In this document: positions 1 to 64,000 of the stretch, in pieces | How the letters are laid out: every line of letters begins with the position of its first letter | Numbering within the stretch: the first letter of the stretch is position 1 | Assembly (NCBI RefSeq): GCF_014206975.1 | Contig: NZ_JACHOU010000017.1 | Coordinates: 1-64,000 of the forward strand | Length of the DNA: 64,000 nucleotides | DNA from: Aminobacter aganoensis | GTDB lineage: Bacteria > Pseudomonadota > Alphaproteobacteria > Rhizobiales > Rhizobiaceae | Reading direction: 5' to 3' | Position numbers and translations under genes: made by a program | Notes under the pieces: model-generated | Databases searched by the model: none | Seen by the model: only the letters and a program-made list of their open reading frames with translations | What the model was told of the DNA's origin: nothing

Positions 1-149
1 GTTTTGGTATCTGGCTGCCGGCTGACCGTCTGATTACAACCGCATCAGCCGCCCGCAAGGACCCCAGCGGCCGACGACGCGGGATAAGCCAAATCCAGCA
101 CCGCAACCAACCTTTCCTCAATCCCACGAGCTCGATCACGAGCGGCAAG

Positions 150-231
150 CCCCGCTTCCCCGGCGATGGTAGCTCCTCGTCCTCACGGACCATAACCGGA
201 AGGGCACAGGTTCAAATCCTGGCCCCAACCA
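150..231 (+). pseudogene. degenerate tRNA(fMet)-like remnant
   Basis: The stretch resembles the 3' two thirds of an initiator tRNA. There is a GGTAGCTC-like D-arm segment, a CATAA anticodon-loop segment flanked by CGG and CCG, a GGTTCAAATCC T-arm (T-loop at 211-217) and a final CCAACCA at 225-231. I cannot find a 5' acceptor strand complementary to the 3' end, the base before CAT is C instead of the universal T, and only four T-stem pairs form cleanly. It is therefore more likely a decayed copy, or a tRNA 3' fragment left at an integration site, than a working tRNA. The rest of positions 1-400 shows no gene I can support. Confidence 0.3.
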
Positions 232-400
232 AATGCAAATACGCCCGTCGCAGAAATGCGGCAGCCGGTTTTGCGTTCGGAAGATGCTGCAGATGACGGC
301 GAGCTGCTCTCGGCGGCAGGTGAGGATAGTGCAGCCCCGGTTGAAACCGATCTTCCGAGGTGCTTCAAAGTTCATCCCGGATCGCGAAGGGGCAGGTGAC

Positions 401-1384
401 ATGGTGGATTCCAATCGGATCGACACGCTGTTCGCAGCGGTGCCTCCCGCCCTGGCGCTTCGCGCCGGGCTGGAACTCGGCATCTTCACCCGGCTTGCCG
501 GCGGCGCGGAGACTGCTGACAGCCTTGGCGCTGCGCTCAAGGTCGAGCCCGATCGTCTGTCGCGGCTCCTCTATGCGCTCGCCAGCATCGGTCTCCTCGA
601 AGTCGAGGATGGCCGGTTTCGCAACGGGGCCGAAGCGGCGGCCTTTCTCGACGCGTCCAAGCCGACCTATCGCGGCGGCGATCATGCGCTGCTGCGCGAG
701 CTCTGGGGAGCCGACCTGTTGACCGCGGAGTCGCTGCGACAGAACCGACCGGCTGCGCTGCACGATTTTTCAGATGCGGGGCCCGAGGCCGCGGCGGCCT
801 TCAGCCGAAAGCTCGCGCCGGGCGGGGTGATTTTCGGCCGGCACCTGGCCCGGGAGATAGACCTCTCGGCGATCGGGTCGGTGATCGACATCGGGGGCGG
901 CCCGGGGACCATTCTCGTCGGCCTTCGCGAGCAGCGGCCGCAGATTGCGGCGACGCTGATGGAGCTGCCGACGGTCGCAGCGGTCGCGCCAGACATCCTG
1001 TCGGAATACGGTGTCGACGACGTGCTGGTCGAGGAGGGCGACATCACCGTCGCACCATCGGTCGGCCGGCACGATCTGGCAATCCTGAAGGCCGTCGTCC
1101 AGGTCCTGCCGCGGGACCAGGCGCGCATTTCGATCCTGAACGCGGCGCGTTGCCTCACACCAGGAGGCGAGATCGCAATCGCGGGGTGGGGTGTCGTCGA
1201 TGACGACCGCCTTGGCCCGCCAGAGGGTGTCTTCCTGAACCTCACCTTCCTGAACCTTTATCGCCACGGCGAGGCGTACACCCGTCAGTATCGGGCGTGG
1301 ATGACAGAGGCTGGGTTCCGGGACATCTCCAGGTCGCGCCTGGCGGACGGCACCACGCTGTTTCGTGGGCGCCTCCCGGGCTGA
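401..1384 (+). CDS. SAM-dependent O-methyltransferase, hydroxyindole O-methyltransferase-like
   Basis: 327 residues with the two-part layout of the plant-type O-methyltransferase family (Methyltransf_2). A helical dimerisation and winged-helix region covers about residues 5-90. A Rossmann methyltransferase domain follows, with SAM motif I (IGGGPGT) near residue 165. The ATG at 401 is chosen because AAGGGG precedes it at good spacing; an in-frame ATG at 233 lies against the tRNA-like remnant and has no ribosome site. The histidine that acts as base in this family is expected in an HDW-like segment, but the aligned segment here reads VVQVLP. The acceptor is unknown. The gene is convergent with the next gene. 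Confidence 0.8.
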   Translation: MVDSNRIDTLFAAVPPALALRAGLELGIFTRLAGGAETADSLGAALKVEPDRLSRLLYALASIGLLEVEDGRFRNGAEAAAFLDASKPTYRGGDHALLRELWGADLLTAESLRQNRPAALHDFSDAGPEAAAAFSRKLAPGGVIFGRHLAREIDLSAIGSVIDIGGGPGTILVGLREQRPQIAATLMELPTVAAVAPDILSEYGVDDVLVEEGDITVAPSVGRHDLAILKAVVQVLPRDQARISILNAARCLTPGGEIAIAGWGVVDDDRLGPPEGVFLNLTFLNLYRHGEAYTRQYRAWMTEAGFRDISRSRLADGTTLFRGRLPG

Positions 1385-1459
1385 TCGCGGCTTGTGCGCC
1401 AAAGCGGACATCGAACGATCGCCTGCCCGGCTGGGGACACGACGACATCGGGCCACGGT

Positions 1460-2353
1460 TCAGGGTAGCGGGATCGGCGTCTCACTCAGTGTCCGCAAAT
1501 AGGCGATCAGGTTTGTTCGCTCAGTCTCGTCCGGAACGCCCGGCATCTCCATGTAGACGCCCGGCGTCGTGACCATGGGCTCAAGCAGAAACTTGTTCAG
1601 GTCCTCGTAGGTCCAGACGCCCTGCCATGCCAGCAGGGCTTCGGAGTAACGTCTGTTTGCCACGGATGCCTTGTCGCGGCCGACGACGTTCCACAAGGTC
1701 GGTCCCTCGTTGCTGCCTTCGTCGGGCTTGGCATTGTGGCAATAGGCACAATGTCTGGAGAAGGCGGTTCGGCCTTTCTCGACATCGGCGGTGGCCAACT
1801 TGTTCGAGATCGGGGCTGGCGTTGGCAAGACGACGCCGTGCGACAAGAGATAATCGGCAACTTCGCGTTGCGCCTTGAATTTTGCCAGATGGAGCGATGT
1901 CTTGCCGTCCTTCGTCTTCGCATTCACGTCGGCGCCGGCGCTGACCAGTGCCTTCACGCAGTCGAGACAACCGGACCTGACGGCGATGTGGAGCGCGGCT
2001 TCGCGGTTGCGATAGGCGTTTGGGTTCGCGCCTCCGTCCAGCAGGAGAGTGATCAAATCGACCCGGCGCTTCGCCAAGGCGGGCATGAGAGCAGGACCCA
2101 AAGCCGTCGGGGCGGCGTTGACGTCGGCGCCGCGGTCGATGAGCAGTCTTGCCACCGCAAGATGCCCGCCCCTGACCGCCAGGTAGAGCGGCGCCGCTTT
2201 CCCGTCGCTCTCATCAACGTCGGCGCCTGCGTCGAGTGCTGCCGCAACCGCCGCGACGTCGCCCTTCATGGCGGCTTCGTGGATGGACGCGGCGTGCGAT
2301 ACCAGGGGCTGGTGTGCAAGCACGAACAGAATGAAAAGAAGACCGCCACGCAT
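1460..2353 (-). CDS. ankyrin-repeat / cytochrome c fusion protein, exported
   Basis: 298 residues. Residues 1-21 form a signal peptide ending in SHA-A. Residues about 24-175 hold four to five ankyrin repeats with typical GADVN turns. The C-terminal 110 residues are a class I cytochrome c domain, with the haem-binding CAYCH at 202-206 and a probable axial methionine at 268 or 270. Start at 2353 is set by AGGAG ahead of the ATG; the longer open frame upstream carries no signal peptide at its start. The protein should be periplasmic, with the haptic ankyrin stack beside an electron-transfer domain. No redox partner gene lies next to it, so the partner is unknown. Confidence 0.8.
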   Translation of the reverse strand: MRGGLLFILFVLAHQPLVSHAASIHEAAMKGDVAAVAAALDAGADVDESDGKAAPLYLAVRGGHLAVARLLIDRGADVNAAPTALGPALMPALAKRRVDLITLLLDGGANPNAYRNREAALHIAVRSGCLDCVKALVSAGADVNAKTKDGKTSLHLAKFKAQREVADYLLSHGVVLPTPAPISNKLATADVEKGRTAFSRHCAYCHNAKPDEGSNEGPTLWNVVGRDKASVANRRYSEALLAWQGVWTYEDLNKFLLEPMVTTPGVYMEMPGVPDETERTNLIAYLRTLSETPIPLP

Positions 2354-3004
2354 TTCGGCAACTCCTGTGTCAACCAGAGGGCACGCTGCGAGGAGGGCAG
2401 AGTTTAGTGCGGATAGCTGGTCGCAACAAGGCGCGTGCGATCGTTTGCTGCTGCGCCGGACTGCGTACAAGGCAGCCCTGGCGCGACCAGCCGTGAATTC
2501 GTGCAGAGGGCATTTCGACTCCACGAGTCGAGAACGGCTGCTTCGGGTCGAGGCCCTCATGACCTTCGATGGAGGTTGATAGGGGAGCCGCTTGTCCTGA
2601 CGCCGGTCCACTCATGGTGCCCCAAGCACGGCCGCAAACACCGCTGTCGCGTTCGGCCGGAATCTAGAACTGAGCGCCGCTGAGCGCCAACCGGGTCAAG
2701 CACCCGCCGACTGAAAAGGGCGCTGGAGTCGAATGGAGTTGGGGTTCTCGTTCGACTTTGCCTGAACGTGGCTCTGGCGATGCCGGGCAAGCGGGCAGGT
2801 GGCGCTGGTAAGGCTTCGCCATTCTCCGACGCCGCGCCGTCGCTGTGTTCACAGTTCGGACTGCTCCAGTCGGCCGACTGGTTCTTGGTCGTATGAGGAA
2901 GCAAGCTCGCCCCTTGACGGTCAAAGGCCGGCTCCAGCGGCTGTTTTGCACGACATCGACGATCATGCTTGATGCCGGCTCTGTTTCACTGCACATCGGT
3001 CAGC
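2354..3004. other. 651-bp intergenic stretch without supported gene
   Basis: It separates the divergent ankyrin-cytochrome gene and the DUF930 gene, so both promoters should lie here. Open frames exist on both strands, but none has a ribosome site together with recognisable protein content. I see no repeat, tRNA or clear hairpin. Confidence 0.5.
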
Positions 3005-4135
3005 ATGGAGGATGAAACAAGGAACCGACGGCGGGACTTGCTATGGGCTTTCCCCCCATCGCTGATCCTGCATGGCCTCCTCATTGCGATCCTGGTGGTC
3101 TACGGCCAGCCGAGGCTTTCTCAACAGCAGCAGGAGGAGGCGGTAAATGTCACCCTCGTGCCTCCGCCGGAACAGCCAAAGCCGAAACCTCCTCCTTCGC
3201 CGCCGTCAAAGGATCCCGATGCCGAAAAGCCTCCGGAATCGAAGTCGAAGCAACTGCCTGCGTCGGTGGAGGAACGACCCAGGCCGGCGCAAATCGAGGT
3301 CCTGAAACCTGTCTTCCGGTTCGGGGACAAGGACGCCGGCCCTGGCAAATCTCTGGAGGGGGGTGGCGTTCAAGACACCTCGTCGTCGCCGGCGAAGGGC
3401 GACAATTCGAAGCCCCCTTCCGAAGAGCGGCCGGATGCAGTCAACGACGCCGCGAAGCAGGCAGCCGCAACAAAGGATATCGAGTCCGCCGAAAGTAACG
3501 GGGCAGCCTCGAACCAGAACATTGGCAAACAGGCGATCGACAACCAAGAGGGCCCGATAGAGCGTGCTGACAAGCAACCAGCCCCGGCACCAGCGCCATT
3601 GGGTGCCGACGGCAACGACGGTGAGATAACGCTTCCCGCCTTGGCCCAGGCGCCACGGCCCAGGCCCGCGAATGCGCCGGAAGCCGGACTTGGGAAGATC
3701 CCGAAACCCGGAAAGGGCAGCGCCAGGGGGCCAAACTCCAAGAATGCGGGCGTTGCCACGTCGCAGCCCTATTCTGGACTGCCGGGTGTTCGGCGGCTTC
3801 GGTCGCAAGGCGCTACCGGCGATGCGTTGGCCACGACCTCGATGGCTGGCGTGCCTCGCGGCGAGCGGGCCGCCAAACTCTGCGCCAGCGCATTGCAGCA
3901 GCAATTGGTCGACGCTTCTTATTCCCCCGACCTGGTACCACTTGTTCCGCTCAAGCGAGGCAATGTCCTTGACGTCCCGGAGGCTGCTTTTCGCACGCGA
4001 ACCGCATGGCACGGCTTGAGCTTCCGATGCGAGGTTGACACCGACGCGACGACAATCCTGTCCTTATCCTTTCGGGTCGGAGCCAGGATCCCGCGCGATC
4101 AATGGGCACGTCTAGGGCTCCCTGCAAACGACTAG
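3005..4135 (+). CDS. DUF930 domain-containing membrane-anchored protein (TonB-like layout)
   Basis: 376 residues. One N-terminal membrane segment at about 12-33 is followed by a long proline-, lysine- and glutamate-rich stretch (about 50-260). A C-terminal globular domain of about 90 residues, with two conserved cysteines, matches the rhizobial DUF930 family. The overall plan (cytoplasmic stub, one helix, extended Pro-rich linker, periplasmic C-terminal domain) resembles TonB, but no TonB C-terminal domain is visible and no ExbB/ExbD gene is nearby. ATG 3005 is preferred over a TTG at 2969 because it directly precedes the charged residues before the helix. Function unknown; presumably an envelope protein. 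Confidence 0.7.
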   Translation: MEDETRNRRRDLLWAFPPSLILHGLLIAILVVYGQPRLSQQQQEEAVNVTLVPPPEQPKPKPPPSPPSKDPDAEKPPESKSKQLPASVEERPRPAQIEVLKPVFRFGDKDAGPGKSLEGGGVQDTSSSPAKGDNSKPPSEERPDAVNDAAKQAAATKDIESAESNGAASNQNIGKQAIDNQEGPIERADKQPAPAPAPLGADGNDGEITLPALAQAPRPRPANAPEAGLGKIPKPGKGSARGPNSKNAGVATSQPYSGLPGVRRLRSQGATGDALATTSMAGVPRGERAAKLCASALQQQLVDASYSPDLVPLVPLKRGNVLDVPEAAFRTRTAWHGLSFRCEVDTDATTILSLSFRVGARIPRDQWARLGLPAND

Positions 4136-4473
4136 CTGCTTGGCGAAGCGGACCCCGGTTCTGGCTATGAGGCGGTCCAGCGAATTTGGGAGAAGGAAAT
4201 GGCTCCATGCGGTGATTGAGAACGCGCATCCAACTGGATGCTTTTGGTGCCATGACGAAATCGCGCGATCGTCCCGATCGAGGCATGACCTGCGGGAATG
4301 GTGCGCGCGTTTCGCCTGTCACGGGGCACTGCGCAATGCCGCAGAGGACTTGGCTGCCTGACCTCGAAAAGGAAAATCGAACACCCAGACAGAAATATCC
4401 GTTGGACCGAAAATTGCCCCGCTCCTAGCCTGACCAGAGAAGAAAAACAGTCAGAGCATCAGGGGAACGAAAA
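4136..4473. other. 338-bp intergenic region ahead of importer operon
   Basis: No convincing gene is visible; small open frames lack ribosome sites. The region probably holds the promoter of the polyamine-type importer operon starting at 4474. No clear operator repeat was recognised. Confidence 0.45.
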
Positions 4474-5544
4474 ATGAAACTGTCACAACTCACCTCCTTC
4501 ATGGCCGTTGCCGCGGCATCGATATCGCTCGGTAGCATCGCTGCGGCACAGGCTGCCGACATCACCGTCATGGGGTATCGCGGCGCCTTCCAGGACAATT
4601 ATGAGAAGGCTGTCGTCCAGCCGTTCAACGAGGCCCACCCGGATATCAAGGTGACGTTTTTCGGCGTCCAGAATGCCGCCACGTCGCTCGGCAACATGCG
4701 TGCCCAGAAGGATGCGCCGCAGGCAAATGCCGTGATCTATGACCTGTCCGTCGCAAAGATTGCGTCGGAAGAGGGCCTCGTGGCCAATCTCGATACCGCG
4801 AAGATCACCAACTATGCCGATCTCGCGAATATCGGCAAGGAGCTTGGCGGCGCCGCTATTCCCCTGACTTACGACACGCTTTCGTTGATCTACAACCGCG
4901 ACACCTACAACGGCAATCCGCCCACCAGTTGGGAGGCGCTGTGGGACCCCGCTCAAAAGGGCAAGGTGATCATTCCCGCACAGGGCGGCGGCGACATCCA
5001 GGCCATTCTGCTGACCATCATCGCCAACCGTCTTGCGGGCGAAGACGACTACAAGGTGTCGATCGAGCCTGGCGTCAAGAAACTGGTGGAACTTGCCCCT
5101 GCGGTGCAGACCTGGGAGCCGAAGCCCGACGCCTATACGTTGGTGGCCAACGGCACCGCGACCGTCTCGATCGGTTACAATGCGCGTTCGCAGTTCTTCC
5201 GCGACCAGACCGAGGGCCGCATGCAGTCGATCGGCCCCGTTGAGGGCACTGCATCGCAGATCAACGTGATCAGCGCGATTGCCAACGCTCCCGATCAGGA
5301 TGCGACAGAGACCTTCATCAACTACGCGCTGAGCCCTGAGGTCCAGGCACGCTTTGCCAAGGCGATGTTCTATGCGCCGACAAATACCAAAGCCGAGGTG
5401 GATGAGGAGACGCGCAAACGCATTCCCTTGATGGACGCCGACCAGCAGAAGAAGCTGATCCCCGTCGACTGGATGAGCATCGGCGACATGCGCGACGACC
5501 TGCTGTCGCCCTGGCGGCGCCAGATCATCCCGGCAAGCCGCTAG
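4474..5544 (+). CDS. ABC importer substrate-binding protein, spermidine/putrescine (PotD) type
   Basis: 356 residues with a signal peptide ending in AQA-AD near residue 28, then a bilobal periplasmic binding fold of the extracellular solute-binding family that includes PotD and PotF. It begins the run of importer genes: an ATPase at 5638 and two permeases at 6781 and 7690 follow on the same strand. AGGGGAACG lies just ahead of the ATG. A long inverted repeat follows the stop codon. The ligand cannot be read from the sequence. Polyamines are the family norm, but the co-oriented aldolase, amidohydrolase and RraA-like genes suggest an amide- or amino-containing carbon source. Confidence 0.88.
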   Translation: MKLSQLTSFMAVAAASISLGSIAAAQAADITVMGYRGAFQDNYEKAVVQPFNEAHPDIKVTFFGVQNAATSLGNMRAQKDAPQANAVIYDLSVAKIASEEGLVANLDTAKITNYADLANIGKELGGAAIPLTYDTLSLIYNRDTYNGNPPTSWEALWDPAQKGKVIIPAQGGGDIQAILLTIIANRLAGEDDYKVSIEPGVKKLVELAPAVQTWEPKPDAYTLVANGTATVSIGYNARSQFFRDQTEGRMQSIGPVEGTASQINVISAIANAPDQDATETFINYALSPEVQARFAKAMFYAPTNTKAEVDEETRKRIPLMDADQQKKLIPVDWMSIGDMRDDLLSPWRRQIIPASR

Positions 5545-5552
5545 CGCCCATG

Positions 5553-5586
5553 CCGGTACGGGCGTGGACGTCCATGCCCGTTCCGG
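5553..5586 (+). other. intercistronic stem-loop after binding-protein gene
   Basis: Two 16-base arms (5553-5568 and 5571-5586) pair with one mismatch and one wobble around a very tight loop. There is no following T run, so a full terminator is unlikely. Such hairpins often protect the upstream binding-protein message, which is needed in excess over the ATPase and permeases. Confidence 0.55.
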
Positions 5587-5637
5587 CCGGTCCGCTGGTG
5601 CGGACTTCGTTGAAACAGATGAAACATAGGTAAGCTC

Positions 5638-6774
5638 ATGCAAACGCTGGCCTCGCGCGAGGACGCGCGCCCGATCGCCATCCCGCAAGCCGAACCGCAA
5701 CCAGACGCCGCTTTCCTGCGGCTGCGTGGGCTGACCAAGCGGTACGAGTCGGGCTTCATCGCGGTCGACAACCTCGATCTCGACCTGCCCAAAGGCAAGC
5801 TTCTCGGTCTTCTCGGACCCTCGGGCTGCGGCAAGACGACGACGCTTCGCATGATCGCCGGACTTGCCTCGGTCACCGATGGAGAAATCCTGATAGGCGG
5901 CGATGACGTTGCCCGGCGCGCACCGCACAAACGCGACATCGGTCTTGTCTTCCAGAGCTACGCGCTGTTCCCGCATATGACGGTTGCCGAAAACATTGCC
6001 TTCGGCCTCGATATGCGCGGCGTTTCAAGGCAAGAGGCACGTGCCCGCGTCGAGGAGGCGCTCGAAATGGTGCGCCTGCCGGGATATGGCAGCCGCAAGC
6101 CCAAGGAGATGTCGGGCGGCCAGCAGCAACGCGTGGCGCTTGCGCGCGCACTCGTCATCCGGCCACGCATCCTTCTCCTGGATGAACCCCTGTCCAACCT
6201 GGATGCCAAGCTGCGTGACGACATGCGCATCGAGATCCGGGAAATTCAGAAGCGCCTTTCGATCACCACTGTTTTCGTCACTCACGACCAGGTCGAGGCG
6301 CTCACCATGTGCGATGTCGTCGGCGTGATGGCGGGCGGAAGGCTTGCGCAGCTCGGCACCCCTTCGGAAATCTATGAAAAGCCTGCCTCGCTTTTCGTCG
6401 CAGAATTCGTCGGCCGCGCCAATGTCATCGATTGCGAGATTGTCGGTCGTGACCAGGCGCGCATCGGCGACCAGGTCTATCGCAGCGACACCAAGGGTCT
6501 GAGCGGCGGCAAGGCGAAAGCCGCCATCCGCCCGCATCGCATCAGCCTGACGCCCGATCGCGATCGTGCGCTGGTCAGCAATGCCACCAACAGCGCACGC
6601 GGACGCATCGCCCGGATCACTTATATCGGCGACATCGTGCAGTACGAGGTCGAAATCAACGGCGCCATGCTCAAGGTCGAGGTGCCCACCGCCAGCGCCG
6701 GCCACGGCTTTGGCGCTGACGACATGCTGCTTTGCGAATGGAAGCCGCAAGACATGCTGGTTTTCGGGAGCTAG
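5638..6774 (+). CDS. potA: ABC importer ATPase, PotA type
   Basis: 378 residues with all nucleotide-binding motifs of an importer ATPase: Walker A GPSGCGKTT at 60-68, Q-loop near 106, signature MSGGQ at 158-162, Walker B LLLDEP at 179-184 and the switch histidine shortly after. The C-terminal 110 residues form the TOBE regulatory domain usual in polyamine importers. It energises the permease pair encoded directly downstream; six bases separate it from the next gene. The subfamily is clear but the substrate is not. The symbol reflects family, not proven specificity. Confidence 0.88.
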   Translation: MQTLASREDARPIAIPQAEPQPDAAFLRLRGLTKRYESGFIAVDNLDLDLPKGKLLGLLGPSGCGKTTTLRMIAGLASVTDGEILIGGDDVARRAPHKRDIGLVFQSYALFPHMTVAENIAFGLDMRGVSRQEARARVEEALEMVRLPGYGSRKPKEMSGGQQQRVALARALVIRPRILLLDEPLSNLDAKLRDDMRIEIREIQKRLSITTVFVTHDQVEALTMCDVVGVMAGGRLAQLGTPSEIYEKPASLFVAEFVGRANVIDCEIVGRDQARIGDQVYRSDTKGLSGGKAKAAIRPHRISLTPDRDRALVSNATNSARGRIARITYIGDIVQYEVEINGAMLKVEVPTASAGHGFGADDMLLCEWKPQDMLVFGS

Positions 6775-6780
6775 GCCGTC

Positions 6781-7677
6781 ATGAGCGCCATAACCCACAT
6801 GCCAACCAGCATTGCGCCGCCGGCAACTGCGCCAAGACGGCGTTTCCCGCTGATCATCGTGCTTTTGCTCGTGCCGATGGCGGTGGTCAATCTCGCCGCT
6901 TTCGTGCTGCCGGTCCTGCGTCTCGGTCAGATATCGTTCCTCGAAAGCCGCTCGGGCGGTGTTCTGACGGACGTCTACACGTTCGGGAACTATCTCGACT
7001 TCTTCACCGACAGTTTCAATTTCGGGCTTGTCATCAATTCGCTCTGGATCAGCTTCACCGTTACGGTCGCCACTCTGATCTGCGCCTATCCGATCGCGCT
7101 GTTCCTGCACCGCGTCTCGCCGGTCTGGCGCAACACTCTGTTCGTGATCACCGTGTCGCCGCTTCTCGTCAGCAGCGTGGTGCGCACCTATGGCTGGATG
7201 GTGCTTCTCGGCGACCAGGGACTGATCAACGGCAGCCTGTTGTCGATGGGACTGATCTCCGAACCAGTCCGGCTGATCAACAATACGCTCGGCGTCTTCA
7301 TCGGCCTGGTGGAAATTCTGATCCCCTACATGGCGCTGGCCTTGATCGCCGGTTTCGGAAAGCTGGACCAGAGCCTGGAAGAGGCAGCAGCCTCGCTCGG
7401 TGCCAATGCCTTCACCCGCTTCCGCCGCATCGTCTTTCCCCTGACCTTGCCGGGCGTCGCGCTGGGCTGCCTGCTTTGCTTCGTCCTGGCGATCAGCTCG
7501 TTCATCACGCCGAAACTTCTCGGTGGTGGGCGCGTCTTCCTGCTGGCGACCGAAATCTTCGATCAGGCGATCATCCAGCTCGAATGGCCAAGGGCCGCGG
7601 CCACGTCCGTCATCGTGCTGATCATCTTCGGCTTTGCGCTCGCGGTCTATTCGCGGGTCGTGCGCCGGTTCGATTGA
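6781..7677 (+). CDS. potB: ABC importer permease, PotB type
   Basis: 298 residues with about six membrane helices. The cytoplasmic EAA loop (EEAAASLGA ... FPLTLPG, about residues 200-225) contacts the ATPase. An N-terminal cytoplasmic tail of about 20 residues precedes the first helix, as in other PotB-like proteins. It lies six bases after the ATPase gene and twelve before the second permease, consistent with one operon. Confidence 0.87.
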   Translation: MSAITHMPTSIAPPATAPRRRFPLIIVLLLVPMAVVNLAAFVLPVLRLGQISFLESRSGGVLTDVYTFGNYLDFFTDSFNFGLVINSLWISFTVTVATLICAYPIALFLHRVSPVWRNTLFVITVSPLLVSSVVRTYGWMVLLGDQGLINGSLLSMGLISEPVRLINNTLGVFIGLVEILIPYMALALIAGFGKLDQSLEEAAASLGANAFTRFRRIVFPLTLPGVALGCLLCFVLAISSFITPKLLGGGRVFLLATEIFDQAIIQLEWPRAAATSVIVLIIFGFALAVYSRVVRRFD

Positions 7678-7689
7678 GGGAGATTGAAC

Positions 7690-8481
7690 ATGATCGGCAA
7701 AATCAGCGTACCTTTCCGCATCGTCGTCATCTTCCTCTATCTGTTCCTGCTGGCGCCCATTCTCGTGGTCCTGCCGCTGTCGTTCAGCAATGACAGCTAC
7801 CTGACCTTTCCGCCCGAGAGCTGGGGCGTGCGCTGGTATGTTGCGATGTTCCAGCACGCGGGACTGATCAACGCCTTCTGGCTCAGCCTGGGCATCGCAT
7901 CGGTGGTGACCGCACTGTCACTCGCAGTGGGCATTCCCGCCGCCTATGCGATCGGCCGGCATGAATTCCGGGGCAAGGAGTTCGCGCTCAGCCTGTTCAC
8001 GGCCCCGCTTCTCCTGCCGTCCATCGTCCTTGGCCTGGCAATACTGCTGGTCTTCGTGCAGGCAAGGCTGCTCGGCACCGTCACGGGCCTGATCATCGCC
8101 CACCTGATCGTGACCACGCCTTATGTGGTCCGGATCGTGATCACCTCGCTGTCGACGCTGCCGCCCTCGGTGGAAGAAGCGGCGACCATGCTCGGCGCCT
8201 CGCCTTTGACCGTGTTCCGGCGGATCACGCTGCCCCTGATGGCCCCGGGTATCGTGGCAAGTGCGGCCCTGTCGTTCCTGCTGTCGTTCGACGAGGTTGT
8301 GATCTCGCTCTTCATCACCGGTCCGCGACTGACCACACTGCCTGTCGAGATCTTCAACTATGTCGAAAGCCAGACCGATCCGATGACGGCCGCCATTTCG
8401 GTCGTTCTCGTCACGGCCACGCTTGTCATCATCATGCTCATCGAACGCACGCTCGGCCTGTCGAGGACCATCGGCAAGTAG
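7690..8481 (+). CDS. potC: ABC importer permease, PotC type
   Basis: 263 residues, six predicted membrane helices and an EAA loop (EEAATMLGA ... LPLMAPG) near residues 160-185. ATG 7690 is preferred to a TTG six bases earlier because GGGAG stands at correct spacing. With the preceding permease it forms the heterodimeric channel of the importer. A perfect GC-rich hairpin follows before the catabolic genes, which may lower their expression relative to transport. Confidence 0.87.
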   Translation: MIGKISVPFRIVVIFLYLFLLAPILVVLPLSFSNDSYLTFPPESWGVRWYVAMFQHAGLINAFWLSLGIASVVTALSLAVGIPAAYAIGRHEFRGKEFALSLFTAPLLLPSIVLGLAILLVFVQARLLGTVTGLIIAHLIVTTPYVVRIVITSLSTLPPSVEEAATMLGASPLTVFRRITLPLMAPGIVASAALSFLLSFDEVVISLFITGPRLTTLPVEIFNYVESQTDPMTAAISVVLVTATLVIIMLIERTLGLSRTIGK

Positions 8482-8490
8482 CGCTCTCGT

Positions 8491-8513
8491 CCGCCGGCGG
8501 TTGCCGCCGGCGG
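8491..8513 (+). other. intercistronic GC-only hairpin
   Basis: Two copies of CCGCCGGCGG (8491-8500 and 8504-8513) flank a TTG loop. The arms are self-complementary, so alternative foldings exist. No T run follows. It marks the boundary between transport and catabolic genes. Confidence 0.55.
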
Positions 8514-8541
8514 GCAATCACCCCCCTAAGGAATGAAAGTT

Positions 8542-9276
8542 ATGGACAATATCGCGCTCTGGATGTCGCAGCCGCACTATGGCTATCTCGAAATCGCGCG
8601 CACATGCGGGGTCAAGTCGCTGGTTCTGGAGCTCGAGCACGGCACGTTCGACCTTGCCTCGCTCGACCAGTTCCTCGCCTACACCAAGGCGATCGGCATG
8701 CCGACGCTGACCAAGATCATCGCGCCGAATGCCGAGTCGATCCAGCAGGCACTGGATTTCGGTTCGGATGGCGTCATCGTTCCGCACATACTCGGCGTCG
8801 AACATGCACGCGAGGTCACCAGGGCCGCGAAATATCCGCTGACCGGAACGCGGTCCTACGCGGGAGGCCGGGTCTTCGACTACGCGCGGCCTGCGTCGAA
8901 CGCCTTCGAATCCGAAAACAGGCGCACCAAGTGCTTTGCGATGATCGAAACGGCGGAAAGCCTCGAAGACGTCGAAAAGATCATCGAGCTCGACACGGTC
9001 GATGGTCTTTTCCCGGGGCCGTCCGATCTCGCGCTCGCGCGCGGCCGCGGCGCCTATGCCTTCAACGATGCCGACCGTGCCGACCTGCAACGCGTAGCGG
9101 CGGCAGCACGCAGCGCAGGCAAGAGCTGGGTGATGCCGGCCTGGACGTCCGCCGAACGCCAGTTCGCGCTGGACGAAGGGGCCGAACTGCTCGTCGTCGC
9201 CACCCAGACCATGACGCTGCGCGCCGGCATCATGGCGACCATTCATACGCTCAGGGACGAGAGGATCGTCGCCTGA
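8542..9276 (+). CDS. HpcH/HpaI-family aldolase/lyase
   Basis: 244 residues with the class II pyruvate aldolase pattern: an EH pair at 32-33 for the catalytic histidine, metal ligands at E136 (MIETAES) and D162 (GPSDLAL). The position of the substrate-carboxylate arginine of HpaI appears as K58 (LTKII), a conservative change that suggests a shifted substrate. The family cleaves 4-hydroxy-2-oxoacids to pyruvate or oxaloacetate plus an aldehyde. ATG 8542 is preferred over 8533 because AAGGA at 8527 is too close to the latter. It probably provides the carbon-carbon cleavage step for the imported compound. Confidence 0.82.
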   Translation: MDNIALWMSQPHYGYLEIARTCGVKSLVLELEHGTFDLASLDQFLAYTKAIGMPTLTKIIAPNAESIQQALDFGSDGVIVPHILGVEHAREVTRAAKYPLTGTRSYAGGRVFDYARPASNAFESENRRTKCFAMIETAESLEDVEKIIELDTVDGLFPGPSDLALARGRGAYAFNDADRADLQRVAAAARSAGKSWVMPAWTSAERQFALDEGAELLVVATQTMTLRAGIMATIHTLRDERIVA

Positions 9277-9307
9277 ACATCCGACAATCCGAACAGGGAG
9301 AACTATC

Positions 9308-10132
9308 TTGAAAATCAGTCTCATTCAGACCAACCCGCAGAAGGATCGCGACGAAAACCTGCGCGTCATCGGTGACATGATGCTCGACGCCGTGAGAACC
9401 GACAGGCCCGACCTCATCATCCTGCCGGAGTATTTCGAATATTACGGTGGAAGCATCGAGGAGAAGCTCGCGGCTGCGGAAGCCGCGCCAGGCGGGGCGG
9501 CATACAGCATGGCCAGTGCCTTCGCCCGGGAACACGGCGTCTATGTGCATGCCGGAACGATCATGGAGAAGGTCGAGGGCGAGGACCGGATTTACAACAC
9601 CAGCTTCGTCTTCGATCGCGAAGGCAAGCAGGCCGCTGCCTATCGCAAGATCCACATGTTCGACATCGTCGCGCCCGATGGCACGGCATACAAGGAGTCC
9701 GCTTCGGTGAAGCCGGGCGAGGACATCGTCACCTACGAGATCGACGGGCTGAAGGTCGGCTGCGCCATCTGCTACGATATCCGCTTCTTCGAACTCTTCC
9801 TGCAACTTGAAAAGGCCGGTTGCGACATCATCATCCTTCCCGCGGCGTTCACGCTGCAGACCGGCAAGGACCACTGGGAGGTGCTGGCGCGTGCGCGCGC
9901 CATCGAAACCCAGACCTATTTCGTCGCATGCGGCCAGACGGGTGCAACGGTGTTCGGCAATGAAAAGCGTCATTGCTGGGGTCACTCGCTGGTTTGCGAC
10001 CCATGGGGCCACGTCGTCGCGAAGGCATCCGATGGGGTGGGCTTCGTCACCGCCCGTATCGATCCGGCGCAGGTCAAGCGTGCCCGCACTCTGATCCCGA
10101 TGACCCAGCATCGCCGTCTCGCTTGCGCATAA
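9308..10132 (+). CDS. carbon-nitrogen hydrolase (nitrilase superfamily), omega-amidase-like
   Basis: 274 residues with the catalytic triad of the superfamily: E41 (LPEYF), K114 (YRKIHMF) and C155 (CAICYD). No N- or C-terminal extension is present, and the signature around the cysteine is closer to omega-amidases and carbamoyl/amide hydrolases than to true nitrilases. GGGAGAA precedes the start by good distance. It lies between the aldolase and the RraA-like gene with short gaps, so it likely removes ammonia from an amide or nitrile intermediate of the same route. Exact substrate not identifiable. Confidence 0.82.
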   Translation: MKISLIQTNPQKDRDENLRVIGDMMLDAVRTDRPDLIILPEYFEYYGGSIEEKLAAAEAAPGGAAYSMASAFAREHGVYVHAGTIMEKVEGEDRIYNTSFVFDREGKQAAAYRKIHMFDIVAPDGTAYKESASVKPGEDIVTYEIDGLKVGCAICYDIRFFELFLQLEKAGCDIIILPAAFTLQTGKDHWEVLARARAIETQTYFVACGQTGATVFGNEKRHCWGHSLVCDPWGHVVAKASDGVGFVTARIDPAQVKRARTLIPMTQHRRLACA

Positions 10133-10146
10133 GAAAGGCTTCACCG

Positions 10147-10815
10147 ATGTACATTCTCAAGGATATGCCCGAGCAGGTGCCGCCGGCCGATCTCGATCTG
10201 CTTTCCAACGTCGAGACGGCGACCGTCGGTCACTGGCGGCTGTTCGGCTTCATGGACCGGGGCATACAGCCGCTTCTTCCGAAGCGGCGGGTCGTCGGCA
10301 CGGCCGTGACGCTCGCCATCGCAGGCTCGGACTCGACGCTTCTTCATCACGCGACAGGGATGCTGCGCCCAGGCGACATCCTGGTGGTCGATCGGCTTGG
10401 CGACGACAAATATGCCTGTTGGGGCGGCGGGGTTACCGTTGCCGCGAAAGCGGCAGGTGCCGTTGCCGGCATTGTCGACGGGCCATGCACGGACCTGACC
10501 GAGATCGAGGATTCGGATTTTCCGATGTGGTCTCGCGGGCTTTCGCCGATCACCACGCGCCTCTATGACCTCGGTGGAGGGCTGAACATTCCGGTGTCAT
10601 GCGGCGGTGCGGTGGTCATGCCTGGCGACGCCATCCTTGCCGACGAAAGTGGTGTGCTGGTCATCCCGCGCAACGAGGTACGGGCCGTTGCCGAAAAGGC
10701 GCTGGGGATGCAGGAAACCGGCAAGAAGCGCGAGGCGAGCGTGCGCGACAAGGTGCAGAAGCTCGGCGAGATGTCGGGAGCCAGCGCGAAAGTCCTTGCA
10801 AAGGCAGGCGCCTGA
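10147..10815 (+). CDS. RraA-like protein / putative 4-hydroxy-4-methyl-2-oxoglutarate aldolase family
   Basis: 222 residues, full-length for the RraA fold. The family core is visible: a glycine-rich GAVAGIVDGP stretch near 104-113 and the C-terminal GDAILADESGVLVIP block. Active aldolases carry an arginine-aspartate pair after the DG; here the aspartate remains (D116) but the arginine position is T115. The protein may use another carboxylate anchor, act on a neutral substrate, or be non-catalytic. It is the last gene of the importer-aldolase-amidase run; a hairpin follows. A role as RNase E inhibitor is less likely in this setting. Confidence 0.78.
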   Translation: MYILKDMPEQVPPADLDLLSNVETATVGHWRLFGFMDRGIQPLLPKRRVVGTAVTLAIAGSDSTLLHHATGMLRPGDILVVDRLGDDKYACWGGGVTVAAKAAGAVAGIVDGPCTDLTEIEDSDFPMWSRGLSPITTRLYDLGGGLNIPVSCGGAVVMPGDAILADESGVLVIPRNEVRAVAEKALGMQETGKKREASVRDKVQKLGEMSGASAKVLAKAGA

Positions 10816-10841
10816 CATTCCAGGGTTGCATTCGAAACCAA

Positions 10842-10873
10842 TTGGCGGCCAAGCGCTCCGGTTTGGCCGCCAA
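10842..10873 (+). terminator. terminator-like hairpin after the RraA-like gene
   Basis: A perfect 11-bp inverted repeat (TTGGCGGCCAA at 10842-10852, its complement at 10863-10873) surrounds a 10-base loop, 26 bases after the stop codon. The base run after the right arm on the plus strand is A, not T, so intrinsic termination in the forward direction is doubtful. It still marks the probable end of the operon. Confidence 0.45.
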
Positions 10874-11035
10874 AAATGGTGTTCGAGCGCGAATATCCAA
10901 TGGCTTTGATTGCCTCGCCGCAGCCTGGCGCTAGAATGCGGACTTGACTGCGAAACGGCAGCCCGTGCTGTCTCAGATGCTTCGCCGAAATCAGCCGAGG
11001 TCGACAATGAGGGCATTCTGGAGCTTGCAGAGCCA

Positions 11036-11968
11036 GTGAACATCCGTTTCCTGGAGACCGTCATCTGGTTGGCAGAACTGAGAAATTTCCGCATTACCGC
11101 CGAGCGGATGAACATGACGCCGGCTGCCATCTCCAACCGCGTCTCGGCCATGGAGCAGGAGCTTGGATTCAAGATTTTCGAGCGGGATGCCCGCGACGTC
11201 AAACTGACCGAAGAGGGGGCTCACTTCGTTACCGGCGCTCGCGACATCGTCAGTCGGTACAACGCGCTCTTGCAGGATCTGGGACCGAAAGACGAACTCG
11301 AGGGTACGGTGCGGATCGGCGTATTGCCCAGCATGGCGCTGGTCGTGCTGCGCGGCATCATGGAAACGCTGCGCGAACGCTCCCCACGCCTCCGCGTTTC
11401 GGTTTCGACGGATTCCTCCTCCATCCTCCTGCAGCGTCTCGAGAACCGCGAACTTGATATCATCCTGGGATTTCCGGGGCCGAACATCTCGAAGATGAAC
11501 GTGTCCGATCTTTGCGATCTCAGCATGTACTGGGTGTCGTCCCCCGCCTTGCTGGAAGGCGCGCCAAATCAGCCGATCGGCCGCGCCGACCTGCTGCGCT
11601 ATCCGATCATTTCCTATGAGAGAGGAACCTACAATCACGGCAAGCTGCTCGACTATCTTGGGGGCCACGACGCCCAGAGTGCCGTCCTGCACTACTCCAA
11701 CTCGCTGTCGACGACGATCAGCATGATCGCGAATGGGTTGGGCATTGCCGTGCTGCCGCCGATCGTCATCCAGAATGAGCTTCGCAGCGGTGTCTTGCGC
11801 GTGCTTAACGTGCAGCCGGCCTTTCCAGTCACGCGCTACAGCGTCGTCTATCTCGAAGCCGCATCGTCGCGGCTTTGCTCGCTGATCGCTTCCATTTCCC
11901 GGGACGTGGTGGGACATGTCTGCACACTGTATGATCGATCCCTGATCCAGCAGATCGAGGCGTACTGA
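11036..11968 (+). CDS. LysR-family transcriptional regulator
   Basis: From the GTG at 11036 the protein is 311 residues, the usual LysR length. An N-terminal winged helix-turn-helix covers about residues 2-62 (ERMNMTPAAISNRV is the recognition part), followed by the periplasmic-binding-like effector domain. The frame stays open to an ATG at 10910, which would add 42 residues without domain content, so the start is uncertain. It is co-oriented with and downstream of the importer-aldolase cluster and is the best candidate for its regulator; the effector would then be the imported compound or a breakdown product. Confidence 0.82.
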   Translation: MNIRFLETVIWLAELRNFRITAERMNMTPAAISNRVSAMEQELGFKIFERDARDVKLTEEGAHFVTGARDIVSRYNALLQDLGPKDELEGTVRIGVLPSMALVVLRGIMETLRERSPRLRVSVSTDSSSILLQRLENRELDIILGFPGPNISKMNVSDLCDLSMYWVSSPALLEGAPNQPIGRADLLRYPIISYERGTYNHGKLLDYLGGHDAQSAVLHYSNSLSTTISMIANGLGIAVLPPIVIQNELRSGVLRVLNVQPAFPVTRYSVVYLEAASSRLCSLIASISRDVVGHVCTLYDRSLIQQIEAY

Positions 11969-12033
11969 GTCATGTGGCGCCAGCGGCTTGCCAGCGTGCG
12001 GTCGCTGGGTTGCCGAGACGGTGCGATGCCCGC

Positions 12034-13164
12034 TCAGCCGGCCGAACGCTGAGCCTCCGCGAGGCTGCGCACCGTGCCGGGCACCACGGGTATCCTCCGA
12101 TGCGTCGAGGCAATCGCGGCAAACGTCAGCGCGAGGCTCTGCAGGTTTCCACGCGCCCCGTTCAACGGCTCGCGCCCGTCCTCGATCGCCGACAGAAGCT
12201 CGCCCATTGTGCCCGCAAAGCCGTCGTTGAACCAACCGCCCGAAAGCGCGGGCCGCGCCGTGCCGGAAGCGGTCGTCAGCTCCACGGCCTGGTTGCCGAG
12301 GTCCGGGCCGACGCTCGACAGGCTGCCCCCGGTGCCGGAGATGTAGGTCCGGTCCTGCGAGCCGAAAGGCGTTGCGCCGTCGAAGCAAAGCGAGGCCTGG
12401 CCGCCCGCGAATTCGACCAGCGCCTGGGCGAGCAGCGGAGGTCTTGCCTCCTGGCCGGTGGCGCGGGCGCGGGTGGCGTAAACCGATGTGGTGCCGTCGC
12501 CGATCAGGCTTGCCAGGAAGTCGAACCAGTGGACGCCGAAATCGTAGAGCACGAGGTCGTCGATCGCTTCGAACGGCGTGCCCTTGATCCAGCCGTGGTT
12601 CCAGTGGATCGAGACGTGGCAGGAGACGAGGTTGCCGATCTGGCCGGTGCGGACCGCCTCGCGCATCCAGGCGAGATGCGGCGCCCAGCGGCCGTTCTGG
12701 TTGACGGCGAGTTTTGCGCCCTTACGGTCGGCGAGGTCGGCGAGACGTTCGCCGGTGTCGAGATCGAGCACATAGGGCTTTTGCGACAGCACGTGCTTGC
12801 TCGCGAGCAGCGCCTTTTCGATCATGCCGGCGCGTTCGGCCGGGTGGGTGGTGATGTCCAAGACCTCGACGTCGTCGCGGGCGAGGACCTCGCCGAGGTC
12901 GTCGGTGATTGCTGCATCGGGGAAGAATTCGTCGCGGCGGTCGGCCGCCTTCGCCAGCGTGCGATTGCAAATGACGGCGACGTCGAAGCCGGCGTTGCGA
13001 TAGGCGTCGAGATGGGCGAACGAAATGCCGCCGGCGCCGACGAGGGCGATGCGCGGGGCATAGGCTTTTGGACGCGGCGGGAGATAGGCGAGGTCAGGTG
13101 CTGCGACCAGCCGGGTCTCGGCGGACTTCAGCGCATAGGCGTCTTCGCTCGGCGTGTCGTTCAT
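12034..13164 (-). CDS. Gfo/Idh/MocA-family NAD(P)-dependent oxidoreductase (second of pair)
   Basis: 376 residues with an N-terminal Rossmann domain (VGAGGIS near residue 33) and the C-terminal alpha/beta domain of sugar and inositol dehydrogenases. The family EKP motif reads QKP here; the lysine is kept. Its ATG overlaps the stop of the upstream dehydrogenase gene by four bases (ATGA), so translation is probably coupled and the two act in one pathway. Members oxidise cyclitols, sugars or their amino derivatives, as MocA does in rhizopine breakdown. It is the last gene of the minus-strand moc-like run. Confidence 0.85.
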   Translation of the reverse strand: MNDTPSEDAYALKSAETRLVAAPDLAYLPPRPKAYAPRIALVGAGGISFAHLDAYRNAGFDVAVICNRTLAKAADRRDEFFPDAAITDDLGEVLARDDVEVLDITTHPAERAGMIEKALLASKHVLSQKPYVLDLDTGERLADLADRKGAKLAVNQNGRWAPHLAWMREAVRTGQIGNLVSCHVSIHWNHGWIKGTPFEAIDDLVLYDFGVHWFDFLASLIGDGTTSVYATRARATGQEARPPLLAQALVEFAGGQASLCFDGATPFGSQDRTYISGTGGSLSSVGPDLGNQAVELTTASGTARPALSGGWFNDGFAGTMGELLSAIEDGREPLNGARGNLQSLALTFAAIASTHRRIPVVPGTVRSLAEAQRSAG

Positions 13165-14237
13165 GGCAGCAGCTCGACAGTGCGCTTGAGCTCGGCGGAA
13201 AGGGCAGCACTGTCGGTGATCTGCTGGCCGATGCGCGACATCTCCGGAGAGAGCGGACCCGTGATAGGCACGCCCTTTGCCAGGCAATCCAGTACATATT
13301 CGACCGGGGCGCGGCGGCCGACGGGTAGGGCATCGACCGGGACCGGGTAGGCTTCGGGGTGGGCGCGGGTCTGCACCGTGACATGCGGTTCGTAGTCGTA
13401 GCTCGAAATCGTGCCGTCGGTGCCCAGGATGACGAAACCGCATTTGGGCTGCGGCTGCAGCGTCCAGGGATCGGTGAAGGTGCCCCAGCGCGTTTCGAAT
13501 TTGGACAGGCCGCTTTTGTAGCGGCAGACGGTGATCGAATGCTGGTCGACCTCGATGCCAGGCGTCTGGTCGATGACGGAGGTGACTTCCAGCGGCTTCT
13601 CGCCGTTGCGGAACCAGGTCGCCAGCGTCACGCCATAACCGAGATAATCGCGCAGGCTGCCGCCGCCCGAGGCCTTCTTGTACCACCAGGACGTGGGTTT
13701 TGCCGCCTCGACCTGTTCCGGCGTCACTTCGACCTTGTCGGCGAGGTGGTAGAGCGGGCCGCGGTTGCCATCGTAATAGTGGACCTCGATGACCTCGCCG
13801 ATGGCGCCTTCGTCGATCAGGCGTTTCGCCGTGTTGTGGCTCGGGTACCAGGCGAGAGGCCAGTTGATCGCCATCTGGCGGCCGGTCGGCTTCATCGCCG
13901 CGATCATGCGGTCGGCGTCGGCGAGCGAGGATGCGAAGGGCTTCTCGACCAGCACATGCACCTTGTGGCGGGCGACACGCTCGACATGGTCGGCATGCTC
14001 GGCGGTCGCGGCGCAGATGATCGCCAGGTCCGGCCTTGTCGCTTCGATACAGACGTCCAGATCGGTGAAGACGCGGTCCGCGGGAATGGAAAAATTGGCG
14101 ATCGCCGCGGCCATGCGCTCGGGGTTGCTGTCATGGATGCCGGCGATCTCGGCATCGGGATGCTGGTGCACCTCGCGCAACAGGTCGCCCATGTGCATGT
14201 GGTCGAAATTGATGCCGGCAACGCGCCATCTGGCCAT
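13161..14237 (-). CDS. Gfo/Idh/MocA-family NAD(P)-dependent oxidoreductase (first of pair)
   Basis: 358 residues. The Rossmann segment is unusual: the usual GxGxxG is replaced by GINFDHMHMGD, a variant seen in some family members. The EKPFA motif with the catalytic-site lysine is present near residue 98, and the C-terminal domain is complete. TTCCCTCC on the plus strand just beyond the start is a strong GGAGGGA ribosome site. It lies downstream of the PanB-like gene and overlaps the second dehydrogenase by four bases. A cyclitol or sugar-acid substrate is likely; an NAD(P) requirement needs testing because of the altered loop. Confidence 0.83.
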   Translation of the reverse strand: MARWRVAGINFDHMHMGDLLREVHQHPDAEIAGIHDSNPERMAAAIANFSIPADRVFTDLDVCIEATRPDLAIICAATAEHADHVERVARHKVHVLVEKPFASSLADADRMIAAMKPTGRQMAINWPLAWYPSHNTAKRLIDEGAIGEVIEVHYYDGNRGPLYHLADKVEVTPEQVEAAKPTSWWYKKASGGGSLRDYLGYGVTLATWFRNGEKPLEVTSVIDQTPGIEVDQHSITVCRYKSGLSKFETRWGTFTDPWTLQPQPKCGFVILGTDGTISSYDYEPHVTVQTRAHPEAYPVPVDALPVGRRAPVEYVLDCLAKGVPITGPLSPEMSRIGQQITDSAALSAELKRTVELLP

Positions 14238-14278
14238 TTTTCCCTCCCTGTTTTCTGCGGTCTTCTCCGAGACCTGAC

Positions 14279-15088
14279 CTAGACCAGCGGCGTCTTTTCC
14301 ATCTCGGCCAGAAACCGATCCTGCTCCGCCGCGTCCATGCGGACAAGGTGGCTGGCCGCAGGGTAGGAGCCGCTCGCAACATCGGCGGAATACTCACGGA
14401 AGGCGGCGATGCGCTCCTGCTGCAGGCGCTGGTACTGCGAGTGAAAGTCGCGATAGACCTTGGAATGGCGCGGGTAGTGGCCGTCGTGCACGCCGAGCAC
14501 GTCGGTGGCGAACAGGTACTGCGCATCACATCCCGCACCTGCGCCCATCGAGATCATCAGCAGGTTGGTGCGTTTCGAAATCGCCTCGGCCACGGCCGGC
14601 GGCACGACCTCGATCTCGGCGGCAAAGGCGCCGGCATCTTCCAGCGCCTTCGTCTGCTGCCAGACCATCATTGCCGAATCGCAGGTCTTGCCGACGGCCT
14701 TGAAACCGCCGGTCCAGGTGCGGCGCGACGGGATCAACCCGACATGGCCGACGACGGGGATGCCCTCGTCGCGCAGGCGGCGGACAATGCCAAGGCTGGC
14801 GCCGCAATAGACGGCGTTGGCGCCCAGCTTGAGCAAGCGGAAGGCGATGCGAAGATAGTCTTCCTCGGTGATGTAGGCGCCGGGCTCGAGGCCGCCGACG
14901 ACGAAGGGATTGGGGCAGACGGTGCGGAAGCCTTCGAGCGACAGCACCTCGGGCGGCACCGACAGCATGTCGATGCCGGCAGCGTTGGCGGCCGACGCCT
15001 CGTCGAGCGACTCGACCCTGAGCTTGGTAAGCTGGCGCTTGCCCTTGAGCGCGAGCAGGTCGGCGACGGTTGGCTGGGAGGATTGCAT
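14279..15088 (-). CDS. divergent PanB-like (ketopantoate hydroxymethyltransferase superfamily) protein
   Basis: 269 residues, the length of PanB, with the same beta/alpha barrel landmarks: GHVGL at the place of the PanB GHLGL histidine, GGFKAVGK, an IEVVP segment holding the catalytic glutamate, and the GAGAGCD ligand loop. By eye alignment with E. coli PanB, the three magnesium ligands are all gone: Asp45 aligns with Pro, Asp84 with Gly and Glu114 with Gly. A ketopantoate-forming role is therefore unlikely. It lies inside the moc-like run between a dehydrogenase and the Rieske ferredoxin. ATG 15088 has AAGAG at better spacing than ATG 15094. Confidence 0.75.
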   Translation of the reverse strand: MQSSQPTVADLLALKGKRQLTKLRVESLDEASAANAAGIDMLSVPPEVLSLEGFRTVCPNPFVVGGLEPGAYITEEDYLRIAFRLLKLGANAVYCGASLGIVRRLRDEGIPVVGHVGLIPSRRTWTGGFKAVGKTCDSAMMVWQQTKALEDAGAFAAEIEVVPPAVAEAISKRTNLLMISMGAGAGCDAQYLFATDVLGVHDGHYPRHSKVYRDFHSQYQRLQQERIAAFREYSADVASGSYPAASHLVRMDAAEQDRFLAEMEKTPLV

Positions 15089-15141
15089 GTTCATCTCTTG
15101 GCTGGCGATCGGGTGGCTGGAGATCGGGCTTGCTTGGGCGA

Positions 15142-15459
15142 TCAGGCGAGGCGGATCAGCACGCGGCCGGCCTCGACCTTGACCGGATAGGTGGCGATGT
15201 CGACGCAGACGGGTGCGCCCTTGGCCTTGCCCGTGGTGAAGTCGAAGCGGCCATTGTGCTTGGGGCATTCGATGATGGTGCCCATCACCAGCCCGCCGGA
15301 GAGATGTACCTTCTCATGCGTGCACAGGCCGTCGGTGGCGAAGAAGCGGTCGTCCTCGGTGCGGTAGAGGGCGAAGGTGCGGCCTTCGTGATCGAAGCGG
15401 ATCACGTCGTCCTGGTCGATGTCGTCCGTATCGCAGGCGTCGAACCATTGTTCGGGCAT
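15142..15459 (-). CDS. Rieske [2Fe-2S] ferredoxin, MocE-like
   Basis: 105 residues, the size of a stand-alone Rieske ferredoxin. The cluster ligands are C46/H48 (CTH) and C65/H68 (CPKH), 16 residues apart. It sits 16 bases after the desaturase-type gene, matching the mocD-mocE order of rhizopine catabolism in Sinorhizobium, where the ferredoxin feeds electrons to the MocD oxygenase. No ferredoxin reductase (mocF-like) gene is in this window, so that partner must be elsewhere. Confidence 0.88.
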   Translation of the reverse strand: MPEQWFDACDTDDIDQDDVIRFDHEGRTFALYRTEDDRFFATDGLCTHEKVHLSGGLVMGTIIECPKHNGRFDFTTGKAKGAPVCVDIATYPVKVEAGRVLIRLA

Positions 15460-15475
15460 GGTAGTCTCCGACGGC

Positions 15476-16555
15476 CTATTCGGCCGGGTTGATGATGGCG
15501 CCGTGGTTGTAGGGCACCGGCGTCTTGCCGTCGGGCAGATGCCTGACGGCGTGATAGGCGGGTTCGCGCAGCTGGCGCAGGATGGTCGGGATGATCTCGC
15601 GATAGGCGGCGATGGTGCTGGGATAGGGCTCGGGGCAGTCGTCCTTGATCGCCTGATGCAGCCTCGGCAGCGCGTGATAGGGCACCATGGGGAACATGTG
15701 GTGCTCCACATGGTAATTCATGTTCCAGTACAGGAACCGGAACAGCGGGTTCATGTAGATGGTGCGGGTGTTGAGGCGGTGGTCGAGCACGTCCTCGGCC
15801 AGGCCTGCGTGCTGGGTCAGGCCGAAATAGATGGTCATGAAGCCGCCGTAGAGGCTGGGCAGGCCGACCAGCATGGCGGGCAGGATGCTGCCCATCCAGA
15901 AACAGGCGGCAACGACGGCGGCAAAGATCGCGAGATAGATGCGCGCCACGACATAGACCTTCCAGCGCTCCATCTCGGGAATGAAGGTGGCCTCATCAGG
16001 CTTCAGCCGGCCGGCGGCGTGGATGAACAGCGACTTCAGCGTCGTCACGCTGCTCTTCAGGGCGAAGATGTTGAGCAACAGGGCTGCGACGTCGGGCGGA
16101 CGGGGCACGGCGATCTCGGGGTCGCGGCCGACGATGATGGTATCGGTGTGATGGCGGGTGTGGCTCCAGCGCCAGACCGTCGGCTCGCGCAGGATCATGA
16201 AGCTGGCGACGTAATAGAGCACGTCATTCATCCAGCGCGTCTTGAAGGCGGTCCCGTGGCCGGCCTCGTGCCAGCGGCTGTCGCTCGACGAGCCGTAGAG
16301 CACGCCATAGACGAGGAAGAAGGGGACGGCCCACAAACTGCCCCAGAAATAGATGCCGCCGGCGGCGGAGAGGACGAGCGCTGCTATCCAGATGGCGGTG
16401 TCGCGCAGGGCAGGTCCGTCGCTGCGCTTCATCAGTTCCTTCAGCTGCTTGCGCTCAATGGGGCAGGAATACCATTCGGCGGCGGCGATGCCGTTGGCCT
16501 CGGCGAGCGCGGCGTCGCGGCCGATCAGGCTGTAGTCTCTCGGTGTCGGCGTCAT
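15476..16555 (-). CDS. membrane fatty-acid-desaturase-fold oxygenase, MocD-like
   Basis: 359 residues, four or more membrane helices and the three histidine boxes of non-haem di-iron membrane oxygenases: HEAGH at 96-100, HTRHH at 132-136 and HVEHH at 282-286. With the adjoining Rieske ferredoxin it forms a two-part oxygenase. In rhizopine degraders MocD/MocE remove the O-methyl group of 3-O-methyl-scyllo-inosamine, giving formaldehyde; a similar demethylation or hydroxylation is inferred here. It is the first gene of the minus-strand run, divergent from the LacI gene, and its upstream region carries the shared TCATTTTGA motif. Confidence 0.85.
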   Translation of the reverse strand: MTPTPRDYSLIGRDAALAEANGIAAAEWYSCPIERKQLKELMKRSDGPALRDTAIWIAALVLSAAGGIYFWGSLWAVPFFLVYGVLYGSSSDSRWHEAGHGTAFKTRWMNDVLYYVASFMILREPTVWRWSHTRHHTDTIIVGRDPEIAVPRPPDVAALLLNIFALKSSVTTLKSLFIHAAGRLKPDEATFIPEMERWKVYVVARIYLAIFAAVVAACFWMGSILPAMLVGLPSLYGGFMTIYFGLTQHAGLAEDVLDHRLNTRTIYMNPLFRFLYWNMNYHVEHHMFPMVPYHALPRLHQAIKDDCPEPYPSTIAAYREIIPTILRQLREPAYHAVRHLPDGKTPVPYNHGAIINPAE

Positions 16556-16579
16556 GGGCAGGGCATTTCAGGTTGCAAG

Positions 16580-16603
16580 CATCATAATGATGTTTCATTT
16601 TGA
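16580..16603. promoter_or_regulatory. candidate LacI-family operator, oxygenase side
   Basis: A perfect CATCAT-A-ATGATG palindrome (16580-16592) adjoins a TCATTTTGA motif (16595-16603). The pair is 25-48 bases ahead of the desaturase-type gene. The 9-base motif recurs ahead of the LacI gene and twice ahead of the binding-protein gene. Confidence 0.55.
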
Positions 16604-16710
16604 TGCTATCGGGAGGAATTGCACGGCGTCAAGCCTTGGTGCAGGCAAATGCCAGTCGGGTCAGGTGAGGAACCCACGCTTATGCACTCAATTCGACGCC
16701 TTTCATGCAA

Positions 16711-16731
16711 AAAGCATCATTTTGATATCAT
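16711..16731. promoter_or_regulatory. candidate LacI-family operator, regulator side
   Basis: TCATTTTGA at 16717-16725, followed by TATCATC. It lies about 75 bases ahead of the GTG of the LacI-type regulator and within the divergent control region, so it could serve autoregulation. Confidence 0.5.
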
Positions 16732-16797
16732 CGTGGCGTTGACCGGCCGAAATGGCCGCCATAGTTTGCGCCTGTTGCAATGCCGGTGAGGGGTTCC

Positions 16798-17814
16798 GTG
16801 GCCAGTTCGCGACCGAAGATGGATGAAATCGCGCGGCTGGCCGGCGTCTCGAAGGCGACCGTCGACCGGGTGATGAACAATCGTGCCGGGGTGCAGGACC
16901 ACACCCGCAAGCATGTGATGGCGATTGCCGCCAACCTGGCCGGCGAGCCGGTGCCATCGGCGTCCGATACGGTTTGCCTCGATTTCGTGCTGCCCGGCGG
17001 CAGCAATGCGTTCATGGCCGATCTGGTCAGCCAGATCGAGCGGCGGGCGGAACTGCGTGGCGATGTCGACGTCGTCATCCATCGTGTCGCCGGCGTCGAC
17101 CCGGAGCAGACGGCAGCCGCGCTGGGCGGGCTGCGGGCCAATTGCCAGGGCGTCGGGCTGATCGGGCTGGACAGTCCGTCTGTGCGCGAGGCGGTGCGGC
17201 GGCTGATTGCGTCAGGCGTTCCCGTGCTGACGCTGGTGTCCGACATCAGCCATGTCGGGCGGATGAACTATGTCGGCATCGACAACCGCGCGGCGGGCCG
17301 CCTGGCCGGCTACCTGATCGGCCGCTTCCTGCCCGGCGCTTCCGGCAAGGTGGCGCTGCTGGCCGGTGCACTTGCCTATCGCGGCCACGAGGAGCGCGAG
17401 ATGGGCTTTCGCCACGTGCTGTCGGAGAGCTTTCCGAAGCTCGACGTGGTGGCCGTGCGCGAGGTGCACGAGGACCCCGACAGGGCGCATGACGAGGTGC
17501 GGGCGCTGCTTGCGGAGCACGACGACCTGCTTGCCATCTACTGCATCGGCGCCGGCCAGGACGGCGTGGCGCGGGCGCTGACGGAGACGGGTCGCGACAA
17601 ATCGGTGATCTTCATCGGCCATGACCTGACCGACCAGACACGGCAATATCTGCTGAGCGGCGTGATGGATGCAGCGATCGACCAGAATGCCCAGGTCGAG
17701 GCGCGCGAGGCGATCGACCGGCTGGTGCGGGCGGTGCGCGACGAGCCGAACATTCCGACGACGACCATCCGCATCCAGTCGGTGTTCCGGGAGAACATCC
17801 CGAGCGAAGTCTGA
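16798..17814 (+). CDS. LacI-family transcriptional regulator
   Basis: From GTG 16798 the protein has 338 residues. A LacI helix-turn-helix (EIARLAGVSKATVDRVMNN) covers about 10-28, followed by a periplasmic-binding-type effector domain similar to ribose- and inositol-binding proteins. GTG 16798 is preferred because GAGGGG stands five bases ahead; ATG 16780 has no ribosome site. The gene lies between the divergent oxygenase run and the importer genes. With the TCATTTTGA sites on both sides it is the likely repressor of the whole cluster, relieved by the imported cyclitol-like ligand. Confidence 0.87.
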   Translation: MASSRPKMDEIARLAGVSKATVDRVMNNRAGVQDHTRKHVMAIAANLAGEPVPSASDTVCLDFVLPGGSNAFMADLVSQIERRAELRGDVDVVIHRVAGVDPEQTAAALGGLRANCQGVGLIGLDSPSVREAVRRLIASGVPVLTLVSDISHVGRMNYVGIDNRAAGRLAGYLIGRFLPGASGKVALLAGALAYRGHEEREMGFRHVLSESFPKLDVVAVREVHEDPDRAHDEVRALLAEHDDLLAIYCIGAGQDGVARALTETGRDKSVIFIGHDLTDQTRQYLLSGVMDAAIDQNAQVEAREAIDRLVRAVRDEPNIPTTTIRIQSVFRENIPSEV

Positions 17815-17863
17815 GCGCAAGACGCCGATCGGGGCGCAATCTCAAGGCCATAGGATTTTCCAG

Positions 17864-18931
17864 ATGGACATGATCTCGGCCGCGGGCATTTCGGTTCGCT
17901 TCAACCGCGAGGGCGGGGTGGTCGACGACGTGGCGATCGAGGCTGGCGGCCGGACGATCCGGCCGCTGCATCGCGCCCTCTGGCTGGAGAGCGGCGAGAC
18001 GCTGCCCGACAGCGTGGCGCCGGTGGAAAGGCGGTTGGCCGGCGATTTCTTCTGCGCGCCTTTTGCCCAAAGCGAAGCAGGCGTGCCGATCCATGGCTGG
18101 CCGGCCAATGGCGACTGGGAAGGCGGCGAACAGGCGGCCACGACCGGCGGGCGCGTCAGCGCGGTCTACAGGCTGAAGCAGCAGGTCGCGGGCGCCCGGC
18201 TCGAAAAAACGATTGCCCTTAGGGCGGGCGAGCCGGTGGTCTACCAGACCCATGTCTTCACGGGCGGGACGAGCAGGCTGCCGATCGCGCATCATGCGAT
18301 GATCCGGGTGCCCGGTGGAGCGCGTCTCAGCTTTTCGCCGAAGACCGGTGGGCGGACCACGGCTGCCCCGCCCGAGACGGACCCCGCGCGCGGGCGCTCG
18401 ATCCTGGCCTATCCGCAATCCATCGCGGATCTCGCTGCCGTCCGCCGCAAGGACGGGGCGATGGTCGATGTCAGTCGTTATCCGTTCGACCGCGGACATG
18501 AGGACATCGTGGTGCTGTCGGAGCAGCCGGGGCGCACCGTCGGCTGGTCGGCGGCACTGGCCGACGCCGACGGGTTCCTGTTCTTTGCGCTGAAGGATGC
18601 CTTGGTGCTGCCGCAGACTGTGCTGTGGATGAGCAATGGCGGGCGCAGCTATGCACCCTGGAACAGCCGTCATATCGCGGTGCTGGGCATCGAGGAAGCC
18701 GCAACCGGCATCCACCTGCTGTCAGGCGAAGACATGCCTGACGGTGTCGCCACCGACCTCCAACTCGGTGCCGGGCGCACGGCGATTCGCTATGCCTTCG
18801 GTGCCGTCGTGCCGCCCAAGGGCTGGAGCGAGGTCGCCGACATCGCGATCTCAGGCGATGCGCTGATCCTCGAAGATCGCAGCGGCGAGCGCTTGTCGCT
18901 GCCATTCGATGGCGGCTTCTTCGCCGGCTGA
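17864..18931 (+). CDS. DUF4432 family protein, aldose-epimerase-like fold
   Basis: 355 residues with the all-beta sandwich pattern of the galactose mutarotase superfamily, most like DUF4432 proteins. Conserved histidines (AHHAMIRVPGG and NSRHIAVLGIE segments) could form the active site. No signal peptide is present, so it acts in the cytosol. It follows the LacI gene by 49 bases and precedes the importer genes. Anomer or epimer interconversion of the imported sugar-like substrate is the simplest role but unproven. ATG 17864 has AGGA upstream; the longer frame overlaps the LacI gene. Confidence 0.75.
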   Translation: MDMISAAGISVRFNREGGVVDDVAIEAGGRTIRPLHRALWLESGETLPDSVAPVERRLAGDFFCAPFAQSEAGVPIHGWPANGDWEGGEQAATTGGRVSAVYRLKQQVAGARLEKTIALRAGEPVVYQTHVFTGGTSRLPIAHHAMIRVPGGARLSFSPKTGGRTTAAPPETDPARGRSILAYPQSIADLAAVRRKDGAMVDVSRYPFDRGHEDIVVLSEQPGRTVGWSAALADADGFLFFALKDALVLPQTVLWMSNGGRSYAPWNSRHIAVLGIEEAATGIHLLSGEDMPDGVATDLQLGAGRTAIRYAFGAVVPPKGWSEVADIAISGDALILEDRSGERLSLPFDGGFFAG

Positions 18932-19100
18932 ACCCCATCATTCGATCCTATTCGGCGATGACCGTGCCTCAAAATGAGGCGTGATTGCGCATTCGCGCGC
19001 GGTTTGCCTGGGCGCAAGTGGGGTTTCTCGCCGCTCGTCGCCAATTCGCGGGACTGGTGGGATTCGCGCTTGACTCGCATCTGCCGTTACGCCACTTTTC

Positions 19101-19140
19101 GAGCATCAAAATGATCCTGAAAAAACATCATTTTGAGCAT
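19101..19140. promoter_or_regulatory. paired candidate LacI-family operators ahead of importer
   Basis: TCAAAATGA (19106-19114) and its inverse TCATTTTGA (19128-19136) form an inverted pair whose centres are 22 bases apart, about two DNA turns. GAGCAT-type flanks extend the similarity. The pair lies in the 353-bp gap 18932-19284 ahead of the binding-protein gene; nothing else in that gap was recognised. Confidence 0.6.
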
Positions 19141-19284
19141 TTGCCGTGCGGGAGGATTTGCACGGTGATTGGAGGGCCAATCCATCGACGATAGCGCGCG
19201 CGTCCGGTTGCCGGGCGTCGCCCTGCTTACGCCGGATTGAAAAGCGGAGCGGGGCATCCCGCCCGGATGAGGAGGAGAACAACC

Positions 19285-20232
19285 GTGCTGAAAAGGACTA
19301 TAGCCATCGTTTCGGCGGCCCTGGTGGCGACCAGCCTGGGGCTGGCCACGACCGCCTATGCGCAGGCCAAGAAGACGTATTACTGGGTGTCGCATGGCTC
19401 GCCGGCCGATCCGGTTTGGACCTATTTCCTGGCTGGCGCCAAGCAATGGGCCGACGACACCGGCAACACCGTCAACACGTCGTTCCATAATGGTGACGTG
19501 CCGGCGCACCAGGAGGCCATTCGCGCCGCGATCGCTGCCAAGGCATCCGGCATCGTGACCTCGAGCCCGGATCCGGGCAGCCTGGTCAAGGTGGCCGAGG
19601 AGGCCCGCGCCGCGGGCATTCCGATCATCAACATGAACACGCCTGATCCTTCCGCCAACTTCAACGCCTATGTCGGCGGCAACAACGTCGCCTTCGGGCG
19701 CGGCTGGGCGCAGTACCTGGTCGACAAGAAGCTGGTGAAGGAAGGCGATTTCGTCTGGATGCCGGTCGAGGTTCCCGGCGCCACCTACGGCGTGCAGGAA
19801 GAAGAAGGCATCGCCAGCGTCTTCAAGCCGCTCAACATCACCTGGGAAGTCACCGACGCGACGCTCGACCAGGCGGAGATCATCACCCGCATGGCCGACT
19901 ACCTGACCGCCAACAAGGCCAAGGTAAAGGCGATCATCGGCCTCGGCGACCTCGTCACCGGCTCGATCAAGCGTGTCTTCGACCAGGCCGGCGTCAAGCC
20001 GGGTGAAATCCCGGTCGTCGGCTGGGGCAATTCGCGCGACACCACCCAGGAGGTGCTGGAAGGCTATGTCAACGCCGCCCAGTGGCAGGACCCGCAAGCG
20101 ACCAGCTACATGGCGCTGTCGATGGCGGCGATGGCCGCCAGCAAGATCCCGCCCGGCTTCGACATCATCGTCGGCTCGCTCTATGAAAAAGACCGGGCGC
20201 AGCTCTACGACGACATCCTGGCCGGCAAATAA
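19285..20232 (+). CDS. sugar ABC importer substrate-binding protein, ribose/rhizopine (MocB) type
   Basis: 315 residues from GTG 19285, which follows GAGGAGGAG at ideal spacing; it begins LKRTIAIV and has a clean signal peptide ending AYA-QA. The mature part is a periplasmic binding protein of the family that includes RbsB and MocB. An ATG at 19267 would overlap the ribosome site. It lies behind the paired operator and ahead of a permease and ATPase gene, giving a complete importer of ribose type. Ligand likely a sugar, cyclitol or amino-cyclitol. Confidence 0.87.
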   Translation: MLKRTIAIVSAALVATSLGLATTAYAQAKKTYYWVSHGSPADPVWTYFLAGAKQWADDTGNTVNTSFHNGDVPAHQEAIRAAIAAKASGIVTSSPDPGSLVKVAEEARAAGIPIINMNTPDPSANFNAYVGGNNVAFGRGWAQYLVDKKLVKEGDFVWMPVEVPGATYGVQEEEGIASVFKPLNITWEVTDATLDQAEIITRMADYLTANKAKVKAIIGLGDLVTGSIKRVFDQAGVKPGEIPVVGWGNSRDTTQEVLEGYVNAAQWQDPQATSYMALSMAAMAASKIPPGFDIIVGSLYEKDRAQLYDDILAGK

Positions 20233-20243
20233 GCCTGCCAAAG

Positions 20244-20270
20244 CCCCGGCCTGGACATTCCGGGCCGGGG
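20244..20270 (+). other. intercistronic stem-loop after binding-protein gene
   Basis: A 12-bp stem with one wobble (arms 20244-20255 and 20259-20270) closes a CAT loop, eleven bases after the stop codon. No T run follows. It probably stabilises the binding-protein message relative to the permease part. Confidence 0.6.
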
Positions 20271-20407
20271 AGCCTCCGCCGGCACCGTTCGATCTTCGAT
20301 GCAATGGCATCGCTGCCGGTTCGGTTTCATGCTGCCTAGTGGGTGCGCATCCAGCACCGTCGCAGCGTGGCCACCCACTGACGACCAACGTCTCTCACGG
20401 ATCAGTC

Positions 20408-21394
20408 ATGGACAATCGATCACTCGTGCAGCGCTTCATCGCGAAGCCTGAATTCGGACCGTTGGTCCTGCTCATCCTGGAAATCGCGATCTTCTGGTCG
20501 ATCAATCCGGACTTCCTGTCGCCGCTGAACATTTCCAACACGCTTGCCTTCACGGTCGAACTCGGCCTCATCGCGCTGGCCATGACGCTGTTGATGACCT
20601 CGGGCGAATTCGACCTGTCGGTCGGCTCGGTGTTCGGGCTGTCGGCGGTGGTGATGTGGACGGTGTTCAACACCGGCATCGCGCCGCTGCCCGTGGCCTT
20701 CCTGATCGCCATCGGCCTTGCGATGCTGATCGGCTTCGTCAACGGCTGGTTCGTCACCCGGCTCGCCATCCCGTCGTTCCTGGTGACGCTCGGCATGCTT
20801 TTGATCGCGCGCGGCTCGGCGCTCTACATCACCGACGGATTTCCGCAGCGGACCTGGAACGCCGAGGATCAATGGCTGGCGCAGCTTCTGGTCGGCGACT
20901 TCTACGTCGGCGGCTTCCGCGTCTACATGTCCCTGCTGTGGTTTGCCCTGTTTGCCTTCCTTGCGCATTATCTGTTGACCCAGACCAAGGCCGGCAACTG
21001 GATCCAGGCCTCGGGCGGCAACCCCAACGCGGCGCGGGCGCGCGGCGTCAACGTCCGGCGCACCAAGGTGGCGCTGTTCATGCTGTCGTCGGCGATGGCG
21101 GCGTTTGCCGGCATCATCAGCTCAATCCGCACCTCGGCCGCCAACCCCAACAGCGGCACCGGCTACGAGCTCGAGATCATCGCCATGGTGGTCATCGGCG
21201 GCACGGTGCTGACGGGCGGGCGCGGCACGATCATCGGGACGGTGCTCGGCATCTTCATCCTTCGCATCATGCGCAATGGCATCGTCATGGTCGGCGTGCC
21301 CGGCCTTGCCTACAACATCTTCATCGGCGCGATCATCCTCGGCATGATGGCGCTGCATTCCTGGCTCGAACGCCGTCACAATGCGGGGACCTGA
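20408..21394 (+). CDS. sugar ABC importer permease, RbsC type
   Basis: 328 residues with eight to ten hydrophobic segments and the RbsC-family signatures TSGEFDLSVGS (about residues 63-73) and GGTVLTGGRGT (about 264-274). It lies 175 bases after the binding-protein gene and three bases before the ATPase gene. Ribosome site is weak (CACGGA). Forms the membrane channel, presumably as a homodimer. Confidence 0.87.
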   Translation: MDNRSLVQRFIAKPEFGPLVLLILEIAIFWSINPDFLSPLNISNTLAFTVELGLIALAMTLLMTSGEFDLSVGSVFGLSAVVMWTVFNTGIAPLPVAFLIAIGLAMLIGFVNGWFVTRLAIPSFLVTLGMLLIARGSALYITDGFPQRTWNAEDQWLAQLLVGDFYVGGFRVYMSLLWFALFAFLAHYLLTQTKAGNWIQASGGNPNAARARGVNVRRTKVALFMLSSAMAAFAGIISSIRTSAANPNSGTGYELEIIAMVVIGGTVLTGGRGTIIGTVLGIFILRIMRNGIVMVGVPGLAYNIFIGAIILGMMALHSWLERRHNAGT

Positions 21395-21397
21395 GCG

Positions 21398-22171
21398 ATG
21401 ACCCAAGAACTCGTCCGGATGCAGAACATCAACAAGTTCTACGGCCGCATCCATGCGCTTCGCGACGTGTCGCTGACGGTCAACACGCATGAGGTGGTGG
21501 GCCTGCTCGGCGACAATGGTGCTGGCAAGTCGACGCTGATCAAGGTGCTGTCGGGGGCGGTGCCGATGACCAGCGGCGAGATCTTCGTCAAGGGCAAGGA
21601 GGTGCAGATGAGAAGCACCACCGACGCCATCGAAAACGGCATCGAGACCATCTACCAGGATTCGGCGCTGGTGCCGCAGCTGTCGATCGCGCGCAACCTG
21701 TTTCTCGGCCGCGAACCGGTCAAGGGGCCGGCGCTGTTCAACCGGCTCGACCACGAGATGATGAACGAAGTGGCTGGCACGCTGCTCAAGCGCGTCGGCA
21801 TCACCAAGAACATACCGCCGACCACGCCGATCGGGGCGCTGTCGGGCGGCGAGCGCCAGGCGGTGGCGATCGCGCGCGCCATGCATTTCGACAGCAACCT
21901 GATCATCCTCGACGAGCCAACCAACAATCTCGGCGTCGCCGAGACGCAAGGGGTGTTGCGCTTCGTGCGCGAGGTGCGCGACACCGGCCACTCCTGCATC
22001 TTCATCGCCCACAATATCCACCATGTCTTCCAGGTGGTGGACCGGATCGTTGTGATGCGCGGCGGGCAGGTGGTGGCCGACAACATCGACCCCAAGCAAT
22101 CGACCATCGAGGAGGTCGAGCGGGTGATAACAGGCGAGCACCTGATCGAGGCGCTCGGTCTCGAGCACTGA
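21398..22171 (+). CDS. sugar ABC importer ATPase, single-domain RbsA-like
   Basis: 257 residues with Walker A GDNGAGKS at 38-45, signature LSGGE at 148-152 and Walker B LIILDEP at 168-174. Ribose-type ATPases normally carry two fused nucleotide-binding domains (about 500 residues); this one has a single domain, as in several rhizobial cyclitol and fructose importers, so it should work as a homodimer. It begins three bases after the permease stop. Confidence 0.87.
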   Translation: MTQELVRMQNINKFYGRIHALRDVSLTVNTHEVVGLLGDNGAGKSTLIKVLSGAVPMTSGEIFVKGKEVQMRSTTDAIENGIETIYQDSALVPQLSIARNLFLGREPVKGPALFNRLDHEMMNEVAGTLLKRVGITKNIPPTTPIGALSGGERQAVAIARAMHFDSNLIILDEPTNNLGVAETQGVLRFVREVRDTGHSCIFIAHNIHHVFQVVDRIVVMRGGQVVADNIDPKQSTIEEVERVITGEHLIEALGLEH

Positions 22172-22201
22172 GGGCGGGGGTAAAACCGAGGAGAGCAAAG
22201 C

Positions 22202-23233
22202 ATGCCAGATCACAACAAGCCGCTCGTCCTCTCCGCTCCCCGGCCGCGCACGTTGGACCTGATTTTTACGCCCGAGGCTTTGGCTGGGCTGCGAGCCGAG
22301 AACGAGGTGATCGAGGTCGAGCCCGAGGAGATTGCCGCGCTTGCCCCCGACATTCTCGGGCGCGTGCGCTATCTCATCGGCCAGCCGGCCTTGTCGCTTC
22401 AGACGCTGGAGGCGATGGTCTCGCTGCGCTGCATCTTCAATGTCGAGGGCAACCTGCTCGACAACATGCCCTACGAGCACCTCTTCGGGCGCGGCGTTCA
22501 TGTGGTGACGACCAGCCAGGTGTTCGCCGAGCCGGTGGCCGAGATCGGTCTCGCCCTGGCGCTCGACCTTGCCCGCGGCATCACCGACGCGGACCTCGCC
22601 TTCCGCGAGGGGCGCGAGCTCTGGGGCGCCGAGGGCAATGCCTCGGCGCGGCTGCTGTCTGGCGCCGACATCGGCTTCATCGGCTTCGGCGATCTCGGCA
22701 AGGCGCTGAACCGGCTGCTCGCAGGGTTCCGCGCTTGTGTCAAAGCCTTCGACCCGTGGCTGCCGCCATCGGTGCTCCGGGAGAGCGGTGTCGAACCAGC
22801 GACGCTCGACGAGGTGCTTTCGGGTAGCGACGTCGTCTTCGTGGTGGCCTCGGTGACCAGCGAAAACCAGGGTTTTCTCGACGCGGGCTCCTTCGCCCGC
22901 ATGCGCCAAGGCGCGGCGCTGATCCTGCTCAGCCGCGCCGGCGTCGTCGATTTCCCCGACCTGATCGACGCCGTGCGCAGCGGCCACATCGTGGCTGCCA
23001 GCGACGTGTTCCCGGAAGAGCCGCTGGCGCTGGATCATCCGGTGCGCAGACTGCCCGGCTTCCTGCGCTCGGCCCACCGGGCCGGCGCGCTCGACATTGC
23101 CTTCAAGCGCATGGGCGACATGGTGCTGGAGGACATGGCCCTGATGGACCGCGGCCTTCCGCCGATGCGCTGCAAGCGGGCCGAACGCGAGACGGTATCG
23201 CGCATGCGATCGAAACCGGTCGAGCGGAACTAG
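22202..23233 (+). CDS. D-isomer-specific 2-hydroxyacid dehydrogenase family protein
   Basis: 343 residues. The NAD-binding motif GFGDLG is near residues 161-166. The catalytic set of the family is present: Arg in LLSRAGV, Glu in DVFPEEP and His in RSAHRAG. The last 40 residues extend past the usual end and are basic. AGGAGAGCAAAGC precedes the ATG. It closes the importer operon of the moc-like cluster, so it may reduce or oxidise a hydroxy-acid intermediate late in the route. Its exact substrate is not readable from sequence. Confidence 0.8.
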   Translation: MPDHNKPLVLSAPRPRTLDLIFTPEALAGLRAENEVIEVEPEEIAALAPDILGRVRYLIGQPALSLQTLEAMVSLRCIFNVEGNLLDNMPYEHLFGRGVHVVTTSQVFAEPVAEIGLALALDLARGITDADLAFREGRELWGAEGNASARLLSGADIGFIGFGDLGKALNRLLAGFRACVKAFDPWLPPSVLRESGVEPATLDEVLSGSDVVFVVASVTSENQGFLDAGSFARMRQGAALILLSRAGVVDFPDLIDAVRSGHIVAASDVFPEEPLALDHPVRRLPGFLRSAHRAGALDIAFKRMGDMVLEDMALMDRGLPPMRCKRAERETVSRMRSKPVERN

Positions 23234-23411
23234 ATGTTCGATACATCTGCAGTGTCGCGGGCGCTGGCGGACAAGTCGTTCTGGCATTGGGTTGCATGCC
23301 TTGAGGAGAACTCAAGAGAAAATCCACCCGTCTTCTTGGCCGGCAGATGAACGACTTTCACTCCATTGCTAGTCCTGTAAATCACCCTTGACTTTGACAT
23401 GCCCACGAATA

Positions 23412-23600
23412 GGGTGCGCGCGTCATGGTCTTCCGCCGACGAGGTGGAAGCTAAGAGGGAATCCGGTGTGAAACCGGAGCTGACCCGCAACTGTAAGCGG
23501 TGAGCCGTTCGCCCAAATGTCACTGGCAATATTGCCGGGAAGACGGGCGGCATGGGCTGTGATCCGTGAGCCAGGAGACCTGCCTGACAGAGTGAGATTC
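23412..23600 (+). ncRNA. cobalamin riboswitch
   Basis: The conserved core is plain: GGGAA followed by CCGGTGTGAAACCGGAGC, then GACCCGCAACTGTAAGCGG ending at 23500, then a CACTG element at 23521 and the B12 box GAGCCAGGAGACCTGCCT at 23568-23585. The upstream GGTGGAAGC arm at 23443-23451 completes the layout. Adenosyl- or methylcobalamin binding should lower expression of the importer operon beginning at 23875. The exact ends are approximate. Confidence 0.93.
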
Positions 23601-23808
23601 CGTGGTCGGGGTGTGCCACAGGAGTGACGGTTCCATTTCGAAGGCCCTGTTGCGGCTTTCGTCGGGCCCGCATTTCCGCACCTCGTCCCCGGCAGGCAGA
23701 GGTTGGCGCGGCGATGTCGGGAAGATTGGTTTCCCCATGTTCGAAGAGCTTCGGCGGGCGCCTTTGGCGTCGTCCGGCGTGCTGCGCCTGTTTGCCTGTG
23801 TCGTCTGA

Positions 23809-23840
23809 CCGAGGCCTGCTCGGACATGTGCAGGCCTCGG
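23809..23840 (+). promoter_or_regulatory. hairpin in riboswitch leader, possible expression platform
   Basis: A perfect 11-bp stem (CCGAGGCCTGC at 23809-23819 with its complement at 23830-23840) and a 10-base loop lie between the riboswitch core and the start codon at 23875. No T run follows, so Rho-dependent or translational control is more likely than intrinsic termination. The link to the riboswitch is inferred from position. Confidence 0.5.
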
Positions 23841-23874
23841 CACGCCCCGCACCGCATTTGCGCATGGAGACATC

Positions 23875-24924
23875 ATGAAAATCACTCAGCTAGCCCTGTG
23901 GCTCGGACTTGCCCTGGCTTCGGCCATTGGCTTGGCACCGGCGGCCGCCGAAACCTTCACCGACGATGCCGGCCGCAAGGTCGAGCTGGAACTGCCGATC
24001 AAGCGGGCGGTGATCTTCAACCGCTATGCGGTTGAGTTCGCCCGTGCCATCGGGGCCATCGACAAGGTCGTCGGCGTCGATGCGAGCACGATGCGGGACC
24101 CGACCTACTGGCCGCAGTTCAAGGACAGCGACATCGTCGGCCAGGGCCAGACCCAGCCCAACTACGAAGCGATCGTGGCGCTCAAGCCCGACGTGGTGAT
24201 CATCCCGCGCAATGGCGTCTACGAGGAGGCGGCGCGACAGCTCGAAGCCTTCGGCATTCCGGTTCTGGTCGTCACCGCCTGGGACACGCTTCAGCACGTC
24301 GAGAACGTGACGCTGTTCGGCAAGCTGTTCGACAGCACGGAAAAGGCCGATGCGCTCAACGCCTATTACACCCGCTACATGGACCTGCTGGCCGAGCGCC
24401 TGAAGGACGTCGAGCGCAAGAAGGTGTACCTCGAAGAGGTGCGCGACCTGGTGACGGTTACGCCGGGTTCGGGCTGGCACGACATGATCGAGGCCGGCGG
24501 CGGCATCAACGTCTTCGGCGACATCGACATCAAGAAGCAGCCCTCCTCGCGCGGCAACGAGAACAGCTTCACCGTCGATCCCGAGGAGATCATCGCGCGT
24601 AAGCCGGATCTGGTGATCAAGCTGCAGCCCGGCTCCTACCAGACGATCCCGGAAGCGAAGTTCGCCGACAGCTGGAAGGCGATCGTCGCACGCGAGGAAA
24701 TTTCGGGCGCGCCGGTCGGTGCGGGGGGCAATGTGCGCTTGATCAATTACTATCTGGCAGGCGGCTCGTCCAAGGTGACGGGCGCGCTGCAGGTCGCCAA
24801 GTGGCTCTATCCCGACCGCTTCGCCGACATCGATCCCGAGGCGGCGATGAAGGAATGGATCGAGATCTACCAAGGCCTGCCGTTCCAGGGCGGCATGACC
24901 TACCAGGGCAGCGCCTCCAACTGA
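23875..24924 (+). CDS. ABC importer substrate-binding protein, BtuF/FepB type (corrinoid candidate)
   Basis: 349 residues with a signal peptide ending AAAA-ET near residue 24-25 and a class III (TroA-like) binding fold joined by a long helix. The phrase ALKPDVVIIPRN is typical of the family. Position directly under a cobalamin riboswitch argues for corrinoid or cobinamide capture, although the family also binds siderophores. GGAGACATC is the ribosome site. First gene of a four-gene operon. Confidence 0.83.
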   Translation: MKITQLALWLGLALASAIGLAPAAAETFTDDAGRKVELELPIKRAVIFNRYAVEFARAIGAIDKVVGVDASTMRDPTYWPQFKDSDIVGQGQTQPNYEAIVALKPDVVIIPRNGVYEEAARQLEAFGIPVLVVTAWDTLQHVENVTLFGKLFDSTEKADALNAYYTRYMDLLAERLKDVERKKVYLEEVRDLVTVTPGSGWHDMIEAGGGINVFGDIDIKKQPSSRGNENSFTVDPEEIIARKPDLVIKLQPGSYQTIPEAKFADSWKAIVAREEISGAPVGAGGNVRLINYYLAGGSSKVTGALQVAKWLYPDRFADIDPEAAMKEWIEIYQGLPFQGGMTYQGSASN

Positions 24925-24930
24925 CGAACC

Positions 24931-24963
24931 GGCACGCCGCCGCCGGCAAGGCCGCGGCGTGCC
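24931..24963 (+). other. intercistronic stem-loop after binding-protein gene
   Basis: Perfect 10-bp stem (24931-24940 with 24954-24963) and a 13-base GC-rich loop, seven bases after the stop of the binding-protein gene. No T run. Same placement as the hairpins in the two other importer operons of the window. Confidence 0.6.
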
Positions 24964-24986
24964 TCCCCTAATCGGAGGCTTCGACC

Positions 24987-26090
24987 ATGGACATCGCAAC
25001 GACTGCCGGTCTGGCGCGCGGCCATTCCAGCGGCATCGCCAACCGCTACCGGCAGGCTGGCTACTGGCGGCTGGCGATCATCCTGGGTTCACTGCTGGCG
25101 CTTGTGGTCGTGGCAGGATCCGTCGCCATCGTCGGCATTGCCGAGACGGGTCTGACGGCGCTGCTGGCGATCGTGGTGGAAAAGGTTTCCTTCGGCTACA
25201 TCGTAGCCGACGTCGACCCGCAGCAGGCGCGAGTCCTCCTGCACCTTCGCTTGCCGCGCGTGGTGATGGCGATCGTGGCCGGCGGTTCTCTGGCTTTTGC
25301 CGGCGTGCTGATGCAGGCGATCACGCGTAACCCGCTGGTCAGCCCCTACACCATCGGCGTGTCCTCGGCCGCTGCCTTCGGCGCTTCGATCGCCATCATG
25401 TTCGGCGTCGGCTTCAGTGCCGCCGGGCTGTATTTCGTGCCGTTGACGGCGTTTCTCTTTGCGCTGGGCTGCGCCGTGCTGGTGTTTTCCATGGCCTGGC
25501 TGCGCGGGATGGGTGCGCAGACCATGGTGCTGACCGGCATCGCCCTGATGTATTTGTTCAGCGCGATGACGGCCGCCGTGCAGTTCGTCGCCACCCAGGA
25601 ACAATTGGCCCGTGTCGTGCATTGGACGTTCGGCAGCCTCAACGGCATCGGCTGGGATGCTGTTGCCGTCGCCGGAATGGCCTTGCTGGTGGCCCTTCCG
25701 CTCGCCCAGTCGAAGGCATGGCAGTTCAATGCGCTGACGAGCGCCGGCGACGATGTTTCACGTTCGCTCGGCATCAATGTCGCGTTGCTGCGCGGTCTCG
25801 CCGTCGTCCTGTCGGTGGTGGTGTCGGCTGTGGTGATCAGCTTCACCGGCGTGATCGGTTTCGTCGGGCTGATCGGGCCGCATGTCGCGCGCCTGATGAT
25901 CGGCAGCGACCATCGTTACCTCATTCCGTTCTCGGCGATCTGCGGCGCCATGCTGCTGCTGCTGGCCGACACTGTCGGGCGCATGGCGTTCAGCCCGACG
26001 GTCATCCCGGTGGGCATCGTCGTCGCCTTCGTCGGCGTGCCGCTGTTTCTGCACCTGATCCTGTCGCGCCGCTCGGAGTATTTTTCATGA
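24987..26090 (+). CDS. FecCD/BtuC-family ABC importer permease
   Basis: 367 residues with about ten membrane helices after a cytoplasmic N-terminus of about 30 residues. FecCD signatures are present: GGSLAFAGVLMQAITRNPL region near residues 92-112 and FVGLIGPHVARL near 291-302, which contacts the ATPase. Its stop overlaps the ATG of the ATPase gene (ATGA), a sign of coupling. Confidence 0.86.
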   Translation: MDIATTAGLARGHSSGIANRYRQAGYWRLAIILGSLLALVVVAGSVAIVGIAETGLTALLAIVVEKVSFGYIVADVDPQQARVLLHLRLPRVVMAIVAGGSLAFAGVLMQAITRNPLVSPYTIGVSSAAAFGASIAIMFGVGFSAAGLYFVPLTAFLFALGCAVLVFSMAWLRGMGAQTMVLTGIALMYLFSAMTAAVQFVATQEQLARVVHWTFGSLNGIGWDAVAVAGMALLVALPLAQSKAWQFNALTSAGDDVSRSLGINVALLRGLAVVLSVVVSAVVISFTGVIGFVGLIGPHVARLMIGSDHRYLIPFSAICGAMLLLLADTVGRMAFSPTVIPVGIVVAFVGVPLFLHLILSRRSEYFS

Positions 26091-26860
26091 GCGACTATCT
26101 TTCCGTCGACAAGGTCAGCTTCGGCTATGGCAGCCGCCCGGTGCTGCGCGAGGTGTCGGTCGCGTTGAGCAAGGGTCACATCCTTGGCCTCATCGGGCCG
26201 AACGGTGCCGGCAAGTCGACGCTGGTCAGGATCGTGCTTGGCCTGTCGTCGCCCTCATCCGGGCGGGTGTTGCTCGATGGCAAGGATATCCGCGACCTGA
26301 CCCCGAAGGCACGCGCGCGGCGGATCGCCTATGTGCCGCAATCCTCGCCGCTCAGCTTCCCGGCTACGGTGTTCGAGACCTGCCTGCTCGGCCGGACGCC
26401 GCATATGGGGGCAAGTCCCTCCGCGAATGACCTGGCTGTCGTCGAAGAATTGCTCTGCAGGCTCAGGCTCGAGGATTTTGCCTTTCGCCCGATGTCGGAA
26501 CTCAGCGGCGGCGAACGCCAGCGCGTGATGCTGGCGCGTGCGCTGGCGCAGGAAACCGACGTGCTGGTGCTCGACGAGCCGACGAGCGCGCTCGACATCG
26601 GCAACCAGCTGTTTACGCTTCGCGTGGTGTCGGAGATCGCGCGCGAGCGGGGCGTGACGGCGCTGGTGGCGATACACGACCTGTCGCTTGCCGCGCGCTT
26701 TTCCGACAGCCTGCTGCTGCTAGACAAGGGTGTGGTGGTCGGCCATGGTAACTGGCAAAGCACGCTCACCGAAACGACGGTGCGCGACGTTTATGGCGTC
26801 AATGTCGAGATCGGGCTGCTGCGCGATATTCCCGTCTTTGCCCCGCACGAGTTGACCTGA
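26087..26860 (+). CDS. BtuD/FecE-type ABC importer ATPase
   Basis: 257 residues with Walker A GPNGAGKST at 37-45, signature LSGGE at 139-143 and Walker B VLVLDEP at 159-165. It overlaps the permease gene by four bases and its TGA overlaps the next ATG by one base. It completes a BtuFCD-like importer whose output is probably corrinoid, by riboswitch control. Confidence 0.87.
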   Translation: MSDYLSVDKVSFGYGSRPVLREVSVALSKGHILGLIGPNGAGKSTLVRIVLGLSSPSSGRVLLDGKDIRDLTPKARARRIAYVPQSSPLSFPATVFETCLLGRTPHMGASPSANDLAVVEELLCRLRLEDFAFRPMSELSGGERQRVMLARALAQETDVLVLDEPTSALDIGNQLFTLRVVSEIARERGVTALVAIHDLSLAARFSDSLLLLDKGVVVGHGNWQSTLTETTVRDVYGVNVEIGLLRDIPVFAPHELT

Positions 26861-27852
26861 TGCGGCTGGACATTGCCGGCTTTGCCCGCGGCGGCCGCAC
26901 CGAAAGCCATGAACATGTCCTGGGCCTGTGCGAACAGGCCGAGCGTATGGGCTTCGACGGCATCTGGTTCAACGAGTTTCACTTTCAGGACCCGCCACAG
27001 GCATATCCGTCGACGATGATGCTGGCGTCCGCGATCCTTGCCCGGACGCAGCGATTGCGGGTCGGAACCTCGATCGTGGTGACGCCGCTCTACCATCCAT
27101 TCCTGCTGGCCGAAGAGGTGGCGCAACTGCACTGGCAGAGCGGCGGCCGGTTCGACCTGGGCATTGGCCGTGGCACGCACCCGGCGACGCTGGCGGCGTT
27201 GGGCATCCCCGCTGAAACCACCCGGGATCGCTTCGAACAGTCGTATCGGATTCTGCGCGATGCCTGGGTGACCGGGGCGAGGATCGGAGAGGGGCTGTGC
27301 TGGCCGGCGTCGGAGATTTCGGTCGGGCCGCTGCTGGCAGGGGAGAACGTGCCGGCCTATGTCGCCGGAACCTCTCGGGAAACGCTCGGCTTCGCTGCCC
27401 GCGAACGACTGCCCCTGCTGCTCAGCCTGGATCCCCCGGAAGGCGCGCAACTGGCCACTTATGTCGCGATCCTTGCGGAGCAGGGACATGACTGCCGATT
27501 GCAGGCGTCGTCGCTGTCGCGCTACGTCTGCATCGCACCGACGACGGCGCAAGCGATGGCCAAGCTCGACGACCTGATGCCGCGGCTGTTTCAACGCAGG
27601 CTGGCATCGGCCCGGGCCGCAGGACGGCCAATCGACCAGATCGTGCTTCAGGACCGACATACTGCGATGGCCCGGCAGGTGATCGCCGGCTCGCCCGAGG
27701 ACTGCGCCGCACAGCTGGCTTCGCTTGCTTCAAGCACCGGGATTGGCGCCGCCCGGCTGGTTTTCAACGGCAACGGCATCCTCGCCACGCCGACGGCACT
27801 CCGCGACATGGAGCTTTTCGCAGGCGAGGTGCTGCCCGCATTGCGAGGCTGA
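26860..27852 (+). CDS. LLM-class flavin-dependent monooxygenase in B12-riboswitch operon
   Basis: 330 residues with the bacterial luciferase-like barrel: GFDGIWFNEFHF at 28-39 and GGRFDLGIGRGTHP near 97-110, both family signatures. The start codon shares one base with the ATPase stop, so it belongs to the riboswitch operon. Family members use reduced FMN or F420 and oxygen to break C-S, C-N or C-C bonds. A function in corrinoid salvage, for example attack on a lower ligand or side chain, is an inference from position only. No flavin reductase gene adjoins. Confidence 0.8.
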   Translation: MRLDIAGFARGGRTESHEHVLGLCEQAERMGFDGIWFNEFHFQDPPQAYPSTMMLASAILARTQRLRVGTSIVVTPLYHPFLLAEEVAQLHWQSGGRFDLGIGRGTHPATLAALGIPAETTRDRFEQSYRILRDAWVTGARIGEGLCWPASEISVGPLLAGENVPAYVAGTSRETLGFAARERLPLLLSLDPPEGAQLATYVAILAEQGHDCRLQASSLSRYVCIAPTTAQAMAKLDDLMPRLFQRRLASARAAGRPIDQIVLQDRHTAMARQVIAGSPEDCAAQLASLASSTGIGAARLVFNGNGILATPTALRDMELFAGEVLPALRG

Positions 27853-27869
27853 GCAGAGGCCCTGGCGGT

Positions 27870-29114
27870 TCAGGCCGTTTCTTCCGCCGCATCGGCGCGG
27901 TCGGCCTTGCGGGCGACCGCCCAGCCGAGCAATGCCGCCGACAGCAGCACGGCCGCGGCGAGATAGAAGGCGAGGCCGGGGTAGGGCATCGGCGTGCCGT
28001 CGCGGACCGTCCAGGCATAGACCGCACCGAAGAACAGCGGCGAGGCGACGCCGGCGATGCTGGCCACGCTCATGCTGGCACCCTGCAACTGGCCCTGCTC
28101 GAACTCGGAGACGCGCTGGGTCATCAGCGACTGCGTCGTCGGCATGGCGAGGCCCCACAGCGCGTTGGGGATGATCGCCAGGGTGAACCAGAAGCCGCTG
28201 GGCGCCCAGCCCATGCAGGCGATGCCGAAGGCACCGGCAAACAGGCCGAACACCATCGTCGTGCGGTCGCCGAAACGCTTGACCACCGGGCCGACGATCA
28301 GGCCCTGGACGATCATGTCGAGCACGCCGACCATCGCCAGCAGGAGGCCGACCTCCCAGGCATGCCAGCCATAGCGGTAGGCAGCATAGAGCACGAACAC
28401 CGCCGAGAAGACGTGGTGGGCGAAATGCAGCAGGAAGGTCACGGCGGCCAGCCCGGTCAGTTCCGGATGCGAACGCAGCAGCATCATCGCGCCGAACGGA
28501 TTGGCGCGGCGCCAGGAGAAGGACATGCGCTTTTCGCGCGGCAACGATTCCGGCAGGACGAAGGCGCCGTAGAGGAAGGCAAGCCCGCTCATCGCGGCGG
28601 CGACCCAGAACGGCGCGCGCGGCGAGATTTCGCCGAGGAAACCGCCCATCAGCGGACCGGCGACGAAGCCGGCGCTGAAGGCGGCGCCGATCAGGCCGTA
28701 GGCGCGGGCGCGGCCCTCGGGCGGGGTGATGTCGGCCATGTAGGCGAAGACGGTGGTGAAGCTCGACGAGGTGACGCCGGCAATGATGCGGCCGAGCGCC
28801 AGCCACCACAGGTTGGGCGCCAGCGCCATCAGCACGTAGTCGGCGGCGAGGCCGACGGTCGACAGCAGGATGACCGGACGGCGGCCGTAGCGGTCGGAGA
28901 GCGAGCCGATGATCGGCGAGCAGACGAACTGCATGAAGGCCCAGAGTGCGATGAAGACGCCGTTGATCCAGCCGGCATCGGCGTTGGAGCCGGCGAACTC
29001 CTCGATCAGCGAGGGCAGCACCGGAATGATGATGCCCATCGCGACGATGTCGAGAACGGCGGTGACGAAGATGAAGGCGATCGCCGCCTGGCGACGCGAA
29101 CCGGTGATGGACAT
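27870..29114 (-). CDS. MFS transporter, TetA/DHA1-like drug:proton antiporter
   Basis: 414 residues with about twelve membrane helices. Motif A between helices 2 and 3 reads GSLSDRYGRRPV, typical of the DHA1 group, and the helix-5 motif region (GPLMGGFLGE) fits antiporters. The tail is charged. It is convergent with the flavin monooxygenase gene, 17 bases away, and divergent from the aldehyde dehydrogenase gene. The similarity to tetracycline pumps is of family level only; no resistance can be claimed. Confidence 0.83.
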   Translation of the reverse strand: MSITGSRRQAAIAFIFVTAVLDIVAMGIIIPVLPSLIEEFAGSNADAGWINGVFIALWAFMQFVCSPIIGSLSDRYGRRPVILLSTVGLAADYVLMALAPNLWWLALGRIIAGVTSSSFTTVFAYMADITPPEGRARAYGLIGAAFSAGFVAGPLMGGFLGEISPRAPFWVAAAMSGLAFLYGAFVLPESLPREKRMSFSWRRANPFGAMMLLRSHPELTGLAAVTFLLHFAHHVFSAVFVLYAAYRYGWHAWEVGLLLAMVGVLDMIVQGLIVGPVVKRFGDRTTMVFGLFAGAFGIACMGWAPSGFWFTLAIIPNALWGLAMPTTQSLMTQRVSEFEQGQLQGASMSVASIAGVASPLFFGAVYAWTVRDGTPMPYPGLAFYLAAAVLLSAALLGWAVARKADRADAAEETA

Positions 29115-29332
29115 GATGGTGGCCTCGATGGACGAGCCTTATAAAACAACGCGGCGCGCGATCCACCCATGTCCGGGCATATTATCAAAACCTACTGACA
29201 TTGTGGCACGCGCGGTCAAGCAGTGACCCAAGCCTTCCCGCATGGGGGCAGCCAGCCTACAAATGCGGTCGGAATCAGGACATGGACGTGCCGCGCGCCG
29301 TTCTAGAAAGTCCGCCAAAACAGGAGCCTGCC

Positions 29333-30781
29333 ATGCTGCGCAAGACGGATTTCTTCATCGACGGAAAATGGGTCGCGCCAACGGTCGCGAAAGAACTCGA
29401 GGTCATCAACCCGGCTGACGAACAGCCCTTCGCGGTGATTTCGCTGGGATCGTCCGCCGACGTCGACAAGGCGGTTGCCGCGGCGCAGCGCGCCTTCCCG
29501 GCATGGAGCGCGACCAGCCGCGAAGAGCGGATCGCGCTGCTCGAAAAGCTGCTTGCCGCCTACAAGAGGCGCGTGCGCGACATGGCCCAGGCGATTTCCC
29601 GGGAGATGGGAGCGCCGATCAAGCTGGCGCTGGAATCGCAGGCAGCCAGCGGTTCGGGTCACATCAGGAGCTTCATCGAGGTGCTGAAGGGCTTCGAATT
29701 CGAGGAGCCGCTGAACGAGAAAAACCCGCAGGAGCGCATCGTGCGCGAGCCGATCGGCGTGTGCGGGCTGATCACGCCGTGGAACTGGCCGATGAACCAG
29801 GTGGCGCTGAAGGTGGTGCCAGCGCTGGCCGCCGGCTGCACGGTGGTGCTGAAGCCGTCGGAGATCGCGCCGATGTCGTCGATCGTCTTTGTCGAGATGA
29901 TGGAGGAAGCGGGTTTCCCGGCCGGTGTGTTCAACATGGTCAACGGCGACGGCCCGACCGTCGGCGAGGCGATGTCGCGCCATCCTGGCATCGACATGAT
30001 GTCGTTCACCGGTTCGACGCGGGCCGGCGTGGCGGTGACCAAGGCTGCGTCCGAGACGGTCAAGCGCGTGGCGCTGGAACTCGGCGGCAAGTCGCCCAAT
30101 ATCGTCTTCGACGACGCCGACCTGACCGACGCGGTGACTCGCGGCCTGGCGCATTGCTTCGAGAATACCGGCCAGTCTTGCAACGCGCCGACGCGCATGC
30201 TGGTGCAGCGTCCGGTCTATGACAAGGCGGTCGACATCGCGGCGAAATATGCGGCGACCGTCAAGATCGGCAACCCGGCCGAGGATGGTGACCATATCGG
30301 CCCGTTGTCGTCCGACGTGCAGTTCGACAAGGTGCAGGGCATGATCGACGCCGGCATCAAGGAGGGCGCGCGCGTCGTTGCAGGCGGGCCCGGACGTCCC
30401 GAAGGCTTCAACCGCGGCTACTACGTGCGGCCGACGGTGTTTGCCGATGCCAACAACGACATGCGCATCGCCCGCGAGGAGATCTTCGGGCCGGTGGTGG
30501 CGATGATCCCGTTCGACACGGAAGAAGAAGCGATCGCGATTGCCAACGACACGCCCTACGGCCTGTCGGCCTATGTCCAGACCGGCGACAAGGCCCGCGC
30601 CCAGCGCGTGGCGCGCAAGCTCCGCGCCGGCATGGTGCAGATCAACGGCACCAGCCGTCCCTATGGCAGCCCGTTCGGCGGCTACAAGCAGTCGGGCCTC
30701 GGCCGCGAAGGCGGCAAATGGGGGATCGAGGATTTCCTCGAGGTCAAGGCGATCAGCGGGTTCGAGGAAGGGTTGGGCTGA
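29333..30781 (+). CDS. aldehyde dehydrogenase family protein
   Basis: 482 residues, usual length. NAD-binding WNWP is near residue 147, the general-base glutamate is E249 (LELGGKSPN) and the nucleophile is C283 (GQSCNAPTR). The Asn-Ala-Pro-Thr after the cysteine is typical of the aldehyde dehydrogenases that act on short-chain or hydroxy aldehydes. ATG 29333 has AGGAG at good spacing; the frame remains open to 29201. It stands alone, divergent from the MFS gene, and ends just before a palindromic repeat. Confidence 0.88.
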   Translation: MLRKTDFFIDGKWVAPTVAKELEVINPADEQPFAVISLGSSADVDKAVAAAQRAFPAWSATSREERIALLEKLLAAYKRRVRDMAQAISREMGAPIKLALESQAASGSGHIRSFIEVLKGFEFEEPLNEKNPQERIVREPIGVCGLITPWNWPMNQVALKVVPALAAGCTVVLKPSEIAPMSSIVFVEMMEEAGFPAGVFNMVNGDGPTVGEAMSRHPGIDMMSFTGSTRAGVAVTKAASETVKRVALELGGKSPNIVFDDADLTDAVTRGLAHCFENTGQSCNAPTRMLVQRPVYDKAVDIAAKYAATVKIGNPAEDGDHIGPLSSDVQFDKVQGMIDAGIKEGARVVAGGPGRPEGFNRGYYVRPTVFADANNDMRIAREEIFGPVVAMIPFDTEEEAIAIANDTPYGLSAYVQTGDKARAQRVARKLRAGMVQINGTSRPYGSPFGGYKQSGLGREGGKWGIEDFLEVKAISGFEEGLG

Positions 30782-30807
30782 GCGTCGGCGGCAACCGCTG
30801 GCAATAG

Positions 30808-30984
30808 TCCCCCTTTCCGTCACGGCTTCGCCTTGCCACCTCTCCCCCGCTTTGCGGGGGCGAGGAACCCAAGTCCTGCGAGGTTGCATCTAACAGTCGC
30901 AAGGCGGAGCCTGCCCGATTGGCGTTTCCTCGCCCCCACGGAGTGGGGGAGAGGTGGCACGGCGAAGCCGTGACGGAGAGGGGG
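30808..30984. repeat. GC-rich palindromic intergenic repeat, copy 1
   Basis: Two arms of about 60 bases (30808-30867 and 30925-30984) are near-perfect inverted copies. They share CGTCACGGCTTCGCC, CACCTCTCCCCC and a CGAGGAA end. The spacer is 57 bases. Each arm also contains its own small hairpin (CCCCCGC...GCGGGGG). It lies between convergent genes and could end transcription from both sides. Confidence 0.75.
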
Positions 30985-31006
30985 AAGCGCTGAGCGAACT
31001 AACGCC

Positions 31007-31732
31007 CTATCCACCATTCCGTCTCAGATAATCCTGGGCGATTTCCCGCATCCTGGCGCCGTCGATGCTGTCTGCGTGACCGCCATGGGCGACGCGTACC
31101 GGCAGGTCGATCAGCCGGCGCATGGTGGCGCGATAGGCGGTGCGGTCGCAATCGGGCATGTCGTCGACCAAATGCCCGCCATGGATGGCGTCGCCCGAAA
31201 ACAGGGTGCCGTCAAGTTCGTCGAACAGCCCGATCGACCCCGGCGAGTGGCCGGGCAGATGCAACACCGTGAAGCGGCGGTCGCCGAGGTCGATTACCTC
31301 GCCCTCGTCGAGCAGGCGGTGCAGCGGGGCGGGCCGGATGGCGTAGCCGGCAGAACTCCAGCCGGGATAGGGCAGTTCCGATACATCGCCCGGAAAATTG
31401 CGGAACATGTGGGCGTAGGTGGCTTCGTCGGGCATGGTCTCGAAGAACGGCGCCTCGATGCGCGGGCCGGCGCGCCACGAAAACTCGTGCAGCGAGCCGA
31501 CATGGTCGAGATGGACGTGGGTCGCCACCGCCAGCAGCGGCTTGCCCGGCGTCGTGTCAAGCTCCGGAGCCAGCGGGCAGATGCCCAAGCCGGTGTCGAC
31601 CAGCATGTCGAGATCGCGGCCATGCACAAGCCAGATGTTGGCGCGGCAGTAGTCGGTGACGAACGGTTCCGTCAGCATCGTGGTGGTTGCGTCGACGATG
31701 CTTTTCGAGAACCATCCTGGGCGTCGGTTCAA
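31007..31732 (-). CDS. metallo-beta-lactamase-fold hydrolase
   Basis: 241 residues. The metal-binding HVHLDH motif lies near residues 73-78, with further ligands in GHSPGS and the C-terminal HGGH. These are the features of glyoxalase II-like hydrolases of the wider fold. A TTG at 31732 overlaps the stop of the phosphofructokinase gene (TTGA), suggesting coupling; the first ATG is at 31678 and has no clear ribosome site, so the start is uncertain. Substrate unknown. Confidence 0.75.
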   Translation of the reverse strand: MNRRPGWFSKSIVDATTTMLTEPFVTDYCRANIWLVHGRDLDMLVDTGLGICPLAPELDTTPGKPLLAVATHVHLDHVGSLHEFSWRAGPRIEAPFFETMPDEATYAHMFRNFPGDVSELPYPGWSSAGYAIRPAPLHRLLDEGEVIDLGDRRFTVLHLPGHSPGSIGLFDELDGTLFSGDAIHGGHLVDDMPDCDRTAYRATMRRLIDLPVRVAHGGHADSIDGARMREIAQDYLRRNGG

Positions 31733-32895
31733 ACGAATGGCCTGCCGATCTTGAACCGGCCGGGCACTAGCCGGCGCAGATACTCCAGTCCCTTTTCGGA
31801 GAGGTGGTTGGCGTCGGGCAGCATGAAGTCGTCGGGCATGTGGCGGGTCTTGCCGGCGACGTTGGCGAGCGGCACGAGCTTGAGCACGGTCTTGCCGCCT
31901 TCGTATTTCAGGGCGACGGAGCCGCCGCCCTTGTCGGCCGCGTCGATGGCGAAGACGCCGGCGTCGAACGCTTCCTGGGCGTCGACGGCGTTAACCGCGC
32001 CGATGTAGCCGCGCGGCATGTAGCCGAGCGCATCGACGCGGGCGCGTTTGCCCGGCAGCCCTTCGGCGAGGGCATTTTCGAAGGCACGGCTCAAATCGCT
32101 GCCCGAAAGCTTGATGTTGCCATGGGCGTCGCGCTCCAGCTTGTCGGCGGGCACGATGCTTTCGACCAGCGCCTTGCCGTCGGCGGTGGTGACGCCTTCG
32201 GAAACGGCGACGACGCAGCGGCGGTGGCGGGCCAGCGTCGCCTTGACCTCGTCGATGAAGCGCGGCACCGAGAAGGCGCGTTCGGGCACGTAGATCAGGT
32301 GCGGGCCGTCGGTGTCCTCGTCGCGCCAGGCGGCTGCGGCGGCGGTGAGGAAGCCGGCATGGCGGCCCATGACGATGCCGACATAGATGCCGGGCAAGGC
32401 GCGGAAATCGAGATCGACGCTGAGGAAGGCGCCGGCCACGAATTCGGCCGCCGAGATGAAGCCCGGCGTGTGGTCGTTTTCCTCGAGGTCGTTGTCGATG
32501 GTCTTGGGCGCATGGACGAAGGCGATGCTGCCCTGGGCCGCCTCGGTCAGGATCTGTTGGGTGCCGGCGGTGTCGTTGCCGCCGATATAGATGAAGGCGC
32601 GAGCGTCGGCTTTCTTCAGCCCTTCGAGGATGACGTCACAATAGGCGGCGTCGGGCTTGTCGCGCGTGCTGCCAAGCGCGGCGCCGGGGGTGGCGGCGAT
32701 GCGCAGCAACTGTTCTTCGGGAATGTCGCTCAGGTCGACATAGTCGCCGTCGCGGATGCCGCGCACGCCGTGGCGCGAACCCAGCACGCGCGCCTTGGGA
32801 TGGCGTCGGCGGATTTCGAGCACGGCGCCGGCCATCGTCTGGTTGATCACGGCGGTTGGTCCACCGCCTTGCGCGATCACGAATGTCGAAGGCAT
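31729..32895 (-). CDS. pfp: 6-phosphofructokinase, pyrophosphate-type clade
   Basis: 388 residues. The kinase core is visible: GGGPTAVIN at 10-18, GGNDT at 105-109, PKTIDND at 130-136 and MGRHAG at 176-181. The lysine in PKTIDND and the aspartate of GGNDT are hallmarks of PPi-dependent enzymes, since ATP enzymes have Gly in both places. The aspartate normally before it is Asn here. GGGAGGA precedes ATG 32895. It is followed by the metallo-hydrolase gene with a four-base overlap. Rhizobia usually lack an ATP-type phosphofructokinase, so this may be the only one or serve a side route. Confidence 0.82.
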   Translation of the reverse strand: MPSTFVIAQGGGPTAVINQTMAGAVLEIRRRHPKARVLGSRHGVRGIRDGDYVDLSDIPEEQLLRIAATPGAALGSTRDKPDAAYCDVILEGLKKADARAFIYIGGNDTAGTQQILTEAAQGSIAFVHAPKTIDNDLEENDHTPGFISAAEFVAGAFLSVDLDFRALPGIYVGIVMGRHAGFLTAAAAAWRDEDTDGPHLIYVPERAFSVPRFIDEVKATLARHRRCVVAVSEGVTTADGKALVESIVPADKLERDAHGNIKLSGSDLSRAFENALAEGLPGKRARVDALGYMPRGYIGAVNAVDAQEAFDAGVFAIDAADKGGGSVALKYEGGKTVLKLVPLANVAGKTRHMPDDFMLPDANHLSEKGLEYLRRLVPGRFKIGRPFV

Positions 32896-32991
32896 GGACG
32901 CCGTCCTCCCAGGTGCTGATTTCCGGCACATTCGCCCTTCTGGCGGCCGGACGCAATGGGAGATTCAGTCGCTTCGCGGGCTATCCGCCGC

Positions 32992-33813
32992 CTAGCTGAC
33001 GACGATCGGCGTCTTGCCGTTGACGCGGCTGAAGAGGTCGATGACGTCCTGGTTGATCATGCGGACGCAGCCCGACGACATGGCCTGGCCGATGGTCCAC
33101 CATTCGGGCGAGCCGTGGACGCGGTAGCCGGTGTCCTGGCCGTCCTTGAAGATGTAGAGCGCGCGGGCGCCAAGCGGATTGTCGAGGCCGCCGGGTTGGC
33201 CGCCGCGCCATTTCTCCAGCTCCGGCTTACGGGCGATCATCTCCGCCGGAGGGGTCCAGCGCGGCCATTTCTTGCCGTACTGGATGTTGGCGCGACCGTT
33301 CCAGAGGAAGCCGTCGCGGCCGATGCCGACGCCGTAGCGGATGGCGTCGCCACCGGGCTGGACGAGATAGAGATGGCGCTCCTGCAGGCGGACGACGATG
33401 GTGCCGGGCGCTTCGCCCGTCGGGTCGACGACGATCTGGCGGCGGAATTTCGGATCGACCTTGGCGAACGGGATCTCCGGCAGCTGGTAGCCTTCGTCGG
33501 TGAGGGAGGCATACATCAGCTCGGGACGGGTGACCTGCTTGTCGACGCTGATGCTCGGCCGGATCGAACCGGTGGTGTAGTCGTCGATCTGGATCGAGGC
33601 GAGATCCATCTCCATGCTGCGGCTGCAACCGGCAAGCAGGCCGGCGGCGCCGAGGCCGAGCAGCACCTTGCGGCGCGAGGCGTTGATGGGTTCGGGGCGG
33701 TCGTTCGGGCCGGAGACCGGCGAAGCAGGCGATTTCGACACGGCACAATTCCACTCGTTGAACAGGGGCGGGACGCCTGGCGAGGTCCGGCCAATAGATC
33801 GCATTTTCACCAT
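32992..33813 (-). CDS. L,D-transpeptidase (YkuD family), probable lipoprotein
   Basis: 273 residues from ATG 33813. A twin-arginine-like SRRKVLLGLG stretch runs into an LLAGC lipobox near residue 60-62, so the mature protein is probably a lipoprotein. The YkuD catalytic motif is clear: H233 (VHGSPEW) and C249 in SSGCVRM. The enzyme cross-links peptidoglycan by 3-3 bonds or attaches proteins to it. A GTG at 33741 would give a start nearer the signal and has GTGGA upstream, so the true start may be there. Confidence 0.85.
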   Translation of the reverse strand: MVKMRSIGRTSPGVPPLFNEWNCAVSKSPASPVSGPNDRPEPINASRRKVLLGLGAAGLLAGCSRSMEMDLASIQIDDYTTGSIRPSISVDKQVTRPELMYASLTDEGYQLPEIPFAKVDPKFRRQIVVDPTGEAPGTIVVRLQERHLYLVQPGGDAIRYGVGIGRDGFLWNGRANIQYGKKWPRWTPPAEMIARKPELEKWRGGQPGGLDNPLGARALYIFKDGQDTGYRVHGSPEWWTIGQAMSSGCVRMINQDVIDLFSRVNGKTPIVVS

Positions 33814-33913
33814 TCATGGTTGAGAAAAGGTGAATATGAGGAGCTGTCCGTTAAGGGCTTTACAACGGCGCGGAGCCGGAGCTTGATCCCGCATCCAATG
33901 AGGGAGAATTGCC

Positions 33914-34537
33914 ATGTCGTTTGAAAGCTGGGCCGCCTTCGCCGCCGCGTCCGCTGTGCTTCTCGTCATCCCGGGCCCCACGATCCTGCTCGTGGTGTCC
34001 TACGCGCTCGGTCAGGGCTGGCGCACCGCGCTGCCTATGGCCGTCGGAGTGGCGCTGGGCGACTTCACGGCGATGACGCTGTCGATGCTCGGCATCGGCG
34101 CGCTGCTCGCCGCGTCGGCTACCGTCTTCACCATCGTGAAGTGGATCGGCGCAGCCTATCTGATCTATCTCGGCATCAAGCTGTTCCGCGCTGGCGGGTC
34201 GCTGGACGCCAAGCCGCGCACGGATGCCGCGTCGGCCGTCAAGATGATGGCGCATGCCTGGATCGTGACGGCGCTGAACCCCAAGAGCATCACCTTCTTC
34301 GTCGCCTTCCTGCCGCAGTTCCTCGACCGCAGCGGCGATTTCTGGACGCAGATGCTGGTCTTCGAGCTGACCTTCCTGACGCTCGCCTTCGCCAATGCCT
34401 TCGGCTACGCGCTGGTGGCGGCGCGGGCTCGCAGTGTCGTGTCCAATCCGCGCGCGATCCGCATCTTCAACCGCACCGGCGGCACGCTGCTGGTCGGCGC
34501 CGGAATCGCGGCGGCTGCGACACGCTCGGGGCACTGA
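33914..34537 (+). CDS. LysE/RhtB-family amino-acid exporter
   Basis: 207 residues with about six membrane helices and the family N-terminus IPGPTILLVVSYAL (about 19-32) and a GVALGDF turn near 48-54. GAGGGAG lies ahead of the ATG. It precedes a TPR-protein gene by twelve bases and is divergent from the transpeptidase gene. The exported compound (amino acid or homoserine lactone-like) is not determined. Confidence 0.86.
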   Translation: MSFESWAAFAAASAVLLVIPGPTILLVVSYALGQGWRTALPMAVGVALGDFTAMTLSMLGIGALLAASATVFTIVKWIGAAYLIYLGIKLFRAGGSLDAKPRTDAASAVKMMAHAWIVTALNPKSITFFVAFLPQFLDRSGDFWTQMLVFELTFLTLAFANAFGYALVAARARSVVSNPRAIRIFNRTGGTLLVGAGIAAAATRSGH

Positions 34538-34549
34538 GGATTTTTGGCC

Positions 34550-35872
34550 GTGCTGAAGGATCGGCTCGGGCTCGCCCTTTCAGGGGCGGACGAGGCCTCG
34601 GCCGCGCATTACGAGCGTGGGGTGAGCGAACTCCAGCGCTTCGTCGGCGATCCTGTCGGATCGGCCGACAAGGCGATCGCGGCAGCGCCCGACTTCGTCA
34701 TGGCGCATGTGCTGAAGGGCTGGCTCTATGGCCTGTCGACCGAGCGCGAGGCGATGGCGGTGGCGCGGGGTTGTCACGCTGCTGCCGCGGGGCTCGCCGC
34801 AACCGCGCGCGAGCAGGCGCATGTCGCAGCACTCGGCCGTCTTGCCGCCGGGCACTGGCATGAGGCCGGGCACATCCTTGAAGGGCTGACGGCGGAGCAT
34901 CCGACCGACGCGCTGGCGCTGCAGGCCGGACACCAGATCGATTTCCTCACCGGCAATGCGCCGATGCTGCGCGACCGCATCGCCCGGGCGATGCCGGCGT
35001 GGAGCAAGAACATGCCGGGCTACCACGCCATCCTCGGCATGCAGGCCTTCGGCTTCGAGGAGATGGGCGACTATGTCAGCGCCGAGGCGCTGGGCCGGCA
35101 AGCCATCAAGATGGAGCCGCGCGACGGCTGGGCCCAGCATGCGGTGGCGCATGTGATGGAGATGCAGAGCCGCCAGCGCGACGGCATCGCCTGGATGCGC
35201 GGCAACACCGACGCCTGGACGAAGGAGAGTTTTCTCCAGGTCCACAATTGGTGGCACCTGGCGCTGTTCCACTACGACCTCGGCGAGACCGACGAGGTGC
35301 TCGCTCTTTATGACGGGCCGATCTACGGCGCGCAGTCGAAGCTGGCGCTCAACATGGTCGACGCCTCGGCGATCCTGTGGCGGCTGCATCTCGGAGGCGT
35401 CGATGTCGGCGCGCGCTGGGTGGACCTTGCGGCCAATTGGGCGCCCAAGGCCGCCGCCGGCAACTACGCCTTCAACGATGCCCATGCGATGATGGCCTTC
35501 GTCGGCGCAAGCCTCGAAGCACCGGCCAAAGCGATGCTCGAGGCCCAGCGCGAGGCGATCGCCCGCGACGACGACAATGCCGCCTTCACCCGCGATGTCG
35601 GCCATCCGGTCACGCTGGCGGTCAAGGCCTTCGGGGAAGGGCGCTATGGCGAGACGGTGCGGCTGCTCGAACCTGTCCGGGCCATCGCCCACCGCTTCGG
35701 CGGCAGCCATGCCCAGCGCGACGTGATCGACCTGACGCTGATCGAGGCAGCCTTGCGCGACGGCGACGGTGCGCTCGCGGTGAAGCTCTCTTCCGCCCGC
35801 AACCATGCGCGGCCGGCAAGCCCGCTGTCGGGCCTGTTCGTCCAGCGCGCGGCGCTGCTCGCGCATGGTTGA
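34550..35872 (+). CDS. TPR protein, TTC38 family
   Basis: 440 residues from GTG 34550, chosen because GAGGA overlaps the previous stop and stands nine bases ahead; a TTG at 34544 is too close. The protein is all-helical with tetratricopeptide-like repeats and matches the pattern of the TTC38 family (WLYGLSTER, HAVAHVMEMQ and NWWHLALFHYDLGE segments). No signal peptide. Function of this family in bacteria is unknown. Probably co-transcribed with the exporter gene. Confidence 0.75.
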   Translation: MLKDRLGLALSGADEASAAHYERGVSELQRFVGDPVGSADKAIAAAPDFVMAHVLKGWLYGLSTEREAMAVARGCHAAAAGLAATAREQAHVAALGRLAAGHWHEAGHILEGLTAEHPTDALALQAGHQIDFLTGNAPMLRDRIARAMPAWSKNMPGYHAILGMQAFGFEEMGDYVSAEALGRQAIKMEPRDGWAQHAVAHVMEMQSRQRDGIAWMRGNTDAWTKESFLQVHNWWHLALFHYDLGETDEVLALYDGPIYGAQSKLALNMVDASAILWRLHLGGVDVGARWVDLAANWAPKAAAGNYAFNDAHAMMAFVGASLEAPAKAMLEAQREAIARDDDNAAFTRDVGHPVTLAVKAFGEGRYGETVRLLEPVRAIAHRFGGSHAQRDVIDLTLIEAALRDGDGALAVKLSSARNHARPASPLSGLFVQRAALLAHG

Positions 35873-35899
35873 CTGAGTTCGAAAGTTCCACGCCGAGGC

Positions 35900-35926
35900 A
35901 CTCGATTATTTTTTACGAGTTCCGAA
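35900..35926. promoter_or_regulatory. candidate operator ahead of xylB
   Basis: ACTCG and CGAGT arms (35900-35904 and 35916-35920) flank an AT-rich spacer, followed by TTCCGAA at 35920-35926. TTCCGAA recurs inverted (TTCGGAA, 38004-38010) ahead of xylA. A shared site for a xylose regulator is possible; no such regulator gene is in the window. Confidence 0.3.
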
Positions 35927-36087
35927 ATAAATGTCGACCCGACCCCGGAATGTTTGCTAATAAGCAGCGTCCGTCGGAGGAACGGGACGATGGCCCTGGC
36001 CGTTTCTGCCTGTTGGCGATGAAGGCCGGCCAATGACGTGAGAGGATGGACGCTTCGCGTCCGCGTCGCTCATTCGGGAGGACTGGC

Positions 36088-37539
<1,452 letters not shown>

Positions 37540-37556
37540 ACGCCCGGCATGTTCGA

Positions 37557-37916
37557 TCAGCCCGGCACCTTGTCGAGGAAACCGGTGATGGCGCTCAGGC
37601 GGTGGTCCTTGAGGGTGGCGAAGTCGCTGCCTTCGATCACGGCTTCCGCACCGTCCGGGCCAAGGCCCCAGGAGAAGCGGATGTTGTCGCCAAAGCCGTC
37701 GGCCTTGCCCTTCAGCTTGAAGCGGAAGCCGGGGAACTGGCCGTGCACGCCGGCGATCAGCGCGTCGATGCCGCCGTAGCCGTCGCCCGCCATGATCGGG
37801 TCGCGATAGGTTGCGTCGGACGTGAAGGCGGCTTCGACCAGCGCCTTGCGGGCGTCGGCGTCGGTCTCGTTCCAGGCTGCGATGTAGTCTTCTGCGATGG
37901 CGGTGTAGTCGGTCAT
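37557..37916 (-). CDS. SnoaL/NTF2-like fold protein
   Basis: 119 residues fitting the cone-shaped NTF2/SnoaL fold: helical start (DYTAIAEDYIAAWN), then strands with DATYRDP and FRFKLKGKAD. Such proteins are small isomerases, hydrolases or binding proteins; nothing decides which. GGAG stands ahead of the ATG. It faces xylB tail to tail (17-base gap) and is divergent from xylA, splitting an otherwise standard xylose pair. Confidence 0.72.
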   Translation of the reverse strand: MTDYTAIAEDYIAAWNETDADARKALVEAAFTSDATYRDPIMAGDGYGGIDALIAGVHGQFPGFRFKLKGKADGFGDNIRFSWGLGPDGAEAVIEGSDFATLKDHRLSAITGFLDKVPG

Positions 37917-38067
37917 GTCTGCTCTCCGTCTGTTTCGTCCTGGTTGACGCGACCTTTCTCGCAGCAGTGCATGCTGGAACCAATTACGCCTGAGGTAATC
38001 GAATTCGGAATTTCTGCGACCGCCTGGTCCGGGGCGGCGATGCGTACTCACTGAAAGGAGTTCTGCC

Positions 38068-39378
38068 ATGAGCACCGGCTATTTCGGCGACATCAAGCCT
38101 GTCCGCTACGAAGGCCCCGACAGCACCAACCCGCTGGCCTATCGCCACTACAATGCCGACGAGGTGGTGCTGGGCAAAAGGCTGGAAGACCATCTGCGCT
38201 TCGCGGTTGCCTACTGGCACACATTTGCCTGGCCTGGCGGCGATCCTTTCGGCGGCCAGACGTTCGAGCGGCCCTGGTTTGGCGAGACGATGGAGAATGC
38301 CAAGCTCAAGGCCGACGTCGCCTTCGAGCTGTTTTCGCTGCTGGGCGTTCCCTATTACTGCTTTCACGATGCCGACGTGCGGCCCGAGGGTGCGACCTTT
38401 GCCGAGAGCGCAAAGCGTCTTGACGAGATCGCCGACCATTTCGAAGCCAAGATGGCAAAGACCGGCGTCAAGCTGCTGTGGGGCACGGCGAACCTGTTTT
38501 CCAACCGCCGCTTCATGGCCGGTGCCGCGACCAATCCGGACCCGGATGTCTTTGCCTATGCGGCGGCCACGGTGAAGCACTGCATCGACGTCACCAAGCG
38601 GCTCAAGGGTGAGAACTACGTGCTGTGGGGCGGACGCGAGGGCTATGAGACGCTGCTCAACACTGACATGGGCCGCGAGCTCGACCAGCTCGGCCGCTTC
38701 CTCAACCTCGTCGTCGACTACAAGCACAGGATCGGCTTTACCGGCACGATCCTGATCGAGCCGAAGCCGCAGGAGCCGACCAAGCACCAGTACGACTACG
38801 ACGTCGCCACCGTCTACGGCTTCCTCAGGAAGTACGGGCTGGAGAAGGAGGTGAAGGTCAATATCGAGCAGGGCCACGCGATCCTGGCCGGTCACTCCTT
38901 CGAGCACGAGCTGGCGACCGCCAACGCGCTCGGCATCTTCGGCTCCATCGACATGAACCGCAATGACTACCAGTCGGGCTGGGACACCGACCAGTTCCCC
39001 AACAACGTGCCGGAAATGGCGCTGGCCTATTACCAGGTGCTGCTGGGCGGCGGCTTCAAGACGGGCGGCACCAATTTCGATGCCAAGCTGCGTCGCCAGT
39101 CGCTCGATCCCGAGGACCTGCTGGTCGCCCATATCGGCGGCATGGACGCCTGCGCCCGTGGCCTGAAGGCCGCGGCGAAAATGATCGAGGACAAGGCGCT
39201 GTCGGGCCCACTCGACGCGCGCTACGCCGGCTGGAATTCGGCTGAGGCCAGGGCGATGCTGGCGGGCGAGCGCAGCCTCGAGCAGATTGCGGCGCGCGTG
39301 GTGGCCGATGGCATCGAGCCGCAGCCGAAGTCGGGCCGGCAGGAGCATCTGGAAAACGTCGTCAACCGCTACGTCTGA
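38068..39378 (+). CDS. xylA: xylose isomerase
   Basis: 436 residues, the class II length. [13 protein letters not shown] (51-63) and the catalytic [11 protein letters not shown] (H100, D103) are present, as are the metal-site segments [17 protein letters not shown] and [21 protein letters not shown] precedes the ATG. It converts D-xylose to D-xylulose for the neighbouring xylulokinase. No xylose importer or XylR gene is seen within the window. Confidence 0.95.
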
Positions 39379-39390
39379 TCCAGGCAACCG

Positions 39391-39428
39391 TTCGGCGAGG
39401 GGGAGAAGCTTTCTCCCTTGCCGCCGAA
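39391..39428 (+). terminator. possible terminator after xylA
   Basis: TTCGGCGAGGGGGAGAA pairs imperfectly (one bulge) with TTCTCCCTTGCC...GCCGAA across the centre at about 39408, 13 bases after the xylA stop. A few T residues occur within, not after, the stem. Moderate support only. Confidence 0.35.
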
Positions 39429-39480
39429 TTGCCTCTTTCTCGCCCTCAAGACGCCCGTCGAATCAGTGAGTTACGGCGCC

Positions 39481-39705
39481 ATGAGACGGGAACAAAAGAC
39501 TTTCACAGATACGCGCGAACCGGAGATCGAGGCATTGCTCGACCGTTCGCTGACCAATTCCATCGTCGATCGGCTGATGGCGCTGCCTCCCATCGTGGAG
39601 ACGCAGCTGTCGGATGAGTGGAGCCGGGCAGTGGCGCTGCGCCTTGAAACCGTGCTCGCCGAAAGCATGCGATCGCGCATCGGCAGTGAACGCCGTGCCG
39701 CCTGA
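39481..39705 (+). CDS. small hypothetical protein
   Basis: 74 residues from ATG 39481. It is charged and helical (LLDRSLTNSIVDRLMALPPIVETQ), has no signal peptide or known domain, and its third-codon positions are GC-rich like the neighbours, which supports real coding. An in-frame extension upstream lacks a ribosome site. It lies between xylA and the phosphatase gene on the same strand. Function unknown. Confidence 0.5.
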   Translation: MRREQKTFTDTREPEIEALLDRSLTNSIVDRLMALPPIVETQLSDEWSRAVALRLETVLAESMRSRIGSERRAA

Positions 39706-39751
39706 TCGCTGACGGTTTGACGCGCGCGGCAGGCTCCGCCATGCTCGTGTC

Positions 39752-40522
39752 ATGATACGCGCGGTGCTGCTCGATCTCTCGGGCGTCGTCTATGACGGCG
39801 AAACGCCGATTCCTGGCGCTGTCGCGGCCATTGCGCGGCTTCGCGCCGAGGGGTTGCCGATCCGCTTCGTCAGCAACACGACACGTTCGCCGCATCATGC
39901 GATCATCGCGCAGCTCGCCGGTTTCGGCATTGTCGTTGGTCGCGACGAGCTGTTCACGCCGGCACGTGCCGCGATCGAATGGCTCGCCCGCGAAGGCTGT
40001 GCGCCGCATCTTCTCGTGCATCCCGACCTCGTGCCTGAGTTTGCCGGCAACAGGTTCGGCGACAGGAAGGCCGTAGTGGTCGGCGATGCCGCCGAGGCCT
40101 TCACCTATGCGGCGATGAACGCCGCCTTCCGGCAGCTGATAGATGGCGCGGAGTTTCTGGCACTCGCCGTCAACCGCACCTTCAAGGACGCCGATGGTGG
40201 GCTCAGCCTCGATGCCGGCGCTTTCGTTGCCGCGCTCGAATTCGCGGCCGGCAAGCAGGCGACGGTGCTCGGCAAGCCCGCACGCGACTTCTTCCATGCG
40301 GCGTTGGCCGGCCTGGACTGCCTGCCGGCGCAAGCGGTGATGGTCGGCGACGATGCGGAGAGCGATGTCGCTGGCGCGTTGAGGGCGGGGATCGGCGCCG
40401 GGCTGCTGGTGCGGACCGGAAAGTATCGTGCCGGCGACGAAAGCCGGTTTGCGCCGCATCCGAGCGCCGTCGTCGACGATCTTGCGGCGGCGGTCGAGTG
40501 GATATTGGCTCATCGGCGCTGA
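39752..40522 (+). CDS. HAD-family phosphatase, LHPP-like (subfamily IIA)
   Basis: 256 residues. HAD motif I reads DLSGVVYDG with the nucleophile D8 but Ser at the place of the usual acid/base Asp10; the same change is normal in the LHPP phosphatase group, so it is not damage. Motif II (SNTTRSP) and motif IV (MVGDDAESDV) are intact, and a C2-type cap lies between. LHPP acts on pyrophosphate, phospholysine or phosphohistidine; the bacterial substrate is unknown. A palindromic repeat follows it. Confidence 0.82.
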   Translation: MIRAVLLDLSGVVYDGETPIPGAVAAIARLRAEGLPIRFVSNTTRSPHHAIIAQLAGFGIVVGRDELFTPARAAIEWLAREGCAPHLLVHPDLVPEFAGNRFGDRKAVVVGDAAEAFTYAAMNAAFRQLIDGAEFLALAVNRTFKDADGGLSLDAGAFVAALEFAAGKQATVLGKPARDFFHAALAGLDCLPAQAVMVGDDAESDVAGALRAGIGAGLLVRTGKYRAGDESRFAPHPSAVVDDLAAAVEWILAHRR

Positions 40523-40551
40523 GCGCTGCTTGCTTCGGTCATAGCTCGGAG

Positions 40552-40690
40552 ACCCCCACCCCTTACCCCTCCCCACAAGGGGGAGGGGATCGGCACCGTC
40601 CACGCCAAGCAAGATGTTCTCACCCATTGGATCGCATGGCCCGAGGCAAAGCCTCCCTCCCCCTTGTGGGGAGGGATTGAGGGTGGGGGT
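40552..40690. repeat. GC-rich palindromic intergenic repeat, copy 2
   Basis: Arms at 40552-40588 and 40654-40690 are inverted copies (ACCCCCACCC...CCCTCCCCACAAGGGGGAGG). The spacer is about 65 bases. The CCCTCCCCACAAGGGGGAGGG core is shared with copies 3 to 6. It lies between convergent genes. Confidence 0.75.
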
Positions 40691-40721
40691 ACTCCCTGCT
40701 CCGAGATGTTCGAGCGTGGGC

Positions 40722-41702
40722 TCACCCCCGCCGCATCCTCACAGGTGCCGTGCCGAAGGCCCGCGAGAAGCTGCGAGAGAAGGCGGCAGCCGAAGAAAAG
40801 CCCGTCCGCTCCGCCACCTCGGCCATGCTGACGCGGGTGTCGACCACCAGCCTTCGCGCGGCGTTCAGTCTCAGCCTCAGATAATAGGCGCCGGGCGTTT
40901 CGCCGATCGAGGCGCGGAAGATGCTTTCGAGCGTGCGTGCGGTGACGCCGGCACGTTTGGCGATGGCGGCGATCGTCAGTGGCTGGTCGACATGCGCTTC
41001 CATCAGCCGGATCGCCTGGGCGAGGCGCGGGTCGTAGCCGTCGAGGCGGCCGAGCGAGACCAGCGGCTGCGCATCGGTCGCGGCGCGCGACTGGTCGTAG
41101 ATGAAAACGCTGGCGACATCGAGCGCGGTCGCCATGCCGAGCCGCGAGCGCACCAGATGCAGCATCAGGTCGAAAGTGGGTGCGGCTCCGCCCGAGGTGA
41201 ATACCGGGCCGTCGATGATGTAGCGGTCGGGGCGGACCTCGACCTCGGGGAAGGCTGAGGCAAAATCCTCCATGTCCTCCCAGTGGGTGGTGGCGGCGCG
41301 GCCTTCGAGCAGACCAGCTCTGGCGACCAGCCATGTGCCGGCTTCGATGCCGCCCGTCGCACGGGCCTGGCGGGCGCAACGCCTGATGCCGCCGAGCAGT
41401 TTCGACGTTGCATAACCCTGCGTGCCGAAGCCTGCGATGACCATCAGCACGTCGCAGGCCTCTTCGGGGTCGAAGGCGCCCGAGACCGCAACTGGCAGGC
41501 CGCAGGTGGTGATCGCCGGCTCGCCGGTGGCCGAGACCAGCCGGAAGTCGAATTGTGTTTCGCCAGCCACCCGGTTGGCGGCGCGCAACGGGTCGACGGC
41601 CGACGCCACGCACATGATGGACGCGCCGGAGAAGACGAGCATCGTCACCGTGAGCGGAGAGCGCTCCTCGCGAAAGATTGTCGGCTTTTCGCTTTTTGCC
41701 AT
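40722..41702 (-). CDS. GlxA-family AraC-type regulator, carnitine regulator (CdhR-like) candidate
   Basis: 326 residues. Residues about 15-190 form a DJ-1/PfpI-like effector domain; the cysteine of catalytic DJ-1 proteins is absent at the expected elbow (RAGLLEGRAAT region), as is normal for these regulators. Residues about 225-326 carry two AraC helix-turn-helix units (IAAIAKRAGVTARTLESIF and MAEVAERTGFSSAAAFSRSF). It is divergent from the carnitine genes with an 80-base control region. Pseudomonas carnitine and betaine regulators have the same layout, so activation of the adjacent operon is likely. Confidence 0.85.
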   Translation of the reverse strand: MAKSEKPTIFREERSPLTVTMLVFSGASIMCVASAVDPLRAANRVAGETQFDFRLVSATGEPAITTCGLPVAVSGAFDPEEACDVLMVIAGFGTQGYATSKLLGGIRRCARQARATGGIEAGTWLVARAGLLEGRAATTHWEDMEDFASAFPEVEVRPDRYIIDGPVFTSGGAAPTFDLMLHLVRSRLGMATALDVASVFIYDQSRAATDAQPLVSLGRLDGYDPRLAQAIRLMEAHVDQPLTIAAIAKRAGVTARTLESIFRASIGETPGAYYLRLRLNAARRLVVDTRVSMAEVAERTGFSSAAAFSRSFSRAFGTAPVRMRRG

Positions 41703-41782
41703 TTGGCTTTCGTAAAACGCAAAACAAGCTGACGCAAGCGGCGCAATGATCTGCCCGGATTTGCTGACTGGGAGGAAATGCG

Positions 41783-42700
41783 ATGCCGCTCGAAATGAAC
41801 CGCGAGGTCTTCATTACCTGTGCCGTGACCGGGTCCGGTGGCACGCAGGATCGCAGCCATCTGGTGCCGCGCTCGCCCAAGCAGATCGCCGACTCGGCCA
41901 TCGAAGCGGCCAAGGCGGGTGCTGCGATCGTTCATTGCCATGTTCGCGACCCCGAGACCGGCAAGCCGCGCCGCGACATCCATCTCTACCGCGAGGTGAC
42001 CGAGCGCATCCGCGAGGCCAATGTCGACGTGGTCCTGAACCTGACCGCCGGCATGGGTGGCGACATGGTGTTTGGCGGCGTCGAGAGCCCGCTGCCGCTG
42101 AAGGAGGCCGGCACCGACATGGGCGGCGCCACCAACCGCGTCGAGCATGTACGCCAGTGCCTGCCGGAGATCTGCACGCTCGACTGCGGCACGATGAATT
42201 TCGCCGAGGCCGACTATGTCATGACCAACACGCCCGGCATGCTGCGCGCCATGGGCGGCATGATGACGGCGATGGGCGTGAAGCCCGAGATAGAGGCCTT
42301 CGACACCGGCCATCTGTGGTTTGCCAAGCAGCTGGTGGAGGAGGGCGTGCTGGCGCCCGACGCGCTGGTGCAGCTGTGCATGGGCGTGCCGTGGGGCGCG
42401 CCCGACGACCTCAACACCTTCATGGCGATGGTCAACAACGTGCCGAAGAGCTGGACCTTCTCGGCCTTCTCGCTCGGCCGCAACCAGATGGCCTATGCGG
42501 CGGCAGCGGTTCTCGCTGGCGGCAATGTACGCGTCGGCCTCGAGGACAATCTCTGGCTCGACAAGGGCGTACTCGCCACCAACGCGCAACTGGTCGAGAA
42601 AGCGGTGACAGTGGTCGAGACCTTGGGCGCACGGGTTATCGGGCCCGAAGAGGTGCGCAAGAAGCTCAACCTCGTCAAACGCGCGCCGCTGGCCGCCTGA
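41783..42700 (+). CDS. BKACE-family 3-dehydrocarnitine cleavage enzyme
   Basis: 305 residues of the beta-keto acid cleavage family (DUF849). The zinc ligands H51 and H53 stand in IVHCHVRDPETG, and the barrel motifs TAGMGGDMVFGG and GVPWGAPDDLNTF are present. Together with the carnitine dehydrogenase gene 36 bases downstream it fits cleavage of 3-dehydrocarnitine with acetyl-CoA to acetoacetyl-CoA and glycine betaine. GGGAGGAAA precedes the start. First gene of the carnitine operon. Confidence 0.85.
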   Translation: MPLEMNREVFITCAVTGSGGTQDRSHLVPRSPKQIADSAIEAAKAGAAIVHCHVRDPETGKPRRDIHLYREVTERIREANVDVVLNLTAGMGGDMVFGGVESPLPLKEAGTDMGGATNRVEHVRQCLPEICTLDCGTMNFAEADYVMTNTPGMLRAMGGMMTAMGVKPEIEAFDTGHLWFAKQLVEEGVLAPDALVQLCMGVPWGAPDDLNTFMAMVNNVPKSWTFSAFSLGRNQMAYAAAAVLAGGNVRVGLEDNLWLDKGVLATNAQLVEKAVTVVETLGARVIGPEEVRKKLNLVKRAPLAA

Positions 42701-42736
42701 TCACCGCAAGTTCAAATCTGCCGGGAGGGGCTGTTC

Positions 42737-43822
42737 ATGAGCACAATTTCCAAGGCAGCCGCCATTGGCGGCGGAGTGATCGGCGCGGGCTGGGTGGCGC
42801 GGTTGCTGCTCAACGGCATCGACGTGTCGATCTTCGATCCCGACCCGGAGGCGTCGCGCAAGGTCGGCGAGGTGATGAAGGGCGCGCGGCGTGCCTACAA
42901 GCAGATGGTGCCGGGAGGCCTGCCCAAAGAGGGCAAACTGACCTATGCCAAGACCATTGCCGAGGCGGTGGCAGACGCCGATTTCATCCAGGAAAGCGTG
43001 CCCGAGAGGCTCGACCTTAAGCACAAGGTGCTGGCCGAGATCGACATGCACGCACCCGCCAACGCTATCATCGGTTCATCGACCTCGGGCATCAAGCCGT
43101 CCGACATGCAGGTGGCGATGAAGAAGCACCCTGAGCGACTGGTGGTCGGACACCCGTTCAACCCGGTCTACCTTTTGCCCATCGTCGAGATCGTCGGTGG
43201 CGCCCAGACGTTTCCCGAGGCCATCGAGGTTGCCAAGGAGATCTATTCTTCCATCGGCATGAAGCCCGTGGTCATCCGCAAGGAGATCGAGGCCTTCGTC
43301 GGCGACCGCCTGCTGGAGGCGGCGTGGCGCGAGGCGCTGTGGCTGATCAAGGATGGCATCTGCTCGGTCGAGGAACTCGACGACATCATGCGCTACGGCT
43401 TTGGCCTGCGCTGGGCCCAGATGGGCATGTTCCAGGTCTATCGCATCGCCGGCGGCGAAGCTGGCATGCGCCACTTCATGGCCCAGTTCGGCCCGTGCCT
43501 GAAATGGCCGTGGACCAAGCTGATGGACGTGCCGGAGTTCAACGACGAGCTTGTCGACCTGATCGCCGGCCAGTCCGACGACCAGTCGTCGAAATGGTCG
43601 ATCCGCGAGCTGGAAAAGATCCGCGACGACAATCTCGTCGCGATCATGGACGCGCTGTCGAAACAGAACAAGGGCAAGGGCTGGGGCGCTGGCGCGCTGT
43701 ACAGGGACTACACCAAGCAGCTGGCGGCGCAGGCCAAGCCCAAGGTTTCGAAGGCCGCGGAGAAGGCCAAGGCAGCGAAGCCGGTGAAGAAGGCGGCGAA
43801 AAAGCCCGCCAAGAAGGGCTGA
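42737..43822 (+). CDS. lcdH: L-carnitine dehydrogenase (3-hydroxyacyl-CoA dehydrogenase family)
   Basis: 361 residues. NAD-binding AIGGGVIGAGW is at 9-19, the catalytic histidine is in GHPFNPVYLLP near residue 140 and the two helical domains are complete. The last 33 residues (329-361) are almost only Lys, Ala and Pro, an unusual basic tail that the plain dehydrogenase fold does not need. The neighbour encoding the BKACE enzyme fixes the role: oxidation of L-carnitine to 3-dehydrocarnitine. GGGAGGGG precedes the ATG. Confidence 0.87.
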   Translation: MSTISKAAAIGGGVIGAGWVARLLLNGIDVSIFDPDPEASRKVGEVMKGARRAYKQMVPGGLPKEGKLTYAKTIAEAVADADFIQESVPERLDLKHKVLAEIDMHAPANAIIGSSTSGIKPSDMQVAMKKHPERLVVGHPFNPVYLLPIVEIVGGAQTFPEAIEVAKEIYSSIGMKPVVIRKEIEAFVGDRLLEAAWREALWLIKDGICSVEELDDIMRYGFGLRWAQMGMFQVYRIAGGEAGMRHFMAQFGPCLKWPWTKLMDVPEFNDELVDLIAGQSDDQSSKWSIRELEKIRDDNLVAIMDALSKQNKGKGWGAGALYRDYTKQLAAQAKPKVSKAAEKAKAAKPVKKAAKKPAKKG

Positions 43823-43826
43823 GACG

Positions 43827-44990
43827 ATGCATTTCGGTCTGTCCGAGGAACAGCAGCTCATCGTCGACACGACGCGCGCCTTCGTCGAGAACGAGCTTTA
43901 CCCGCATGAGCAGGAGGTCGAGCGCACCGGGCATCTGCGGCGCGAGCTGATCGAGGAGATCAAGGCAAAGGCGATTGCCGCCGGGCTCTATGCCGCCAAC
44001 ATGCCGGCGGATGTCGGCGGCGCCGGGCTCGATACGCTGACCTGGCTGCTCTACGAAAAGGAGCTTGGCCGCGCCAATTATGCGCTGCATTGGACCTGCG
44101 TGGCGCGGCCGTCCAACATCCTGCTCGCCGGCACGCCGGAGCAGCGCGAGAAGTATCTCTTCCCCTGCATTCGCGGCGAAAAGTCGGACTGCCTCGCCAT
44201 GACCGAACCGGGCGCGGGCTCCGACCTGCGCGGCATGAAGGCGAGTGCTGTCCAGGACGGCAGCGACTGGGTGCTGAACGGCACCAAGCATTTCATCAGC
44301 CACGCCGACATCGCCGATTTTGCCATCGTCTTCATGGCGTCCGGCGAAGAAGACACGCCGCGTGGCAAGCGCAAGAAGATCACGGCGTTTTTTGTCGACA
44401 AGGGCACGCCGGGCTTCACCGTGCGCGATGGCTATCGCAACGTCTCGCATCGCGGCTACACCAATTCGGTGCTGGAGTTCGACGATTGCCGCCTGCCGGC
44501 GAGCCAGGTGTTGGGCGAGGTGCATAAGGGCTTCGAGGTCGCCAACAGCTGGCTCGGCGCGACTCGCCTGCAGGTTGGTGCCACCTGCCTCGGCCGTGCC
44601 GAACGCGCGCTCGGCCACGCCATCGAATATGCCGCCCAGCGCGAGCAGTTCGGCCAGCAGATCGGCAAGTTCCAGGGCGTGTCGTTCAAGCTCGCCGACA
44701 TGGCGACCGAGCTCAAGGCCGCCGAGCTGATGGTGATGGAGGCCGGCTGGAAATACGACCAGGGCACCGTCACCGACCAGGACATGGCGATGGCCAAGCT
44801 GAAGGCCACCGAGGTGCTGGCCTTCGTCGCCGACGAGGCGATCCAGATCCATGGCGGCATGGGCCTGATGGACGACCTGCCGCTGGAGCGCATCTGGCGC
44901 GACGCCCGCGTCGAGCGGATCTGGGAAGGCACGTCGGAAATCCAGCGGCACATCATTTCGCGCGCGCTGCTCAGGGCGGTGGGCGGATGA
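43827..44990 (+). CDS. acyl-CoA dehydrogenase (gamma-butyrobetainyl-CoA candidate)
   Basis: 387 residues, standard length. Flavin-binding MTEPGAGSD is near residue 127-135 and the C-terminal IWEGTSEIQRHIISR segment is intact. It begins four bases after the carnitine dehydrogenase stop. In the cluster it would oxidise gamma-butyrobetainyl-CoA to crotonobetainyl-CoA, ahead of the CaiD-like hydratase. The substrate is inferred from context; the fold alone would also fit other short-chain CoA esters. Confidence 0.82.
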   Translation: MHFGLSEEQQLIVDTTRAFVENELYPHEQEVERTGHLRRELIEEIKAKAIAAGLYAANMPADVGGAGLDTLTWLLYEKELGRANYALHWTCVARPSNILLAGTPEQREKYLFPCIRGEKSDCLAMTEPGAGSDLRGMKASAVQDGSDWVLNGTKHFISHADIADFAIVFMASGEEDTPRGKRKKITAFFVDKGTPGFTVRDGYRNVSHRGYTNSVLEFDDCRLPASQVLGEVHKGFEVANSWLGATRLQVGATCLGRAERALGHAIEYAAQREQFGQQIGKFQGVSFKLADMATELKAAELMVMEAGWKYDQGTVTDQDMAMAKLKATEVLAFVADEAIQIHGGMGLMDDLPLERIWRDARVERIWEGTSEIQRHIISRALLRAVGG

Positions 44991-45009
44991 TGCGGCTGCT
45001 TTCAGGTTC

Positions 45010-45110
45010 GACCCTCCCCCTTGTGGGGAGGGTGGCCCGCAGGGCCGGGTGGGGGTGAAACAATGTCTTGCTCGACTTCTGACACCCCCACCCCGAAGCC
45101 TGCCGGGCGG
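45010..45110. repeat. palindromic repeat at start of CoA ligase gene, copy 3 (partial)
   Basis: A CCCTCCCCCTTGTGGGGAGGG hairpin and a GGCCGGGTGGGGGTG arm (45010-45057) are mirrored imperfectly by CACCCCCACCCCGAAGCCTGCCGGGCGG (45083-45110). The ATG of the CoA ligase gene (45063) lies inside it, so roughly the first 16 codons of the gene are repeat sequence. Confidence 0.6.
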
Positions 45111-47321
45111 GCGCGGCTCGAGCGCCTGCTGCGGCCGAAGTCGATCGCCGTGTTCGGTGGTTCGCAGGCGGCGGCCGTCGTCAAACAGTGCCTGAAGATG
45201 GGATTTGCCGGCGACATCTGGCCGGTGCATCCGACCAGGGATGAGGTCGAGGGTATCAGGACCTTCCGTTCGGTGGCCGAGCTGCCCGGTGCGCCCGACG
45301 CGGCTTTCGTCGGCGTCAACCGTTTCCTGACCATCGAGGTGATTGCGCAACTTGCCGCGCGCGGCGCGGGCGGGGCGATCTGCTTTGCCTCGGGTTTCCT
45401 TGAAGCCGGCAACGACGATGCCGACGGCGAACGGCTGCAGGCCGAACTGGTGACGGCGGCTGGCGCGATGCCGGTCATCGGGCCCAACTGCTACGGCCTG
45501 ATCAACTATGCCGACGGCGCGCTGTTGTGGCCCGACCAGCACGGTGGCCGGAGGCTCGCGCCCGGCGGACGCGGGGTCGCCATCATCACGCAATCGTCCA
45601 ACATCGCCTGCAATCTGACCATGCAGAAGCGCGGCCTGCCGGTGGCGTTCCTGATGACCGCGGGCAACCAGGCGCAGACCGGCTTGTCCGAGATGGCGCT
45701 GGGGCTGATCGAGGACGAGCGTGTGTCCTGCCTCGGCCTGCACATAGAAGGCTTCGACACTGTCTACGGCTTCGAGCGGCTGGCTGTGCGGGCGCGCGAA
45801 CTGAACAAGCCGATCGTCGCCATGAAGGTCGGCCGCTCCGAGCAGGCGCGCAAGGCAACGATCTCGCACACGGCGTCGCTTGCCGGCTCCGACGCCGCCT
45901 CGGACGCCTTTCTCAAGCGGCTCGGCATCGCCCGCGTCGACACTATCCCGTCGCTGCTCGAGACGCTGAAGCTGCTGCATGCGGTAGGACCGCTGCCCGG
46001 TTTCACGCTGTCGTCGATGAGCTGCTCCGGTGGCGAGGCGTCGGTCATGGCCGATAGCGCCGAAGGCCGGCGGTTGCGTTTCCCCGCGCTGGCGCCCGAG
46101 CACTATGCGCGGATAAAGTCGACGCTCGGGGCCTTCGTGGCGGTCGCCAATCCGCTCGACTACCACACCTTCATCTGGAACGACGAGCCGGCGATGACGA
46201 CCACCTTCACGGCGATGGCCTCTGGCGGCTTCGACCTCAACCTGCTGGTGCTCGACTTCCCGCGTAACGACCGCTGCTCGGACGCCGACTGGTGGCCGAC
46301 CGTGCGCGCCTTCGAGGCGGCGCTGAAGGCCAATGGGGCGCGGGGTGCCGTGGTGGCGTCGATGTCGGAGAACCTGACCGAGGAGCACGCGGCGGATCTG
46401 TTTTCGCGCGGCATCGTGCCGTTGCAGGGGATTGCGGAGGCGATGGACGCGGCGGAGGCTGCGGCGGCGATCGGCGAGGCGTGGCGGCGCAATCCCTCCC
46501 CCTTGAGGGGAGGGTCGATCGGCGGAGCCGATCGGGGTGGGGTCGTGCGCGCCGCTTTGGCGGTGCCTTCTGAGACTACCCCCTCCACCCGCTTCGCGGG
46601 CACCTCCCCCTCGAGGGGGGAGGATACCCAGCTCGACGAAGCCGCCGCCAAGTCCCTGCTGTGCAATGCCGGCCTTGCCGTACCAGCCGGCCGCCGCACG
46701 GCGAGCGTGGCCGAGGCCATCGTGGCAGCCGAGGCGCTGGGTTATCCTGTCGCGCTCAAGGCGCTCTGCGTTGCCCACAAGAGTGAACTCGGCGCCGTCA
46801 GGCTCAATCTGATGACCAGCGAGGACGTGCGAGCCGCAGCCGCGGCCCTGCTGCCACTCGGTTCCGGCCTGTATGTCGAGAAGATGATCTCAGGCGGCGT
46901 GGCCGAGCTGATCGTTGGCGTCACCAGGGACCCGCTGTTCGGCCCGGTCATGACCATCGGCACGGGCGGCGTGCTGGTCGAACTGATCAAGGACAGCGCC
47001 ACGCTGCTGCTGCCTGCCTCGCGCGACGAGGTGGAGGCGGCGCTCAAGAGACTGAAGATGTATCCGCTGCTCGACGGCTATCGTGGTCGTGCCAAAGCGG
47101 ATGTCGTGGCGGCCATCGATGCGATCATGGCAATTGCCGGCTTCGTCTCGGATCATGCCGATGCGATCGAGGAACTCGACATCAACCCGCTGATCGTCTG
47201 TGGTGAAGGGCAGGGCGCTTGGATCGCGGACGCGCTGCTGGTCGTTTCAAATGGCCCCTCATCCCCTGCCGGACCTTCTCCCCGTGAAGGACGGGGAGAA
47301 GGAGGCTGGCCGCTAGGTTGA
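45063..47321 (+). CDS. NDP-forming acyl-CoA ligase, repeat-containing (carnitine/butyrobetaine cluster)
   Basis: 752 residues with the fused layout of ADP-forming acetyl-CoA synthetases: a CoA-binding domain (PKSIAVFGGS), ligase domains holding the phospho-histidine in ISHTASLAGSD (about 278-288), and a C-terminal ATP-grasp domain (from about 522). Three stretches come from palindromic repeats: about residues 1-16, 477-521 (between ligase and ATP-grasp domains) and 731-752. The middle insert keeps the frame and sits in the linker, so the enzyme may work. It probably activates gamma-butyrobetaine or carnitine to the CoA ester. Confidence 0.8.
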   Translation: MSCSTSDTPTPKPAGRARLERLLRPKSIAVFGGSQAAAVVKQCLKMGFAGDIWPVHPTRDEVEGIRTFRSVAELPGAPDAAFVGVNRFLTIEVIAQLAARGAGGAICFASGFLEAGNDDADGERLQAELVTAAGAMPVIGPNCYGLINYADGALLWPDQHGGRRLAPGGRGVAIITQSSNIACNLTMQKRGLPVAFLMTAGNQAQTGLSEMALGLIEDERVSCLGLHIEGFDTVYGFERLAVRARELNKPIVAMKVGRSEQARKATISHTASLAGSDAASDAFLKRLGIARVDTIPSLLETLKLLHAVGPLPGFTLSSMSCSGGEASVMADSAEGRRLRFPALAPEHYARIKSTLGAFVAVANPLDYHTFIWNDEPAMTTTFTAMASGGFDLNLLVLDFPRNDRCSDADWWPTVRAFEAALKANGARGAVVASMSENLTEEHAADLFSRGIVPLQGIAEAMDAAEAAAAIGEAWRRNPSPLRGGSIGGADRGGVVRAALAVPSETTPSTRFAGTSPSRGEDTQLDEAAAKSLLCNAGLAVPAGRRTASVAEAIVAAEALGYPVALKALCVAHKSELGAVRLNLMTSEDVRAAAAALLPLGSGLYVEKMISGGVAELIVGVTRDPLFGPVMTIGTGGVLVELIKDSATLLLPASRDEVEAALKRLKMYPLLDGYRGRAKADVVAAIDAIMAIAGFVSDHADAIEELDINPLIVCGEGQGAWIADALLVVSNGPSSPAGPSPREGRGEGGWPLG
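46491..46626. repeat. palindromic repeat inside CoA ligase coding sequence, copy 4
   Basis: Arms CCTCCCCCTTGAGGGGAGGG and CCTCCCCCTCGAGGGGGGAGG end a 136-base block with the CCACCCGCTTCGCGGG and GGCGGAGCC inner hairpins of the rhizobial palindrome. It is read through as about 45 codons rich in Gly, Ser, Pro and Arg. Its length leaves the gene in frame. Confidence 0.8.
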
Positions 47322-47369
47322 CGCCTCCCTCTCCCCGTCTTTCACGGGGAGAGGGTAAGGGTGAGGGGC
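47254..47369. repeat. palindromic repeat overlapping CoA ligase 3' end, copy 5
   Basis: GCCCCTCATCCCC...CTTCTCCCCGTGAAGGACGGGGAGAAGG is answered by CTCCCCGTCTTTCACGGGGAGAGGGTAAGGGTGAGGGGC, ending at 47369. The CoA ligase stop (47319-47321) lies in the middle, so the last 22 codons are repeat. The base content differs from the CCACAAGG type, so this is a second repeat family. Confidence 0.75.
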
Positions 47370-47435
47370 GATTCTGGCCGACGGTCTTTAAAGGTTGTCC
47401 GGGCTTAGGCTGGACAAGGCGCAATGGAGGAAAAA

Positions 47436-48218
47436 ATGTCCGACGTCGTGAAAACCCGCAGGGAAGGCGTGATCCTCGAAGTCACGCTCGACCGGCCCAA
47501 GGCCAATGCCATCGACCTCGCGACGTCGCGGCTGCTCGGGCAGACCTTCAAGGCCTTCCGTGACGATGACGGCCTGCGCATCGCCATCGTGAAGACGGCG
47601 GGGGAAAAGTTCTTTTCGGCCGGCTGGGACCTGAAGGCTGCCGCCAACGGCGATGCGGTCGACGGCGACTATGGCGTCGGCGGGTTCGGCGGGTTGCAGG
47701 AACTGCGCGACCTCAACAAGCCGGTCATCGCCTGCGTCAACGGCATGGCGGTGGGCGGCGGCTTCGAGCTGGCGCTGTCCTGCGACCTGATCTATGCCTC
47801 CGAGCATTCGAGCTTCGCGCTGCCCGAGATCAAGGCCGGGACGCTGGCGGATGCCGCGACCATCAAGCTGCCCAAGCGCATTCCTTATCACGTGGCGATG
47901 GACCTGCTGCTGACCGGCCGCTGGATGGACGTCGCCGAGGCGCATCGCTGGGGCCTGGTCAACGAGGTGCTGCCGGCCGACAAGCTGGAGGAGCGCGTCT
48001 GGGAGATCGCCCGCCTGCTGGCAGACGGCCCGCCGCTGGTCTTTGCCGCCATCAAGGAGGTGGCGCGCGCGGCCGAGGTGATGGGCTTCCAGGAAACCAT
48101 GAACCGCATCACCAAGCGGCAATTCCCCACGGTGGACGAACTCTACGCCTCGGAGGACAATCTCGAGGGCTTCAAGGCGTTTGCCGAGAAGCGCGATCCG
48201 GTGTGGAAGGGGAAGTAG
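47436..48218 (+). CDS. caiD: enoyl-CoA hydratase family, carnitinyl-CoA dehydratase (CaiD)-like
   Basis: 260 residues. By eye it follows E. coli CaiD closely: LDRPKANAID near the start, GEKFFSAGWDLKAAA (about 51-65), GGGFELAL for the oxyanion loop and the C-terminal FAEKRDPVWKG. The second catalytic loop reads GTLADAAT where CaiD has a PDSGG-type loop. ATG 47436 has GGAGG at good spacing; an ATG twelve bases earlier is part of the ribosome site. It hydrates crotonobetainyl-CoA to carnitinyl-CoA, joining the butyrobetaine and carnitine halves of the cluster. Confidence 0.87.
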   Translation: MSDVVKTRREGVILEVTLDRPKANAIDLATSRLLGQTFKAFRDDDGLRIAIVKTAGEKFFSAGWDLKAAANGDAVDGDYGVGGFGGLQELRDLNKPVIACVNGMAVGGGFELALSCDLIYASEHSSFALPEIKAGTLADAATIKLPKRIPYHVAMDLLLTGRWMDVAEAHRWGLVNEVLPADKLEERVWEIARLLADGPPLVFAAIKEVARAAEVMGFQETMNRITKRQFPTVDELYASEDNLEGFKAFAEKRDPVWKGK

Positions 48219-48235
48219 GGCGTTTGGCCGGGCAC

Positions 48236-48370
48236 TTACCCTCCCCCCCCCCCCCCCCCTGTGGGGAGGGTCCGACCGCAGGTCGGGGGTGGGGGTGGCT
48301 AGGTGTGAGCTTGAGGACCCCCACCCCGCTCCGCTGCGCGGATCGACCCTCCCCACAAGGGGGAGGGTAA
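48236..48370. repeat. palindromic repeat with poly-C tract, copy 6
   Basis: Arms TTACCCTCC... and ...GGAGGGTAA bound a 135-base palindrome with inner GTGGGGAGGGTC / GACCCTCCCCAC pairing. A run of 17 C (48243-48259) replaces the CCCTCCCCCTT of sister copies. The run may be a slippage tract or a sequencing weak point. The ribosome site of the next gene (GGGAGAGCC) adjoins it. Confidence 0.78.
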
Positions 48371-48380
48371 GGGAGAGCCA

Positions 48381-49322
48381 ATGACCGACTACACCAAACT
48401 CATCGACGCCGAGACCTGGGCCTTCATCGAGCGGACCAGTTCCTATTATCCGCCCGATACCATCGACTACACGATCGCCCAGCAGCGCGAGATCTATGAC
48501 CGCATGTGCCGGGAGTTCTTCGCCGGCTATCCCGCGGGCGTTTCGGCCGAGACGACGGCAATCGCGGCTTCGGGGCGCGACGTGGCGATCCGCATCTATC
48601 GGATGGCCGGACAGTCTTCGGAGGCGGTGGTGCTCTATTTTCATGGCGGCGGCTTCATCCTTGGCGGGCTCGACAGCCATGACGACGTCTGCGCCGAGCT
48701 GTGCGGGCGCACCGGCTACGAGGTCGTTTCGGTCGACTACAGGCTGGCGCCCGAACACAGGCATCCCGCCGCATTCGACGACGCCATGGCGGCGTTCGAA
48801 TGGGCAATCGACAAATACCGCCAGCCGATCGTGCTTGCAGGTGACAGCGCCGGCGGCAACATCGCGGCTGCCGTCAGCCATGCAACGCGCGGCCACAAGC
48901 GGTATCCGGCCGGGCAACTGCTGGTCTATCCCGGCCTAGGCGGCGACCGCACGCGCGGTTCCTATGTCCGCCACGTCGAGGCGCCGATGCTGACGATCCG
49001 AGACCTCGACTTCTACAAGGACATCCGCACCGGCGGCGAGGACCGTATCGGCGACATCACGTTGTCGCCGCTGGCCGACGCCGATTTCGCCAACCTGCCG
49101 CCGACCGTGATCATCACGGCCGAATGCGACCCGCTGTCGTCAGATGGCGAGGCCTACGGCGAGCGCATTGTCGCTGCCGGCGGCAAGGCGTTCTGGTTCG
49201 AGGAGCCGGGGCTGGTGCACGGTTATCTCCGCGCCCGCCACAGCGTCGGGCGGGCACGCGCCAGCTTCACGCGGATCGTCGGTGCAGCGGCGGCGCTGGG
49301 GCAGGGCGAGTGGGTTTGGTGA
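48381..49322 (+). CDS. alpha/beta hydrolase, hormone-sensitive-lipase family esterase
   Basis: 313 residues with the oxyanion HGGGF at 88-92, nucleophile S156 in GDSAGGN, an acid in AECDPLSSDG and the histidine in LVHGYLRAR. No signal peptide, so it acts in the cytosol. It ends the carnitine operon. Hydrolysis of acylcarnitines or release of carnitine from its ester would fit, and a thioesterase step is needed in this route, but esterases of this family have wide substrates. Confidence 0.82.
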   Translation: MTDYTKLIDAETWAFIERTSSYYPPDTIDYTIAQQREIYDRMCREFFAGYPAGVSAETTAIAASGRDVAIRIYRMAGQSSEAVVLYFHGGGFILGGLDSHDDVCAELCGRTGYEVVSVDYRLAPEHRHPAAFDDAMAAFEWAIDKYRQPIVLAGDSAGGNIAAAVSHATRGHKRYPAGQLLVYPGLGGDRTRGSYVRHVEAPMLTIRDLDFYKDIRTGGEDRIGDITLSPLADADFANLPPTVIITAECDPLSSDGEAYGERIVAAGGKAFWFEEPGLVHGYLRARHSVGRARASFTRIVGAAAALGQGEWVW

Positions 49323-49343
49323 AGCGCTAACCAAGAGACTCGT

Positions 49344-49543
49344 ATTCCTTCGCACCCCCCTCTGGCCTGCCGGCCATCTCCCCCACAAGGAGGGAGATTA
49401 GTCGCTCCGCCGGCGGTGCCTAACCTGCTCGTTTTGCAGAGGGCATATCTTGCGGCGTTGGCGCTTGGCCACGACTCGATGAAGGCGTGATCTCCCTCCT
49501 TGTGGGGGAGATGGCCGGCAGGCCAGAAGGGGGGCGAAGGAAT
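49344..49543. repeat. long palindromic repeat, copy 7
   Basis: A near-perfect pair of 55-base arms (49344-49398 and 49489-49543; ATTCCTTCGC...CTGGCCTGCCGGCCATCTCCCCCACAAGGAGGGAGAT) flanks a 90-base spacer. Its core is related to, but longer than, copies 2 to 6. It lies between the convergent esterase and importer operons. Confidence 0.82.
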
Positions 49544-49590
49544 GGAATAAGGGGTTGATATCCTCCCGCACCACACTCAAAGGCCAGAAC

Positions 49591-51249
49591 TCAGTTCCCC
49601 GCGCTTGCCATCCGGCGCCCTCCGATGGCCTTTTCCAGCCAGCCGATCTCCATTTCCGGCACCGACGACAGCAGCAGGTCGGTGTAGGCGTCGAAAGGCG
49701 GTTTCAGCACCTCCGACTTCGGCCCGTAGCGCACCACCTCGCCGCGATACATCACGGCGATGGAGTCGGCGATGGACTTCACCGTCGCCAGGTCGTGGGT
49801 GATGAACAAATAGGCGACGCCTTCTTCGGCCTGCAGGCCGAGGAGCAGCTTGAGGATGCCGTTGGCGACCAGCGGGTCGAGCGCGCTCGTCACCTCGTCG
49901 CAGATGATCAGCCTGGGCTTGGCTGCCAGCGCACGCGCAATGCAGACGCGCTGCTTCTGGCCGCCGGAAAGCTCGGCCGGATAGCGGTCGATGAAGCCGC
50001 GCCCCATCTCGATCTTGTCGAGCAGCTCGGCGACCTTGGCATCGCGCTCACGTCCGCCCATGCCGAAATAGAACTCGAGCGGGCGGCCGATGATGGTGCC
50101 GACGGTCTGGCGCGGGTTCATCGCCACGTCGGCCATCTGGTAGATCATCTGCAACTCGCGCAGGTCGTCGCGGCTGCGGTCGGAGAGGCGATTGGACAGC
50201 GTGCGCCCGGCGAAGGTGATGCTGCCCTCTTCGGGCGGCAACAGGCCGGTGATGGCGCGCGCCAGCGTCGACTTGCCGGAGCCGGACTCGCCGACCACGG
50301 CGAGCGTCTGGCCGGGCAGGATGTCGACCGAGACGTTCTTCAGCACCTTGATCTTGCCGCCGCCATAGGCGGCAGTGATGTTGCGGACCGAGAGGAACGG
50401 GCTCGCGCCCGGCTGCTTCTCCTGGTGCTCGATCTCGTGCACCGAGACCAGCGCCGAGGTGTACTCCTGCCGAGGCTCCTTGATGATCTGGCGCGTGCCG
50501 CCCCATTCGACCAGCCGGCCATGGCGCAGCACCATGATCTCGTCCGAGACCTGGGCGACGACGGCGAGGTCGTGGCTGATGTAGAGGGCGGCGACGCCGG
50601 TGTCGCGGATCGCTTCCTTGATGGCGGCGAGCACGTCGATCTGGGTGGTGACGTCGAGAGCGGTCGTCGGCTCGTCGAAGACGATCAGGTCGGGCTCGGA
50701 GCACAGCGCCATGGCGGTCATGACGCGCTGCAACTGCCCGCCCGAGACCTGGTGCGGGAAGCGCTGGCCAATGTTCTCCGGATCGGGAAGGCTGAGCTTC
50801 CTGAACAGCGCCACTGCCCGCCTTTCGGCTTCCTCGCGGGTCGCCACGCCATGCAGGATCGAGGCTTCCACGACCTGGTCCATCAGGCGATGGGCAGGGT
50901 TGAAGGCGGCTGCCGCCGATTGGGCGACATAGCAGACCTCGCGGCCGCGCAGGGCGCGCACGCCCTGGGTGCCGCCCTTCAGGATGTCGCGGCCGTTGAG
51001 CAGGACCTCGCCGCCGGTGATCTTCACGCCGCCGCGGCCATAGGCCATCGACGACAGGCCGATGGTCGACTTGCCGGCGCCGGATTCGCCGATAAGCCCA
51101 AGCACCTTGCCCTTTTCCAGCGACAGCGACACGTCGTGCACCAAGGTGATGGTGCGCGGCGCTTCGCCGGGCGGATAGACCCTGGCCTCGATCCTGAGGT
51201 TGCGGATGTCGAGCAGCGGGCTGGAGCCGTTCCTGGGTGCCTTAGCCAT
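49591..51249 (-). CDS. fused two-domain ABC ATPase of dipeptide/nickel importer (DppD-DppF)
   Basis: 552 residues made of two complete nucleotide-binding domains: Walker A GESGAGKST (about 45-53) and GESGSGKST (about 325-333), signatures VSGGQ and LSGGQ, Walker B LIVFDEP and LIICDEV. The Val in place of Pro in the second Walker B (DEV) is common in this family. GGGAGGGCG precedes ATG 51249, which overlaps the permease stop by eight bases. It powers the permease pair upstream. Confidence 0.88.
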   Translation of the reverse strand: MAKAPRNGSSPLLDIRNLRIEARVYPPGEAPRTITLVHDVSLSLEKGKVLGLIGESGAGKSTIGLSSMAYGRGGVKITGGEVLLNGRDILKGGTQGVRALRGREVCYVAQSAAAAFNPAHRLMDQVVEASILHGVATREEAERRAVALFRKLSLPDPENIGQRFPHQVSGGQLQRVMTAMALCSEPDLIVFDEPTTALDVTTQIDVLAAIKEAIRDTGVAALYISHDLAVVAQVSDEIMVLRHGRLVEWGGTRQIIKEPRQEYTSALVSVHEIEHQEKQPGASPFLSVRNITAAYGGGKIKVLKNVSVDILPGQTLAVVGESGSGKSTLARAITGLLPPEEGSITFAGRTLSNRLSDRSRDDLRELQMIYQMADVAMNPRQTVGTIIGRPLEFYFGMGGRERDAKVAELLDKIEMGRGFIDRYPAELSGGQKQRVCIARALAAKPRLIICDEVTSALDPLVANGILKLLLGLQAEEGVAYLFITHDLATVKSIADSIAVMYRGEVVRYGPKSEVLKPPFDAYTDLLLSSVPEMEIGWLEKAIGGRRMASAGN

Positions 51250-52072
51250 TGCCACGCCCTCCCTTGAGATCGGTGGTGCGGTTGAGCACCCAGTCGGCAA
51301 CGAGGTTGACCGAGATCGCAAGGGCTGCGATCGCGGCGGCAGGGATCAGGGCTGCCGGGATGCCGAAGACGATGCCGTCCTTGTTTTCCTTGACCATGCC
51401 GCCCCAGTCGGCGTCCGGCGGCTGGACGCCGAGGCCGAGGAAGGACAGCGCCGACAGGAACAGCACGGCATAGATGAAGCGCAGGCCGAGTTCGGAGACC
51501 AGCGGCGACAGCGCGTTGGGCAGGATCTCTCGGAAGATGATCCAGCCCTTGCCTTCGCCGCGCAGCTTGGCCGCTTCGACGAAATCCATGACGTTGATGT
51601 CAACGGCGACCGCCCGCGACAGGCGGTAGACACGGGTGGCGTCGAGGATGCCCATGACGAGGATCAGGGTCAGCAAGGTCGAGGGCAGCACCGACAGCAC
51701 GACGAGCGCGAAGATCAGCGTCGGGATCGCCATCAGGAGATCGACGAAGCGCGACATGCCCGTATCGAACCAGCCGCCGACGACGGCGGCGGTAAAGCCC
51801 AGGATCGCGCCGAGCGAAAACGACAATGCGGTGGCCATGACAGCGATGAAGATCGTCGTGCGCGCGCCGTAGATCATGCGCGAAAGCAGATCGCGGCCGA
51901 GATTGTCGGTGCCGAGCAGGAACTGGCCGGAGGCAGGCGCCCAGACGTCGCCGACGATCTCGCCGAGGCCATATGGTGCGATCAGCGGCGCGAAGATCGC
52001 CGCGATGAGGAACAGCGTCGTCAGGATCAGGCCGATCCAGGCGCCGATGGGGATGCGTTTCAGGTCAAGCAT
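51242..52072 (-). CDS. ABC importer permease, DppC type
   Basis: 276 residues, about six membrane helices and the family motifs GTDNLGRDLLSR (about 50-61) and EAAKLRGEGKG. ATG 52072 has GAGGGG upstream; the longer frame to 52126 overlaps the DppB gene without a ribosome site. It pairs with the DppB-like subunit. Confidence 0.87.
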   Translation of the reverse strand: MLDLKRIPIGAWIGLILTTLFLIAAIFAPLIAPYGLGEIVGDVWAPASGQFLLGTDNLGRDLLSRMIYGARTTIFIAVMATALSFSLGAILGFTAAVVGGWFDTGMSRFVDLLMAIPTLIFALVVLSVLPSTLLTLILVMGILDATRVYRLSRAVAVDINVMDFVEAAKLRGEGKGWIIFREILPNALSPLVSELGLRFIYAVLFLSALSFLGLGVQPPDADWGGMVKENKDGIVFGIPAALIPAAAIAALAISVNLVADWVLNRTTDLKGGRGNG

Positions 52073-52082
52073 GGCGCGCCCC

Positions 52083-53042
52083 TCACTTCGGATGCCGGAG
52101 GCGTGGATTGGCGACGATGGCGGCAATGTCGGCGATGATGTTGAGGCCGATATAAACCGCTGCGAAGATCAGCCCCACGGCCTGGACCACCGGCACGTCG
52201 CGCTTGGCCACATGGTCGACCAGATATTGCCCCATGCCGGGATAGACGAAGATCACCTCGATCACGACCACGCCGACGATGAGGAAGGCGAGGTTGAGCA
52301 TGACGACGTTGATGATCGGCGCGATGGCATTGGGGAAGGCGTGCTTGCGGATGATGTCGAAGGGCGACAGCCCCTTGAGTTCGGCCGTCTCGATATAGGC
52401 CGACTGCATGACGTTGAGGATGGCCGCGCGGGTCATGCGCATCATGTGGGCCAGCACCACCAGCGTCAGCGCGGTCGCCGGCAGGGCGATCGCCTTCATG
52501 CGTTCGAGGAACGGCATGCCGTCATAGACGGTGGAGATGCCGGGGAACCACTGCAGCTTCACGGCGAAGAAATAGACCAGGAGGTAGCCGATGAAGAATT
52601 CGGGCAGCGAGGTCGATGCCAGCGCCAGGCCGGAGATCGACTTGTCGATCCAGCCATTGCGGTAGCGCACGGCCAGCAGGCCGAGGACGATCGCCAGCGG
52701 GACGGAAACGACGGCTGCCCAGAAGGCGAGGAACAGGGTGTTCCAGAGGCGACCGCCGATCGAGGCGGCGATGTCCTGCCGGCTCGACAGTGCCGTGCCG
52801 AGGTCACCGGTGAGGACGCCGGCGAGCCACCTGAAATAGCGAACGATGGCGGGGTCGTTGAGCCCCAGCTCCTCGCGCAGATTGGCAAGCGCCTGGGGCG
52901 TGGCCGACTGGCCGAGGATGGATTGGGCGACATCGCCGGGCAGGATCTGGGTGCCGGCGAAGATCAGGACCGAAACGGCCAGAAGCAGGAGAAGGCCCAG
53001 CGCAATGCGCTGGGCGATCAGTTTCAGGATTGGATTGGACAT
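52083..53042 (-). CDS. ABC importer permease, DppB type
   Basis: 319 residues with about six helices. The N-terminal FAGTQILPGD (about 28-37) and C-terminal VVVIEVIFVYPGMGQYLVD segments are standard for DppB. It follows the binding-protein gene by 16 bases and precedes the DppC gene by ten. Confidence 0.87.
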   Translation of the reverse strand: MSNPILKLIAQRIALGLLLLLAVSVLIFAGTQILPGDVAQSILGQSATPQALANLREELGLNDPAIVRYFRWLAGVLTGDLGTALSSRQDIAASIGGRLWNTLFLAFWAAVVSVPLAIVLGLLAVRYRNGWIDKSISGLALASTSLPEFFIGYLLVYFFAVKLQWFPGISTVYDGMPFLERMKAIALPATALTLVVLAHMMRMTRAAILNVMQSAYIETAELKGLSPFDIIRKHAFPNAIAPIINVVMLNLAFLIVGVVVIEVIFVYPGMGQYLVDHVAKRDVPVVQAVGLIFAAVYIGLNIIADIAAIVANPRLRHPK

Positions 53043-53058
53043 GTGCTCAACGCCCTTG

Positions 53059-54642
53059 TCAGGCGTTCAGCCAGCACTTCGACAGCGCGTAGCCGCCCAT
53101 CATTTCCTGGTTGCCGTCATCGACCCAGCCGCCGACCTTGGCGCTGGTTGCGTCGATGAAGTCGTTGAACATCGGGGTGATGACGCCACCCTCGTCGCGC
53201 ACGATCTGGCCCATGTCGGCGTAGAGCTTCTTGCGCTTGTCGTTGTCGAGCTCGGAGCGAGCCGTGAACAGCATCTTGTCGAAGTCCTCGCGCTGGAAAC
53301 GCGTGTCGTTCCATTCGGCCTTGGAATAGTAGGCGGTCGAATACATCTGGTCCTGGGTCGGGCGGCCGCCCCAGTAGGATGCCGAGAAGGGCTGCTTGTT
53401 CCAGACCTCGGACCAGTAGCCGTCGCCCGGCTCGCGCTTGACCTCGAGCGTGATGCCGGCCTTGGCCGCGCTCTGCTGGTAGAGCTGGGCAGCATCGACA
53501 GCGCCGGGGAAGGCGACGTCGGAGGTGCGCAGCAGCACCGAGCCGGAATGGCCCGACTTCTTGTAGTGGAAGGCTGCCTTTTCCGGATCGTACTTGCGCT
53601 GCTCCATCTCGGTGAACAGCGGATAGGCCTTGTTGATCGGCGTGTCGTTGCCGACCGAGCCGTAGCCCATCAGGATCTTCTGCAGCATCTCCTCGCGGTC
53701 GAGCGCGTATTTCAGCGCCAGCCTGAGGTCGTTGTTGTCGAAGGGTGCGGTGTTGCAGTGGGCGATGAAGACATAGTGGCCGCGGCCGGCGACGTTGCGG
53801 ATGACGACACCGGGAACGCGCTTGATCAGTTCGACGATCTTCGGCTCGACGCGGTTGATGATGTCAACCTGGCCGCCCTGCAACGCAGAGGTGCGGGCCG
53901 TGGCGTCGTTGATGACGATGATCTCGATCTGGTCGGCGAAGCCGCGGTCGTCACGCCAGTAGTTGGCGAACTTTTCGCCGCCGAGGCGTACACCGGCCTC
54001 GTTGACCGTGATCTTGTAAGGCCCGGTGCCGATGCCGGCGTCGGGCTTGTCCTTGCCGCCATTGGGCTGGATCATCAGATGATAGTCGTCAAGCAGGAAG
54101 GGCAGGTCGGCGTTGGCCTCCTTGAGCTCGAAAACGACGTTCTGGCCGTCGGCCTTGACCGAGGCGATGCCGCCCATCAGGCCGAGGGCGCCGGACTTCG
54201 CCTTCTCGTCGGAATGGCGTTCGATGGTCGCCACGACGTCGGCGGGGGTCATCTCCTGGCCGTTGTGGAACTGCACGCCCTTGCGGATCTTGAAGGTCCA
54301 GGACTTGGCGTCGTCGGATGCGCCCCACTCCTCGGCCAGCGCCGGCTTGGGCTCGCCCTCCGGCGAGATCTGCACCAGCTGCTCGGCCCACTGGCGGCCG
54401 AAGAAATAGGGAACCTGGCTCGACCACGAGGCCGGGTCGAGGCTGTCGGTGGCAGCACCACCCTGCATGCCGGCGCGAAGGATGCCGCCCTTGACGGGGC
54501 CTTCGGCCTTGGCGGCGCTGGCCAGCAACGAATTCGCGAAAGTTGCCGCGACACCCAGGGCCGCGGCGCGGCCCAGGAAGTCACGGCGGTTCATTTTGCC
54601 CGCAGCGACTCGGCGGCTCAGATATTCCAGTTCATTCGACAT
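53059..54642 (-). CDS. ABC importer substrate-binding protein, dipeptide (family 5) type
   Basis: 527 residues. A twin-arginine signal (NRRDFLGRAA at about 18-27) precedes the hydrophobic segment, so export is probably through Tat in folded form. The mature part is a cluster C binding protein (family 5) of peptides, opines or nickel. GTGAGGAG precedes the ATG. The gene follows the CocE-type hydrolase gene by 142 bases on the same strand and opens the dpp-like run. Confidence 0.87.
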   Translation of the reverse strand: MSNELEYLSRRVAAGKMNRRDFLGRAAALGVAATFANSLLASAAKAEGPVKGGILRAGMQGGAATDSLDPASWSSQVPYFFGRQWAEQLVQISPEGEPKPALAEEWGASDDAKSWTFKIRKGVQFHNGQEMTPADVVATIERHSDEKAKSGALGLMGGIASVKADGQNVVFELKEANADLPFLLDDYHLMIQPNGGKDKPDAGIGTGPYKITVNEAGVRLGGEKFANYWRDDRGFADQIEIIVINDATARTSALQGGQVDIINRVEPKIVELIKRVPGVVIRNVAGRGHYVFIAHCNTAPFDNNDLRLALKYALDREEMLQKILMGYGSVGNDTPINKAYPLFTEMEQRKYDPEKAAFHYKKSGHSGSVLLRTSDVAFPGAVDAAQLYQQSAAKAGITLEVKREPGDGYWSEVWNKQPFSASYWGGRPTQDQMYSTAYYSKAEWNDTRFQREDFDKMLFTARSELDNDKRKKLYADMGQIVRDEGGVITPMFNDFIDATSAKVGGWVDDGNQEMMGGYALSKCWLNA

Positions 54643-54784
54643 TGGAAAGGCTCCTCACTCTGGCGGTCGTTATTGCTCGACTTCTGGTGGCAATATTGAC
54701 CGTAACGTAAGGGCATCGGCAAGGCCGAATGCGACATCATGTGGCGCAATCGACATGTCGCTTTTGGTACAAGGGCCTTTCGCT

Positions 54785-56785
54785 TCAGATGTGGTCGCGG
54801 GCGATGGTTTCGGCGAAATCGCGCTCGAAAACCAAGCTGCCGCCTTCATAGGCCTCGATCCGGCCGGTGAGATGGAAGTTTTGGCTGTCGGAGCGCATCG
54901 TGGTGAAGGCTTCGGTTCGGACAGCCCAGTCGTTTCTCGACAAAGTCTGCGTCCAGTGGGTCTCGCCATGGGCCGACAACGGGTCTGCGGGGTCGATTGT
55001 CCACGTCTCCCGAGCGACCTCGCCGACCGCCAGACCATGGTCGAGATCGCGGGTCTCGCCGAAGTCGTCGACGATGCGCAGCGTCACCTTGCCGTCCACG
55101 CGTTCGACCTTGCGGACGTGGCTGTCCTCGCGCAGCGTCTCGATCTGCCAGGGCGCAGCACCCTCCGGTTCCTCGAAGCTCCATTCGTCGCCTTCGCCCG
55201 AGGGGCGCACCGGCAGCTCGATCGAGCCGCCGTGGATCGTGAGCGTCAGCTCGTCCGGCGACGGCCAGACGAGCGGCCAGTAGGTCGACGAGACGGAGAC
55301 GCGCAGCCGGTTGCCTGGCGCGACGCGGTAGGCGATGTCATCGAGCTTGAACGCGATCTCCATCGTCTCGCCCGGCACCACGTCCTGGGGGAATTCGTGG
55401 CTGTTGCGGTGGCAGAGATTGAGCACGCCATAGGTGATGCGGGTCGAGGCGCCGTCCGGCTGGACGTCGCACAGGCGCACGGCGACCATCGCCTGCTTGC
55501 GGTCGGCGGCGAGCTTCAGGCGGATCAGCGGGCTGCCGACGATGTCGAGCGGGGCGTCGAGCACTGCGCCGTCGAAGCAGGCCGACTTGGCGTCGTCGGC
55601 GCGCTGGTCGCCGGGCAGTTCCGGCCCGAGCCAGATGGCGCAATATTCGCCGCCGTCCATGCCGCAGTCCTGCGGCGAGGCGATCGATACGGGACGGTCG
55701 AGCGTGGCGTTTTCGGCCAGGGTGCCGTTCGCGCCGAACGCCAAGGTGCGGGTGGCGATGTCAGGCGAGGGCCATTGCCGTTCCGCAATCCAGCGGCCGG
55801 CGCGTTCGAGATACCATTCGCGCGGCGGTTCGGAATCCATGACGTAGAGCCGCATCGCCGGGTCGTCCTCGACGCCGGTTTCCTTGCCCTTGAGCCAATG
55901 GTCCCACCAGCGCAGCGCCTCCTGCAGGAAGCCGATGGCCGGCTTGGGTACGGCGAAGTGCGGGTACTTGTGGACCCATGGTCCGGCAATGCCCTTGACC
56001 GGCGCCTTGAGGTTGCCGACCAGCCGCGCGACGGTGTTCTTGTAGGAATCGCCCCAGCCGCCGATGGCGAGCACCGCGGCCTTGATGGCGGAATAATCCT
56101 CGTTGACCGAGCCGCGCTTCCAATAGGCATCGCGGCGCTGGTGCTTCAGCCAGACGGCCGGCAGGAAGGGCTCGTGTTCGAGCCGGTCGAGCCACATGTC
56201 GCGCCAGGCGTCGCCGACGAGTGCCGGATCCGGCGGACGGGAGGAGTAGGACAGCATGGTTGCGCCCCAGCCCATGTTTTCGTTGAGCAACAGGCCGCCC
56301 TTGTAGTGGATGTCGTCGGCATAGCGGTCGTCGGTCGAGCACAGCGTGATGACCGCTTTCAGCGCCCTGGGCTGGAGGGCCGCGACCTGGAGGCCGTTGA
56401 AGCCGCCCCAGGAGATGCCCATCATGCCGACCTTGCCGTTGCACCAGGGCTGGGCTGCGGCCCAGGCGATGACGTCGCAGGCGTCCTGCCACTCCTGGCC
56501 GGTGTATTCGTCCGCCATCAGGCCCTCGGAATCGCCGTTGCCGCGCATGTCGACGCGGATCGAGGCATAGCCGTGGCCGGCGAAATAGGGATGGGTCAGG
56601 CAGTCGCGTGTCGTGGTGCCGTCGCGCTTGCGGTAGGGCAGGTGCTCGAGGATGGCCGGCACCGGGTCCTGGTCGGCGTCAGCCGGCATCCACACCCGCG
56701 CCGACAGCCGCGTGCCGTCGGGCATGACGATGCCCATATCGGGAAACTCGACGATGTCGCGCGGAAACTCGGTGACGGTTTTCAT
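54785..56785 (-). CDS. CocE/NonD-family hydrolase
   Basis: 666 residues with the alpha/beta hydrolase, helical cap and C-terminal jelly-roll of the X-Pro dipeptidyl-peptidase/cocaine-esterase family. The nucleophile is S125 in GISWGGF, with DMRGNGDS preceding it near 79-86. No signal peptide is present, so it is cytosolic. Esters or peptides brought in by the adjacent dpp-like importer are likely substrates. ATG 56785 and 56791 are both possible; no strong ribosome site decides. Confidence 0.83.
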   Translation of the reverse strand: MKTVTEFPRDIVEFPDMGIVMPDGTRLSARVWMPADADQDPVPAILEHLPYRKRDGTTTRDCLTHPYFAGHGYASIRVDMRGNGDSEGLMADEYTGQEWQDACDVIAWAAAQPWCNGKVGMMGISWGGFNGLQVAALQPRALKAVITLCSTDDRYADDIHYKGGLLLNENMGWGATMLSYSSRPPDPALVGDAWRDMWLDRLEHEPFLPAVWLKHQRRDAYWKRGSVNEDYSAIKAAVLAIGGWGDSYKNTVARLVGNLKAPVKGIAGPWVHKYPHFAVPKPAIGFLQEALRWWDHWLKGKETGVEDDPAMRLYVMDSEPPREWYLERAGRWIAERQWPSPDIATRTLAFGANGTLAENATLDRPVSIASPQDCGMDGGEYCAIWLGPELPGDQRADDAKSACFDGAVLDAPLDIVGSPLIRLKLAADRKQAMVAVRLCDVQPDGASTRITYGVLNLCHRNSHEFPQDVVPGETMEIAFKLDDIAYRVAPGNRLRVSVSSTYWPLVWPSPDELTLTIHGGSIELPVRPSGEGDEWSFEEPEGAAPWQIETLREDSHVRKVERVDGKVTLRIVDDFGETRDLDHGLAVGEVARETWTIDPADPLSAHGETHWTQTLSRNDWAVRTEAFTTMRSDSQNFHLTGRIEAYEGGSLVFERDFAETIARDHI

Positions 56786-56933
56786 TGGCATTCCAGTCTT
56801 GTGCTTCGCTATTTGTGCACGCCGGTGCCGCCGCTGGCTAGCGTGGAAACGTCATCGACGGGCTCTGGGCACAGCGGATTGAAAAGACCTGTTAAAGGTA
56901 CTATTTATAGATCCATAATCGAGGCCATGAAAA

Positions 56934-57182
56934 ATGCCGAACACCGTCCTTGCCGAAGTGACAGCCAGCGTCTCGGAGCTGAAGAAGAATCCGATGGGCA
57001 CCGTGGCCGCAGGCGAAGGCTTCCCCGTCGCTATCCTCAACCGCAACGAACCGGCCTTCTATTGCGTGCCGGCCAAGGCTTTCGAGGCGATGATGGAACG
57101 GCTGGAGGATATCGAACTCAATGCGCTTGCCGACGCCCGCAAGGGCGAAAAGCGCATTCGGGTCGATCTCGATGCCTTATGA
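56934..57182 (+). CDS. antitoxin, Phd/YefM type
   Basis: 82 residues: an N-terminal beta-alpha DNA-binding half (VTASVSELKKNPMGTVAAGEG, with the ILNRNEPAFYCVP turn) and a charged C-terminal half that would wrap the toxin. GAGG is placed before ATG 56934, and an AT-rich TATTTATAG stretch just upstream is a likely autoregulated promoter. It overlaps the RelE-type toxin gene by 11 bases, the normal arrangement. Confidence 0.83.
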   Translation: MPNTVLAEVTASVSELKKNPMGTVAAGEGFPVAILNRNEPAFYCVPAKAFEAMMERLEDIELNALADARKGEKRIRVDLDAL

Positions 57183-57453
57183 GGTCGAGTTCCTCGAAAC
57201 TGCACTGAAGGAATGGAAGGCGCTCGACGCCAACACGCGCGAGCAGTTCCGTAAGAAGCTGAAGGAGCGTTGCGACACGCCGCGCGTTCCCTCAGCCAAG
57301 CTGCACGGCGCCAAGGATCGCTACAAGATCAAGCTGCGCAGTGCCGGCTATCGCCTCGTCTATGAGGTAGAGGACGGCCGGCTTGTGATATTGGTCATCG
57401 CCGTGGGCCGGCGGGACCGCCTTGAGGTCTATGCCAAGGCGGCCAGGCGCTGA
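57172..57453 (+). CDS. RelE/ParE-family toxin
   Basis: 93 residues of the RelE fold (YEVEFLETALKEWKALD start, KLHGAKDRYKIKLRSAGYRLVYEV strand pair with the basic residues used for mRNA cleavage, and the VIAVGRRDRLEVY end). A complete set of basic residues suggests an active ribosome-dependent endoribonuclease. ATG 57172 lies within the antitoxin end. Stop lies two bases from the convergent deaminase gene. Confidence 0.83.
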   Translation: MPYEVEFLETALKEWKALDANTREQFRKKLKERCDTPRVPSAKLHGAKDRYKIKLRSAGYRLVYEVEDGRLVILVIAVGRRDRLEVYAKAARR

Positions 57454-57454
57454 A

Positions 57455-58048
57455 CTAGTTCAACGGGATGTCGTTGTCGCCCTTGCTGGCCTGGTAGGTG
57501 CCGGACATGTCGTCGTAGAGCTTGGAGATTTTCGCCAGGCGCTCTTCCAGCCGCTTGCGGTCGGCCTCAGGCAGGTCGCGCACCAGCTTGCGCAGGGAAA
57601 AGCTCTTCCAGTAGGCGTTCTCGGCGTTGTAGCCGCCGGGCTCCAGCGTGAAGACCTCCTTCAGGATCTTGAGGTCGTGCGGGATGGCGAAGCTGTCGCG
57701 CGAATCCTCGTGGCTGAAGAGATAGTAGAAATTGTCGAAGCCGGCCCAGGTGATGGCCGACAGGCACAGCGAGCAGGGCTCGTGGGTCGACAGGAAGATC
57801 AGGTCCTTCGTATCCGCACGGGTTGCCTTGGGCATCTCGTAGAAGCGCTTCAGGCAATGCATCTCGCCATGCCAGAGCGGGTTTTCGAGCTCGTTGTTGG
57901 TCTCGGCCAGCACCAGCGAACGGTCGTCCTTGGCGAGCAGTGCCGCGCCGAACAGCTTGTTGCCCCTGGTCACGCCTTCGGCCGTCTTGGGCACGATGTC
58001 GTGTTCGATGACGTCGAACAGGCGTTCGATCAGGGAGAGTTCGGCCAT
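57455..58048 (-). CDS. zinc-dependent nucleobase/cytidine deaminase-family protein
   Basis: 197 residues. Zinc ligands and proton shuttle of the family are H60-G-E62 and P91-C92-S-L-C95. The HGE form, not HAE, and the HEPCSLC loop set it apart from standard guanine or cytosine deaminases. The gene is the last of a minus-strand run for ureide breakdown, so a purine-related base is a sensible guess. Specificity is not determined. Confidence 0.78.
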   Translation of the reverse strand: MAELSLIERLFDVIEHDIVPKTAEGVTRGNKLFGAALLAKDDRSLVLAETNNELENPLWHGEMHCLKRFYEMPKATRADTKDLIFLSTHEPCSLCLSAITWAGFDNFYYLFSHEDSRDSFAIPHDLKILKEVFTLEPGGYNAENAYWKSFSLRKLVRDLPEADRKRLEERLAKISKLYDDMSGTYQASKGDNDIPLN

Positions 58049-58052
58049 TCGC

Positions 58053-58553
58053 TCAGCAGCCTTCCGGGAGGACGATTTCGTATGGGTGCGAGAAGTGGAA
58101 TTCTTCGAGATTGGGGCCGGTGCCGCCGCGGTCGACGACGACGAAATCCTGGTCCTCGCCGATAGGCGTCAGCACGCCGTGCCAGAGATTGCGTGGATAG
58201 TTGACGCCCTGGCCGGGCGCGGTGACGAAGGCGTGCGGCTCGCCCGGTCCATCGCCGATGTCGTGGCAGACGACGACGAGATAGGGCCGCGGCGACAGCG
58301 GAATGAAGGCCTGGCTGCCGAAGGGGTGGCGCTCGACCATCGAGAGCTTCAGCGGGAACGGATAGGGCGTGCCCTTGAAGATGTTGATGATGACGTGGCC
58401 GTCGGGGCCTGCCGCCTCGGCGCGGGCGAGCGCATGGTAGCGCTCGCATTTGCCTGCGTTGATCGGGTAGTGGGTGTCGCAGTTGGTGTCGATCACCTCG
58501 CCGAATTCGGCGAAGTTCTCGCGCGTCAGGGGCCTGGCGACGATCCGTTTCAT
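58053..58553 (-). CDS. allA: ureidoglycolate lyase
   Basis: 166 residues from ATG 58553, matching the family start (M-K then PL...FG-VI); a further ATG is at 58565. Family segments INAGKCERYHALA, IFKGTPYPFPL and NYPRNLWHGVLTP are present. The enzyme splits ureidoglycolate into glyoxylate and urea, the last ureide step. Lies four bases before the deaminase gene and 21 after the aminohydrolase gene. Confidence 0.88.
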   Translation of the reverse strand: MKRIVARPLTRENFAEFGEVIDTNCDTHYPINAGKCERYHALARAEAAGPDGHVIINIFKGTPYPFPLKLSMVERHPFGSQAFIPLSPRPYLVVVCHDIGDGPGEPHAFVTAPGQGVNYPRNLWHGVLTPIGEDQDFVVVDRGGTGPNLEEFHFSHPYEIVLPEGC

Positions 58554-58574
58554 TTCACCCGACATGGCTTGTCC

Positions 58575-59420
58575 TCAGCGACGGTGCGTGGCGTTGAAGG
58601 CGCCGAGCTGCATGTGGCGGTTGACGTCCTTGTAGAGCAGGTAGCGGAACTTGCCGGGACCGCCGGCATAGCAGGCCTGCGGGCAGAAGGCGCGCAACCA
58701 CATGAAGTCGCCGGCCTCGACCTCGACCCAGTCGTTGTTCAGCCGGTAGACCGCCTTGCCTTCGAGCACGTAGAGGCCGTGCTCCATGACGTGGGTTTCC
58801 GGGAACGGGATGATGCCGCCGGGCTCGAAGGTGACGACGGTGACATGCATGTCGTGGCGCAGGTCGTTGGGGTCGACGAAGCGGGTGGTCGCCCACCTGC
58901 CGTCCGTGTCCGGCATCGCGTTCGGCTCGATGTCGTTGTCGTTGAGGAACAGCGGATCGGGCGCGTCGAGGCCGTCGACATATTCATAGGCCTTGCGGAC
59001 CCAGTGGAAACGCGCGGTCTCCGAGCCTGCATTGCGCATCGTCCAGCCGCTGGCCGGCGGCAGGTAGGCATAGCCGCCCGGGGTCAGCACATGGCTCTTG
59101 CCGGCGATCGTCACGGTCACTTCGCCTTCGACGACGAAGAACACGCCTTCGGCGCCGGCGTCCGGCTCAGGCCGCTCGCTGCCGCCGCCCGGCTGCACTT
59201 CCATGATGTATTGCGAGAAGGTCTCGGCGAAGCCCGACAGCGGGCGGGCGATGACCCACAGCCGCGTCTTGTCCCAGTGCGGCAGGAAGCTGGTGACGAT
59301 GTCCGAGAACTCGCGCTTCGGAATCACCGCATAGGCTTCGGTGAAGACGGCGCGATCGGTGATCAGGTCCGTCTGGGGAGGCAGGCCGCCTTTCGGCGCG
59401 TAGTAGGAGCGTTTTGTCAT
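58575..59420 (-). CDS. allE: (S)-ureidoglycine aminohydrolase
   Basis: 281 residues with two cupin halves (bicupin). N-terminal residues KRSYYAPKGGLPPQ and the C-terminal metal-binding ETHVMEHGLYVLEGK segment, with H, E, and H/Q ligands, are those of the YlbA/AllE family. It releases ammonia from ureidoglycine to give ureidoglycolate, the substrate of the next enzyme. Five bases separate it from the preceding fusion gene. Confidence 0.9.
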   Translation of the reverse strand: MTKRSYYAPKGGLPPQTDLITDRAVFTEAYAVIPKREFSDIVTSFLPHWDKTRLWVIARPLSGFAETFSQYIMEVQPGGGSERPEPDAGAEGVFFVVEGEVTVTIAGKSHVLTPGGYAYLPPASGWTMRNAGSETARFHWVRKAYEYVDGLDAPDPLFLNDNDIEPNAMPDTDGRWATTRFVDPNDLRHDMHVTVVTFEPGGIIPFPETHVMEHGLYVLEGKAVYRLNNDWVEVEAGDFMWLRAFCPQACYAGGPGKFRYLLYKDVNRHMQLGAFNATHRR

Positions 59421-59425
59421 TGTTC

Positions 59426-60859
59426 TTAACGGGGCAGGAGGTCGTTGAGGCGATACCAGGCGATGCGTTCCACCTGCTTGCAGGCGGTGGCGAATTCCTG
59501 GTCGCGGCTGTTGGCGATGCGGGTCTCGAATGCCTTGAAGATGCTTGCCTTGTCATTGTCGCGCACGGCGATGATGAAGGGGAAGCCGAATTTCTCGACA
59601 TAGGTGGCATTGAGCTCGGTGAAGCGGGCGCGCTCGGCGTCGGTCAGCGCGTCGAGGCCGGCAGAGGCCTGTTCCCTGGTCGACTCTTCGGTCAGGCGCT
59701 TGGCCTGGGCCAGCTTGCCGGCGAGGTCGGGGTGGGCGGTCAGCACGCCGAGCCGCTCTGTTTCGCTGGCCGAGCGGAAGGCGCGGCACAGCGCGTTGTG
59801 CAGGCCGCCGGCGCTGTCATGCGCCGGTCCGAGCTCGAATTCGAAGGCGCGTTCGGCGATCCACGGCGAATGCTCGAAGATCGAGCCGAAGCGCTGGACG
59901 AACTCCTGGCGCTCCATGCGCGAGGGGCGCAGCGCCTGCGGCTGGTATGGATGGTTGTCGCGCCAGTGCCTGGCGATGTCAGCGCGGCGGGCGATCCAGA
60001 CCTTGTCGTGGCCCTGGACATATTCGATGAAGCGGCGCAGCGCCTCGGCGCGGCCGGGGCGGCCGACGAGGCGGCAGTGCAGGCCGATGCTCATCATGCG
60101 CGGCCGGCCGGCAGCACCCTCGCGGTAGAGCGTGTCGAAGCTGTCCTTGAGATAGGCGTAGAACTGGTCGCCCGAGTTGAACCCTTGGGCGGTCGCAAAA
60201 CGCATGTCGTTGGCGTCGAGCGTGTAGGGGATGACCAGTTGCGGTGGTATCGCGTTGCCGTGGCCGTCATGGTCGAGCCAGTAGGGCAACTCGTCGTCAT
60301 AGGTGTCGGAGATCCAGTCGAAACCGCCTTCGGCCGCCGCGAGGCGCACCGAATAGACCGAGGTGCGGCCGAGATAGAGGCCGGTGGGGCGCTCGCCGAC
60401 GACTTCGGTGTGCAGGCGGATCGCTTCGACAAGGTCAGCGCGTTCGTCAGCTTCCGCGTGATCGCGGTAGTCGATCCAGCGCAGGCCGTGCGAGGCGACT
60501 TCCCAGCCGGCGTCCTGCATCGCCGCGACATGGTCGGGTGAGCGGGCGAGGGCCGAGGCGACGCCATAGACGGTCACCGGCGCATTGGCTTCGGTGAACA
60601 TGCGGTGGAGCCGCCAGAAGCCGGCGCGGGCGCCGTATTCGTAGATCGATTCCATGTTCCAGTGACGCTTGCCCGGCCATGGGGCCGCGCCCACGACCTC
60701 GGACAGGAAGGCTTCCGAAGCGGCATCGCCGTGCAGGACGTTGTTTTCGCCGCCCTCTTCGTAGTTGACCACGAATTGAACGCAGACGTTGGCGCCGCCC
60801 GGCCATTTCGGGTCTGGTGGGTTCGCGCCATAGCCGCGCATGTCTCTTACGTAACGCAT
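59426..60859 (-). CDS. puuE: fused allantoinase (PuuE) and OHCU decarboxylase (UraD)
   Basis: 477 residues. Residues about 1-300 are a polysaccharide-deacetylase-like allantoinase: FVVNYEEGGE near 28-37, SHGLRW (Asp/His site) and the DTYDDELPYW segment. Residues about 310-477 are a UraD-type decarboxylase with GGLHNALCRAF and AHPDLAGKL. The fusion joins two consecutive steps: OHCU to allantoin and allantoin to allantoate. ATG 60859 follows GAGGGATC at ideal spacing; the frame is open to 60889. The gene is divergent from uraH. Confidence 0.9.
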   Translation of the reverse strand: MRYVRDMRGYGANPPDPKWPGGANVCVQFVVNYEEGGENNVLHGDAASEAFLSEVVGAAPWPGKRHWNMESIYEYGARAGFWRLHRMFTEANAPVTVYGVASALARSPDHVAAMQDAGWEVASHGLRWIDYRDHAEADERADLVEAIRLHTEVVGERPTGLYLGRTSVYSVRLAAAEGGFDWISDTYDDELPYWLDHDGHGNAIPPQLVIPYTLDANDMRFATAQGFNSGDQFYAYLKDSFDTLYREGAAGRPRMMSIGLHCRLVGRPGRAEALRRFIEYVQGHDKVWIARRADIARHWRDNHPYQPQALRPSRMERQEFVQRFGSIFEHSPWIAERAFEFELGPAHDSAGGLHNALCRAFRSASETERLGVLTAHPDLAGKLAQAKRLTEESTREQASAGLDALTDAERARFTELNATYVEKFGFPFIIAVRDNDKASIFKAFETRIANSRDQEFATACKQVERIAWYRLNDLLPR

Positions 60860-61038
60860 GATCCCTCGAAAGCGGTCGATTACTGCCACTTGAGCAGGAT
60901 AGCGAAAGGAGCGGCAGACATTCCCTCGAAAAATTTTGAAAGTCTTTTTGTAGCGGTGTTCTCGACCGCACCTTATGCAATGGCCTTAAATGGCGCAAAA
61001 TCCAAGATGATGGCGCATGTCGCCAGTAGGGAGAGCGA

Positions 61039-61404
61039 ATGACAAAGGCCGAAGGCGGACGCCTCACCACCCATGTCCTTGACACTGCATCCGGCAAGCC
61101 TGCCGAGGGGCTGTCGATTTCGCTGTTCCGTATCGAGGGCGATGTGCGGACGCTGCTGAAGAAGGTCGTGACCAATTCCGACGGCCGCTGCGACGCGCCG
61201 CTGCTCGCCGGCGATGAATTCCTGACCGGCGAATACGAACTCGTCTTCGCGGCCGGCGACTATCTACGCCGCCAGGGCACAGAGCTGGCGAAGCCGGCTT
61301 TCCTCGACATCGTGCCGATCCGCTTTGGCATGGCCGAGCGGACGCACTATCATGTGCCGCTGTTGATCTCTCCCTACAGCTATTCCACCTACAGGGGCAG
61401 CTGA
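61039..61404 (+). CDS. uraH: 5-hydroxyisourate hydrolase
   Basis: 121 residues of the transthyretin-like family. Catalytic His in [11 protein letters not shown] (about 11-21) and the C-terminal YRGS tetrapeptide are present. GGGAGAGCG precedes the ATG. The enzyme acts just before UraD, encoded divergently, so the 179-base gap 60860-61038 should hold a shared purine-responsive control region. xdhA follows by three bases. Confidence 0.92.
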
Positions 61405-61407
61405 GCC

Positions 61408-62889
<1,482 letters not shown>

Positions 62890-62890
62890 C

Positions 62891-64000
62891 ATGACCCAGC
62901 ACCAACCTAACCTCAAGGCGGCGAAGATCACCGGTGGCGTGCACACCGACCAGCGCCACGATTCCGCGCACAAGCACGTTGCCGGCGAGGCCGTCTATAT
63001 CGACGACATGCCGGAACCTGCGGGCACGCTGCATGTCGGCCTCGGCCTGTCCAACGTCACCCATGGCACGCTGAAGTCGGTCGACCTGTCCGCCGTCCGT
63101 GCCGCACCCGGCGTCGTTGACGTGCTGACCCATGCCGACGTGCCGGGCGAAAACGACATTTCGCCGAGCGGCATGCATGACGACCCGGTCTTCGCCGAGG
63201 GCAAGGTGGAGTTCCACGGCCAGCCGATCTTCGCCGTCGTGGCCAACACCCGCGAGCAGGCCCGCCGCGCCGCGCGCCTGGCCAAGATCGAATATGACGA
63301 GCTGCCGGCCGTCATCAGCATCTGGGACCTCGACCCGGAGACGGACAAGCAGGTGACGTCGCCGCTGACGCTCAGCCGAGGCGATGCCGCGGCGGCTATA
63401 GCCGCGGCTCCACGCCGGGTGAAGGGGCGGATGAAGCTCGGCGGCCAGGACCATTTCTATCTCGAAGGCCAGGTGTCGCTGGCGGTGCCCGGCGAGGACG
63501 ACGAGGTCATCGTCTATTGCTCGACTCAAGGCCCGAGCGAGACCCAGCACCTCGTTTCGCATGTGCTCGGCGTGCCAAGCCACGCGGTGACGGTCGAGGT
63601 TCGGCGCATGGGCGGCGGCTTCGGCGGCAAGGAAACACAGGCCAACCAGTGCGCGGCGATTGCCGCCATCGCGGCCAAGAAGCACAAGCGCGCTGTGAAG
63701 GTCCGCCTCGACCGCGACGAGGACATGACCGCCACCGGCAAGCGCCACGACTTCGCCATCGACTACGAGGTCGGCTTCGACGACGCGGGCAACATCCTCG
63801 GCGTCGACTACATGTTCGCGCTCAATGCCGGCTTTTCGGCCGATCTGTCGGGGCCGGTGGGCGACCGGGCGCTGTTCCATTGCGACAACGCCTATTTCTA
63901 TCCGAACGTGCATGCGAAGTCGGCGCCGCTCTACACCAACACGGTGTCGAACACGGCGTTCCGTGGCTTCGGCGGGCCGCAGGGCATGGTCGGCGCCGAG
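62891..64000 (+). CDS. xdhB: xanthine dehydrogenase large subunit (molybdenum), partial
   Basis: The first 370 residues are present; the gene runs off the right edge, where about 780 residues are usual. The ATG lies one base after the xdhA stop. The N-terminal part (DSAHKHVAGEAVYIDDMPEP) and RMGGGFGGKETQ, a molybdopterin-site motif, are those of XdhB. The visible end holds FRGFGGPQG, another cofactor-binding motif. No frameshift is seen in the visible part. Confidence 0.93.
   Translation, partial: MTQHQPNLKAAKITGGVHTDQRHDSAHKHVAGEAVYIDDMPEPAGTLHVGLGLSNVTHGTLKSVDLSAVRAAPGVVDVLTHADVPGENDISPSGMHDDPVFAEGKVEFHGQPIFAVVANTREQARRAARLAKIEYDELPAVISIWDLDPETDKQVTSPLTLSRGDAAAAIAAAPRRVKGRMKLGGQDHFYLEGQVSLAVPGEDDEVIVYCSTQGPSETQHLVSHVLGVPSHAVTVEVRRMGGGFGGKETQANQCAAIAAIAAKKHKRAVKVRLDRDEDMTATGKRHDFAIDYEVGFDDAGNILGVDYMFALNAGFSADLSGPVGDRALFHCDNAYFYPNVHAKSAPLYTNTVSNTAFRGFGGPQGMVGAE

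Follow-up and report, generated by a model that had tools for sequence, protein, structure and literature searches.

Rhizopine catabolism by mocDEF in Sinorhizobium meliloti L5-30 and Rhizobium leguminosarum was reportedly described by Bahar in 1998. The excerpted text of PMC10107442 cites Bahar 1998 for this system. The window analyzed here (64,000 nt of Aminobacter aganoensis, contig NZ_JACHOU010000017.1, positions 1 to 64,000) carries a cluster that resembles it: the first genes code for a MocD-type oxygenase and a MocE-family Rieske protein, and there are a sugar/inositol-type ABC importer and a Gfo/Idh/MocA dehydrogenase as well. On the other hand, the window has a LacI regulator in place of MocR, a mutarotase-fold gene and two MocA-type enzymes instead of one, as well as a PanB-like gene that may not be shared by the moc locus of L5-30, while the MocB equivalog (NF052284, the rhizopine-binding protein) and, within the operon, the reductase gene mocF are absent.

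With the window's binding protein scoring 64.2 against the NF052284 cut-off of 420, and mocF missing from the operon, we rejected the possibility that this is a rhizopine locus proper; an earlier note, made from the sequence alone, had seen in the cluster a kin of the rhizopine route with a course of its own, and this description stands. The best match to NF052284 in the whole genome (E 6.7e-22) was also below the cut-off. The note's statement that mocF is missing is correct locally but not genome-wide, as a MocF homologue (60%) is encoded on another contig (C6). No mocR or mocC ORF was recognized on inspection by eye of positions 9000–27000. A MocB-type binding protein above the cut-off was found in 6 of 247 genomes of the family, and the 13–20 kb stretches around these six genes had neither a MocD oxygenase nor the PanB-like gene. 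In one of these genomes (G202) a MocD-type gene is situated on the same contig, ∼36 kb away.

The first five genes form a tight run on the reverse strand (12034–16555). The MocD-type membrane di-iron oxygenase (15476–16555; 142 bits to PF00487, FA_desaturase; HEAGH, HTRHH and HVEHH boxes) is followed by the MocE-family Rieske ferredoxin (15142–15459; TIGR02377, 167.6 bits with cut-off 136.15; CTH and CPKH motifs), by a protein of predicted PanB fold without the PanB metal site, which we call panBL (14279–15094; PF02548, 138.8 bits), and by two Gfo/Idh/MocA dehydrogenases, mocA2 (13161–14237; PF01408, 71.6 bits) and the final gene mocA1 (12034–13164; PF01408, 54.3 bits), which overlap by 4 bases. 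Divergent from this run, on the forward strand, are genes for a LacI-family regulator (16780–17814; PF00356, LacI, and PF13407, Peripla_BP_4), a protein assigned from its predicted structure to the galactose-mutarotase fold (17864–18931), a periplasmic sugar-binding protein (19234–20232; PF13407, 135.1 bits), a ribose-type ABC permease (20408–21394; PF02653, BPD_transp_2, 171.8 bits), an ABC ATPase assigned by motifs (21398–22171; Walker A and LSGGE signature) and a D-2-hydroxyacid dehydrogenase (22202–23233; PF02826, 2-Hacid_dh_C, 124.4 bits). All genes named in the earlier note were open at the positions it gave, and most had Pfam or NCBIfam family matches. The hydroxyacid dehydrogenase gene was syntenic only in two congeners (L035 and L036) among 20 loci.

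There are also two operator-like repeats: GCATCATAATGATGTTTCATTTTGATGC upstream of the oxygenase gene (16579–16606) and GCATCATTTTGATATCATC upstream of lacI (16714–16732). The former is kept in L035, has one change in L036 and is largely kept in L056; L035 and L036, but not L056, also share the first 14 bases of the latter, GCATCATTTTGATA. We regard both repeats as putative operators.

Conservation was judged from the 10 distinct loci carrying the mocA2-mocA1 pair among the loci retrieved. The mutarotase-fold gene, lacI and the genes for the oxygenase, the Rieske protein and both dehydrogenases were present in the same order in all 10, a conservation of gene set far beyond chance. The gene panBL was present in nine; in L201 it was cleanly absent with both dehydrogenases retained, and such loss of panBL alone fits the expectation for an auxiliary enzyme. 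One could argue from the Pfam FA_desaturase match for an enzyme that desaturates or hydroxylates lipids, in a cluster that mixes unrelated functions; however, the protein scored only 49.6 against the DesB desaturase equivalog (NF052549, cut-off 500), and its linkage to a MocE Rieske protein, sugar-type dehydrogenases and a LacI regulator held in 10 of 10 loci. Judged from context, this alternative is unlikely, and we give it very little weight.

The protein encoded at 17864–18931 bears on the nature of the substrate. Neither Pfam nor NCBIfam gave it a family at E 1e-3, and its label in the note, DUF4432, was imprecise, being valid at the superfamily level at best. The best Foldseek matches of its AlphaFold model (pLDDT 82.7) were aldose 1-epimerases/mutarotases (3nre, 3dcd and 4bze), with E 7.3e-10, TM 0.57/0.67, rmsd 5.6 and 13% identity for 3nre. 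The modeled fold is thus that of the aldose 1-epimerase (galactose mutarotase) superfamily, and mutarotase activity is predicted. Since this gene is present in all 10 loci, a reducing sugar is a likelier substrate for the window's cluster than a cyclitol; of the ‘cyclitol or sugar’ proposed in the note we would retain the sugar, and the model suggests a methylated reducing sugar.

Still, the cluster may break down a cyclitol that bears O-methyl or amino groups (rhizopine, pinitol or ononitol), much as its mocDEF relatives probably do, with another role for the mutarotase-fold protein; this reading has an appreciable though minor chance of being correct. Among 80 loci of relatives, iolSBP-like genes for inositol-type ABC systems were nearby in 35 and iolG-like genes, some of them weak, in 18; one panBL copy in the same genome terminates an iolG-C-D-E-B operon. 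Also, the nearest solved chain to mocA1 is inositol 2-dehydrogenase (4hkt, E 1.4e-16). In the excerpted text of PMC5789663, mocDEF homologues of R. mesoamericanum were up 1.5–2.1-fold on Mimosa exudate, with pinitol as its top component; the authors interpret the rise, in that text, as rhizopine catabolism. Against a cyclitol, neither iol genes nor an Msi119-like isomerase or inositol-type binding protein were recognized in the window's cluster, the mutarotase-fold gene was present in all 10 distinct loci of this kind, and the nearest solved chains to mocA2 are glucose-fructose and aldose-aldose oxidoreductases. Neither dehydrogenase reached the cut-off of the IolG equivalog TIGR04380 (66.2 for mocA1 and 56.6 for the other, with cut-off 355). 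Bacterial pinitol demethylation was not recognized among the open-access PMC matches listed (20 of 48 in one listing); PMC6668481 and PMC8730688 were consulted on this point.

The protein panBL is related to PanB, and yet it is set apart from it. PF02548 (Pantoate_transf) was matched far above its cut-off of 28.7, with the N-terminal part outside the match, whereas the score against the PanB equivalog TIGR00222 was 103.4, under the cut-off of 207.55. In the predicted structure (pLDDT 92.5) the fold is that of PanB (1m3u, 1oy0 and 3vav; Foldseek TM 0.6–0.7), all 28 best Foldseek matches being PanB; hhalign gave a probability of 99.95% with 27% identity. His136 and Glu181 are kept, while Asp45, Asp84, Lys112 and Glu114 are replaced; Asp45 and Asp84 are the Mg ligands of PanB (E. 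coli numbering). Among 47 aligned panBL sequences, the equivalents of His136 and Glu181 (H117 and E162) were kept in all; the Asp84 column had G or A and the Lys112 column Y or I in all 47. The Asp45 column, where the alignment is less sure, had P in 35, A in 5, Y in 3, D in 2, T in 1 and E in 1. With the metal aspartates and Lys112 lost, panBL is not a ketopantoate hydroxymethyltransferase; the normal Mg-dependent PanB reaction is unlikely, and PanB-like folate chemistry is doubtful on the same residues. An ordinary panB is located elsewhere in the genome (contig C4). At least 549 relatives of panBL were confirmed in one scan, and plasmid records annotate such relatives as a pantothenate enzyme.

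What distinguishes panBL is its neighborhood. In an order-wide draw, an oxygenase or a MocE-type Rieske gene was found within 1.5 kb of panBL in 44 of 50 loci, in comparison with 0 of 14 loci for ordinary panB. Four of the 50 had neither within 10 kb (in one of them, L034, an oxygenase lies 16 kb away). The oxygenases belong to four Pfam-confirmed families: FA_desaturase, FA_hydroxylase, PhyH and Ring_hydroxyl_A. In the stretches examined around 80 loci kept from a contig scan for panBL, an oxygenase was present in 75, a MocE-type Rieske gene in 76 and a MocF-type reductase gene in 71. Presence in genomes was correlated too: in the draw of 297 genomes (oxygenase at E≤1e-80, panBL at E≤1e-70) 41 had the oxygenase, 26 had panBL and 24 had both (Fisher p 3e-22), and among 101 relatives 16 had both, 4 the oxygenase only, 1 panBL only and 80 neither (p 5e-14), P-values that overstate the association because of the kinship among the loci. 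At the same threshold panBL was absent from 17 of the 41 oxygenase-bearing genomes; among these, G885 has a 37% relative beside the oxygenase and G778 a fragment.

This link of panBL to oxygenase loci is the new point of our analysis. By title, none of the open-access PMC papers listed for PanB together with rhizopine, inositol, demethylase/formaldehyde or Rieske/desaturase/LacI, or for the SMb locus tags, deals with it; in excerpt, PMC5320631 deals with serine hydroxymethyltransferase only, and PMC4814558 with PanB and folate damage. The counts strengthen, short of proof, the earlier proposal of a C1 partner for a demethylating oxygenase. Alternatively, panBL could be a lyase or hydrolase of the PEP-mutase fold with the carbon skeleton as its target (e.g. 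in a retro-aldol step) and only happen to follow these oxygenases. The loss of metal and keto-acid residues, which makes the PanB reaction itself unlikely, would suit such a role, and Foldseek also returned isocitrate-lyase-type enzymes with much weaker E; however, sugar enzymes vary widely among panBL loci (iol genes, ribokinase/RbsD, DddP-like, Gfo only) while an oxygenase or Rieske gene is constant, and in L201 panBL was lost by itself. We give this alternative a lesser but appreciable probability.

We rejected the idea that formaldehyde dehydrogenase generally stands in for panBL. The panBL search gave only matches at the level of ordinary PanB (E 1e-16 to 1e-20) in the five genomes of the G075 genus; in all five, the sole formaldehyde dehydrogenase (TIGR02818) is encoded directly next to a MocE-type Rieske gene, with an oxygenase in the same cluster in two; G925 and G926 have the dehydrogenase-MocE pair with no MocD-type oxygenase in the stretch examined. 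Of the clusters without panBL that were inspected, the dehydrogenase was in place in G075 and G924 alone, and it was within 10 kb of panBL in 0 of 50 loci. Moreover, TIGR02818 is common (79 of 101 relatives, including 14 of 17 with panBL), so panBL is not needed merely for formaldehyde disposal.

On balance, we lean towards an operon under LacI control that catabolizes an O-methylated sugar, with oxidative O-demethylation and panBL as a C1-handling partner. The dehydrogenase-MocE pairs in the G075 genus speak for such a partner; the many oxygenase-bearing genomes without panBL, the wide occurrence of formaldehyde dehydrogenase and the four panBL loci with no oxygenase or Rieske gene within 10 kb speak against it. 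The importer would carry the methyl sugar into the cell; the MocE Rieske protein, along with a ferredoxin reductase encoded elsewhere, would feed electrons to the MocD-type oxygenase, and hydroxylation of the O-methyl group by this enzyme would give a hemiacetal. The C1 unit would then depart as formaldehyde or be taken over by panBL, a PanB fold devoid of the keto-acid/Mg site but retaining His136 and Glu181, and the freed sugar would be mutarotated by the 17864–18931 product and oxidized by the two Gfo/Idh/MocA enzymes. More tentatively, and with the odds against it, one could speculate that panBL represents a new metal-independent family of PanB descent. Such an enzyme would accept the hydroxymethyl hemiacetal as it forms (or formaldehyde) and pass the carbon on, for instance to tetrahydrofolate as carrier; its partners would be demethylases that act oxidatively on O-methyl and perhaps also N-methyl groups and belong to no fewer than four families of oxygenase. 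If so, demethylation could proceed with no release of free formaldehyde. The proposed C1 role gives a testable function to a large protein family annotated in plasmid records as a pantothenate enzyme, and it suggests how soil and plant-associated bacteria may handle the C1 unit when using methylated sugars and inositols such as those that legumes exude.

The hypothesis is testable by single-gene deletions in S. meliloti, whose pSymB (strain ml59) has a mocDEF-panBL operon; by synteny this operon is probably SM_b20817-20820 of strain 1021, tags named in the excerpted text of PMC11387232. Its genes are annotated as a desaturase and a 3-methyl-2-oxobutanoate hydroxymethyltransferase. Like the window, the pSymB operon has LacI, the oxygenase and MocE, followed by an FAD reductase and then panBL in a single direction; unlike the window, it includes the reductase and has neither the mocA2-mocA1 pair nor the mutarotase-fold gene.

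All genes that the earlier note had named were found in the window. On the minus strand, five follow one another: the MocD-type di-iron oxygenase gene (15476-16555), the MocE-family Rieske ferredoxin gene (15142-15459; gap of 16 bases), the PanB-like gene panBL (14279-15094; 47 bases) and the two Gfo/Idh/MocA dehydrogenase genes, mocA2 (13161-14237; 41 bases) and mocA1 (12034-13164; four-base overlap with mocA2); given this spacing, the run appears operon-like. The plus-strand order is LacI, a mutarotase-fold gene, periplasmic binding protein, permease, ATPase and hydroxyacid dehydrogenase; the divergent region holds two operator-like repeats, both conserved in two congeners. The source genome is 5.76 Mb long; in the closest named relative, Aminobacter niigataensis DSM 7050 (locus L054), panBL is 94% identical and the entire cluster is syntenic. 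Upstream (8533-11968, plus strand) we saw genes labelled by eye as HpcH/HpaI-type aldolase, carbon-nitrogen hydrolase, RraA-like protein and LysR; in loci L034-L053 none of these was seen beside the cluster, apart from one weak match to LysR. An iron/cobalamin-type ABC binding protein, permease and ATPase, also labelled by eye, lie downstream (23875-26860).

Among the loci compared, the mocA2-mocA1 pair was present at 10 distinct ones (the window, L035, L036, L037, L055, L056, L057, L201, L202 and L203; L035 is on the same contig as L054 and L037 on that of L058, each counted once). All 10 share one gene order (mutarotase-fold gene, LacI, oxygenase, Rieske, mocA2, mocA1); nine of them also have panBL and three a MocF-type reductase. 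At L201 just 51 bases separate Rieske from mocA2, and its genome (G776) gave no panBL at E<=1e-30; this absence of panBL is clean. As the importer differs among compared loci and, of 20 loci compared, just L035 and L036 have the hydroxyacid dehydrogenase in synteny, both fall outside the core. The cluster is real and conserved.

The main result of value is that panBL is generally associated with oxygenases of a demethylating type. In 297 genomes sampled order-wide, the oxygenase (E<=1e-80) was present in 41 and panBL (E<=1e-70) in 26; 24 genomes had both, 17 oxygenase only, two panBL only and 254 neither (Fisher p 3.2e-22; co-occurrence thresholds, here and for the relatives, were set after the lists had been inspected). 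One genome scored as panBL-only, G893, has an oxygenase gene beside panBL, truncated by the contig end (L275). Among 101 relatives (oxygenase E<=1e-100, panBL E<=1e-70) the counts were 16, 4, 1 and 80 (p 4.9e-14); a broken fragment (G036) and proteins of 37% (G021) and 35% identity (G028) were not scored as panBL. Of the four oxygenase-only genomes, two are incomplete (G008, 81% complete; G052, 76%).

Neighbourhoods were compared for 50 of the 57 panBL places listed in the order-wide draw. Outside this set were G365:C72 and the fragment G778:C1 (neighbourhood not covered), as well as five ordinary or near-ordinary PanB: G898, G844 and G095:C156, excluded since ordinary PanB was the better match and reused as controls, and G822 and G881, excluded in line with their congeners G898 and G844 (own neighbourhoods unseen). 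A MocE-type Rieske protein or an oxygenase of any of four kinds lay within 1.5 kb of panBL at 44 loci and within 10 kb at 46; for the oxygenase alone the numbers were 26 (1.5 kb), 38 (3 kb) and 45 (10 kb). Ordinary panB controls had either in 0 of 14 cases, 11 with flanks of no more than about 1.5 kb; at 1.5 kb, 44/50 versus 0/14 gives p 8e-10, counted on loci that are not phylogenetically independent.

The oxygenase within 10 kb was FA_desaturase-type at 34 of the 50 loci, FA_hydroxylase-type at 11 (all confirmed by Pfam; two also have FA_desaturase), PhyH at one, Rieske ring-hydroxylating at one and lacking at five. L264 has a Pfam-confirmed PhyH, as do two additional loci, L052 (9549-16310) and L053 (9110-16646); in these three a distant panBL adjoins the PhyH 2-oxoglutarate oxygenase along with RbsABC, ribokinase and RbsD, a set that may demethylate a methyl ribose. 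In L266 (9252-11242) panBL and the ring-hydroxylating oxygenase overlap by four bases (Ring_hydroxyl_A confirmed by Pfam; the closest NCBIfam model is that of glycine betaine monooxygenase, score 123, cut-off 670); panBL-linked oxygenases may cover N-demethylation too. L263 (5958-10520) has consecutive genes for an FA_desaturase-type MocD-like protein (only 36% identity), MocE, a DddP-like M24 protein (score 298, cut-off 600) and panBL, with an aldolase-family gene upstream.

Sixteen aligned panBL sequences, used to scan genome contigs, yielded at least 590 pattern matches, at least 549 of them confirmed. Among the best 80 of these at least 549 we saw the oxygenase in 75, Rieske in 76, MocF in 71, a FixV-like LacI in 66 and an Msi119-like isomerase in 55; the most frequent arrangement was FixV-like LacI, MocD, MocE, MocF, panBL. 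Two of the five loci counted as oxygenase-less (L060, L067, L074, L110, L115) are stretches starting shortly upstream of panBL (L067, L110). In L102, L104, L110, L127 and L129, iolG stands beyond panBL, on its far side. The window's own genome carries on contig C6 a second panBL, ending an inositol operon (iolG-iolC-iolD-iolE-iolB-panBL, L034), with Msi119-FixV-MocD-MocE-MocF (L182) 16 kb away. S. meliloti pSymB (L259) has LacI-MocD-MocE-FAD reductase-panBL; in this and other Sinorhizobium plasmid records, where annotated, MocD is called fatty acid desaturase and panBL 3-methyl-2-oxobutanoate hydroxymethyltransferase, both names being probably misleading. Small genomes of the class (1.4-1.6 Mb; L196, L198-L200) have MocD-like (38-41%) and panBL (40-41%) genes, and one genome, G456, has five MocD-like genes.

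Aligned by hhalign with six ordinary PanB, panBL gave 252 columns at 27% identity. At PanB active-site positions, in E. coli numbering, the 47 panBL sequences have mostly Pro for Asp45 (D in two, E in one; the alignment is less certain there), Gly (43) or Ala (4) for Asp84, Tyr (45) or Ile (2) for Lys112, and Ala, Ser, Gly or Pro for Glu114; His136 and Glu181 are retained in all 47. The structure model (pLDDT 92.5) had PanB chains as top Foldseek matches (TM 0.6-0.7). panBL therefore lacks the Mg/keto-acid half of the site and keeps the hydroxymethyl-facing part. This residue pattern fits C1 handling, short of proof.

One could suppose that panBL serves simple detoxification; the wide presence of class III formaldehyde dehydrogenase (TIGR02818), in 79 of 101 relatives, own genome included, and in 14 of the 17 with panBL, speaks against such a role. 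The cluster of G075, with oxygenase, MocE and two MocF-like genes, has between ABC ATPase and MocE the genome's only TIGR02818 gene above cut-off (595; cut-off 544). In all five genomes compared from its genus the sole such gene adjoins a MocE-type Rieske gene, and the panBL search gave one match each, at ordinary-PanB level (E 1e-16 to 1e-20). The oxygenase is in this cluster in L179 and L255; none was seen within the stretches examined of L256 and L257, and the L258 stretch is too short to judge. Other panBL-less clusters inspected (e.g. L204-L210, L217, L222) had no formaldehyde dehydrogenase as replacement.

As to substrate, a mutarotase is meaningful for a reducing sugar and pointless for inositol. 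The predicted structure of the 17864-18931 protein is that of a galactose mutarotase (top Foldseek matches 3nre, 3dcd and 4bze, 12-13% identity), and its gene is present at all 10 mocA2-mocA1 loci; the nearest relatives, both weak, are glucose-fructose oxidoreductase for mocA2 and inositol dehydrogenase for mocA1. On these grounds we favour, with moderate confidence, a methylated aldose for the window cluster. For the commoner mocDEF-panBL operons O-methyl inositol is the likelier substrate. An earlier study had noted homologues of FixV and Msi119 next to mocDEF and suggested an inositol derivative (PMC3538637). In R. mesoamericanum, mocDEF homologues were up 1.5-2.1-fold in Mimosa exudate, with pinitol as top compound, an induction that its authors read as rhizopine catabolism (PMC5789663). 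The proposal that the window cluster is related to rhizopine breakdown yet different is upheld: the cluster is akin to rhizopine catabolism and is not the rhizopine locus itself.
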